A stretch of 64,000 nucleotides of DNA from Tetrahymena thermophila SB210 (taxonomy: Eukaryota; Ciliophora; Oligohymenophorea; Hymenostomatida; Tetrahymenidae). Each line of letters begins with the position of its first letter. Position 1 is the first letter of the stretch. A program made the translations under genes and the position numbers. Of the stretch, positions 1-64,000 are shown piece by piece. Under the pieces are notes generated by a model that was not told where the DNA came from, did not search any database, and saw only the letters and a list, made by a program, of their open reading frames with translations. The stretch spans positions 186,001 through 250,000 of the forward strand of contig NW_002476355.1 in assembly GCF_000189635.1 (NCBI RefSeq). Reading direction: 5' to 3'.

Positions 1-1
1 C

Positions 2-79
2 AACAATACCAACCATAGCAGAGCAGAAGGTAATGCTGATTATGAAGAGAATTGCAGTTGTTATTTTGTATTAGGGTGA
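2..79 (+). CDS. 3' end of an unidentified protein gene (partial)
   Basis: Reading from base 2 gives about 25 codons ending in TGA at 77-79, with a C-terminus ending ENCSCYFVLG. The first 60 bases are roughly 40% GC, against about 20% in the DNA that follows, and the drop comes at the stop. That contrast is typical of a coding/intergenic border in this kind of genome. The product is rich in Asn, Glu and Ser and has a closely spaced Cys pair near its end. Nothing identifies a family. The rest of the gene lies left of the window. A competing frame (base 3) is also open but reads into AT-only sequence, so it is less likely. Confidence 0.45.
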   Translation, partial: NNTNHSRAEGNADYEENCSCYFVLG

Positions 80-3000
80 GTTTAGATAAATTCCCATTTT
101 AATATGTTAAGTACCTTTTAAAGCTATTTGTTATTTTTTTGTCTAGTTTGTTATTTTATTATTTAAAATTTTATTAATTATTCTTTTTGTAATTTACAGC
201 CTGTGCTTGGATTTATAGCTAGCTCATAATATTTAGAAGTAACTTAATTTCAATTTATTTTCTTCATGTCAAAATTTAATTTGTGGCCTAGATCGTCACT
301 TTCGCAACTAATTACGCAATCGACTTTTTTATAGATTATTAATCAAAATTGAAGTAGTTTGTATGGAAATCTCTAGGATTTAATTGAAGATTCACAACAC
401 GTCACATAAATTTGATAATTCGTCTTGATTTTACAATTTTTTTATGCATATTCTTAATTATACTTAACAGCCAATGCTCCTCCTTCCTGTATGCATCGAT
501 CTCACATCTATATTCATTATGCAAACGTCATCAGTCCTTATACATTTTATCTGCTAGTTGATTATTAAACAAGCCATTTAAAACACTTGTTATGTAGATA
601 AATAAATAAATAAATTTGATACATTTGTAAATGTGGCTTGTCTCTAAATTTAATAAAAATATAGATATTAGAATGCATAGTATTGGCATCTCTAAAAAAA
701 TAAATTTCAATTTATTTGTAAGGCTAAACAGAATGGTCAGAACAACCACAAATTAATCAAGATTTATGAAACATAGAATTCAAATAATAAATTAGATAAC
801 TTGATCAAATTAATTAATTCTCGCTTTCATAGCTTTTTTATAATTTTATGATCTGTCTGGTAAATAAATCATCTGTAAATTAAAAATTCTTTTTATTTGT
901 ATGGCTTTTTAGCATCATTGATTAAAAATTTCATTGTAAATTAATAATTTAGTAGGAAATAATAAAGAAATTCATAGTAAACTAAATAAAGTAAGATTTT
1001 AATTTTATTTTGTATATTAATTACATTGTCTATTTATTTATTTGTTGGGGAATCAATCCATTTATTATATGCAATTTAAATCATAAAATGAAAAAAGGGT
1101 TAAAAATAAATACAATTTAACTCTTTTTGTCTTATTACTAACAAATATAAGTAAACCTTTGATTGATTTTCTAGATAAACAAATTTGATAAAAAATCAGC
1201 AAATCTCAACTCCTACTATTGAAAGACCAATTAAGTATAATTAGATAAGAGAGAGATAGCCTTTTATATTTAATTACAAATAATAATTACTGAAACTCTT
1301 CTACTATTATTTTATCTTTCTTTGTAATTAATTGTTGGGAAAGATGAGTAAAATACTAATTTGTATTTTTTGTTGGGATTTTTTATTTTAATAAGATAAA
1401 TTAATAATTTTGAAATTTATTTACAAATCTTTTATTTTAGTTACTAATTTATAATTTAATCGTCCATCCATTCATTCACTCATTAGCCAATAAATTAGAA
1501 ATTATTCAATTCAAGAGCTAGCCTGTTAAAATATGAACAAATAAATCATAAAAAGAGACAGCTTTATTAAGAATGCCCCCTAATTATAGTCAAAAATCTC
1601 CCCACCTACAATTCCAGCTATTCTTAATTCTTTTGATGAAAATAAATTGTTGCTGGGTCTTTCGTAATTTTAGGTTGTTTTATTTTTGTTTGTGCTTTAA
1701 TACTGCTAATCAAGCATTTTATAAAAAAATCCTCTCAAATTGCTATAAAGCTATGAAGTAGATTTTTGAAGAAATTTTTACTTAAAAAAACATAAAAAAA
1801 TTGTTGGTATCAGTTAGTTAATTCTAAACAAGAAAGTTTATCTTTGGAGATGAAAATTTTATGTTACTGATTCTTTTTTTAAATTTTTGCTTTGATATGT
1901 TCATATTTATTTGTTTGCTGCTTACAACATTGTAGTTGAATATTCAAAATAATTTGTAGAACCAATTATTTTATGGATTAAAATAATACCATGACAGGTT
2001 ATCAATTTAAGCAAATGGTTTAACAACAAAAAATAACACAAATACTAAAGACTGTTTTTTAGATTATAAATGACATTTAAAGGACGGAATGAAAATTTGT
2101 TTTACCGTTTAAGCTTTCATGCAGTTAGAGTAATATAAGATTCTTTAATGAAGGGGTTTTAGAATTATAATAAGTAAAAGCTTATAATATTTAAAAAAGC
2201 TTTCTATTAACCATTGATAAAATTAATAAGAATATTTTATTATATTAATAGCTTACGTTTGTCTTGTATTAAATTGGTCGTCATAATTTGAGTTAAATTC
2301 AACTAAAATATTGCATAATATTTCTTATTCACTTAATATGTATTAAATTTCATCACTCAAACTCAGACTATCAGTCTGAAATTTCATCTAACATGCGATT
2401 CACTTAGCAATTTCATAACAATTAGACCAAACCTCTCAACTTTAAATTTTTAAAGCACTAAAAACTCCTAATTTGTGCTGCATTTCATAAAACTTTAAGT
2501 AGGATTTCCTCTACCCTGGTTAGAAAATTTAGTCCTAAAAAAATCAAATTTTACTTATATGTTAGATGAGAATTAGAAAGAAAGTGTATAAAAATGTAGT
2601 AATTAAGAATTTTAAGCGAGGTTTTCAAAAATATATGGTTTATTTTTATTTATCATAAAACAAGTCTACCTTTAATGCTTTTAGAATACAATTTAGCAAA
2701 AAAAAATAAAAGCTAAAAGTATGCTCAACTTATTGTCTTTTTCATACAGAAATTTAGCTGACCTATCTAACAAATTAACTTATAAAGTAGAAATTTTTTT
2801 TATAAAAAAGGCACAAACAACTCACAAATAAAATTATTTCTTGAATAAAATGTAAAATACAAAGTATAAAAAAGAATAAATTGAATGGTAAAATATTTGA
2901 ATATTGTTTAATTTGTCTATTTTCATGTAAAAAATATCTAGAACCTAAAGCAAGGATTTTTAATGCGTCTTATGAGACTGAATATATGTAAATTACTCTT

Positions 3001-6000
3001 TTACGAAATTCAAAACAAAAGTAAGGACAGGCACTCAAAATGGTAAAAAGTGAAAACTATTTAAAAGCTTAACTTTTAATCCCATTAAATTCTTAATAAA
3101 AAAAAATAAAGATAAAGTATTCAAAAATAGTCAACTTAAAAAAAGAATAAAAGAAATAATAAAAAGGCTAAAAGACATCTTTAGAAAAAAAAGCATAGAA
3201 ACATTTGATATTTTAGTTAGAATCTTATATTTGATTTCATAGAAAAATTTTTGAAAAGTATCATAACAGCTTATTTACTTATTATTGATTAATTTATTGA
3301 AATGCGCTTATTTATTTTCTATTTAAATAGTCTTTCCTAAAATAAGCACTATTTTTAATTATTGAAATACGCTAGATGGGTTTGTTTATTATATTTTACA
3401 ATTTTTAAAAATTTTGCAGGAAAAATGCAAAGGCCAATCAATTTAACCTATAAGAATTGAGTAAAAAGCATTATTGATATCTAATCTTCTGCCTTTAAAT
3501 TTCCAAAAACATTTTGGTTTTTTCTTTGAATACATTTATGAGTTTATTTTTTTTTAAATTTTTGCAATATTTTGTGATAGAATTTAATAAAATATAAATG
3601 GGATAATAAAAAATATATAAATTTATAATATTTATTCATAAACAACTACTTTTGAAAATGATTTATTTAGTTTCCTATTATTAAATGTGATCCTCCATAT
3701 AAATTAAATAATTTATTTATTAGTAGGTAATTGATATTAGATAGTATGGGAATTAAATATTAAAATATGTAGATCATAAAATTTAATAGTTATAGTTTAG
3801 TTTTAATAATAGCAGTGGATAAATAATCAATTATTGGATACTTTTGTGATAAATTGATGATTTCAATCACAAATACTACATTTTGCAAGCACAACTTCAT
3901 TGATGTAGTTTGATATATTAGAAAAAACTTAATATTATTATATATTTAATATTATGGTAATAAGTAATTTCTTTTCTGTTAAGAACTGGGTCATTTTCGC
4001 TTTTTGCGAGATCAATAATGATATATTATAATTTATAATTGATTTTTACACTTATAGAATAACTCTAGATGATTTTAAATCGCAAACAAAAATAGTATCA
4101 AACCTCTCAAAGAAGTGAAAAGGTTAGTTGCAACTTCTATTTATATGGTTATAAACCTAATAATTTAAACCAAATTTACATCATCATTAATTCTCAGCTT
4201 TTTTTTTTAATTATAATAAAATTCCTTCTTTAAAAAACACAAAAAAAATTGTAATTTTTAGTTGTTTAAATTTCCATGCTTTTGCAGCTTCTAATGTTTA
4301 TATTTTGTTTCTCATTAACCAAACTCAAATTTTCAAAAAAGGTATTTTATTAAATTTTTTTATCTTCCCCTTTTTTCATTCATTCAATAATCATGATAAG
4401 AGTTTTCTTTTATTGGTGACATTTTTTCAATAAAAATAATTATATCTTTTAAAAATTTAATCAATTTATTATCAGGTCTAATTTTCTAAAATGAGAAATT
4501 CTTTAAAACAATTTTTCGTTTGACAAAAACCTATATATATATATTTTAAGAAAGATTAACTTTAGAAACAAGTTTAGAAAATTTGTAAGTTAAGTAAAAT
4601 TTATTATGTGAGAGTCAAGATAAAAATCGAAAAATATTTATTATTTTACTATTGTAATCTAATTAATAGACTTTTATTTTAGGTTACTTATGATATCAAA
4701 TACATGTTCTAAAGAGATTTATAGATTATTAAGTACCTCTAATTATTTTCATAAGAGTTTTTGATTATGTTGTATGATAATTACAGGACTTTGTTTGTTT
4801 GGTCTTTTATATAAAGATGTGCTAAAAATAAAAAATATTTAAATATAAATTGATTTTATAAAATATAAATTATAATAAATTTAATTAATCTTATTATTTT
4901 TTATTTTCAATCAGATAAATTTTCCATTTCATTTTATTAACTCACAAAATATTGATTCTAGTGGCAGCATTTATTTTTGATATAATGAATTTTAATCATC
5001 TATTTACACTAACTTACATCTACAAAAAAATTAAATTAGATGATTACTTTTTTTGGAATTAATTAAGTGTCTTATTAAAAATTATTTAATTGTTTAGATT
5101 ACATAAATAAAGGGATTGCCCAATATTTTTAAGAGATATTTTTTTTCTCAAATCATCTTGCTTACTCAACATTTGAAAAAATAAAAATACTTAATCTTGT
5201 TAATTAATTAATTAATTTATTCTTGAAGCAATGATTTTATAAATGCAACTTTTTGTATTTTTCAAAAGCACTCACTCACTATTTATTTAATTAAGAATGG
5301 TTGTAAACAATAGCAATAGATTTTTTTTTTATAAAAGATATATTAATAAGAAAATATTTCAAAAACATTAATTGCCATTGATTTGGGTGTTTAGTGATAT
5401 TTTTTTAGCAATCAGAAAAAAAAATTATTAAAAGATATTTCTCAAAATATATCTTTATTTATTTATTTATTTTGATCTTTTCCGATGGACTGTTTTAATT
5501 ACTAAATTTCATTCTTATGAAAAAATCTCTTAAAAGTAAACGATTCTTTTAATTCAATAATTTTCTTATGCTATAAAATAATTTTGTTGATTTAATCATA
5601 CTCATTATAATAAAATTAAAAATAATTTCATATAAATACCTTTTAATATGGTGTTTATCAAATTTTTTAATGAAATTTATCTAAAAAAAGAAATTTAACA
5701 AAAATGCTAAAATAAATAAAAAATATTCAAATACAAATAATTTTAAGTAAAATAAGAAGTGTAAATAGATAGACTTTGGTTGACATTATTTAGAGTGTTT
5801 TTATAAAATTCTTTTAGCTTTTAAGATTGATTTTTTTAAATTTGTATTTTAATTTTTAATAATTTTGAACTAATAAATATTCAAGGAAGGTCTTATTGAT
5901 ATTAATTTGTAAAACAAAACAAACATATTATTTATTAAACATTTTATATATTATTTATTTAATTTCCTCTAAATTTGTGTTAGAATTTGTTATTGAAATT

Positions 6001-6112
6001 TAACAAATCATTAAAGGCTAATAATTAGTATATAAAAACAAATATGGAATAATATTGCAAAAAATGATATTTATTTTTTTCTTTCATTATAAAATAATTT
6101 GAATGTATGAAA
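80..6112. other. Gene-free AT-rich stretch of 6 kb
   Basis: No stretch on either strand shows coding-like composition, conserved exon borders or similarity to the genes in the rest of the window. It contains many short simple repeats, such as a TAAA run near 600-615 and ATTT runs near 5455-5470. Small GC-richer patches occur near 280-325 (followed by a T run), 475-540 and 3980-4012. The last holds a short TCGC/GCGA hairpin with a T5 loop. Short open frames here (for example 1573-1761) look like chance. The stretch ends at the stop codon of membrane-protein copy 1. Confidence 0.6.
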
Positions 6113-9100
6113 TCAATTTGATTAGTTTTTAAAATGTAATAAAGTAAGTTTATTTTCTAATATCAAATCTATATGCAAGTTTGTTAAAAGTAGCTTAGTT
6201 TTGCTGATTTCTTTTTTAAATTTTTAGTAGAGCGATGTCCAGACTATAGAAATAGCTAAGAAAATTAGTATCATTTGTAATACCATCAAAATTGTAAACA
6301 TTTGAATGATGTATTTTGTGTACTTATCATTTTAGTTTTCGAAAAAATCTTCAAAAGAAGCTATTAATTATTACAGAAGTATATTGGAATTGTAAATGTC
6401 TATCAGATTATTTTTTGTATGCTGTATATTTATTATATATTGAGTGATGTCATGTTAATATGTTTAATTTGAAGTCTAAATGGCTGAAAATTGCTCGTAT
6501 GTTGAAAACCAGTCTTGGTAAAGATTTGTCAGATCTTGGATTGCTAAAATAAAGCCTCTATCTAAATTACCACTTAACAATGTATGACATTGTGCTCCAG
6601 TAAAATTAGTTTAAAGGTATGGACTAGCTATTTTGTTACTATTTATTTAATCTATATAATCACATGCACTATTCAATAGTAAACTGCTGAAATAGACCTA
6701 TCTTTAGCTAAAATCATATCTTGAGCTTGTTTCGTAGTTTGTTAAGTTCTTTATGCCATCCATTACTCCTTAAGCTTGCTCAGTTACATTTTTACCATAC
6801 AAATAGAAAAAAACTTTATTAAAAATAGGCTAGCTAAAGACTATTTCCCAAATCTTAAAATGAACAACCTCAAAATTTAGAATAAAAGAGGAACAGCTTA
6901 GTATGGCTTACCTCTAAGTTAAGGTTGTGAGTGACTCATCAACAAACAAATTCACATTAACTAAATTAAATATAGGATAAATCATAAAAGGACATACCAC
7001 AAGTAAAGAAATTAATATGTATTTGAATTTGAAAGGCTTTGATTAGCTAAATGAAGCTATTTATCTTTATCTTTTTGAAGCATTATTTCTTTTTTTGCCA
7101 TATTATTTTTATTTCATCAATTTTTTAGAAGCTAAACTATTATCTTTCTTTCCTTATTTCACTTTTTAATTATCAAAAACTCCACTCAGTTGCTTCATGC
7201 TGATAGACTTCATGGATTATATCATGTTAAAAGATTGGTATTATGTTATGTGATCTATTTGTTTCTTTTGATACTAATCAATTTTTTTCAAATAAAAGCT
7301 AAATAAATTTATGTACTGCTCAAGAAGCTAAGGAGGAAAAGACCCTAGTAGCTTTATTGTTTTATATTGTTGAGATTTAAAGTAAATCATGAAGGGAACT
7401 GCTATTACTACCAAAAATAGAGCAGAACATAAAGTTTATACTAATTAATCTAATTAGGTTTCTTTAAGTTACTGATAGAGAGAAACTAACTAGTTTGATA
7501 TCATGACTTAAATTTATAAAATTGCTGAGTTGAAAACCTCAATATTTCCAAAAACAACTGACTGTGGATAGTATTCTGAATGAGCTCCTTATAAATATAA
7601 CTAATTCAAGCAAGACTAAAACCATAGCATTGTGTATAGTATTGTGTTGTTTCTAAATTCATGAGTGTAGATTGTGTTATCGTAGTAGTCACTGAAAGTG
7701 GATATTTCAGTTTCGGAAATGTACTGAAAAAACTCTTCATTCTGAGATTAAAGAATTTCATCAATATTATTACTGAATAATCTAGTGAAGGCTTATTAGT
7801 ATGTTTGACTGATGTTTTGGATATACGTTAACTATGTTATGGTTTCAGAGCTGTTAAAAGGGTTTGTTAATGTTTTATTAAGACCGAGAATATTTTAAAA
7901 GATAATTGCATCAGTTAAAAACACTTATTCCTTTGCAAATTAAAATACACCTTAGTTGATTATGGTTGCAATATTGAACTTTCTAAACAAATTCGTAATT
8001 GAATTTAAATTATTAATGTTGATCAAGTAGAAAGTTATGACACTGATGTATAGAAAAATTATGGAAGCTAATCCAGTAAAAACGATTATGTTAGTGATAC
8101 CTGTATTAGTGTTTGAAGTAATTTTTCTGATCAATATCTTTTTTGAAGAAATTTAAGAGCCTTGGCTACCTGTGAATGCAGATTGCTATTCTTCATTTAG
8201 TTAATTGTCTTTTTTCTAGCCACTTATTGAACTATTTGAGCTTTCTTCACTCTATAACTATTTCTAAATGTATTTCTCATTTTCAAATGAGAATTCATCT
8301 TCTTCTTCTTTTATATTTTCAAAGTTTTTATTTATCTAACCTCTATTATTTAGATTAATACTTGATGGTGAATCTGACCATTTATCTAGAAAAATTTAAT
8401 TAATATCACATATGGCATGCTTAATAGAAAAATTTTCTTAATTTTAGCTGTTTTCTTAGTAGTTGTGAATTGATTGCCTGATTAGCACTTATTTTTAAAG
8501 CAATTATTAGCTGCTTCTTTGGATATTTTTTCCTTTAAAATTTTATTATTCGAAACTTTTTTCTAATGAAGGAGAAATAGGAGAATTAATTGTTGTTAAA
8601 TTTAAGAAAGATTGAGGACTAAAAAGCCTATTATTAGATTGGTTGAAGAGTTATTAATAGCTGGAAGCTTCATACTTTGGAGAAATTAATTCATTTTGTT
8701 AATCCTTTAAGTTCATTCCATTTGCAGGAGTATAATTTTACTGCTCTTTTAAAAAATGATCTGAAGAAATTTCTCTTTTGATATCTATAATTTCTTCATC
8801 GTTATTTTTTACTGCTATTATATTTGTATTAGATTATTGATTATATGCATTAAATTAAGATAGGCAATCTTCATCAATTTTTATACTAATAAGCTAATCA
8901 TAGTTGTTTAATGCGTTTTCAACTTTAACTTGATTATGGTTTTAATTAATCTCTTGGACAGAAATATTTACTTAAGATTCTTAGTTAAACTCTTAATTTT
9001 CTTTTAAAGAGTTTTCTTGCACTTAAAGTTCCATATTGAGACATTTACTTAGTAAGTTAAGCTATTACTTTCTACCTTAAAAAGATTTTACCTCTTAAAA

Positions 9101-12100
9101 TTTCTCTATCTCTAGATATTTAATATGTTTCATATGCTTAGACTATAGACTCTTAAATCTAAATATCACTGAAAAAATAGATTCATTTGAGGCAATGCTC
9201 AGTTTTCTGTCATTGAAAGATTTTATTTCAAATCTTGTACCTGATCTTCTTTTCAGCAAAAGACATGAATTATAGTAGTTAACTTCAGATAAAGTTTTAT
9301 CATTTAAAAGAGCTTAAAGTAAAGGCATAAAGCTAAAAATATTTTAACTCCTAAGCTGATCTATTTTAAACAAATTAAAAGTTTTAGCAAATAAATAAAT
9401 TTTTATAAAAAAAAAGCACACACATTTTTTTCTAATTTATTAATTAATTACTAATTTAGATAATATTAAGAAAACAAATTTATAGAAAAAATGGTATTGT
9501 TAGAAATATTTTTTAGTATTTAAACAAGAAATTAGTATAATATTTTATATATAGATTAGAGGTGCATTGATAGGATATTTTTAAAAATCCTATTTTTCAA
9601 AGAATATGCAATTATTTATTTGACTTTAAAAGAAATAAATTTTTATTTTTTTGACAATGAGTGGAAATTATGTATACATTATTAAAAATAGAAATTAAGA
9701 ATAAAAATATCAATTTACTTAGAGTATATTCTGATTAGAATATTTTTTGATAAATATAGCTACTGATATCAGAAATTTAAAATGCTTCATCAAAAAAGAT
9801 ATATTGTTTGGAGTCTTTAACTTTAGTAATTAATGCAGTCACTCCAAAATCATCTAAGAAATTTTCAATTTTTATTCTTATGCTTATTGGAAAAACGAAG
9901 CCATCTCCATTTTATGCAAATGCGAACCTTTGTCCTAATTTTAATTAATATTATGTTCGTTCTCAATAATTTGAATATTAATAATAAATACCTATGTTAA
10001 TAGATTCCACTATTCCTAGATTGATAAAATCATCCATAGTCATTTCATGCATTTGGAATAAAAGTTTTGGCAAAAGGTTTGATACTTGTTTTCCTAGAAC
10101 ATTAATTTGCTCTATTTCAAATATTTATTAGAAATTTGACGAGGTTCTTTTAACTTCTATATTTTTGCCAATTAAACTGCAGTATACAGAGCAAGAGTTA
10201 GGAGAAAATACATCAACTTAAGTAAGAAAAAAGTGTTTGTATGATTTTTTCGATGACATTTGTCTTAGCTTTTTAGCAGAAATACTATAAAAATCTAGGG
10301 TTAATTAAAAAACTTGTGAAAGATTATAAAGAGCTTAGTCTTTAGGATGAATATCATAGAGCTCTCTCAAAATAGTCCTTATATTTTCAATACCATTTAA
10401 ATTAATTTTGGAGATGATCATTAGCTCTTCTAAATTAAAATAATCAGAGCATAAATACTTGAAATATTCTATTTATTTCTAGATCTAAGTTTTTAGGCTA
10501 TTTTGGAATTCAACCATTAGAAAATCGAATGTGATTGGATCATGCATTCTTATCTATTAGTTTTCTATTGTTGAATTAGCTAAAAATTTATTGTGAAACT
10601 TCGAAGACCTATGAATCAAAACTTTAACAAAAAACAGGTTGGTCCAGTCTTAATGTTTAGTGTACTCTTATTGCATTCTAAATAATTCCTAGAACGATTT
10701 AGTCATATTTTAAATTTTTTCAGTTAGGAAGCTTAAATATGAGAAAACAATATATTTTTTGTGCTTCAAATCCACATTATTTAAGTAATTATTGTATAAA
10801 TTTAATATATAATACAGTACAAATTATTTCCTGAATTCCTATCCCAAAATATCTTCTATTGACTAATTTTAAGAATGGCTGCTTTGTTGGGTCTATTTTT
10901 ATGTTATTAATTTTAATCTTTAATTTTTAATAAACTGAATTAATTTACTGGAGTAAATCTTGAACAAAAACAGAATTATTAGGTATTATTTTTTGAGCAT
11001 TAATTTATATGATTTATATATATGCTTTCAAAAAAAACTCCCTACTTATGCTCCATGTAGTCCTCATAGAAATAATGCTAATTTTAACAAATAAGTCTAA
11101 TAAAGGTATCAAATTCATGAGGGGAGAGATGGGATAGATCCTCACTGCAAATACTGATTTGATAAATATTTTATTCTACTCTTTTCTTGATTTGAATTCC
11201 TAACTTGAGTGACAAAGGTATAATAGCCAAACCTAGAAATGCAAAAGAATTTAGAGTATCTAACAAGCTGAGCAAAGCAATAACACTTAATAAGAATTAA
11301 AAGCATGAAAATTGTATGTGAACTAAAGAAAAGAAATGTGAATAATATTTTTTTCTTTTTAAGTAGGCACAGATTTTATATAAGCTGTAGAAAAGAAAAA
11401 TTATTAACGTAAATTTTTGAGTCACAATTTATGACAGGCTACAAAAAATTGCTGTTATTATTTCACCTAAAATTTCAACTCTTGTAAAAGCTTTAGACAA
11501 TTAGTCTCTGTTTTCAAAAGAATAGTCGTAATCATGAATAGCCTATACAAAACCTTTTGGGAGTAATTTCAAATTAATTAATAATTGGAATAAAGAATAT
11601 TTGATTAATATGTATATATATACCTATTGCCCATGAGAGGAAGAAATTCAAATAGCTTAAAATATAAACGCTTTATGATGCATCCTGATACAGTAAAATA
11701 GTACTGATCTCTAAGCTAGGAAGGAAGATTAAATAATTATAGAGCGATAGAATAAACGAAAGTATGAAACCCATTTTCTTAATTTTTGTATAATCATATT
11801 AAATTAAAGGAGAGCAAATTAGTAGAACTAAGCAAGAAATAACTATAAATAAGTTGAGACTAAATGTAAAAGTTAAAGAAATGGTTTGTGCAGATTAAAC
11901 ACCAAATAATAATGACAAACACCTGTAATAGGAACTGCATTAAACAATATTAGTAAAATAACTGAACTAATTAGATTGTAAACTGTTCATAGGCGTACCA
12001 TTATTGACAAATGCAATTGAGATTTCTTATAATTATCGCACTAATAGTAAAATAAAAGAAAGAGCAAAGTTCCTATCAAACGACTTCAAAACAACCGAAA

Positions 12101-12167
12101 ATATCTCAACATAAAACTAACTAAGCATAGAATTTATCTATAAAGCTCGCTTTTTGATGGAATTCAT
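6113..12167 (-). CDS. TmcB-like multi-pass membrane protein with PAS-like domain, copy 1
   Basis: Exons (minus strand) are 12167-11624, 11553-10949, 10892-9992, 9934-9719 and 9360-6113. They sum to 5514 nt, or 1837 aa plus TGA, with introns of 70, 56, 57 and 358 bp. The N-terminus (MNSIKKRALQ) leads to YVEIF and several hydrophobic helices; exon 2 adds more helices after HDYDYSFE. A cytosolic helical region follows. The PAS-like domain carries CSVYC, then VLGKQVSNLLPK and HEMTMDDF, and is completed in exon 4 (DDFGVTALI, QISDISS). A long Gln/Asn/Ser-rich linker runs to a membrane helix near 7990-8110, with three more helices before a basic C-terminal tail (SLYQKFKKEISKTKLLLTN). Family membership rests on remembered TmcB/PAS architecture; function is unknown. 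The start context is TCAATG, weaker than in most sister copies. It is the leftmost array member and has the longest intron 4. Confidence 0.87.
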
Positions 12168-13226
12168 TGATAATTTTATTTGATTATTTGTAAATTTATT
12201 TTTTTTACACTTATTTTTATTAATCTTTTGACAAATAACTTACTTGATATTTACATTGTTATTAAAATAATAATAAACCAAGAATAAATGCAATTTGTTG
12301 TTTTATTTATAAAAGCAATTTTGTATTTTTAAATATAAAAGCATGTATGTATTTCATAATTAATAAATTTTACATCAATTGTTCATAAATTGGCTTTATT
12401 GTGCTTTAAATTATTCTTATTTTTGTAAGTGAATATAAACAAAAGAAGCAATTTTAAATCAAAAACTTAAAATGAATTATAAACTAAAATATCTGTTTTT
12501 AGAAGGCATTTCTCCAAATTATAAACTAAATTGCAATATCACAAAATGATCAAATTACTTTACAGTTACCTGAAAATGAACATAAATTTATATATTTAAT
12601 TCAATTGATTATCATATATCAAATAGTTATTTTTCTTATAAATTACATTTTAGAATGAGATAGCATGAATATAAAATCTAACACTTTCTGATAATATTTA
12701 CTAGTTAATTAAATCAAAGGTATCATTCGAAAATTTCAAAGCATATGCTGGAAACAGGAAATTATTTAAAAGCTGTTAAATAATAAATAAATATCTGTAA
12801 TTATGGTTAAAAATGTTTCTTCTATTTTGCAAAATTCTTAATATATTTTGATGAATTATTAAAAATTCAAGCGCATCTTATATAATTTTAATGAATTTAA
12901 AAAGCTTTTTACATGAAAATAAAAACTTTTAAGGAAAACAAATTTCTAAGAATCATAAAATGATAAAATACTTAAATTTATTCTAATGAAATAACTTTAC
13001 ATATTTTAAAGAATATTTATTATTTTACAAAACAAGTTTTATTAATTAATTAATTTAATGTTTTTCAATTTTAAAAGAAATTTTCTCAGCTATGACAAAA
13101 GCAAGATAATAAAAAGCAATAATTTTTACTGGTATAATTTAGGATAAACCTTATTTTTTTATATTATACTTGTAAATAATATTAAATATCAAGAATAATA
13201 TTCAGGTTTAATTTGAAAATAAATTT
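12168..13226. other. Intergenic spacer between copies 2 and 1
   Basis: This is the 5' flank of copy 1 and the 3' flank of copy 2, both transcribed leftwards. It is AT-rich, with no coding signal. The only feature I can point to is the TTTTCAGGTAA-type motif at 12566-12577, which recurs upstream of other array members. Confidence 0.6.
12566..12577 (-). promoter_or_regulatory. Shared upstream motif, copy 1
   Basis: On the minus strand this reads ATTTTCAGGTAA, about 400 bases upstream of the copy 1 start. The same core occurs upstream of copies 3, 4, 5 and 6 at 195-229 bases. It could be a 5'-UTR splice donor (CAG|GTAA) or a transcription signal; the sequence alone does not decide. Confidence 0.3.
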
Positions 13227-16200
13227 TCATTTTCTTTTTAAATATTGCTAAATAAGCTTATTTTCTAGAATCATGTCTATGTGCAAATTAGTTAAAAGTA
13301 ATCTGGTTTTGTTGATTTCTTTTTTAAATTTTTTATACAAAGATGTCCACACAATAGAAATAGCTAAGAAAATCAGAATTAGTTAAAAGACCATCAAAAT
13401 TGTAAACATTTTAAGAATGTATTTTGTATATTTTTCATTTTAGATTTCAAAAAATTTTTCAAATGAAGTAGAAATTTGTTAGAGAAGAAGATTGGATTAG
13501 TAAATATCTAAGATATTGTTTTCTTATCGTTGAATGTTTGCGATGCTCTGAGTTATATTTTAAAACAAAGGTTGTTTAGGGGTCTGGAGTGCTGCGTATT
13601 CTTAGTATAACGAAAACCAGTCTTAGTAGATATTTGTCAAGTGTTAAAATGCTAAAACAAAACCTCTATCAAAACTACCGCTTAGTAATCTACGACAATT
13701 ATCACCTGTAAAATTTGTTTAAAAATAAGGATTTTCTATTGTGTTGTTCCTCATTTTATCTATATAAGTGCATGAACTATCTAATAATAAGCTGTTGAAA
13801 AACTATTATCTATCATCAGAACCATACCTAGATGAGGTTTCATAGTTGGTTAAATTCTTTATACCTTAGAGAATTTATGAAGATTGTTTAGTGATATTTA
13901 AGCCATAATTATAAAAAAATATATTCTTAAATAAAAGATTGTTATAAGCTATTTCCCAAATTTTATAGTGAACAACTTCGAAATTCAGAATAAATTAAGA
14001 AGAACTTAAAATAATATTTCTCTAGGCTAGAGTATCGAGAGCCTCCTCTACGAACAAGTTAGCTGTGATTAAATTAAATATAGGGTAAATCATAAAAGGA
14101 CACACAATTAATAATGAAATAAAAATATATTTGAATCTGAATGGCTTTGCTTTGCTAAATGAGGCTATTTGTCTTTACCTTTAGGTTTATAGCCTTTTTT
14201 TATTTATTCTCTTGATTATTTTCTTAGTTGCCTAGTTATCACCATTATCCTATCTTGATTTCTATAAGTCGAAAACACCACTGATCTGTTTTACACTGAT
14301 TGATCTCATAGACTATAAAGCATTGTAAGATTGATATTACTGGATTTGTTCAATTTCTTTCCTTTAGTAAAGTTCGATTCTATTTAAATAATAATTAAAC
14401 AAACCAATATACTGTTAAAGTAGAGCAGGTGGAAAGGAGCCTAAGAGTTTTATTGTTTAATATTATTATTATTTGAAATAGATCATGAAAGGAACAGCTA
14501 TAATTATTAATAAAAAAGCAGAAACCAGAGTTTAAATCAGCTGCTCCACTTAATTATCTTTAAGCTGCTAGTATGATTCAAAAAGTTAAGTCTATATCAT
14601 ATCCTGTATTTTCAATATAGCATCGCTAAATGCTTAAATATTTCCATAAATAACCGATTAAGGGTATAATTCTTGATAGTATCCTTTTAAATACAATTGG
14701 TTCAAGCTTGATTGATAGAGCATCATTGTGTATAAAATGGAATGATTTCTGTAAACATGAGTGTATATCTTCTAATCAACGTAGTCACTGTAGGTTGATA
14801 TTTAAGTTTATGAGATATAATTAAAGAAATTCTCATTGTATGAATGGAGAATAGAATTAATGTTTTAACTAAATTCTTGAACCGCCTTCCTTTGTTATAT
14901 TTCACTCTATACAAATATTTCGTATACTATTGATGTTACCTTAGATGGATCTTTAGGATCAACTATTGGTTTATCAATACCTAATACTTTTGCAAATATT
15001 AGTGAATCAAGAGCGAATTATTGCTCTCTTGTGAACCAAAAGGTGCCTTCATTTATGATATTAGCAGTATTATATTTGCTAAACAAATCTGAAATTAAAT
15101 TCATATTGTTTGTGTTTACAACATAAAAAGATAAAACGCTGGAATATAAAGCTATGATTGACAGTAATCCTGTGAAGACAATCGCTTTTGTAATACCCGT
15201 ATCAGTATTTTTAGTTATTTTTTTAATCATTATCTTTTTTGTGGATATTTAAGTATTTTAGCTGCCAGTAAATGCAGACTATTACTAATCATCTACAATT
15301 TAATTTTCTCTTGATTCTCCTCCTTTAATTGTACTATTATCAGAGCTGTTTTCGTTTTAGAATTAATTTTAAATGTGTTTTTAATTTTTAATAGAGCAAT
15401 TATCCTAAGCCCTACTGTTATTATTATTATTATTTTCAATATCCTTATTGTCATTATTTTAATTATATAAAACTATGCTTGAAGGAGAATCAAACCACTT
15501 ATCCACAATTAGTTAATTAAAATCGCATATGGCATATTTAAGAGAAGCATTTTCTATATTATTACCACCAAAGTGAGGGATCATGGATTACGTAAACATA
15601 ATTTGCTTTTGAAATAGTTACTAAGTACTTCTTTAAGTGTTTTTTACTTTTTAGTTCTCTTGAGGATAATTTGTAGTATTGATTAAATTACTGCTAGATA
15701 GTGGAGATAAAAGTTTGTTTGTAGCATTCATTAATTATTAGTAACTTGTGATATCATATTTTGGATAAATTAAATGATTATACTAATCTTAAGGAGTATT
15801 CTTGCTTATTGTAGTAGAATTATTGTGTAAATAATTATCAGAAGAAATTTTCCTTTTGCTATAAGTGATTTCATCTTCATTGTATTTGTTTGCACATATG
15901 TTAGTATTGGACTATTGTTCATAGATATTAAATTAAGATATGATTTCTACATCGACTTTCGAATCAATTTTCTAATTACTGATTTATACTTGCTCTACCA
16001 CTTATTAATCTTCTTCTTTATTCAATAATATTTACTTTTAATCGTTATCATCTTAGACTAAAGATGCTATTTAGAATTCATAATTTTGTTCTTAAGGTTC
16101 TCCTTGAGTTTCTTCATAAAATTAGAATTCTATATTTAGGCATTTACTCAGCAAATTTAGTTGATATTTTTTCCCTTGAAATGATTTTTCTTCTTAAAAT

Positions 16201-19151
16201 TTAACTATTTCCAAATATTTTATATGCTTCATATGCTTAGACTAAAGGTTTTTCACCTTAAAAATGAGCGAATAAATTTCTTGATTTTAATAAACGCTTT
16301 ATTTTCTATTATCTTTTGACACTTTATTCTCACAATTTACTTCATACTTTTTTCTCAGTAAAAGGCATGTATTGTAATAATTTTCATCTAATAGAGTGTT
16401 ATCGTTTAAAAGAGCTTAAAGTAAAGGGATAAAGTTAAAAATATTCTGATTCTTGAGTTAGTCTAGTTAAATAAAAAAAATATTTTTATTAGTTCAAATT
16501 TTTGGAGAGATAAACAAATTTATCAATAAAATTAATTTATATTGAAAAAAATTTTAAGAAAAAAACATTCTATTTTTTTAGGAAAATAACTAATTTCTGA
16601 AAGAAAAAATAAATTAAAATGAATGATTTAATTAATTACTTAGAGTGTATTCTGAAGAGAAAATTTTTTCGTAGATTAAGCTACTTATTTCTGAAATTTA
16701 AAATAGTTCATTAAAGAAAATGTATTGCTTAGAGTCATTTATTCTTGTGATTAATGATGTTACACCAAAATCTTCTTTAAAATTTTCTATTTTTACATTG
16801 ATTGATACTGGGAAGACGAAGCCATTTCCGTTTAATGCAAATGCGTGTTTTAGACCTAAATTAAATTAAATAAAAAATAAGTGCCAAATTATTTATTGTA
16901 TGATATTTACCTGTAGAGAGTACTTAGGCAATACTTTCCATGTTAATAAAGTCATCCATAGTTAACTCATGTAATTAATATAACATTTTTGGTAGTAAAT
17001 TAGAAACATGCTTTCCTAGTACACTAATTTGATCGATTTCAAAGATAGAAGAAAAATTAGAAGAAGTTCTATTTATCTCGATATTTTTATTTACAAGACT
17101 GCAATATACAGAGCATGAATCAGGTGAAAATACATCTATTTAAGAAATTAATTAGCTTTTATTTTATTTTTGAGCAGATTTTTATTTTAGAATTTTTGGG
17201 GAAACACAGTAAAAATCAAGTGTCAATTAAAAGACAGATGATAGGCTATTTAAAGCTTAATCATTTGGGTGAATATCATAGAGTTCTTTTTGAATTACTT
17301 TGATATTTTAAATTCCATTTAAATTATTTTTAGAAACAATCATAAGTTCTTCCAAATTAAAGTAATCGGAGCAAAGATACTTGAAATATTCTATTTATTT
17401 CTATATTTATGTTTTAAGACTAGTTTAGAATTCAACCATAAGGAAATCAAAAGTAATAGGGTCATGCATTTTTATTGTTTGACTATGAATATCCTAATTA
17501 TATGTATACTGTTTGTATAATTTTTATGATCTTTCCATTAAAATTTATATGCAAAATAAATTTGCGTAATCTTTATGCTTGCTGTATTCCTGTTATATCC
17601 TCAAAAGCTCTTAGAAAGATTTAGTTACATTCTTTATTCTCTCTACCAAAAAGCTAATATATGATAAAACTATGTATTTTTTCTTAAAAGCTTCTACTTT
17701 ATTAAGGTAGTTGCTGTATAAATTGAGTATGTAATGAAGGGTGAATTCTTTTCTGAATTCTTATCCAATAACATTTTTAATATATCTTTCAAGAGGCTCT
17801 CCATTTTATTGGTCCTATTTTAATATTAAAGAATTAATTAATTATTCTTAATCTAAATTTATTTATTTTCTTTGATTATAAATCTAAATAATCAATTAGT
17901 TATTATTTTTTTACTGGAAGAAATCTTGAGCAAAAGCAGATTTATGAGGATTTCTTTTGATTGCATTAATTAATATGATTTACATATAAATTTTCAAAAA
18001 AAACTCCTTATTAATTCTATATGTAATCCTCATAAAAAAAGCTTGAATGATAACAAATAAGTCTAATAAAAGAGTCGAATTAATGTGGCGAAAGGTCAGA
18101 ATGATCTTCTCTGCATATGTTCCTTTGATAGTTTTTGTATTCAACAAATTTCTTTATATATTAACCAATTTTAGCAGATATTGGCGCAAATACTAACCCT
18201 AGAAAAGCAAATGAATTCACAGAGTTTACAATACTAAATAAAGCAACAATACTCAATAGCAGTTAAAAGCAAGAGAATTGTATATACATTAATGAAAATA
18301 GGGATTAATAGTATTTTTTTCTTTTAAAGTAAGTGCAAATTTTAAATACTGAAAATAAAAAGCAAAATATTAAAGAATATTTCTGCAATGTGATTTGGGA
18401 AATGCTGCAGTAAATACCAGCGATTATTTCATTAAAAACATCTGTCCTTGCAAAATCTTAAGATAAATAGTCAGAAACTTCGAATGAATAATCATAGTCG
18501 TGAGTTGACTAAAGTAAACCTTTTGTAATAAAATAAAACTTATTAAAATAAATATTAATTGATATTAAAATGTTTTTTTTAAAGTTTTGATTAAAATTTA
18601 CCTATTCCCCAAGTAAATAAATAGTTAAAGTAGCATATAATACGAATGCTAGAATTTGGATCAGAGGATAGGATTATAGTTGTGCATTCTAAGCTAGGAA
18701 GAAAAAGTATATAATTGTAAACAGAAAAGAGAAAAGATAGAATTTAACCCATTCTTTGTACTTTAGTTTTATCATACTAAATGAATGGAGAATAAGCAAG
18801 TAAAAATATCAAAGAAGCGATAATGAATAAATTTATCGCAAATGCGAAAGACAAAATAAAATATTGAGCATATCTTTCATTAACTAATAACTCTATAAAT
18901 CTATAAGCAGAACTCCATTATATAAGATTTTTAAAATAGTTTAACTAATCTGACTATAGCTCAGCTAGTTGAGTTCCATGATTTTAAAAGGCGATTGCTA
19001 TTTCCTATAGTTATCTAATAACAATAAGAACAATAGAAAGAGGAAAATTTCTCTAAAAGGATTTAAAAGCTATCCAAAAGATTTCTATATAAAACTAAAA
19101 AAAAATTGATTTTAACTAAACTGTAGTACTCATTTATAAATTCATTGTCAT
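13227..19151 (-). CDS. TmcB-like multi-pass membrane protein with PAS-like domain, copy 2
   Basis: Exons are 19151-18602, 18519-17915, 17814-16911, 16855-16640 and 16462-13227. They sum to 5511 nt (1836 aa) with introns of 82, 100, 55 and 177 bp. The layout is that of copy 1. N-terminal helices follow FYIEIFWIAFKSF, and exon 2 begins at HDYDYSFE. The PAS-like core carries VLGKHVSNLLPK and HELTMDDF. The membrane helix after RKITKNTDTGI-type sequence is clear at 15100-15225 (TGLLSIIALYSSVLSFYV). The C-terminal tail is SLYKKFKKEINKTRLLLTN. The linker has an Asn run encoded at 15417-15436. The start is uncertain: three in-frame ATGs (19151, 19145, 19133) lie close together, and none has the AAAATG context of copies 3-6. 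I chose the first because all three are in frame and nothing coding-like precedes it. The upstream motif shared by the other copies is absent or degenerate here. Confidence 0.86.
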
Positions 19152-20335
19152 TCCTAATAAACTTTTTTTTAGACTTTAAACTAATGCTTTCTTTTTTCTT
19201 AATAATTTTTTGTTTAAAAAATATTTGGTTTTTTAATTTATTTTTTATTTGATAGTATGTATTATAGTGTACTAGGCTGTAGTTATTAACACTTGAGCTA
19301 GAATCTGTAAATTACTTGACATAAATTATAATTAAGTGTATACAATTATACTTCCTAAGTACATTTTATTTTTAATTAATTTACAATTTAATCTATATTA
19401 TGAATAATAAATAGTGCTAGCTGTTTATCCTAAAAATATCACACAAAAGTTTAATCCTAAAAAAAAATCCAATAAAAAAAGTAAAATTATTCTTTTTTTT
19501 AAGCTAAGATAATTGCTTGCTTTGTTGCGTATTTAATTGAGTTGTTTCTTTAAATAAATTTTTTGCCTTAAAATAGTTTTCGAAATTAATAGGATAAATT
19601 TTAATGCTAATATATTATTTATTTTCTTCAAAATAGTAAATTATTAATTAATTGACTAATAATTACTGAACGATTAAAAAATTTTAAGGGAATTAAGCAA
19701 GGAAGTCAATCTTATAAAACCAATCATAAAAAATATAAAAAATTATTCGAAAGAAAGTATTATTTTTAAAATTTATATGGCATAATAGCAACTTATGTAA
19801 CAAAAATATTTATTTTAGGAAAGAAGCAAATAAAATTATCATTTAGAATAAAAACAAGTTAAAAATCTTAAGATTTTTACATAGCTCGATTAATCTTGGT
19901 AAAAAAATATTTTCTTTGACTTATCGCAGAATTAATTTCTTATTATTGTTAAAGGTAGCTTTAAAAAATAAAAGTACTTAATCAAATTTGACTTAAGAAT
20001 TAGATCAAAGTTAGTTTTTGGTTGAAATATTTCAATAAACATTTAAAAAAGTATCTTCAATTTAAAAAAAATAAATACTATTTCTTAAAAATATAAAATG
20101 AACAACAAAAATTAAATAAAAAATAAAAAGATTATTTATTTTTTACAGATTAAATTGTTATTTATTTTTATTTGTATTATATAAAAATGTTTGTTTGTTT
20201 GATCCTTCTTGGATTGATCTTTTTTTGTAATTAGGTTTTGAAACTAGATTAATTTTATTAATAAGTTAGGTTGAGGAATATTATTAAATTTTCTATTTCT
20301 TTTTTTCTTTTAATTAGTTTGCTTACTAAATGATG
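19152..20335. other. Intergenic spacer between copies 3 and 2
   Basis: This AT-rich spacer lies upstream of copy 2 and downstream of copy 3. I see no gene. A weak TCAAGTAA resemblance to the shared upstream motif lies near 19310, too degenerate to call. Confidence 0.6.
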
Positions 20336-23300
20336 TCACTAATTCTTAAAATATTGTAAAGTAATCTAGTTTTTAATGATCATGTCAATATTTAAATTAG
20401 TTAGAAGTAGCTTTGTCTCACTGATTTGCTTTTTAAATTTTCTATATAGAGATATCCATACTACTGTAATAGCTATAAAAATTAATAGCATTTAAATAAT
20501 CATTAATATTGTAAACATATTAATAATATATTTAATATACTACTCATTTTAATGCATAAAGAATTTTTCAAAGGAGAAAATTAATTATTGCAGAAGATTA
20601 TTAGATTTGTATATATCCAATAGATTGTTCTGCGTAAGCTATATTTTTACTATACTTTTCACTATCTGTGGTTGTAAATTATTTTAATTAGTTTGATTTG
20701 CTGAGAATTATTAGTACATTTTAAACCAATCTCTGTATAAAAAGATTAAATTTTGCATAGCTAATATAAATCCTCTTTTAAAATTACCACTCATCAATAC
20801 CTCACATTACTCCTTAGTTGTATGACTCTTAAAAAACTGGTTCTCAACTGTTTTATTATTTATTTACTCAATATTATTGCAAATATTTCCTAATAAAAAA
20901 CTATCAAAATGTATTTATCTTTAGCTCTAATCATATCTTGAACTTGTTTCGTAGTTTGTAAGGTTTTTTAGATTGTTCAGCACCTTTTCAGTTTACTTAA
21001 TAATATTCTAACCATATAAATAAAAAAAATTATCAGTAAATATTGGTTGATTTCCAATCATCTCCCAAATCTTATAATGAACAACTTCAAATTTTAAAAT
21101 AAACTAAGAAGAGGTAAGTAAAATTTCTCTTTAACTTAGTGTTGCTTAGAATTCATCTACAAATAAATTAACACTAATCAGATTAAAGAGAGGCTATACA
21201 ATAAAAGGACTAACTGCGAGTAAAGAAAGTAAAATATATTTGGTTTTAAAAGGTTTTGGTTTGCTAAAAGAAGCTATTTATCTTTATCTTTTAGTAATTT
21301 ATTTTATTTTTTTATCAAGAATAAGATTTTTCATATTATTTTGAGAATTCTATTTGATATTGATTTCATTTTATGTCTTTTACTCAGAATCAAAGGGTTT
21401 TATTAGCTGTTTTGTACTTAGAGATTTCATCGATTAAATTATATTAAAGGAAGAGTTGTATTAAACATTTTTTTAAATTTCCTTTTTTTGAAATTTTTAT
21501 AAATGGTTCAAATAAATAGTAAATAAATTGATGTATTATTGTAGAAGCGATGGAGGGAAAGTTCCTAAAAGTTTTAGTATCTGATATTACTGAGACTTAA
21601 AGTAAATCATGAAAGGTACAGCTATGACGATCAAACATAAAGCAGAAATCAATGTCTAAATAAATTAAATAAGTTATATTTCTTTAAGCTGTTTATAAGA
21701 TTTAACTAACTCATCAGATATTAATACTTAAATTTTTAGAATGGCTGCATTGAAAACTTCATTGTTGCCAAAAACCATTGATTGAGGATAGAATTCTTGA
21801 CGCTTTCCTTGTAAGTACAACTAATTTAAGCAAGATTAAAATAAGAGCATTGAGTACAAAATACTATGATTTCTTTTATTTATAGTATAAATTTTACGAT
21901 CCTAAAATTCACTCATCACAGATATTTAAGTTTCAGAAATATAATCAAAGAATTCTTCATTGTTTGCTTTTAAAATTTTGTTAATATTTTTACTATACTA
22001 ATTTATTGTTCTTCTTGAATGATTTCTGCTTATGTTAAATCTGTAAGCGAGTTCAGTAGTGTTTTATGAAATATTATAAGGGTTTGGTATTATGCGATTT
22101 AGTTTTAAAACATCTCTATAAATGAATGCGTTAATTTAAAATTCCTCTTCTTTCGAATATTAAAAAACTGATTCACTGATTACAGTTGCTGAACTGAATT
22201 TGCTGAACAAATCAGAAATTTTATTCAGATTACTTACATTAATAAAGTAAAATGTTAAAACACAAACTGATAAAAGAATTATTGACATCAAGCCTGTGAA
22301 AATTATCATTTTTATTATTCCAGAATTTGTAGTTTTAGTAATTTTTCTAATAATCCTCTTTCTGATAGATATTTATGAGCTTTAATTACCATCAATGGAA
22401 TATTTATCAACGTCGTAGAGGATTTTAATGCTGTTTTCGTTATTATTTTATAATTTATCAAAACATTCATTTTAGATATTTTGGCTATAAAATTACTTTT
22501 TAATTTATTATTCATAATCAACTGAAGATTCTTCTTCTTTAATGTGATCAAATTCTTTATTTTTATTATTTCTATCATTAAAGGCTATACTTTAAGGTGA
22601 ATCTGATAATTTATCTGCAAGAATTTAATGGATATTGCATATAGCATACTTAACACTGAAATTTTCACAATTTTTATCATTTTCTAAGTAAGCTGAAATA
22701 GATTATCTGTTAAGAGATTTTTAAAGTAAGTCATTTTTTAAAGAATTTTTGTATTTTTAGTTTGAAGGATCACAGTTTTTATCTAGTATTTAGCAAGCCA
22801 ACTGATTCGCACTACTAACATTAACACTAGATTATTAATTTAAATATCTATTTGATAATTAGTTTTCAATATTATTTATATCTTGCTTTGATAATATTAT
22901 TTCGCTATGCTATTCTTGTTAAGTTTACTTTGAACCTGAGTTGCTATGGTAAAAATGATCCCAAGAATTCTTCCTTCGACTCGAAATAAAATCTTCCAAA
23001 CCGCCAATATTCATGTAATATTATTATTCTTAAGTATATTGTTAAGTTTAGTTTAGTTATCCGTAATTTGAATTTGATGTAAACTCACCAAGTTGTTCTT
23101 CATTTTTTTTATTTTCATTTACTTTTTCAGATTGTTATTTTAAAAGTAAATTTTCTTTAACTCGTGGCTTTTTATAAAAATATTCTGATGATTTTTCATC
23201 ATAGCTCTCTTTTATTTCATCATCTTAAATTTAGAGTTCCACATTTAGACATTTTCTAAGCAAATTAAGCTAAGCTTATTTTCCAAATAATGACTTTTCT

Positions 23301-26153
23301 TCTGAAAAAGTTTAGACTTCCAAGTATTTAAAATGCTTCATGTGTTTAGATTAAAGACTCCTTATCTTAAATATAGCAGAAAATACTCTTTCATTTATAT
23401 TAACATAATTATTAAATCTTGATTAAGCTATATCTTGCTTATATTCCTTTCTTCTTTTTACTATAAAGCAAGAGTTGTAATAGTTTTCTTCAGATAAAGT
23501 TTAATCATTCAAAATTGCTTTAAGCAAGGGGAGAAATTTCAAAATTTGCTAGTTCTTTAATTAATCTATTTATTAAATAAAGAAAATATTTTTAAAAATA
23601 TTTCAAAGAAAGAAGTATTTTAATTGAAAATAATTTAACAAAGTTGGAATTTTTATCTTAAAATATGAATCAAATAATAAGCGCAAATTAATTAAATAAA
23701 TAAATTACTCAGTGAATACTCCTAAGAAAATATTTTTTCATAGATAAAACTGCTAATATCTGTGATCTAATATGACTCATTAAAAAATATGTATTATTTT
23801 TAGTCATTCACTCTTTTAATTAGTGCTGTGACACCGAAATCATCTTAGAGATTTTCTGTTTTTATTCTTATGTAGATAGGAAAAATGAAACCATTTCCAT
23901 TTTGAGCAAAAGCAAATCTCTCGCCTTGTTTTTAATAAAAAATTTTTTTACTTTTTAAATTTAAATATTGATTACCTGTGTTGATAATAGAGTCATTGTT
24001 CCCAAAATTGATAAACTCATCAATCGTTATTTCATGCGCATTAAACATCACTTTAGGTAACAAGTTAGAGACTTATTTTCCGACAACACTAGATTGTTCA
24101 ATTTCAAATATTTGTTAAAAATTCTTTGAAGTTCTTTTTATATCGATGGATTAACTAATAAGACTGCAATATACCGAGCAACATTAAGAAGAAAATACAT
24201 CTGTGATATTGCTAAATTGTATTTTATTTTATTACTGCTTTTAGTTTAGTTTTTTCTTTGTAGAATTATAAAAATCTAAACTAAACTAAAATATATGCGA
24301 AAGGCTGTTAAGGAGAGGATCTTTAGAATGAATATCAAAGAGTTATTTTTAAATACTGCCAATATGCTAAATGGATCTTAAATTATTTTTAGAAACACTC
24401 ATTAATTCTTCTAAAACGAAATAATCAGAGCATAGATACTTAAAATATTGAATTTATTATTAAATTTAAGATTTTAAACAAATTTAGAATTCAGATATTA
24501 AATTATCAAATTTAATTGGGTTGTGCATTTCAATTCTTTAGTTTTCATTTTTTGAATCTGTAGCATACTAATTATTTAAGTTATTTGCTGTGTTGATAAG
24601 ATTTTTTGTAAATATTAAATTAGTCCAGTCTTAATGTTTGACTTATTCTTATTGTATTTTTAATAGCTCTTAAAATGCTTTTGTATTATTTTTAGCTATT
24701 TCTATTAAAAAGCTTAAGTATGAAAAGACAATATACTTTTTATGAAAATAATCTACCTTATTTAAATAACTTTAATATAAATAAATGATGTAATTTAGCA
24801 CAAATTATTTTCTAGATTCTTGTCCTAAAATTCCTTCTATATTTCTGTCAAGAAAATGGCTATTAAATAAATCCTATTTTTAAATATTTAGATTATAAAT
24901 TTCGATAATAAATTGCATAAAAATTATTTAAATAAATTTACTGGCGCAAATCTCTAACAAAAGCAGAATTTCTAAGGGTTATTTTTTGAGCATGAATTTG
25001 TATGGTTAATAAATAAGCTTTCAAAAAAAACCCCTTATTTATACTCCATGTAATCTTCATAGAAATAATTTAAATTTTGACAAATTTATCTGATGAATGT
25101 ATCTAATTACTGAGGTGAGAGAAGAGAAAGATCTTCACAACAAATACTTATCTTATAAATAGTATCTTCCACTGATTTTTTTATTTATATTCCTAACTTG
25201 AATGATATAGGAATTATGGTTAATCCAAACAAAGCAAATGAATTTAAAGAGTTCAATTAACTAAAAAATGCAGCCAAGCAAATCAAAAATTAAAAGCATG
25301 TAAATTATATATGCATTAATGAGAAAAATTTGGAATAATATTTTTTCCTTTTTAAATAAGCTCCTATTTTAAGCAAGGAAAGGAACAAAAAGATCATCAA
25401 AGAATATTTTTGTTTTATGATTTATGAAATACAACAAAACAGACCAGTAATGAGCTCACTAAAAATATCAACTCTTGTGAAAGCTTTAGACAATTAATCA
25501 ACATCTTCAAAAGAATAGTCATAGTCATGCGTTGCTTATAGCATAGCTGTATATAAATTTAATTAAATTAATAAATTTGTTGGTGGGCGAATGAGTATAA
25601 ATTAATGCTTACCTATTCCCAAAGTTAAAAAGAAATTTATATAGCATAAGATGTGAGTGGATAGAGAAATTTCCGATTTGAGCATTATGGTGGTAACTTC
25701 TATACTAGGAAGATAGAAAAAATAATTATAGGTAGAGAAAATAAATGACGGAATTAAGGTAATTCTTTTAATTTAGGAATGATCGTATTTTATAAAAGGA
25801 GAGTAAATCAGTAGACCCAAGCTATAAATAAGCAAAAATAAATTAATACTCAATAAAAATGTAAAAGCAATATCTTGAGCAGTGTTTATATCTAGTAATA
25901 GAGTTAAAAATCTGTAGATTGAGCTGCATGATAGAAGCTATTAAAAATATTGTAGCTAATATGATTAAAACTTTGTCATTTGAGAGCCATCATTTACAAA
26001 AGCTATGCTTAGTTGCTATAATTTTTTAGCTATCATTAGAACTAAAGAAAGACTGAAATTTCTATGAAAAGACCTGAAAGCAACCCAAAATATTTCTACA
26101 TAATATAAACTAAGCAGGGAATTAAATAATTTGCTTTTTTTAAAATTATTCAT
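20336..26153 (-). CDS. TmcB-like multi-pass membrane protein with PAS-like domain, copy 3
   Basis: Exons are 26153-25613, 25546-24942, 24873-23976, 23924-23709 and 23565-20336. They sum to 5490 nt (1829 aa) with introns of 66, 68, 51 and 143 bp. The start (AAAATG, MNNFKKSKLF) matches the usual ciliate context. Approximate layout: residues 18-55 amphipathic (YYVEIFWVAFRSF); membrane helices about 105-130, 140-160 and 168-185; more helices in 200-300; cytosolic helices 380-600; PAS-like domain about 610-750 (VVGKQVSNLLPK, HEITIDEF, DDFGVTALI, QITDISS). A variable acidic and polar linker follows, then helices near 1160-1195, 1385-1410, 1520-1545 and 1765-1790. The C-terminal tail is SLYRKFKKQISETKLLLTN. 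Function is unknown. By analogy with PAS membrane proteins it may sense a ligand or the cell's state; this is inference. Confidence 0.88.
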
Positions 26154-26365
26154 TTTAATTTTCGTTTCTGTTTTTTATTTTTGGATATAAATTATTTTTT
26201 TTAAAGTATTTAATAAATTAGTTATAAATTTCTATTCACCAACTCGTTATGTATCTATTATATATGTAAGCTAAAACAAAATACATATAGAATTTAGTAA
26301 CAATTTTATTGATTTTGCTAATATGAGCATCGATCGATAGACAAATTTATCTTGTTATTAATTTG

Positions 26366-26380
26366 TTTACCTGAAAATAT
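26366..26380 (-). promoter_or_regulatory. Shared upstream motif, copy 3
   Basis: The minus strand reads ATATTTTCAGGTAAA about 213 bases upstream of the copy 3 start. An AAACAG acceptor-like site lies just before the ATG, which would allow a 5'-UTR intron of about 200 bases. Confidence 0.33.
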
Positions 26381-28284
26381 ATTATCGCTCCAGTCTACTA
26401 TTTGACATTCGTTTAATTGCCTATAAAAGATCGTTTATGATTTCTAGCGAGATATATTTAATAGCTTCTGATTAGAATTTGCATACAAATAACTTCCTTA
26501 TAATTTCTGACTATTTTTACTAAAGATTAATCAAAATGAAATCTGTATACTGGCTGTCCTATTTTAATTTATAGAGTTATATAGAAAGAAAAGTAATAAC
26601 TAAGAATAATGTAAATTTAATGCAATTAATTTTATTGGTTTACATTAAAATAAAGAAACAATTACAAAAAATAAATTTCATCTTATAACAAACTATTAGA
26701 AAATAATATTAGATAAATTGATGTATTGATATATACTAGAAAATTGATTAAAAGCTTGTTAAAATTTAATATAAATTTTTATTAAATTATCAACCAATTA
26801 ATATATTGATAAAATAATAAAAAGAAAATCTAAAAAATTTTTATAGCTAATCTAAATATGAAAAAATTTAAAAATAAAACGCTTAACTTTTAGATAAAAA
26901 TGATTTATTCAATTAAAACAATTAATATTTAAATAATTTAACACTAAACTCTAATATTATAATAAATATATTATAAATTGGTTTGCATAATAAACATATC
27001 AGACTTATTTACTATATTTTAAAATTGACTCATTAATTTAAAAAGTGATAAAAACATAAGAAATTTTGGTATTACTAAAAATAAAAATAAATAAAGATAA
27101 AAAGATAATGAGTAAATTTTATTTTTAAATAAAAATTCTTAATTTAAATAATTTAAACTGAAATTTTAAAATAAGGCAAATAAAATATTTTTTTTATTCA
27201 TACATAATATCTGCTTCTGTTATAAAAACACCTTTTTCTTGGTAATCATTTCAATTTATATCAATCCAAGCAATCTAAAAGATATTTTTATTATAGGATA
27301 TAGAATAAAAGTTAAAAAAGATAATTATTGAATATTAGAAAATATAAAAAAAGCTACTAAATAAATAGTTAAATAAAGAGAATATAAATTATTATTTTTT
27401 GAAAAACATTAATTATTTGCTTTAGAAGAAGATATTATGTTACTTTATATAGTAGTTAAAAAGTAATATTTTTCATCTTAAAAAAGTGTAAATGGTGCAT
27501 CAATACAAGCAGACAGACATAGCAAAATAATTTATTTATTTATTTGACTTTTTTTTCTTTGCTTTAATAAATTCATAGCGATTATTAATATGACAGGAAA
27601 CATTACGGATCATAAGTGACATACTAAAAATAAATTATAAAATATGTATTAGCTTAACTAAGTATGAAATATTTAGATAGTAATACAATTCTACTTATTT
27701 TAAATACTACATATTAAAAGAACAGTGATGATCATTTAAAAATGTTCATAGACGAATTATTTTTTAATTAAAAAATTAGATATAACCAGTATATGTAAAA
27801 CTAACAAACAATACTCATCACAATAAAATTCATTAATTCTAGCTTTAAATTTAGAAAATTAAGTATGTAAATAAATATATTCAATCAAATTTGTGTTAAA
27901 TAAATGACAAAAATATAAATTGTATAATATAACATTAAATAACTGTTAAAAGTAATTTATTTATATTTTGAATATTTTAAGATAGTTTTAGTTTGAATTT
28001 CAAATATAACTTACTTACTTACTTAATAGCAACTTAATTAAGTATTTGATATTTGCTGATTAATAAATAATAATTTTCATTAAAGAAAATAAATGTAAAA
28101 TTCATACTTTATATGAAAAAATTAATAAAAATATTACACCTTCTATTACTTAAAATAATACTTTTTTAGTTCAAATAAAATAGCATTATTAATTTTAGAA
28201 TTTAATTCACATAAATAACAATTTTGAATAAAATATTTTTTTGTAATTTTTAAATTTAGTTAACGCTTCTTCAAAAGCACTTAG

Positions 28285-28329
28285 AGGATTAAAATTCTTG
28301 TGGTAGAGCTACCGCAAGAATAGAATCTT
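28285..28329. other. Strong two-tier hairpin, possible structured RNA
   Basis: Bases 28294-28321 fold into a 12-bp stem (one G-T pair) with a GAGC tetraloop. An outer stem pairs 28285-28290 with 28324-28329 (one G-T pair). The patch is about 40% GC inside DNA that is almost pure A and T. Part of it, TGGTAGAGC, resembles a tRNA D-arm, but there is no matching acceptor or T arm, so this is not a tRNA call. The transcript strand is unknown. Confidence 0.4.
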
Positions 28330-29230
28330 GGAAATGATAAATTAATTTAATTGTTATTTGTAATATTAATATAATTAAAATGAAATATCAGACTTTATGA
28401 TTGTATGCTTTTAAAAAATTTTAAATTATTTTTACTAAAATATATATGAAAGTAAGTATTGTTTTCATAATTTAAAAAAAAATAAAATATTTTATAAATT
28501 TTTAAAAAATTTGTAAAAAAATCTAATTAGAGAATAATTGTAGATATTATTAATTTTCCCTCCCCTTAATACTGTACTATTAAATAGAAAAATATAAAAA
28601 ATAAAATATTTTTATAATATTTAAGTGCAATAATTACTAGAATATTTTCAACATATGACTAACTGTACTATTCTCTAGTTCTTTTAAGTGCATATTTTAA
28701 ATTGGAATATTTATATTAAATGATGAATGCTATACCAACTTTTTTATGATATCTCATCATAAAAACATATTTATAAGTTAATATTATTTATTTATTCTTT
28801 TCATCCAGTTTAATTAAATTAAACTTTCATTAATTGCTGCTATTCAATATTTTTAAATAAAAAAAAATGATATAATAGAATAAGAAATACTAGTCATTCG
28901 AAACAGTAATTATTAATTTTTTAAGAATATTATTTAAATTTATTTTTTTTAATAAAAAAAAGTTTATAAACTCTTCGCTCTATTCCCAATAAGATGTTGA
29001 AATTAATATGAGGTTTGTTTAATTAATAAAGATTATTATTATTATTATTATTTTCAATATAATTAATTTTTCAATTTATTTAAAAATGCTATTTTTCTAA
29101 TAGAAATTCTCAACTTTTTTCATTCATTTTTATTTAAGATATATTTTTTTAGTTATTTTAAATTCATTTTTAATTTTGATTAATATTATTCATTATTCAT
29201 TTTATTATTTAATATTTTTTTTAAAATTTT

Positions 29231-29290
29231 TTACTTTAACACTTACTTTTACTTTAAAAAATCATTTATTTTGTTTTGGATTGAATTTTT
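29231..29290 (+). pseudogene. Eroded LRR module (module 0)
   Basis: This stretch aligns by eye with the exon-end/intron-start joint of the intact modules. TTTAACACTTA matches the exon end TTTGACACTTA, and TTTATTTTGTTTTGGATTG matches the conserved intron start TTTATTTGTTTTGGATTG. The leucine-rich coding part before it is no longer recognisable and the GT donor is gone. It looks like a decayed first copy at the left edge of the array. Confidence 0.4.
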
Positions 29291-29396
29291 TTAATTTAAT
29301 TATTTATGTTTTCAACTTTTACTTTATTTATTTATTTACTAACTAACTAACTATCTAACAAATTATTTATTTACTTTTTCTTCCATATTTAAAAAG

Positions 29397-29486
29397 TTAT
29401 ACTTATGTTGGTAAAATTGATGCTTCAGGCTTAGGTTCTGCTTTAGCAAATCGCACTAATCTCTCAAATTTGGCAATTGATGTTAG
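29397..29486 (+). CDS. LRR exon 1
   Basis: 90 bp; motif VGKIDASGLGSALANRTNL. It departs most from the consensus at its start and has Arg where other modules have the conserved Cys. The intron that follows is 278 bp. Confidence 0.7.
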
Positions 29487-32400
29487 GTAAAAACAGTTTA
29501 TTTGTTTTGGATTATGATATTTTTAGTAATAAATATGAATTTAAAACAACAAAACTCATTAATTTATTATATTGAATTTTCGATTTATTTTTTATTGTGC
29601 TTGCGTTTTTTTTCATACTACTTTTCTTAATTTTACTTATTTTTTTATTTTCGAATTTGCTTTTATTATAAATTAATTAATTTCTTATTATTTCATATTT
29701 TTTCTATATTTTTTCCTTCTAACTAACTAATGAATTAAACATTTTTTATTCCATATTTAAAAAGTTACGATTAAATTGGTGATTAAGGTGCATCTGATTT
29801 AGGTTCTGCTTTTAAAAATTGCGCTAATGTCTCAAATTTGACCCTTAATCTTACGTAAAAATAGTTTTGTTTTGGATTGTGATATTTACAGTTATGAAAT
29901 TAAATTAATTTAAAACAATATTTCTCTTTTAATTTATTTATTAGTTTTTATTTGATTTATTTTTCTTTTTCTTTTTCTTTATTATTCTAGTTGTGCTTCT
30001 TTTTTTTTATTTTTCTTAATTTAACTCATTTATTTTTTTATTTTCAGCTTTTGTTTTTTTTTTAATTAATTAATTTCTTGTTATTTCATATTTTTTCTAG
30101 TTTACTCTTTCTAACTAACTAATTAACTAAATATTTTTTCTTCGTTATTTAAAAAGTGACAATTAAATTGGTAATGAAGGTATATCAAACTTATGTTCTG
30201 GTTTAGCAAATTGCACTAATCTATCAAATTTGACACTTTATCTTCGGTAAAAACAGTTTACTTTTTTTGGATTATGATATTTTTAGTAAAAGAAATAGAT
30301 GGATTTAAAACAATATTACTCTTATAATTTGTTTACTAGCTTTTTATTTGGCTTATTTTTTATTTTCTTTTTTATTATAATAATTGTGTTTTGATTTGTT
30401 TTTTCTATCTTTGTTAATTTAACTCATTTTTTTCATTTCAATTTTTGCTTTTATTAGTAATTAATTTATTTCTTATTATTTTATATTTTTTCCTTTTAGC
30501 TGATAGACTTATTAATTATATATTTTTCTTCAATATTTAAAAAGTTAGAATTAAATTGGTGAATTTGGTGGATTATGCTTAGGTTCTGCTTTAGCTAACT
30601 GCACTAATCTCTCAAATTTGAAACTTTATCTAAGGTAATAACAGTTTATTTGTTTTGGATTGTGATATTTTTAGTTATAAAAATGAATTAAAAACAATAG
30701 AATTCTTTTAATTTTTTTTTCGATTTTTATTTAATTTATTTTTACTTTTATTATCATTGTTTTTTTTTTCTTCTATTTTTCCATTTTTTTTCAAATTTTG
30801 CTTTTAATATAAATTAATTCATTTTTTATTTAATATTTTATTTTATTTCTTCTTTTTTCCTTCTAAATAATTAATTAATTATTCATTTTTTCTTTAATAT
30901 CTAAAAAGTAAGAATTAAATTGGTGATAGAGGTGTGTCAGGCTTAGGATCTAAATTAGCAAATTGCACTAATCTCTCAGATTTAACACTTGAACTTATGT
31001 AAAAATAGTTTATTTGTTTTGAATTGTGATATTTTTAGTGAAAAAAAAATAAATAAATTTAAAACAATATAACTATTTTAATTTGTTTATTAGCTTTTTA
31101 TTTTATTTTTAATTTTTGTTTTATTTTTTTCCTTTGTATCTTTCTTAATTAAACTAATTTTTATATTTAAATTTTACTTTTGATATTAATTAATTCATCT
31201 CTTATTATTTCATATTTTTTCTACTTTATTCCTTCTAACTAACTAATTTATTAAATACTTTTTCTTCAATATTTTAAAAAGTGGCAGTAAAATTGGTGAT
31301 GAGGGTGTATAAGGCTTAGGTTCTGCTTTTTCAAATTGCACAAATCTCTCTAATTTGAAACTTCTACTTAGGTAAAAATAGCTAATTATTATTGGATAAT
31401 AATATTTGTAGTTATTAGCTTTAAATAATTTATTTTTCTTTTTCTTGTTTATAAGAATTGTGTTTTTTTTGCTTATTTTTTTATTTTCAAATTTTAATTT
31501 TATTATTAATATATTTATTTCTTATTATTTTATATTTTTTCTTCCATTTTACTTCAAACCTACTTACTTACTTACTAACTAAAAAACTAATTAATTAAAT
31601 GTATTTTATTAAATATTTAAAAAGTGGCAATTAAATTTATGCATTTGGTGCATAAGGCTTAGGTTCTGGTTTGGCAAATTGCACTAATCTCTTAAATTTG
31701 ACACTTGATCTTAGGTAAAAACAATTTATTTGCTTTGATTGTAAAATTTTTAGTTATAAAACGAATTTAAAACAATATAATTTTTTTATTTGTTTATTAG
31801 CTTTTTATTTAAATTATTTTGTTTATTGATGATTTTTTCTTCCTTTTTTCCTTCTAACTTATTAATTAATTACATATTTTTTCTTTAATATTTAAAAAGT
31901 GTCAATTAAATTGGTACATTGGGTGCATCAGAGTTAGGTTCTGCTTTAGCAAATTGCACTAATCTCTCAAATTTGACACTTAATCTTATGTAATAACAGT
32001 TTATTTGTTTGTTTTGGATTGTGATATTTTTAGTTATAAAAATGAATTTAAAACTAAAAAACTTTATTAAATTTGTTTATTAGCTTTTTATTTTATTTTA
32101 TTTGTTTATTAAGATTTTATTTTATTATTTTTCTCTTCTATCTTTCTTAATTTAGCTGCTTTTTTATATTCAACTTTTACTTTTATTTATTAATTAAATA
32201 TTATTTTATATTTTTTCTTTACTTTTTCCTTCTAACTAACTAATTAATTATAAATTTTTATTTCAATCTTTAAAAAGGTACAATTAAATTGGTGCGATCG
32301 GTGCATTAAGCTTAAGTTCTGGTTTAGCAAACTGCACTAAACTCTTATATTTGAAACTTGGTCTTAAGTAGTTTATTTTTTTTGGGTTGTTATATTTTAA

Positions 32401-32669
32401 TATATACAAATAAATGAATTTAAAACAAAATAATTGTTTTAATTTGCTTATTATTTGATTTATTTATTTTTATTCTGCTAATTTTTTTTTATTTATTAAT
32501 TTTAAATATAATTTTTAATTTAAAATTTTTGTTGTATTTAATTGTTTTTGTAATTTATTCTACTTATAATAAAAGTTTTAACGAAATCAATGAATCATAA
32601 TAATAATGGAAAGTTAAAAACAATTGTCTCAAACTAAAAAATTTAGTTGTTCTTCAAATACAATTCTGA
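29397..32669 (+). CDS. Leucine-rich-repeat protein gene, one repeat per exon (5' end unresolved)
   Basis: Ten exons can be read: nine of exactly 90 bp and a terminal one. Each 90-bp exon follows an AAAAAG acceptor, encodes 30 residues of the form xNQIGDxGAxxLGSALANCTNL followed by SNLTLxL, and ends at a GTAA/GTAG donor. All introns are phase 2, so the modules join in frame in any number. The terminal exon ends LKLKNLVVLQIQF-TGA. The repeat resembles ribonuclease-inhibitor-type LRRs common in ciliate hypothetical and kinase-linked proteins. No kinase or other domain is visible here. About 300 residues are readable. No start exon was found, so the gene may be 5'-truncated or may begin with an unrecognised exon farther left. 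It lies on the opposite strand from the membrane-protein array and splits it three and three. Confidence 0.72.
29765..29854 (+). CDS. LRR exon 2
   Basis: 90 bp; motif IGDQGASDLGSAFKNCANV. Gln codons TAA are used at consensus Gln positions. The intron that follows is 302 bp. Confidence 0.72.
30157..30246 (+). CDS. LRR exon 3
   Basis: 90 bp; motif IGNEGISNLCSGLANCTNL. The intron that follows is 298 bp. Confidence 0.72.
30545..30634 (+). CDS. LRR exon 4
   Basis: 90 bp; motif IGEFGGLCLGSALANCTNL. It uses TAG as Gln at its start. The intron that follows is 274 bp. Confidence 0.72.
30909..30998 (+). CDS. LRR exon 5
   Basis: 90 bp; motif IGDRGVSGLGSKLANCTNL. The intron that follows is 283 bp. Confidence 0.72.
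31282..31371 (+). CDS. LRR exon 6
   Basis: 90 bp; motif IGDEGVQGLGSAFSNCTNL, with TAA as Gln inside the motif. The intron that follows is 253 bp. Confidence 0.72.
31625..31714 (+). CDS. LRR exon 7
   Basis: 90 bp; motif IYAFGAQGLGSGLANCTNL. The intron that follows is the shortest, 185 bp, and lacks part of the sequence shared by the others. Confidence 0.72.
31900..31989 (+). CDS. LRR exon 8
   Basis: 90 bp; motif IGTLGASELGSALANCTNL. The intron that follows is 288 bp. Confidence 0.72.
32278..32367 (+). CDS. LRR exon 9
   Basis: 90 bp; motif IGAIGALSLSSGLANCTKL. Its donor is GTAGTT rather than GTAA. The intron to the terminal exon is 208 bp. Confidence 0.7.
32576..32669 (+). CDS. LRR terminal exon
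   Basis: After an AAAAG acceptor the required phase (one base, then whole codons) gives 30 sense codons and TGA at 32667-32669. The end NCLKLKNLVVLQIQF fits a last, capping leucine-rich repeat. Three consecutive TAA codons read as Gln. This exon makes the array a gene with a real 3' end rather than a loose set of repeats. Confidence 0.65.
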
Positions 32670-32756
32670 TGATAAGCAAGTAGTGAAAAAATGATGAATA
32701 AATATTAAATATTTGAATAATAGAATATAATATGTTAAAAATATAATATATATGTA

Positions 32757-32789
32757 TAGCACCCTAGGGTACTGCCTTTTTCAAGGCTA
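32757..32789. other. Palindrome plus hairpin downstream of the LRR gene
   Basis: ACCCTAGGGT (32761-32770) is a perfect 10-bp palindrome. Four bases later GCCTT-TTTC-AAGGC (32774-32787) forms a 5-bp hairpin. The site begins 88 bases after the LRR stop codon and is the only GC-rich spot nearby. It may sit in the 3' UTR or mark a transcript end. Confidence 0.3.
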
Positions 32790-33595
32790 CATACAAATAG
32801 AATACATATGCAGATTTTTTAAAAAGATAATTTAGATAAATACAATACATTTTTTATTTGATACCCTCTTTTACGCATTCAATTAAAATTATAATTTTTA
32901 CTTCTAGATTACATATTAGATAAAAAAATTGATCTTCTTTTGAATAAATATAACTAAATATTAATTTTACTATTATTAAAATAAAATTTTAAGAATTAAA
33001 TAAAGTTGTATTTAAGTAAATATAATTTTATATTTTTGATTCATTTTTATTTATAATTAGATTATTTTTTGTCTTTAAATTTAATCTTTTTTTCAAAAAT
33101 GTTATAATATCAAATTTAATATTATATTCATATTTGAAGAAAGAATATTTTAATAATTTTAATCAAATTGTATATTTTATTATTATTATAATTTGCTCAA
33201 TAAATATAAATAGAAAGTTGAATTAATTTAGAAAGTTTAATCTTAAAATTTTATGTAATTTATTTTTTAATTCAAACAAAGAGTAAGTAAAATTATAAAT
33301 TTTTAATGAAAGATATTCTTCAATATTATCTTTTATATTGCTTACATTTGCTGTTAATAATAATTTGAATTAAGTCTCTCAATCCATCCCTAATTTACTA
33401 TATAAAATTAAAAGATGAAAGTAAATATTAATATGGATATTATTTTTAAATGAAAATAAATAAATAAATTTCTTTTTCTATTGTATTTTTTCTTTGCTTT
33501 AACAAATATGCAAATATTAAGTTTGTTTTTCAAAATATATTTATATTATTTATCTTTTTATTTTAGATAATATAATTTCTTCAATTTCATATTGA

Positions 33596-33663
33596 TTTGC
33601 CTTCATTTTTTTTCAAGGCAAAATTTCTATCAGGTTCGAAACCTGTTTCAAAACCTTTTTTTT
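33596..33663 (+). other. Tandem hairpins followed by T8, possible small RNA
   Basis: An 8-bp stem TTTGCCTT/AAGGCAAA (33596-33603 with 33615-33622) is followed by a perfect 6-bp stem CAGGTT-CGA-AACCTG (33631-33645) and then T8 at 33656-33663. The second stem contains GGTTCGAAACC, which fits the RNA polymerase III B-box consensus, and T8 could terminate pol III. No acceptor stem or D arm was found, so it is not a tRNA. T runs are common here, so the evidence is modest. Confidence 0.3.
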
Positions 33664-33869
33664 ATTTATTTTAATTTTTTAAATATTATATTAAATAATA
33701 TTTATTATTCTACTAATTCTATATTTCTAACTCTAGAAATAATTTTCTGAAAATAGCTATAAGTATTAATTTAAACATTTTATAGGTATTATTCTTATTA
33801 AATATAAATTTAACTTTACAAGTAAAATAAAAATATTGATTTATTAATTAATTAATTTTAAGATTTATT

Positions 33870-36800
33870 TCATTTTTATTTAAAATATTTTAATGCTAGC
33901 TCATTTTTAAGAATCATGTCAATATGAAAGTTAGTTAAAAGTAGCTTTATTTAGCTGATTTCTTTTTTAAATTTTTTGTAAAGGGATACCCATACTACTG
34001 AAATAGCAAAAAAGATTAATATCATCTGAGCAATTATTAATATTGTAAATACCTCAATTATATACTCAGAGTATTTCTCGTTTTAGTTTAAAAAGAAGTT
34101 CTCAAATGAGAAAATTAATTACTGTATAAGAATGTTCGAATTTTAAATATCAATAAGATTATTTTTAGTAAATTGTAATTTTATTATGCTTTGTGTTACA
34201 TTTTGCTACAAGGAATTTGTTTCAGTCTGTATTGCTGCATATTATTCGTACATAAAAAACCAATCTTTGTATAAATTTGTTAAATATTCAAATGATAATA
34301 TGAATCCTCTTTAAAAACTACCACTTAATAATTTTTAGCATTATTAACTGGTTAAGCGGCTTTTCAAATAAAAATTTTTTGTTTATTCTATATTGATCTA
34401 ATCAATATAATTGCATACGTTATCCAATAGCAAATTATCGAAGTATATTTATCTTTGAGAATAGTCGTATCTTGAGCTAGTTTCATAATTTGTTAGGCTT
34501 TTTATGCCATCCATGACATTTTCAGTTTACTAAGTAACATTTTTTCCAAATAAATAAAAAAAGTTGAAATTAAAATACGGTTGAACAAAAGCTATTTCCC
34601 AGATCTTATAATGAACTACTTAAGAGATAAGAATAAATTATGAAGCACTTAAAAGAATTTATCTTTAAGTTAACGCAGTTAGCGATTCATCTACAAATAA
34701 ATTAATACTTATTAAATTAAAAGCTGGATGAACCATGAAAGGCAATATTATTAATATAGAAATTAAAACGTATTTGAATTTAAAAGCCTTTTCTTTGCTG
34801 AAAGATGCTATTTGCCTTGATCGTTTAGAAACTTGCTTAGTTTTAAATGATGAATCAAACTATTTAATATTGCTTAAGAAATTCTATTTATTATTATTAT
34901 TACTCTCTTACTATTATATTTAAGAGTCAAATACTTGCAAAAGGTGATTTGTACTTATTGACTTCATTGTTTATTTTAAATCGAATTATTAACTTTTTAT
35001 TTTATTTTGATTTTCCTTTTTTTCAAATTATTCTAAATAGCTGGAATAAATGGTAAGTATATTTATGTAATACTGCAAAAGGGAAGGAGGAAACGATCCC
35101 AAAAGCTTAATTATTTAGTATTATTGAGACTTAAAATAAATCAAGAATGGAACTGCAATAATTACTAAGCAAATTCCAGAAACTAATATCTAAATTAATT
35201 ACTCTAATTAGGTTTATTTAAGATTTTCATATTAGTTAATTAGTTAATCATTAATCATCACTTGAATTTGTGATACTGCACTGTTAAAGACCTAAATGTT
35301 TCCAAAAACAACTGATTCAGGGTAGTATTCGCCCTTGATTCCTTGCAAGTATAACTAATTCAAACATGACTGAAATAAAAGCATAGTGTATAAAATCGTA
35401 TTATTCGCAACTTAGTGAGTATAAATTGTATGATCATAAAAATCACTCATTGTTTATATCTTAGTTTCTGAAATATATTTAAAGAATTCTTCATCTCTAG
35501 ACTAAAGAATGTTATTAATATTTTTGCTAAATTACTTAACTGCATTTATTGATTGATTTTTACTAATATTTTATCTGAAAGCTAGCTCAGTAATATTTTT
35601 GGAAGGATCTGAAGGATCCACCATTAAGCGATTTAAATTTAAAACATTTTAAAAATTAAAAGCAATTATTGAAAAAGACTGTTCTTTGGTAAATTAAAAA
35701 ACTGATTCGTTTATTATTGTAGCAGAATTAAATTTTTTAAACAAATTTGAAATAGAATCCAAATTATTTTTATTCAAAAAATAAAAGGCTAGAACACTTG
35801 CTTAGAGAAAAATAATTGAGGTTAAACCTGTGAAAATAATAATTCTTATAATTTAAGTATTCTAGTTTTAAGTAATTTTATTTGTGATTCTTTTTCTCAA
35901 AGACAATTATGTGCTTTTGTTCCCATTAAATGAATTTTTATAATATTAATCTTCTTCATTGATCGGAATAATTTTTTTTTACTTTTTAACATAATTATTT
36001 GAGTTATTTTTGAGGATTTATTTTTTAATATACTGGCTTTTGTTTATTGAAAACTCTTCATCTCTAATGTTTGCCTATACTTAATTTCTTATTTATTTAT
36101 TTTTTTAAGAAATACTTTAATTTGAATCTGAAGATTTTTCTGCCTAACTCTAATTAAAGCTGCTAATAATAAAAGGTTTATAATTAATATTTTAACAATT
36201 TATTGTATTATTCACATTGATATTAGATTATTGGTAGATATTTAATGATTTTTAATGCAATTAATTAGTGTAAATACTTTTTTATTTCAGACTAGAAAAA
36301 TCTTAACTTTTATCTAATGTTGAAGAGGAAAAACAATTAATATTTGATTAATTCTAACGAGAATTAGGAATTAAAAATCTATTAGATTAATTAAATAAAT
36401 ATTAAAAGCTGTTTATTTCATGCTTTGAAGATAAAATTTCACTTTGTAATTCTTACTAACTCTATTTTAAAGCTGAGTTATTTTAAAGATACTTATATTA
36501 AGAGTTTATTCTTTCTGTATTTATATTTTCTTCTCTCCCTATCTCATTAGTATTTATATTCGAAAACTTACTACAAACATTTAATTAAGTGTAATTTTCC
36601 AAATTATTATTTTACTCTAACTTAGAATTATTAATAAATTCTTCATTTTTTCCAAAGATCTTCTAATTATCTAAAGATAATATTTAGAATATATCATCTT
36701 TAATAGGCGAGTAGTCTTAAATTTCTGAATTATTTTCATTATTTTTTTAACCAATTTCATCTTCTTAAAATATAAAATCTATATTCAGATGCCTGCTTAA

Positions 36801-39686
36801 TAAATTAAGCTAGGTTTTTTTATCTAAAATAGATTTTTATTCTGTAAATTCTTCAATCTCTAGGTATTTAATATGCTTCATATGCTTTGATTAAAGACTC
36901 CTTATCTTAAATACTAAAGAGAATATTCTATCTTCATTTTAAATGGTTTTTTATATAAAGGTTTAAAGTTTTGCCAATTTTTAATTCTTTTTATAAGTCT
37001 TTTTGAGCAGTAGGCATGTTTAATACAAATTTTCTTCATCTTCTGTTTACAGGAGAGCTTTATTTTCTTAAATCTACCCAAGCAACGGAATAAAATAACA
37101 AACTAGCTTATCCTTCAATTCGTCTTTTTTAATAAAATAATATTTTTTAATAAAAATGAATGATAAATAATTAAATATTTTTAAATTAATTTTTATAAAT
37201 TTAATTTTCTTAAAAGCAGATAGTGAAAATGAAATAAATTACTTAATGAATAATCTTCTGAAAATATTTTTTCATAAATGAAGCTACTGATGTCAGTGAT
37301 TTAAAACGATTCATTAAAAATGATATAATGTTTAGAATCTTATATTTTTTTAATTAAAGTCGTTACACCGAAATCATTTGAGAATTTTTCAGTTTTTATT
37401 CTTATATTTATTGGAAATATGAAGCCTTTACCGTTTAAAGCAAATGTAAATCTCTCACCTATTTAAAGATAAAAGTATTTTTTTATTTAATTTAGTTATA
37501 ATTTAATTACCTTAGTTTAAAACACAGTCAATGTTTCCAAAGTTTATAAATTCATTAACTGACAATTTGTGAGCGTCATGCAATACCTTTGGTAGTAAGT
37601 AAGAGGTATCTTTTCCAATAATGCTAATTTATTCCATTTCGAATATTTACTCAAAATTTTTTGAAACTCTTTTAACGTCAATTGATTAACCAATAAGACT
37701 GCAGTAAACTGAGCAACACTATGGAGAAAATACTTATTCTTAAAAAGCATATTATTTTTAATTCTAATCTTGCTATTTTTTCAACTTTTTCCTAGAAAAA
37801 TTATAAAAATCTAAAGTAATTTAAAATATTTGTGAAAGGTTGTTAAGAGCATAATTATTTATATGAATATCATATAGTTATTTTTAAAGAGCTCTAACAT
37901 TTTGAATTCCATTTAAATTATTCTATGAGATATTTATAAGCTCGTCTAAATTAAAGTAATCCGAACAAAGATATTTAAAGTATTCTATTTATTTATAAGT
38001 CTATGTTTTTAAGCTGAATTAGAATTCATTCATAAGCGCATCAAAAGTAATTGGGTCATACATTTTAATTTTTTAATTTTCACTTATTTAATGAACAAAA
38101 TTCTAGCTATCATATGAAGAAACTCTATCAATAAGAATCTTTGTATAAATTAAACAGCTCCAATCTTTATGTTTGGTGAATTCTTATTCTATTTTTAACA
38201 GCTCTTAATATGATTTATTTGCATTTCTTGCTTGCTCTATTAAAAAACTTAAGTATGAAAACACAATATACTTTTTATGAAAATAGTCGACCTAATTTAA
38301 ATAATTCTAATATAAATTAATTATGTAATTCAACACAAACTATTTTCTGAATTATTATCCTAAAATATCTTCTATGTTTCTGTTTGAAGGATAACTGCTA
38401 AACTAGTCCTAAATATATTGAAGAGAAATTTAATTGTTTTTTTTTTTTTTTGAAGAAGAGAATATTAAAATTTATCAATTGAAATTACTGGTGTGAATTT
38501 AGAGCAAAAGCAGAATTATTAAGATTTGACCTTTTGACATTAATTAATGTGATTAATGTATAAGCTTTCAAAAAAAACTCCTTGTTTATGCTCCATATAG
38601 TCTTCATAGAAATAATTTTAATTTTAACTAATCAGCCTAATAAATATATCTAATTAATGAGGTGAAAAGTTAGAGAGATCTTCACAGCAAATACCCATTC
38701 TATAAATATTTCTTTCGACCTTCTTTTTTAATTATATCCCTAATTTGGCAGATATAGGTATTATGATCAACACAAAGAAAGCAAATGAATTAGAAGGGTT
38801 TAAAAAGCTAATTAATGCAACGATACTAATTAGCAGTTGGAAGCAACAGAATTAAGCATAAACTAAAGAAAAAAATAGTGAATAATATTTTTTTCTATAA
38901 AAATAAGCACAAATTTTGAATAAAGAATAAAACAAAAAAATTATCAAAGAATATTCTTATTTCGATATCTAAGATAGAAAACAGCAAACACCAGCTATGA
39001 GATCAATTAAAATATCAACTCTGGTAAAAGCTTTAGATAATTAATCAGTATCATCAAAGGTATAATCGTAATCATGAGCTGCCTAAATTAAAGCTTTAAG
39101 AGAAAAAATTAATAAATTTGTTGACTGGTTGTAAATTAATTTTACCTGTTCCCCAAGTAAAGATGAAATTCAAATAGCATAATATATGAGTTGAAAGAAG
39201 AGAAGAAGTGCTAATCATTATTGTAGTGGCTTCTAAACTAGGTAAGAAAAGCAAATAATTATATACCGAGAAAATAAATGATGGAATTAAGCTTATCCTT
39301 TTTAATTTAGCATGTTTATTTTTTATAATCCGAGAGTAAATGAATAAACCCAAGCATGAGAAAATCAAAAATAAATTGATGAATAATGTAAAAGTGAAAG
39401 ATATAGTTTGAGCTGTGTTTATGTCAAATAATAACTAGAAAAGTCTATAGAAGGAGCTGTATTAAAAAAGCTATTTACAATAATTAAGCTGTTCTGTTTA
39501 GAGCTCTGTAATTTTAACTCCATTGTTTACAAAAGCCATATTTAACTCTTGGAAGAATCTTAAAACAATAAGAGCTAAAGAAATAGAAAAATTTCTTTGA
39601 AAAGACCTAAAGGCAACCCAAAATATTTCAACATAATATGAAGTAAAAATAGATTGAATTTAAGCCTTATCCTTAATAGTATTCAT
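33870..39686 (-). CDS. TmcB-like multi-pass membrane protein with PAS-like domain, copy 4
   Basis: Exons are 39686-39146, 39093-38489, 38408-37511, 37458-37243 and 37123-33870. They sum to 5514 nt (1837 aa) with introns of 52, 80, 52 and 119 bp. The start is AAAATG (MNTIKDKAQIQ). N-terminal helices are plain in exon 1 (LFLIFSCLGLFIYS, SVYNYLLFLPSLE). The PAS-like core reads IIGKDTSYLLPK then HKLSVNEF, so its central residues differ more from the other copies. Exon 4 keeps the 216-nt length. The linker is Asn/Ile-rich. The C-terminal helices end in SLYKKFKKEISQIKLLLTN. Intron 2 has a 14-base T run (plus strand). This is the first member to the right of the LRR gene and has the shortest intron 4. 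Function is unknown, as for the other copies. Confidence 0.87.
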
Positions 39687-41423
39687 TTTAGTTTTAATCT
39701 TTAACTATTTATTTTATTTAAATACTTTATATATTAAACTAATTAATATTTATGTTAAAAAACAGACAGACCACTTTCTTCACAAAGTTATTTTTAAGTG
39801 TAAAGCTAAAAAAAAGTAATATTTACACAAAATCAAAAAATAAATAAGAAAATAAATATGTAAATTGAATGGTGATTTGTTTGCCTGAAAATATTTATTT
39901 CTTCTCTGTTAAATGTTTTGATCAATTTATTTAAAATATAAAATAATTACTGGTTTATGATATTACTAATAAATTTTGATTAAAAAAATTAAAAAAAGTA
40001 CCAATTATTTCTGATTTATTTTACTTTTAGATTTGTAAAATAATCATAGATATGCAGATAGATTTATTTTGATCTATCTTTCATAATTCAATTAACAATC
40101 AAAGGCTTAAAAAGCATATCTGCCAATGAATTATAATCAACATCTGTAAAAGTAAATAAATAAATATAAATAGAGTAAAGAAAAAAAAATATATATATAA
40201 TGTAGTTCTCATTTTTTAACACTACCCCATAAATTTTTGAAAATTTTTTAGGCATTAATTTAAAAAATTTTTCTTAATTTTTAGGGTTAATATAATTTGT
40301 GGTGAATTAATGAGACCTTACAGTATATTTCTACTTATTGGATATTACATGTAAAAACAATATAATTTGTAAATTAAATTAAAGATGTCATAAATAAAAA
40401 TAGTGTTCTTGCTCTTGTAAATGATAAATATTCTATATTTAAAATAAATTTAAATTTTTAAGAGTAAAAATTTTGTTTCAAAGATAAAATATGATTTTTA
40501 TTGTTTGTTTAAATTAAAAAGAGTGAAATTAAGTAAAAAAAATTTGATCAATCTAAAATTTTAAATATTGGTTGATATTTGATTAATTTTATGAATAAAT
40601 TTAATAATTTACTAAACTATTACGACATTAGATCATATTACTATTTATTCAACTAGACAAATACTTCAAAATCAGTATAAATTTACAAAAATTGTAACAA
40701 ATAAATTCATTCCAAGGATCAATCAAAGTTATTTGTTTTTTAGTAGATTTTAAGAAAATATATTTAATTAAATTTTTATACATAAAATGAATTTGCTATC
40801 TTTAGCATTCATTGAAAAATATAAATAATTTTATTTATTTGATAAATAACGAAAGGTATCTTGAATGAAATACATGACAGACAATCAATTATTTTAGTAA
40901 AAGTATTATTTAGTCTAATAAAAGATTTTGTGATTTGTTTTTACTATTACAGATTATTGATTGATTAAAAATGTTAAAATTTTCAAAATTCATTAGGTTT
41001 GTTTAAATCAAATTAATCAAAATAAAATTTAGATCTAGTTTGAAAAATATAATTTAACAGATCAGATAAAATCAACATAGCAATTAACTGACAATACATA
41101 CATAATTAAATTAAACTTTTCATTTTACAGTAGAGCCTTTCTCTTTACTTATTATCTATGTAAGAAGGTAAATTTTAAAGCAATAAATAAATACAATAAT
41201 TTCATACAATAAATGGTAAATATTTTAACATACATTTATTTATATTAAATAATTATTTCTTTCCTAATATACTTTACCAATTCTAGAGATAATTAATATT
41301 TTACCAATTTTTTAATTTTTATTAAAGTAAATTTTTTTCATAATTTTTAGCTTGCTCATAAAAAAAGTGAAAATAATTAGCACTTATTTTCAATTCATCA
41401 ATTTTTAATAGTACTATTTAATA
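39687..41423. other. Intergenic spacer between copies 5 and 4
   Basis: This is 1.7 kb of AT-rich DNA without a recognisable gene. It contains the shared upstream motif of copy 4. The stretch at 40200-40300 is slightly less AT-rich but shows no coding frame. Confidence 0.6.
39881..39894 (-). promoter_or_regulatory. Shared upstream motif, copy 4
   Basis: The minus strand reads ATATTTTCAGGCAA about 195 bases upstream of the copy 4 start. GGCAA replaces GGTAA, which would make it a GC-type rather than GT-type donor if it is a splice site. Confidence 0.28.
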
Positions 41424-44400
41424 TCATGGATTCTTAAAATACTATTAAGTTACCTAGTTTTGAATTATCATGTCTATGTGAAAGTTAGTTAAAAGTAGCT
41501 TAGTTTCACTGATTTCTTTTTTAAATTTTTTGTAGAGAGACATCCATACAACAGAAATAGCGAAAAAGATTAATGCAATCTAAACAATCATCAGTATTGT
41601 AATCATTTCTATTATATAATTGGTGTATTTCTCATTTTAGTTTAAAAAAAAATTCTCAAATGAAAAAATTAATTATTAGATTAGAAAATTAGAATTATAA
41701 ATATCTATGAGATTATTCTTTGTGTACTACTAGCCTATAATGCTTTAGGTTATATTTGATCTCAAATCATTACTTTCGGTTTAAATAACTGAGTATCCTT
41801 CATATACAGAAAACCATTATTTGAATAAATTAGCTAGGTATTAAAAAGATAAAATAAATCCTCTTTAAAAATTTCCATTCAATAATGTCTAACATTGCTA
41901 TCCATGGGTGTGAACCTTAAAATATTTATTACATAATGTTTGGTTATTAATTTAATCCAAATAGCTGCATACATCATCCAATAATAATCTATTGAAATAG
42001 TTTTCCCTTTAGCTAGAATCATATCTTTCATTTGTTTCATAATTTGTTAGGCTTTTTATTTGACTTAAGATTTTTTCATTTTACTTTGTCAGATATTTTC
42101 CAAAAACGAAAAAAAAATTTTATTTCAAAATAGGCCCATAAAATGCCATTTCCCATATCTTATAATGAACAACCTCGAAACTTAAAATATGCTAGGATGA
42201 GCTTAGTAGAATTTCTCTTTATTTTAATGAAATACTCGATTCTTCTACAAATTAATTTATGCTAATTAGATTAAAAGTAGGATAAACCATAAAGGGACTG
42301 ATAGCTAATAATGAAAGTAAAACATATTTGGTTCTAAAAGGTTTAGGCTAACTAAAAGAAGCTATTTATCTTTGCCTTTAAGGAAATTTTATTTAGTTAT
42401 TCGAAGCATCATTTTTATTTGAATTTTTAGTAATTGTTTGATTTTAACTATTTTCTTTTTTTCTTTTTTATTTTTAGCTCTTTTAAGAATCAGCCACAGC
42501 TGTAATAAGCTGTTAAGAACTTATTGATTTCAATGACTACATTAAATTAAAATTGTCTTGATTTTTATTTTCAGTTTGTGTTTTTTGAAATTCATCTAAA
42601 TGATTCAAATAGATGTTAAATAAATTGATATAGTTCTAGAGTAGCTTAGGAGGAAATGTTCCTAAAAGCTTGAGAATTTAGTATTATTAAGATTTGAAGT
42701 AAAACATGAAAGGAACAGCTATTATTATTAAGCAAGTTGCAGAAACCAAAGTCTAAATTAACTAATATAATTAAGTTTATTTGAATTTGATGTAGAGTTT
42801 TATTAATTGATCATTTATCATTGTTTAAATTTTTTAAATAGAGACATTAAATAGTTAGAAATTCGTAAAAATAACTGATTCAGGGGTATATTCTTGATTA
42901 TTACCTTACAAGTAAAGCTAGTTCAAGCATGATTATATTAGCAGCATGGAGTATAAAATTGTATTGTTAGAAACTTATCTAGTAAATATTGTCTAATCAT
43001 AAAAATCACTGGTTGTTTATATTTCAGTTTATGAGATATACTAAAAGAATTCCTCATCTTTAGATTAAAAGATTTTATTGATGTTTTAGCTGTATTGCAT
43101 AACTGCCCTTTTTGAGTGGTAATTACTAATACTTTGTAAGTAAGAAAGTTCAGTTATGTTATTTGAAGTATCAAGGGGATTAATTATAACACGATCTAAA
43201 TTCAAAATATTCTAAAATACAAAAGCATTATTGGAAAAACCTTATTCTTTGAAGAATTGAGAAACAGACTCTTTGATTAAAGTAGCATAGTTAAATTTGT
43301 TAAATAAATTAGTAATTTAACTTAAGCTACTTAAATTGATAAAATAGAAAGTTAAAGTGATAGCTTATAAAAAAATGATTGATGTGAAACCTGTTAAAAT
43401 AATTAACCTAATAATCCTATTGTTTGTGTTTTAAGTTATTTTTTTGAAGATTTTTTTCTTTATTGACAATTAAGAGCCTTAAAAACTATTTGACGCTTGA
43501 TATTATTCTTCTTATTAATTGAATTAATTATCATTTTTATTTTCGTTCTTTTCATTTTTAAAAGGTTTTTTTAGTCTTTAATCATAATCAAGAGAAAGTT
43601 CTTCTTCTTCCTAAATATTTTCAAATTTGTTTTTTTAGTAGTTTTTATGATTTAATGCTATGCTTAATGGGGAATCTGATGACTTATCAATATTCACTTA
43701 ATTAATTTGAAACCTTATATGCTTTGCATTAATACTCTCATTATTATTCTAATTATGAATTTTATTTGCTTATCTTATCTATGGCTATTATGAAATAAAA
43801 GAAGTCTTTAAGATACTTTTCTGTTTTATATTTGAATTATCTTAACTTTTATCAAATGTTGAGGAACCAATCTAGTTAAGGCTATTAAGATTTATATGAG
43901 ATTGAGTATTTATAAGTTTATTAGATTAGCAAAACAAATGCTGAAAGCTGTGTAATTCCTACCTTGAAGTTAAAAACTCGCTATTTTACTCAAATTAACT
44001 CTATTTTGAAGCTGAATTAACTTGTTAGAAATTACTATCATTTAAAGCTTTGCTTTTTAGGTTCGTAAAATCTTCTCTTGGTATTTCGATGTTAGTATTT
44101 GTTGTCTAATCCTAAATATTTGTCTATGATTAGCTTTCTAAATTATTTCTTGAATCTATTTTAATATATGTAGGTTATCCTTAATTTCTTTAACAATCTT
44201 TTATGTAAGTTGGAAATATAGATAATTAATTTTCTTGAATGGTTGATCCTATTTATTAAAGTGAAATATTTTCCTAGCTTTCTTTAAATATATTATCATC
44301 AAAAAGTTAAAAATCAATATTTAATTATAAACTTAGCTAATTGAGCAAATTTTTCTTGCTCAAATAGGTTTTATCTTCTGAGAACTCTTCTATTTCTAAA

Positions 44401-47231
44401 TATTTAATGTGTCTCATACGGTTAGATTAAAAATTTTTTATTCTAAAAGCAATAGAAAATAGCTTTTCCTATTAATACATTTATTATTTTAAACATTATC
44501 TAAATAATGTAATATCCTTTAATGTCTCTTTTCTTCTTTTTAATAAAAGACTTGACTCATAATAGTTTTCTTCAGATTAATTTTTATCATTCATAATTAC
44601 AAGAATTAAGGGAATAAAGTTAAAAAGTAGCTGATCCTTTAACTATCCTGTTTAAAAAAATAAATTTTAAAAGTTATAAAAATGAAAGCTAAAAAAAAAT
44701 TTTATTAAAAGCAAAATTTCAAATTTCAATATTGTTAAAAATTATTCTAAAGTAAGAAAAAATAGAATTGTTGAAAAGAAAGAGAAATGAGATGATATAA
44801 ACAAAATGAATTTACTTAATGAATACTCTTGTGAAAATACTCTTTCATAAATAAAGCTGCTGATTTCAGTAATTTAAAAGGACTCATTAAAAAATATATA
44901 TTACTTTAGGTCACTTCCTTTTTTGATTAGAGCTGTAACTCCAAAATCATCTAAAAATTTTTCTGTTTTTATTCTTATACTGATTGGAAATATGAAACCT
45001 TTTCCATTCAAAGCAAATGCAAATCTCTAATCTAATTTAAATAAAATATTAATTAATTAATTAATAATATATTTTTAATTTACCTGTACTGATCAATGAA
45101 TCCTTATTTCCTAAATTGATATATTCACTAATTGTCAATTCGTGTACTTCATGTAAAATTTTTGGAAGTAACTCAGAGATTTATTTTCCTAAAACACTGG
45201 CTTAATCTATTTAAAATATTTGTTAGAAATTCGTTGAAGTTCTTTTAATTTCAACGAATTGGCTAATTAGACTAAAGTAAATTGAGCAGTACTAAGGAGA
45301 AAAAACATCTTCTAAATCAAAATTTAAAGTTTGTCTTAGTTTTTTCTTTGATTTCACATTTAAATTAGAAGTATTGTAGAAATCCAAACAAATCTAAAAT
45401 ATTTGTGAAAGGTTGATTAAAACAGAGTCTTTAGAATTAAGAGCGTAAAGTTAATTTTAAATGACTCTTAAATCCTAAATTCGATTTAAATTTTATTAAG
45501 AATTTTTCAACAGCCCTTCTAATTTAAAATAATCTTAACATAAATATTAGAAATATAGTATTTACTTCTATAGCTATATTTTTAAGCTATTTTAGAATTT
45601 ATTTATTAAGATATCGAATGTTATTGGCTCATACATCTATATTTTTTCGTTTTTATTTTTTGAGTTTGTAAAATAATTATTTTCATCTAATAAAGTTGCA
45701 TTATTTATTAGGTTTTATATATATATTAAGCTTGTCCAATTTTTATATTATGTGCATTCTTTCTGCGCTCTAAAAAGTTCTTAGAATGAATAAGTTACAT
45801 TCCTTGTCTGTTCTATTAAAAAGCTTAAGTATGAGAAGAGAATATTCTTTTTCTGAAAAAAATCAGCTTTATTCAAATAATTCTTGTATAAATTAATAAT
45901 TTAATTTATCATAAATTATTTTCTGAAGTCTTAGCCCAAAATATCTTTTACATTTGGAGAGTGGCTATCCTTTTTATAAGTTAAATTGCTTTAATATAAT
46001 TGAATTATGATATTAAAATTTGATACTTGAGTAAATTATGAACAAAAACAGAGATTTTGTGCATCATTTTTTGAACATTTGCTTATGTGATTTATATAAA
46101 GGCTTTCAAAAAATACTCCTTGCTTACGTTCCATATAATCCTCATAGAAATAATTTGTATTTTAGTAAATAAGTCTAATGAAACTATCTAACTAGTGAGT
46201 TGAAAAAACAGTGAGCTCGTCATTGTAAATTCCCATTCTGTAAATATTTTCTTCAACTTTTTTTTAAATTTATATGCCTAATTTTAGTGCTATAGGAATA
46301 GTGATAATTTGAAACATAGCAAACGAATTCTAATTGTTTAATAGACTAATCAAGGCAATCAGACATGAAAGAAACTAAAAGCATGAAAATTATATATACA
46401 TTAATGAAAAAAATTGGGAGTAGTACTTTTTTCTTTTAAAGTAAGCACAAATTTTAAATAGGAAAATGAAGACAAAGACAATCAAAGAACATTTCTATGT
46501 TATAATTTGCGAGAGACAGCAATAAAAACCAATAATCAATCCATAAAGTAGATCAATTCTTGTAAAAGCTTTAGATAATTAATCAGAATCACCAAACGAA
46601 TAGTCATAATCATGTGTTACTTATATAAAAGCTATTTAAAATATTTAATTTTTATTATTTATTTGTAATAGAATAAAATAAATATTTTACCTATTCCCCA
46701 AGTAAAAAGGTAATTTAAATAGAACAATATGTGAATAGAGGAAAAAATATGAGTTTTGAGCATTATAGTAGTAACTTCTAAACTTGGAAGGAAGAGAATA
46801 TAATTATAAATAGAAAAGATGAATGAAGGTATTAAATTCAGCTTAAAAATATTTCTATGATTTTATTTAAAATAAGGATATAAAAATAAAAAACACAAGC
46901 AAGAGATAATCATAAGCAGATTTATGCCAAATACAATAGCAAATGTAATCATTTTAGCAATTTCTATATCTAGAAATTGAGCAAATAGTCTGTACACTGA
47001 ACTCCATTGTATAAGCTTTTTAAAGTAATTTAATTGATCAGATTATAGCTCAGACATTTAAGCACCGTCATTTACAAAAACTACTGCTAATTCCTGAAGC
47101 TACCTTATAGTCATAAGGATTATAGAAATAGAGAAATTTCTACTAAAAGATCGATAGGCAACCCAAAAAATCTCAATATAGAATGAAATTATAATGGATT
47201 TAGAATGATTTTTATCATCTATTTACTTCAT
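41424..47231 (-). CDS. TmcB-like multi-pass membrane protein with PAS-like domain, copy 5
   Basis: Exons are 47231-46691, 46631-46027, 45969-45084, 45031-44816 and 44647-41424. They sum to 5472 nt (1823 aa) with introns of 59, 57, 52 and 168 bp. The start is AAAATG (MKQIDDKNHSKS), then FYIEIFWVA. The intron 2 acceptor is the AAAAAG before GATAGCCAC; an AG 13 bases upstream is out of phase. Exon 3 is 12 nt shorter than in copies 3, 4 and 6 because of in-frame differences. The PAS-like core is VLGKQISELLPK then HELTISEY. The membrane and linker layout is that of the other copies, and the C-terminus is TNFHIDMIIQNQ followed by about ten residues. Function is unknown. Confidence 0.86.
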
Positions 47232-48400
47232 TTTAATTGTTGATTTAATTTTGTTGATTGATTAATTAATTGATTTAAATATTTTATTTTTTCTAAAATA
47301 ATAAAAATATTAAAAAATAAATATCTACTCTGTAATTTATTTCATGCAACAAAAATAGTATTCACCCTAGTATTTGTATTTGGAAAATAGTTTGTTTGTT
47401 AGTTAGTTAGTTATATTAAAATGAACAAAATAATTTCGTTTTATTTACCTTAAAATATGTTAATTTTCTTTTTTATTTCTTCCCAGATTAGTGAATGACA
47501 AATTTAAGTTAATTGTTTTACAGATTTTTATTTACCTAGCAAAATAGAGTAAACTCTAGTTAGACTTCAATTAAAAACAACGAAACTAATAATTTCTGAT
47601 TTAATTTACTTGAGTATATAGAAAATAAATTAATCTATAAATTATTAAACAAATAACCACAGAAAATTGTCACAAAAATTAAATAGAATAGTAATAGTCA
47701 GCGAAATTCACTCAAATTAAAACAGAAAATAAATTAAACCCTAAATAAAAAAATAAATTTTTTTTGTTTGTTTTTGCACATATAGTTAGTTAATTAAAAT
47801 GATCTTAGGAATAATTAATTTAACAAGTTATATTCAATATAGTGTTTATTTAGTATTTTACTTTAGACATAAAGATTTTAGATAGGATTATACATATTTA
47901 TTAACTAAGCAATTCATAAAAGAGTACTTACTTAATTATAATTATATTGTCATTTTAATATTTTATTTATTTATTTATTTATTTAATTATCTATCTATTT
48001 AGTAATCTTAAATATTTATTTAACAAATATATTTTATCGAATTAAATAGAAAAAAATTAATTAGATTTATGTTTAGAATACAAATACATTTCATATTATA
48101 TGTATATATGTATGTATCTATTTTGCTTTATCAATTATATTTATCTATATTGCTTTATTAATTATACTTGTCTACTACTTTACTAATTCTATCTAGTTCT
48201 CTATTGTTTGAGAGTAAATAAACTAAAATAAATAATAAAAAGGCATAAAAACAAACTAACTAAGTGTAAATTTAAATTTAAATTGGCATTTAATACAATT
48301 CAAATAAAGAAACATATAGAATATAGTCAGTTATATTTATTTTACATAAAGCTAATAAATTATTAGTGAAAGTCTTCGAATATTTTATGATTGATTGATT
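47232..48400. other. Intergenic spacer between copies 6 and 5
   Basis: This spacer is AT-rich with no gene seen. It includes the upstream motif of copy 5 and ATTT/ATCT simple-repeat tracts at about 47960-48000. Confidence 0.6.
47443..47458 (-). promoter_or_regulatory. Shared upstream motif, copy 5
   Basis: The minus strand reads ATATTTTAAGGTAAAT about 212 bases upstream of the copy 5 start. It differs from the other copies by A for C in the core (AAGGTAA). Confidence 0.3.
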
Positions 48401-51400
48401 TCATTAATTTTTAAGATATAAAAAAGTAAGATGGTTTTTTAGAATCAAATCAATATGAAAATTAGTTAACAATAACTTGGTTTCGTTGATTGATTTTTTA
48501 AATTTTTTATAGAGTGAAGTCCAAACTATAGAAATAACCAGAAAAATTAAGACTATTTGTAGAGATATTAATGCTGTGTACATTTTAATTATATATTGTA
48601 TGTATTTTTCATTTTAATTTAAAAAAAAGTTTTCAAAAGAGAAGATTAGTTATTAAAATAAGACATTAGAATTGTAAATGTCTAAAAGGTTATTCTTCGT
48701 TTGCTGTATTTTTATAACATTTTCTGTTATATTTTATTGTAAGGTGTTTTAGTAATTTGTTTTATTTTGAATAATTGCATATTATTCGTACATTTAAAAC
48801 CAGTCTCTGTATAAGTTTGTTAAATACTGAAAAGCTAAAATGAATCCTCTTTCGAAATTTTTACTCAATAATTTTTGGCACTCCTCGCTGGTAGTTTATT
48901 TCTTAAAATATGGATTTTGTTATGCGCTATTATTAATAATATCAATATGATTGCACAAATTATCTTCCAATAAATTGCTAAAGTACATCTTTCTTTATTC
49001 TTTTTCATATCTTGAGCTCGTTTCATAATGTGTTATGTTTTTGATTCCACCTAAAACTTGTTCACTTTACTAAGTTATATTTTTTCCATATTAATAAAAA
49101 AAATTCCAATCAAAAATAGGTTAATAAAAAATAGTTTCCCATATCTTGTAATGAACAACTTCAAAGTTAAGTATATATTATGAAGAGCTGAAAAGAATTT
49201 GTCTTTAAGTTAAAGTAGATGTAGATTCATCTACAAATTAATTTACACTAACTAAATTATAAATTGGTTAAATCATGAATGGAATTGCAACTAAAAGAGA
49301 AGCCATAATATATTTTAACTTAAAAGGTCTAGATTATTTGAAAGAAGCTATTTATCTTTATCTTTTAGAAACTATTTAATTACCAAAATTTATATTTTCC
49401 GCCTTATTTGAAGATTTTTATTAACCGTTTTTGTTATTAAATTGAATTAAATTTTATTTGTCATACACTTGTTCAGGAAAAAGTTATTTTGCACTTTAAG
49501 GCTTTACTTATTACATAATATTTGAGGATCTGCTTTTGGGTTAAATTTCTTTTTTTTAAAGCTGCTCTAAGTGATTCAAGCTAATATAAAACAAGCTAAT
49601 TTAGGATTGTAAAAGTGAAGGTGGAAACGATCCTAAAAGTTTTAGTATTTGATATTATTGAGAATTAAAGTAAAACAGGAAAGGCAATGCTATGGCTATT
49701 AAACATACGCAAGAAACTAGTATCTATATTAGCTAATATTATTATATATCCTTAAGCCACTAGTAAGAGTTTATTAATTAATCATATATCATAACTTGGA
49801 TTTTTAAGATAGAGCTATTGAAAGTCTCTAAGTTGGCATAAACAACTGATTCAGGGTAATAATCAGGGTTTGTTCCTTACAAATATAACTAATTTAAATT
49901 TGATGAGAATAAAAGCATTGTGTATAATATTGTATTATTTTTAGTTTCTCTTGTAAAAATAACTTGATCATAAAAGTCACTTATAGTTGCAATTTCAGTT
50001 TCAGAAATATATTAAAAGAATTCTTCATCTTAAGACTTAAGAATTTGATTAATGTTTTTACTAAATTGTCCAGCTGCATTTCTTTAGCGCTTTTGGCTTA
50101 CTGCTTGTCTGTAAGATATTTCTTTAATGATTTAGGAGCTGTTTTAAGGGTTAATTATGTATCGATCCAGATCTAAAATTTGTCTATAATGTAGAGTGTC
50201 GTAATAAAATCCTTATTCCTTGAGAAATTAGTAAACTGATTCGTTAATTAAATTAGCATAGTTAAATTTTTTAAATAAATTAGAAATTGAAATGAGATTA
50301 TTAATGTTAATAAAATAAAATCCTAAAGCACAAGTTTATAGTAAAGCAATAGACATCAGTCCTGTGAATATAATAATTCTAATAATCTTAGTGTGTGTGT
50401 TTTAAGTTATTTTTTTTATGATACTCTTTCTTATCGATTTTGATGAGCTTTGGCTTTCATTTAGCGAGTGTTAATATTCTTCTTCTTTTAATTTATTTAG
50501 CTTCATTTCTGAGATATTTTATTTACTAGGTTGCATTTTAATTTATTTTTCAAAATTATAAGAATTATATTCTTCTTCTTCCTCCTCCTCCTCTGCTGCT
50601 GCTGCTGCTGCCTGGATGCTTTTATGGTTTTAAATTATGCTTTCAGGTGATCCTGATGATTTATCATTTTAAAAATAATTGCACACTGAAAACATTATGG
50701 GAGTACATTCTTAATTAGGTCTGTCAAACTGAATAGTTGTATTCAATTATCTACTTAAAAATTCTTTATGAAATTGAGAAGATTTTTAATTAATTTTTTG
50801 CTTCTCACTTTCATTTGTAGCATTTTTAAAAACACTAGTTAAATTAGAAAATGTATGAGGATTTAAAGGTCTGCTCGATTACAAATTCTAGAAGCTATTG
50901 ATTTCAATCCTAGAAGATAAATTTTCAATTTGTTGTTCACACTGGTTCTTTTTAGAAGCAGAATTACTTTAATAATAATTGTTCTAAGAATTATTTCTTT
51001 TAAAGTTGTTTGTTTCTTCTTCTGCATAACCAAAATTTGTATTTGATTGTTAATCTTAAATATTTAATTGAATTTAACTTTCTAAATCAATCTTTGAATC
51101 AACCTTAAATGAAGTAGAATATTCTTAATTTTTATCTTTACATTTTTCGTTACTATTTAGTAATTTTAAGAATAAATTATCTTGTCTATTTGACATTTGT
51201 TCAGATTTTTAATCATTTTCTTAAGTTTCTCTAATCAAAAAATCATCCAATTAAAAGTCTAAGTCTAAGCATTTACTAAGCAAATTCAGAGATTGTCTTT
51301 TCTCATAAATTGATTTTTCCTCTGCAAAGTTTTCTATTTCTAAATATTTTATATGCTTCATATTTTAAGACTTGAGGTTTCTTATTCTAAACACAAGAGA

Positions 51401-54371
51401 AAACATTCTCTCGTTTACGTAAAAAGTCTATTTAAGATTACTTTTAAAAGAATTTATTTCTAGAGATGTTTCTTTTCTTCTTTTTAACAAAAGACAAGAG
51501 TTATAATAGTTTTCTTAAGACAAACTTTTATCACTAAAAATTCCATCAAGTAAAGGGATAAAATTCAAGATTAGTTGATTCTTTAATTAATCTATTTATT
51601 ATTTATTTATTTATTTATAAAAATATCTTATTTAGTAAATATAACAAAATTTATAAAAAATATTTTTGTATTTATTTTAAAAATTAAATGTATTTTAATT
51701 AATTAATGTATGAATAGGGAAGAGTTATATTAGTCAATCTTGTTATATGATAAAAATATTTTTGGGAAAATAAAAATAATTTTTTAAATATTTATCTTTT
51801 TTTTAATTTATCCAATTAGCTTTAAAAAAAATATAATTTTTATATGAATAAATTGATAAAAATAATTACTTAATGAATACTCCTAAGAAAATATTTTCTG
51901 ATAAATAGTGTGACTGATATCAGTTATTTAAAACAATTCATTAAAAAATATATATTGCTTTTAATCATTAACTTTTTTGATGAAAGCAGTCACTCCGAAA
52001 TCATCATATATGCTTTCCACTTTTATTCTTATATTTATTGGAAATATGAAACCATTTCCATTAATAGCAAATACAAATCTCTCACCTTATTTTTTGAATG
52101 TTTATAAAAAATTAAATTTAGATTTATATTTTTTTAAAATTTGATTACCTTAGCTTATAGTTGAATCAGTATTTCCTAAATTAATAAATTCATCCATAGT
52201 TAGCTCGTGCGCATCAAATAAATCTTTTGGTAACAAATTAGAAACTTATTTCCCTATAATCGCAACTTACTATGTTTCAAATATTTATGAGAAATTTAAG
52301 GAAGTTCTTTTAATATCTATGGTTTTGTTTATAAGACTGCAATAAATTGAACAAGATTAAGGAGAAAATAAATCTTTTAATGGAATAATTGAGCTTGTGT
52401 TTTATAATTTGCTATTTTAAAGCTTTTTAGGATTAGTAGAGTAAAAATCTAAAGTAGATTAAAATATTTGTGAAAGACTATTAAGGGCTAAATTATTTGG
52501 GTGAATATCATAGAGTAGCTTTTAGAGTGTTCTTACATTTTAAATTTATTTCAAATTTAATTTAGAAACATTCATAAGCTCTTCTAAATTAAAATAATTT
52601 GAGCAAAGATATTTGAAATATTCTATTTATTTTAAAATCTAAGATTTTAATCTATTTTTGAATTCTGTCATTAGGAAATCAAATGTAATAGGGTCATGCA
52701 TTTTAATTGTTTAGTTCTCATTAGTTTTATTTCCTTCAAAGTTTTAGCTTAGAGAAGAAGCTCTGTTAATTAGATTCTTAATGTAAATCAAATTAGTCCA
52801 ATTTTTATTTTTGGAATATTCTTGTTGTATTTTAAAAAGTTCTTTGAGCGATTTTGTTTTATTTTTAGATTTTTCAATTAAAAAACTTAAATAAGAAAAT
52901 TCAATTTATTTTTTGTGAAATTTATCCACTTAATTTAAATAATTACTATAGAGATTAGAAATGTAATTTAAAATAAATTACTATCTAAATTCTTATCCTA
53001 ATATTCTTTCTATATTTATCTCTTGAGTGCTATCACTTTTATAGTTCTTTTTTTTTAATTTTTAATGAATGAATTAATTATAAATTTATTTTTGGATAAG
53101 TTAAGTATTTATTATAATAATAAATATACAACTAAATAAATAATTAATATTAATTTAATTTACATTAGTAAATTTGGAACAAAAGCAGAATTTTTATGAA
53201 TTGCTTTTTGAGCATTGACTGATATGAGTTATGTATAGACTTTCAAAAAACACTCCTTATTTATGCTCCATGTAGTCTTCATAAAAGTAATTTAAATTTT
53301 AGCATATTTGTCTAATAAATATTTCAAATTAGTGGGTAGAAAGGTGAGAGAGGTTCTCTAAGCAAAAACCCATTCCGTAAATATATTCTTCTACTTTTTT
53401 CTTGATTTCTTTACCTAGTTTGGCTGAAATAGGAATAATAATCAATACTAGCAAAGCATAAGTAGACTTCAATGAGTTTGGAAGACTAATCAGGACAGAT
53501 ATACTCAAAATAAACTAAAAGCAAGAGAATTGTATGTACAATAATGAAAAAAAATGTGAATAATATTTTTTTCTTTTTAAAAAAGAGCATATTTTGAAAA
53601 ATGCGAAAAATATCAAAATAACCAAAGAATGTTTTTGTGAGATTATTTATGAGAGACAGCAATATATTCCAGCTAAAAACTCACTAAAAATACTAACTCT
53701 TGTTAGGGGATTAGATAATTAATCAGTTTTTTCGAAGGAATAGTCATAATCATGTGTAACCTGGAGAAAAGCTATTATTAAAATTCAATGAATAAATAAA
53801 AATATTTGAGGCTGTATCAAATTTAAATTTTACCTATTCCCCAAGTGATTAAGAAGTTTAAATAGCATAAAACATTAGTAAACGTATCTCTGCTAGAATA
53901 AAGCATTACGGTGGTAACTTCTAAACTAGGTAGAAATAGCAAATAATTGTAGATCGAAAAAACGAGTGAGGGTAATAAGTTTATTCTTCTAATTTTAGTA
54001 TGATCATATTTAATAAATGGAGAATAAAATAAAAAGCCTAAGAAAGAGATAAGCATAAATAAATTAATGCTGAATGCAAATATGAAATATAAAGTATTAG
54101 CATGATCATTAATTAACAATTTAAAACTCTAATATAGAGAGCTCCATTATATAAGTTATTTAAAGAAATTTAACTAATCAGATTGTAGGTTTTCTACCTA
54201 AAGGCCATTATTAACAAATGCTATATTTAGCTCTTAGAGTTATCTCATTACAATAAGAATGAAAGAAATAGGAAAATTTCTTTTATAAGATCTGAAAGCT
54301 ACCCAAAATATCTCTACATAATATTAAATAAACACATTAAACTGTTGGCTGTTGCTTTTTATTTAGTTCAT
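48401..54371 (-). CDS. TmcB-like multi-pass membrane protein with PAS-like domain, copy 6
   Basis: Exons are 54371-53834, 53771-53164, 53046-52149, 52085-51870 and 51591-48401. They sum to 5451 nt (1816 aa) with introns of 62, 117, 63 and 278 bp. The start is AAAATG (MNQIKSNSQQF), then YYVEIFWVAFRSY. Exon 1 encodes clear helices (SINLFMLISFLGFLFYS, IYNYLLFLPSLEVTTVM). Exon 2 is three bases longer than in copies 1-5. The PAS-like core is IIGKQVSNLLPK then HELTMDEF. The linker holds a run of six Ala and seven Glu codons (50570-50611), absent from the other copies. The C-terminal tail is SLYKKFKKSINETKLLLTN. Function is unknown. Confidence 0.87.
50570..50611 (-). repeat. Trinucleotide repeat encoding Ala6-Glu7 in copy 6
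   Basis: On the minus strand this is six GCA codons followed by GAG and GAA codons, at about residues 1085-1097 in the cytosolic linker. It is the most GC-rich spot in the array. It keeps the frame and looks like a slippage expansion. Confidence 0.8.
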
Positions 54372-56846
54372 TTTATTTTAGATTTTTCTTTTGTGCAATG
54401 TATTTTATAAATTTAATTCTTTTTGCTTAAATTTTATATTTTATAAATATATATTTAGTAGATATTTTCTTATTTTAAATAACAATAAAAAGAAATACAT
54501 TTATTTATTTATGTATCTTTTATTATTTAAGCAGATAAAAAAATTATTTAGCAACAGGTACAATTTTTAATACAAAAACTCAGGCAAAATTAATTTATGT
54601 TACCTGAAAATTTTCCTTTTTTCTATTTATTTTGATTAAGCTAGAAACTTAAAAATCTGTTTAATCATAACAATAAAGCTTAATTAGCGAAAAAAAAGAT
54701 ATTGATTAATATTACTAGTAATTGAAATCACAAACAGTAAAATGAAAAATTGTTAAATATTTCAATCTAAAAATAAACAACAGATATAAAATATTCCAGT
54801 TTTACTTAATTGCAATCTTTTGTAGAAGTAAATTTCAATTATTTGGGATCTTTTTATAACCTGTCAAATAATTCCGAGTAAAATCCTACAGTTTGTTTAT
54901 TGTGTTTATTATTTTTAGAAAAAAATTTAAAAAAAAGTACTTTACTTTGATATTACAGATTAAATTAGCTGTATGGAATAAAATTTACTTATTACTTTTA
55001 ATTTAAATTTATTAAAATAATGCAAAGCGAATTTAGCTGGGCGTAAGAAGATATACAATAGCTGTAATTTTTAGCTGAAAAACCATTCTTTTTATGAAAG
55101 CTAAATTAATTGTATAAATTTAAAAAATTCATTGAAAATGTAAAATAATTTATAAATACAATAAAGTAAGAATACATTTATTTGATATAAGTAGCTACTG
55201 TCGGTTGTAAATATAATTTAAAGAACATTTATTAAAAATTAAATTATTAACTTTACTAGAATTATTCCTTACATTAAGCAGGTGTAATTCATAAGATAAA
55301 GACAAATACCTATTGTAATTACTATGTAGCGATATTAATTAGCTTTATAATAATAATACTCTCCAAAATTAAAAATACTATTTTTTGTATTCAATTAAAG
55401 TATTCAATTCTGTAATCATTTACAATTATTCTAAAAAGGAGTTTACATTTTTACAGTAAATTAAAAAAATTTATAGATCTGAATGTAAAAAGAAGTTAAA
55501 TTACAAAAGACTGAAAGAAATTTGTTCTATTTATTAATCAAATTTATAAATTTAATAAATAAAGGATTTGTTCATTGATATCTATTTTTTATCACAAACG
55601 AAATAAAGGATTCTAGCCTTTCGAATTAATTTTTATTTTAGTTACTTTAATATAAAGATAAAAATGTTCAAAGAACAATTGTAAATTTTACTCTTTTAAA
55701 AATATTTATAAAATTTGAAAAAGCTATTAAAAACTACAATAGATTCAATCAAATTTTATTTGATTAGCTCTAACTGAGTAGATCGCTTTAGCTATTTAAT
55801 AAATCTATCTATAAAAACAGAAAAAGTATTCTAACTGCTAAGATATATTTAGTTAAATATACAATTTAAATAATACTCCAAATAAAGTTTATTGGGTATG
55901 AATAATTATTATTGCAAACTATTTTCACTTAATAAATTGAATAAAAATTAATAGTTCTAGGAAGGGGGCTTTTAATTAATTATTAGTAACATTCTATTTT
56001 CAAGAATGTTAATTAGATTATTTTTATGAAAAATTGAATACTTAAGGTCTGTCGTTAGCAAAAGTGTAAAATATATAAAGTGTAACAAGATGAACTATAA
56101 GAATTATATGAATCAAATTATTTGGAAAAAACGCTAAAAGCTTCCAAAAAACAAAAATAATTGTATTAATATAATTTATAGTTAAATAATTTATTATAAT
56201 AAATATTTAAAGCACTCTAATTTATTTTTATCAATTTTCTTTTTTTATAAATTATGAAAAAAAATTATTCATTTAATAAATGTAAAATGAATGAAATAAA
56301 TATTTTACTTAATTGAAATTTATCTATTTTTATCATAATAAAGATATTCTAGAAAAAGACATATAAGATGAGCATGATAATTATGATATTTAACTATTTT
56401 AAATAAGATTTCAAGCTTTTATGAAAATTAAAATAGGAACTAGAAATAATAATCAAAAATGTTACTTTCAAAAAATTATAATTCTAAAAAAATAGATATC
56501 TATAGAGATAATATTTAGTAGACAATTACTCCACTTCAAAAGTATAATTTTATTAGAACTAAATTAACAAAGAATTTCTTTCTCAAATGAAAGAAAATAA
56601 TCTCTTTGTAAATGGATAAATAAAATGAATTTATGTTGTTTGTTTGTTTTAGAGTTATGATATTTCTGAAGAAGAAAGATATGATGAAATGATGATATTT
56701 ACATACTCTAATATAAGGCTTCTAGTTTTTTGGAAAATTGAAATAGGTACAATAAATATATATACACTTCATAAAAAGCTACTTTCGAAAAATTTAAATT
56801 GTATGTAACAGATATTTTTCAAAATAATGACATAATATAAAGTGAA
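54372..56846. other. Gene-free interval between copies 7 and 6
   Basis: This is 2.5 kb of AT-rich DNA with no gene recognised on either strand. It carries the upstream motif of copy 6 and the 3' flank of copy 7. Confidence 0.55.
54600..54613 (-). promoter_or_regulatory. Shared upstream motif, copy 6
   Basis: The minus strand reads AAATTTTCAGGTAA about 229 bases upstream of the copy 6 start. An AAAAG acceptor-like site lies shortly before the ATG. Confidence 0.33.
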
Positions 56847-59800
56847 TCACTTTACTCCAAAAGTATTATTTTTTAAGAATTACATCAAGAAAGCATTTTC
56901 TAAAATTAGGTTCATGTTGAAGAGACAAAGTAGCTTTTTGGTAGAATCGAATTAGTTGTAGAATCTGAAGAAAACATGAGTCCATCCTGAAAAAAAGATC
57001 ATAATTACTACTATTATGTAGAAGATAAAAAGATATAAGGAGATTAAATTAATATAGTCGTTGTAACTTTGTTAACTGTTTGAAGAGTAAGTGTCTAAGG
57101 CAGTAAATGAATCGAGCATAAAAACTATGGATCTATATAAATCTCTTATATTTTAGTTAGCGTACTCAGATTGAAGGACTGTTTAAACATTTTATAAATT
57201 TTACTAATATAATTTAAATTAATTATCAAAATCTCCTATAATTTATTTAGATGCTATGATATATCCTCTTTGCATAACTCCTTAATATAAAGATTCACAT
57301 TAGCTTACAGTAAAGTTCGTATTGAATGAACTTGGATAATCTTTAAGTGTAGAGCATATGTTATCTTTAAGAATGCCTAAGTAAATGTTGTTGTAATTAC
57401 TTTGGTCTCTCCTTGGTTGATTTGTTTACAAAAGCGATTATAAATTAGAAATCACTTAATCATTTGTTAAGGTTACATTTGACAAAGATTGATAAGAAAG
57501 TAAGGTATTAGGATCCGATTGACTCAAGTCATATATAAGACTATCAAGCCAAATATTAAAATGGGCAGCTTCATTTTATACTATTTGCACTATAGTATTC
57601 AAAACTGTGATTCTTTCTTTTAGAGTTACTTTGCCTTCGTCCATGTATTTGTTTGAGAATAGAATATTCAAAACAGGCGGAATCATCATAATTACAATAA
57701 TAATCAAAGCTATAGTAACAAGCTTTAAGTCAAAACGAGGGAGACTATTGAAAGAAGCTATCTGTCTTGTTCTTTTCTAGGCTTAGCGTTTTATGTGGGT
57801 TTTAGTTGCAATTGGCATTTCCGCGTTGTTACCTTAAACAACTGTCTTTTTTGTAAATTATGACTAAGCTTTCGTCTACTTTAAGTTGTTGTTTATCTAT
57901 CCATGAGAAGATTGTTATTGAGTTTCGTTTGTTGGGAGATGCTAGTTTTTTTATTGGATTCCTCCGCTGCTAATTTTAGAGGGGTTTTTGGATGGATCTA
58001 CTTAAGCTGGCGGTGAGCCATTTATCTATTGTTTAGCATTTTCTTTTTAAGCCTGCTATTAGTATTTTGTTGGTTTGATCTATTACTTTACCTACATATT
58101 AGTGTTATTACGAGGATTTTGTGATGGGCTTTAAAAGGAAGGACTTTGAACTTGACTTTGTATGTCTCTATTCTTTTATGTCTTAGACCTGTTTTTGTCT
58201 CTTGTAAAAGTACTGTTAGGATGATTTGCTATAGTTTGATCTTTCCTTGAGATTTCTAAGTTCTTTTGATAATATTTCTAACTTTGAAGTTTAGTGTAAT
58301 AAGAAATCAGATCTAATTTGTTAACTGTTTCTTCAATGACATCAATCAGTTTTTGAAGCTTTTCAGGATGGAAGCATCCGAAAAGCTTCAGGATTTCTTC
58401 GCATCTCATGATGTTGTAGACACTTAAAGGTAGAACTGTGAAGATAAGAGTACAAGTGATAATTAGGATAATAATCAGCATCATTATTTACATCAAGCTA
58501 ATATTATCAAATTAATCTTAAGCTTGCTACTAAATCAAATTCTACATATTTTGCATATTAATTTTAAATTCATGCATGTTCTACCAAAGAAAAAGCATGT
58601 TTGAACTATCAAAGTCAATTTCTTTAAATTGTTAAATAATATACATAAATTGAGAAATTGCTGTGATTTATGTTTCATTTTTTTTAACAACTGGATACTC
58701 TCTAGTACCTTCTACGTGGAAAAGTTCAATTTTAAATGGCTAATTGAGTAAATAGTCGTAATAAGGCTGATCTGTATTTTTATCATTCACAAAACTGTAA
58801 AATATATCCTTAAATTGATTAATATAATATTACAGTCTCTGTGTTGAATAAGCCCTATCCTCTTAAAAGTAAGGCTAGCTTGCTGTTATTCCAAGGTAAG
58901 AGAAAACTTTAACCACACTAATTACATCTAAGAAAAGAAAAGAAGCTTGTGTAACTTTATTGAAGTTTTGAATATAAAGTGAATAGCTTTTATTGTTTTA
59001 AACATACAGCATAACAGAAACAGCAACAAAAATGAAGAAAGCAGTGATTCCCATGTAAACCATTGCCTTTAGACCAGACGAAATGTGATTAGATTTGATT
59101 TTTCTGATGATTATTTTCCTCCTTGTTTATTCAGACGTTTTATTGCTGGAGTGAACACTTGACTAATCGTTGTTATTCTCAACATTTTATGTGATAGAAT
59201 GATGAATATTTCTCTTTTTGCCTTCTGATTCTATATTATCTTTATCTGAATTATTTCCATCTTCATCGATGCTCAAGTTATTTTCATGCGTATCTAGAAT
59301 TATTTCATCTAGTTAGTTTACTTTTTGAATATCTTGCAATTGTAAGTTTTATTGCTCTTTTTTAAAAACTTCTTTGTCTAAGCTTAATTTCATTTCTTGA
59401 TTGTAAGTCAGCAAAGACCTAGAAGTATTTTGCTTTGAGATGACTGCGTTTATTTGTTTCGCTTTTATCTATTGCTGGTTTTGATTCATCTTTAATATTT
59501 ATTTGTATGATGTTATCATTTCATTTTAATTTATAGGATCTCTTTCAAAGTCTGATTGAATTTAAATATTTGAATTACTAGGTACTTATTGAATTTTGAA
59601 GTGATTTTCAATTTTAACCATTTTAAAGTCATTATCGTTTGATCCAATCCTCAAATAGCGTGATTCAAGATCATCTTACTCGATTTCCTTAATTAATTCA
59701 TGCTATTCTTAATTAATGTTATGCTCTATTTTTATAACCTCAACTTTTTTGAGAGCTTTAGGATTTTGTACAAATTTCTCACTTTTGCTTCTTGACTGAG

Positions 59801-62800
59801 ATCTCTTTACAACTATCTAACCAGGCTCTACGTTTTTAGGTTCACTGTTATCACTGCTATTTGTTACAAGATCAGGTTGTTTAAATGATAACATTTGATT
59901 ATTGATATTAATATTATTATTGTTGTTGTTGTTATTGTTTGCTCTTGGTGTCGAGCTATTTGACTTAGTTTTTTAAATGTTGATTTGATAATTTTCGCTG
60001 TGAAATTAATTATGAAAATTATAATGAGGACTTGATGGGAAAAACATTTATTCTATTTGCTTGTGATTATTTTCATTTTTCTTGCTCAGCAAGCCTGCTT
60101 GAGACATTGGAGATTGCAAGCTAAGTAAACTAGGATTATGGTTGCCATTCTAGACTCTATTGGGAGGAGGAGCTCCAAATTCACCAAGAAGAGGATTGTT
60201 TTCTAATCTTTATCTGTCTGTGGTAGGTGGAAGAGACATTTAATCTAATCCAGCAGCCTAGTAAAGAAATGAACGTGGTGAAAGAGCTCCTGAGGCTATC
60301 TTTGAATCATGTATATTAGTGTTGCTCTCTTCCATAATTCTATTGCTAATTAAATATTTTTGAAAAAAATAAATTGTTGTATCATGAAATAATCTTACTC
60401 TCTATCATATTCGTTATTAGGATGAGGGCTAAACACGTTGGGAGAAGCGTTAGAAAAATAAACAAAATTTTTATTGTATTTTGTTTAATTCTTAGGTTTG
60501 TGTTACTGAGATATCCTGCTACTGTCTTCACCAAAATCTTTAATGTTAGAAGAAGATTAAATCTTGTTTGGTATGCTGTTCTTCATGTGCCTGTAAAAGC
60601 TACTGTCAATTTCAGAGTTTAAGACTTAAGATTAGTCCATGTTAGCAATATCATAAATGTTGTTCAAATTAATTTACTAGTTCTCATTACTTCCTTGCTT
60701 AGTTGTGTTAGCATCAGTTAATTCCTTAAAAAGTGCATTAACGTTGTTATTTAAAATTTCATTAAGACACATCTTTAAGTGCGAAATATGAGCTTTCCTC
60801 TTAGCTAAATTATCTTCTCTTTTAAAGCTATCTATTTCAACAAACTTGAAGTTCAGACCAATAGAAGTAGTGATGATGCACACCTTAAAACTAATGCTAT
60901 AAATAATATCATCTAAACAAATCTAATCTACGACTTCCTACATCTTATGATGAGATTTAAGATCTTAAACCTTATTTTCCTTCATAAACATAAGTTTCTT
61001 CGAAACAACCAAAATGCTATAAAATACTTTATCGTATTCGCTTACTTCTTGAATACCCCAAATCAAAGGGATCAAATGTTTAATATCAAATCTTCTTAGG
61101 TCATCTTTAAAATTAATTAAATTATAAAAATGTCATTTCAAAAAATAATAAAATTTTTACTTATCGATGAAAGATCTTTAAAAATAAGATTGTATAATTT
61201 TTTTGTTATATCCATAATTTATCCTTCATCACTAATAAAAAGATACTCTTTATCTTAATTTACACTAGTCAGCAAAGAGCAAACTCCAAAGTCATCATTA
61301 ATATTTTCGAGCTTTAATCTGATCATTAATGGTATGATAAATCCCTCACCATTTAACCCAAAAACCATTCTTTACTCTATTTATTTTTTTAAATTGAAAT
61401 AAAAATTCTTTCATCAAAAGTTTTTAAATTAATTTTTATGTTTGTGTTTTTATTTTCTAACAAAAAAAGCTTTAAACTATTTTTTTATAGGTTTTACATT
61501 AAAAATAGACTGAATCAATTTAAAATAAATATAATAATTTAGAACCAAAAGAAAAATCAGAAATATATTTCTATTAATAACTTACTTACAGTAAGTAATA
61601 AAAGTTAATTTAATTTAATTTTTGATTGCTATTTTAGATTTTTTTACATTTAATTGTAAGCAAAATATTTAATGTATTTTTAAATAAAAATTTAATTTAA
61701 TTGATAAATCATGATTGAATTTTCTTAAAAAATGATTTTTATGAAAATGTAATTTTATTGCTGAATTAAAAAATGAATTAATTACCTTTGTTGATGATAT
61801 TCATGTGACCCTTATTCTTAAAATTGCTAATAATGTCATCATGAGTATTATAGAGACCTCTAGGTATTAGGGAGTTCAAAGTTTTTCCTATAATCAATTT
61901 ATTTTCGATTCCATATATTTTTTAAAAAGAGTTTGAAACTTTTTTAATCAAGCCATCTTTTTTAATCAAAGAGGCATAGACTATGCATGCATTCTTAGAA
62001 AAAACTTAAATATTTCTGTCTTAGGTGAGAAGCATTTTTTTAGTTAGATTTTTTGATTTTTTTATGTATTAACTAACTTTAGAGTTCTCAAATTCCAATA
62101 AATTACTATAATGCATTGAATATTACTACAATTCTAAATTATCTGGATTTAAATCATAGAGATATTCAAGTTGTAATTTAAGATCGTTTAAATTTTAATA
62201 TAAAATTCTAGCATATTAATTTACAATTGATAGATCAATGAAATTAGAGCATAAATAATCATAAAATACTCCTGTATTGACAAGCTATTCCTTAAGTAAT
62301 TATTTCATATACTACATATTCTCATCAAATAAAATAGGTGCCATAACAAATATACGTTAATTTTAGTAAGTAGGATTTGAAAAGAATTATTAGAACTCCT
62401 TCTTAATTCTGTACATCAAAATCTATTAAACAAACAAATCTCTTAAGTTAGCATTCTCTGAAATTAGTTTTTACTAACTAATGTAAATTACATTAAAAGA
62501 TTTAGTGGGAATTTTCATAATTTCGAACAGAAAACTAATGTAGCCAAAAGTAACTGAATTTACATAAGAACTCTTTTAATTAGCTCTCAGATATTACTCA
62601 TATAAATTTACTATGTAAAACATAACATACTTTTTACGAAAATCCTATCCAATATACTCTTCGAATTCAAGTTTATTATCTTACTATAATAAATCAAAAT
62701 AAATTAAATTTATAAATTAATTTTATCATAAATAAATTTGAAATTGTGGTAATTATATTTATCCACAAATCAATAGCTAATAAAGTTAAAGAATTATTAT

Positions 62801-63555
62801 TTAGTGAAATCAATAAAAATTATCAACAGCTTAAAAATATTTTTTTGATAATAATTAATTAATAGAATATTTATTCAATAGCAAAATAGTTTAAACACTA
62901 AAATTATATTTTAATTTTTTATAAAATAAATAATTAAATAATAAATTAATTACTCTTTGAAAATCATGGCAAAAACATCTGTAATCATCAGTTTGGCAGT
63001 TTATTTGGTGATTTACATAGAGATTTTCAAATATAAAACCTTATCCATCTCTGATGTAATCTTCATAGAAAAAATTTAAGTTTTTATTCAAAAGACGAAT
63101 GTATATGTCAAGTTAATAAGGGGCTAAATCAGTAAGATCTTGTCTTCCCATGCAATTCTTAAAAGTATTTTTTTGTAAAAAATTGTAAATGACTCTTCCA
63201 AGATGAAATGAGAGAGGAATTGATAGGAGCATTAGCAACGTGAAATTTAAGCTATTTGGGGAAATCAAAAATAATAAAAACATAAGAGACGTGGAACAAT
63301 AATAAGTTATAATCATGGAATAGAAGCAACACATCCTCTCATTAAAATAGGTCTAATCCAAAAAGTAAATTATAATTTTTTATATAGAATATATACAAGA
63401 GAAAGCAGTAAGCACTTTTTCATTAGAGTACTGTAGGAAAAAAGGGAGCATACCTTACTAAATAAATAGCCAAACATCAAAATAAGAAAACCTTTTTGAG
63501 AGCTTATCCCTCTCTAAGAAAGAGTAATCATAGTCATGAAATACTATAAAAAATC
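56847..63555 (-). CDS. Diverged TmcB-like membrane protein, copy 7 (5' part missing, apparent frameshift)
   Basis: Exons seen are 63555-62954, 62683-61786, 61376-61162, 61104-60399 and 60345-56847; the first is the homologue of exon 2 in the other copies. Shared landmarks include HDYDYSF, NLNFFYEDY, a PAS-like half with IIGKTLNSLIPR and HDDIISNF, and NDDFGVCSLL. The four C-terminal membrane helices are present (for example MAVYMGITAFFIFVAVSV-like sequence at 59000-59090). The tail keeps TKKLL. It differs in several ways: an extra 53-bp intron (60346-60398) in the linker, a longer and much less AT-rich linker with Asn runs, and a second long polar loop at 57780-58270. Exon 4 is 215 nt instead of 216; a T6 run at 61199-61204 seems one base short, which breaks the frame. 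The N-terminal exon is not within the last 445 bases, so it lies beyond the window or is lost. Confidence 0.78.
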
Positions 63556-64000
63556 CTATTTATTATTGTCATTTAAAACAATATAAATATTAAAAAATGA
63601 TTTAAATAAATAAAACAAAATTTCTAAAAATTTATTAAGAAATTTATTTTTTCTCTCAAGTCTAAAAGAAATTTACAGTTTTCACTCAAAAAAAATAGAG
63701 TAATTAGTTTGATATTAATTAGTTTTTATTTGTAAATAAATAAATATCTTTGAAAGTATTCTTCAAATTCTTTGTTTTTCAAAGATTCTTTGTTTGTAGA
63801 TCACTTTTCAAATAAAATCTTTATACTCTTAATTAAACATTTATGTTAACAATTTGTAGATAATTTTAAAGTCTTTCTTTTCTATTTCAAGGTAAATCTT
63901 GAGTTTTATTTCTATAAATCTATCTATCTTATTTCAATCAATCAATCTTTTTGTTTGCTTGCTTGTTTGATCGATTAATTATTTTGTATATACTATCAAT
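63556..64000. other. Intron or flank at the right edge
   Basis: An in-phase acceptor (AAATAG) ends at 63556. No exon-1-like sequence follows to its right. The stretch is AT-rich and is most simply part of a long intron 1 of copy 7. Confidence 0.45.

Follow-up and report, generated by a model that had tools for sequence, protein, structure and literature searches.

A probable Tetrahymena leucine-rich-repeat gene of tandem 90-bp exons and the residue variability of its family

The locus described here raises the question whether a row of nine short and similar segments, each coding for one leucine-rich repeat (LRR), belongs to a real and intact gene, and what so modular a layout might serve. 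A preliminary description of the window (the whole 64-kb stretch of DNA that was analyzed, part of an assembly of 101.0 Mb in 445 contigs) had proposed nine exons of exactly 90 bp, bounded by mutually similar phase-2 introns and followed by a terminal exon in the right phase, and had regarded this layout as unusual. With regard to the species, two stretches of the telomerase reverse transcriptase (TERT) gene of this genome, one of about 100 and one of 134 residues, showed no internal mismatch to chain A of PDB entry 6d6v, which is from T. thermophila, and the genome accordingly looks like that of this species.

Gene model and gene ends

The nine-exon array was confirmed by our analysis. The exons, all of exactly 90 bp and on the forward strand, are located at positions 29397-29486 (exon 1, translation YTYVGKIDASGLGSALANRTNLSNLAIDV), 29765-29854, 30157-30246, 30545-30634, 30909-30998, 31282-31371, 31625-31714, 31900-31989 (exon 8) and 32278-32367 (exon 9, with G instead of T as its first base and the donor GTAGTT). 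AG precedes and GT follows each of the nine modules, i.e. all 18 splice-site dinucleotides are present, and no module has an in-frame TGA when read in phase 2 under the ciliate code, in which TAA and TAG have to be translated as glutamine for the exon frames to be open. The joins are in phase 2 throughout, including those of the first and the terminal exon, and with 90 bp and phase-2 borders the modules are exchangeable in frame, as had been claimed. Between the modules lie eight inner introns, 185-302 bp in length (median about 280 bp), which end in TTTAAAAAG in seven cases and in TCTAAAAAG in the eighth; their proposed resemblance holds, with 74-84% identity among the eight window units of exon plus following intron. 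The pattern AG-N90-GTR occurs nine times between positions 28001 and 32999, every occurrence being a module, while 500 first-order Markov shuffles contained it 1.5 times on average and six times at most, none of them with an LRR-like motif. Likewise, a module profile run on the entire window recovered the same nine modules and no other at E values up to 0.1.

The status of a real gene, which had also been claimed, was borne out insofar as the locus looks like a modular LRR gene, but the start that had been given for it missed a first exon further upstream. Our gene model comprises 11 exons, namely this first exon, the nine one-repeat exons and the terminal exon, and codes for 349 amino acids that contain LRRs only. 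Pfam searches with the spliced model detected LRR_6 (E=2.3e-11, 43.3 bits, cut-off 23.4) and LRR_5 (E=1e-6, 29.1 bits, cut-off 27.7) and no other family at E values up to 0.001. Matches of the gene product to PDB sequences comprise LRR proteins such as DRC5, radial spoke protein 15 and RanGAP; the entries 5irl and 5irm, listed as uncharacterized protein, are presumably NOD2. For the nine flanking minus-strand open reading frames, searched with E limits of 0.001 (three frames) or 0.01 (six frames), no Pfam match above the cut-off and one sub-threshold match were obtained. Divergence among the nine exons was flat over the three codon positions (0.245, 0.241 and 0.236), and codon-position bias was uninformative in these exons and of little use in the first exon. 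We also rejected the lack of TGA as evidence for coding; taken alone it is a weak indication, since 28% of neutral simulations were free of TGA as well.

The first exon (28867-29012, forward strand, 146 bp) begins with ATG and contains 48 codons plus two nucleotides up to the phase-2 donor GTTTGT. It was found when alignment of the regions upstream of 14 arrays, the window array included, revealed a common leader with an open first exon, exemplified by the L037 copy (MIQQIKKYNKLEEVIIYFFINILQIYINQQKKFLSSSLLSHQVLHIDL), which ends at a phase-2 donor. To these 14 leaders we added 38 further copies, taken from full-size genome matches to one copy (40 of 612 candidates scored) and biased towards similar sequences by this choice. 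In the resulting sample, 43/52 copies were intact with respect to ATG, open frame and in-phase end (a GT donor was demanded for the 38 and not for the 14, all of which have GT), and the remaining nine lacked ATG or GT or showed a frame change or a stop. Among the 44 copies with a length of 146 bp, TGA was found in none in frame 0 and in 43 and 23 in the other two frames. Moreover, when the window copy was left out, a model of the 41 others used matched positions 28867-29007 with an E value of 8.7e-16, compared to 1.5 for the second-best match in the window. Substitutions in the first exon do not show a distinct coding pattern, with pN/pS at 0.90 in the coding frame versus 0.76 and 1.23 in the two alternative frames. 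The window copy itself is divergent, with an unusual donor and with two compensating length changes of 1 bp in the leader alignment.

At the other end of the gene, the terminal exon (32576-32669, forward strand, 94 bp, translation FNEINESQQQWKVKNNCLKLKNLVVLQIQF) is in phase 2 and ends with a TGA stop, in agreement with its earlier assignment. A BLAST search with this exon yielded 20 matches in the window and in the other loci that were fetched, 17 of which (window included) have an AG acceptor, the same phase and a TGA after 88-100 bp; the acceptor ends in AAAAG in 15 of these 17, and the other three matches have no AG near the expected place.

The first intron (29013-29396, forward strand, 384 bp) can be aligned with leader sequences from 13 other arrays. 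It probably arose by the fusion of two introns, with the stump of a lost module between them. In 6 of the 20 other loci the match to the unit profile starts inside the first intron, about 12-16 bp before the exon end, and in four loci it is directly preceded by a weak match (6-11 bits) to the earlier part of an intron. An old deletion would have removed the acceptor and most of the exon of one module and thereby fused the neighboring introns. In the window the unit profile matches only positions 29344-29396, the last 53 bp of the intron (9.1 bits), and the stump proposed there thus rests on the alignment of the 14 leaders. A weak LRR-like stretch at about 29220-29290, which we considered as a decayed tenth module, was rejected as such, being part of the 5' region common to other arrays. 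Since the 14 aligned leaders share this stretch, with the first exon before it, the loss of a module would predate the window array. If the reading of a fused intron is correct, the 5' ends of these arrays would share one ancestor. By a term search, the fused first intron is an addition relative to the main text of the paper that described the family (PMC6564038).

Coding constraint and history of the array

The pattern of changes that separates the window copy from the consensus of the other arrays bears on its integrity. No indel was present in 720 aligned sites of exons 1-8, whereas 67 indel events were counted in 1,852 sites of the window introns, and from introns matched for homopolymer context 24.3 indels would be expected in these exons (P about 3e-11). 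The raw substitution level was 15.8% in the exons versus 17.4% in the introns; with base composition allowed for, the nine exons carried 131 substitutions compared to 185 (sd 11) expected. In relation to a neutral expectation from 2,000 simulations, 19 skeleton residues, defined from the other arrays, were changed in only 25 of 171 cases (77.5 expected, sd 6.1). Four hypervariable residues were changed in 28 of 36 cases (15.6 expected, sd 2.9), a comparison that leans on sites without a good consensus, the baseline taking the consensus as ancestor. The window array is under coding constraint, both against indels and against changes of the skeleton.

These results bear on two alternatives to an intact gene. 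The array might be a former LRR gene, now a pseudogene, which still looks regular because its modules decay slowly, and the divergent first exon, the odd donors (GTTTGT and GTAGTT) and the closeness of the raw substitution levels in exons and introns would all fit such a decay. We nevertheless consider it improbable, given that exons 1-8 are free of indels next to introns rich in them, and given strongly kept skeleton residues and the presence of the start, the stop and every splice-site dinucleotide of the modules; in addition, many of these LRR genes are expressed according to the main text of PMC6564038. Far less credible is the view that the exons are look-alikes within non-coding DNA, either a tandem repeat or a satellite associated with a transposon. 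In the germline genome the published family does lie in physical association with the REP retrotransposon (PMC6564038), but a satellite would hardly account for a length held at exactly 90 bp among introns of variable size, for a pattern of conserved and variable residues at the protein level or for the Pfam LRR match. The locus is thus very probably an apparently complete and intact gene of the Tetrahymena LRR family with 90-bp exons (the group III kind), and shares the mode of evolution of that family.

How this array was assembled was studied by comparison with 20 other stretches of the same genome, which were fetched by their match to a window module and, being among the best-matching places, lean towards young and intact arrays. 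At least 193 genome matches were obtained for one module stretch (40 of 1,636 candidates scored); at least six of the matches listed lie in the window array itself, and those other than the query are 72-81% identical to it, with 80-81% for the best places elsewhere in the genome. Of the 241 modules detected in these 20 loci and the window, 229 were intact, with a length of 90 bp, AG and GT as borders and no TGA. No window unit exceeds 86% identity to another unit. The notion that the modules of the window are simple copies of their neighbors did not hold, since seven of eight window units have their nearest relative in another array and the eighth is tied, to three decimals, between another array and its own, and since the smallest clade that contains all eight comprises 189 of the 191 units compared. 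A simple tandem duplication within the window was rejected on these grounds, and the same relationships indicate that the array is an older, mixed one. Over all arrays, 112 of the 191 units are most closely related to a unit of their own array. In 201 of the 229 intact modules the first base is T, and the codon split by the intron is thus set almost only by the upstream module, so that the order of modules can in most cases be altered without a new residue at the junction.

Variable residues of the repeat

A residue profile of 226 modules (217 distinct modules from other arrays and the nine of the window) revealed a marked contrast between neighboring positions of the LRR strand, which follows the pattern L25 x26 L27 x28 L29 x30 x1 N2. 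Entropy at the buried positions 25, 27, 29 and 2 was 0.14-0.71 bits, compared to 1.64 (position 26), 2.71 (position 28), 3.38 (junction codon 30) and 3.66 (position 1) at the exposed positions; the loop residues 6 and 7, which follow the strand, had values of 2.08 and 3.01. In strands of the ribonuclease inhibitor (RI)-like LRR the x positions face the concave side.

Age differences between modules were meant to be removed by a restriction to young pairs, i.e. the 175 of 12,269 module pairs in which both flanking introns differ by less than 5%. Twelve arrays contribute to these pairs, a single one of them providing 59 of the 175, and no window module is included, because no window unit is similar enough to another. 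While their introns differed by 3.5%, pN was 0.42 and pS 0.22 at the exposed codons 26, 28 and 1, and pN was 0.41 and pS 0.50 at the loop codons 6-7; in the buried codons pN was 0.04, and in the remaining codons pS was 0.03 and pN 0.04. When the 21 array pairs were resampled, exposed pN ranged over 0.29-0.48, buried pN over 0.04-0.09 and the intron difference over 0.031-0.039. The contrast persisted when pairs were picked on one half of the intron (n=20): the other half differed by 3.4%, the two variable groups by 39% and 23%, and the framework by 3.8%. We read the variability of the exposed residues as diversifying selection on a putatively ligand-facing surface. Across codons 6-7, block changes, for instance from DE to AI or AM, were found in modules with introns that differ by less than 1%, which suggests that a large part of the variation stems from exchange between modules. 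The high pS at the variable codons fits such an exchange and is at the same time inflated by the counting method.

The same data can be viewed differently, in that the variable codons may mainly be generated rather than selected, through conversion of short tracts or through mutation targeted to exons. The block changes at codons 6-7 in modules with nearly identical introns speak for this explanation, as does the raised pS (0.22 and 0.50), which simple amino-acid selection does not predict, even though multiply changed codons are overcounted. Since codons 25, 27, 29 and 2 remain near the intron rate, however, a mutator would have to operate codon by codon and in register with the fold. Crossovers within exons, tried as a source of the hypervariability, would be expected to link an exon end with its own intron; neither exon end proved clearly linked to the adjacent intron, which also weighs against generated variation, and we regard this explanation as rather unlikely. 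A further possibility is that the diversity arises during expression, with regulated exon skipping deriving many sets of repeats from one gene, an idea raised in the preliminary description. Every module could be skipped in frame, the preponderance of T as first base makes the split codon nearly independent of the downstream neighbor, and splice variants are reported for the 72-bp phase-2 LRR exons of brown algae (PMC11378527). However, any symmetric array permits skipping and the layout alone is no evidence for it, and the term 'alternative splicing' does not occur in the main text of PMC6564038; we consider regulated skipping unlikely, and more so than generated variation. Diversifying selection on the exposed residues remains our preferred reading.

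Possible function and relation to known LRR systems

From knowledge of the fold and from the substitution pattern, the protein would be expected to form an RI-like LRR arc, in which strand positions 26 and 28, the junction residue 30 and position 1, together with loop residues 6-7, would make up a concave face diversified by selection. That slowly changing framework residues and introns are found beside exposed residues that are nearly saturated with changes points to recognition rather than structure. Whether the protein serves in recognition by binding variable ligands, for instance molecules from food or pathogens, appears to us evenly balanced. With somewhat less confidence we propose for T. 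thermophila a very large modular recognition repertoire of LRR-only proteins, in which ligand-facing residues would be renewed about tenfold faster than the adjoining introns. Such a repertoire would be renewed through the exchange of modules in combination with diversifying selection, and would present a hypervariable surface on a fixed framework. If this is true, a single cell would possess a recognition set comparable in its logic to immune receptors, and the binding partners of a very large LRR family would become approachable from sequence.

NOD-like and other LRR recognition proteins possess an RI-like LRR arc with variable exposed residues in the strands. The predicted arc and the variable strand residues of the present gene are similar to those of NOD-like receptors, and no NB-ARC, NACHT, kinase or other non-LRR domain was detected by Pfam in the 349-aa model. 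A similar mode of operation is also conceivable in comparison with the brown-algal ROCO genes, which likewise have one LRR per exon, phase-2 introns and exon shuffling, and for which diversifying selection and splice variants have been reported (PMC11378527). In contrast to the 90-bp exons found here, their exons measure 72 bp and they represent an independent case in another lineage; they also carry a ROC-COR GTPase domain (PMC11378527), whereas the Pfam search of the 349-aa model detected LRR families and no ROC-COR domain.

The layout of the gene is neither isolated nor unusual, contrary to the preliminary description. Tandem 90-bp LRR exons with phase-2 introns characterize a huge exon-shuffled family of Tetrahymena (Xiong et al. 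2019, PMC6564038), and since thousands of such genes have been published for this genus, T. thermophila included, there is no novelty in exon size, phase or layout. The number of LRR genes of T. thermophila is given there as 1,874. According to the main text of the same paper, the family has grown through unequal exchange in the germline, Ka/Ks at the gene level is below 1, species-specific genes show low expression in axenic medium, and recognition of bacteria has been put forward as a function of the family (PMC6564038). By extension from this published family, the present array would owe its growth to unequal exchange between modules in the germline. While the gene layout is thus a known showcase of exon shuffling, the addition made here is a testable claim on function. 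By a term search, the main text of PMC6564038 makes no mention of hypervariable or concave residues, of positive selection or of the first exon, and among the titles listed by a literature search there was none on surface variability of Tetrahymena LRRs, which does not prove its absence from print. We therefore regard the hypervariability of the exposed face and the common 5' end of the arrays as probable additions to published knowledge and not as proven firsts.

In line with an assignment to the group III LRR genes of Tetrahymena, the present gene has exact 90-bp exons in tandem (three or more are asked for, nine are found here), phase-2 introns and an LRR domain, and comes probably from the same species. 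Its repeats are similar at the nucleotide level across loci, as judged from our own genome matches. Nothing essential was found to be different; the inner introns are longer here, with a median of about 280 bp, than the published peak of 257 bp in T. thermophila (PMC6564038).

First exons of the window gene and its relatives

Among the 52 copies of the first exon, 14 of them taken from the aligned array leaders (window included) and 38 from the genome search, nine lack the ATG or the GT donor or carry a frame change or stop (stretches L013, L019, L020, L025, L026, L031, L053, L063 and L067 of the same genome). With such defects, some arrays are probably dead or use a different start. In the alignment, the first exon of the window gene (28867-29012) differs from its relatives by two 1-bp length changes that compensate each other, so that its middle part reads differently while the total length is kept.

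A younger array on the same contig

The contig that carries the window also contains another array (L012:385-6105, approximately 382385-388105 of the contig). Of its 17 detected modules, all are intact, i.e., 90 bp long with AG and GT borders and without TGA. Some of its modules have 260-bp introns differing by only 2-4 bases, indicating that this array is much younger than that of the window. Upstream of the first detected module, and directly preceding the intron-matching part, L012 (~60-185) shares an extra stretch with another array, L009 (~3050-3170), which might represent a transposon remnant, e.g., the tail of REP, the retrotransposon published as physically associated with the Tetrahymena LRR family in the germline genome (PMC6564038).

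Minus-strand ORFs surrounding the LRR gene

The LRR gene occupies, on the opposite strand, a gap separating two copies within a minus-strand ORF series. Six long related ORFs (6113-9709, 13227-16493, 20336-23602, 33870-37271, 41424-45092 and 48401-51733), each with NYETSSRY-like and IASFSxxKPF-like stretches, are arranged in tandem together with companion ORFs. Nine ORFs of this minus-strand stretch, including two of the six, matched no Pfam family above the cut-off. The same series is closed by a long minus-strand ORF rich in asparagine and glutamine (56847-60404), likewise without a Pfam match, which contains an IASFN stretch and is perhaps a divergent relative.
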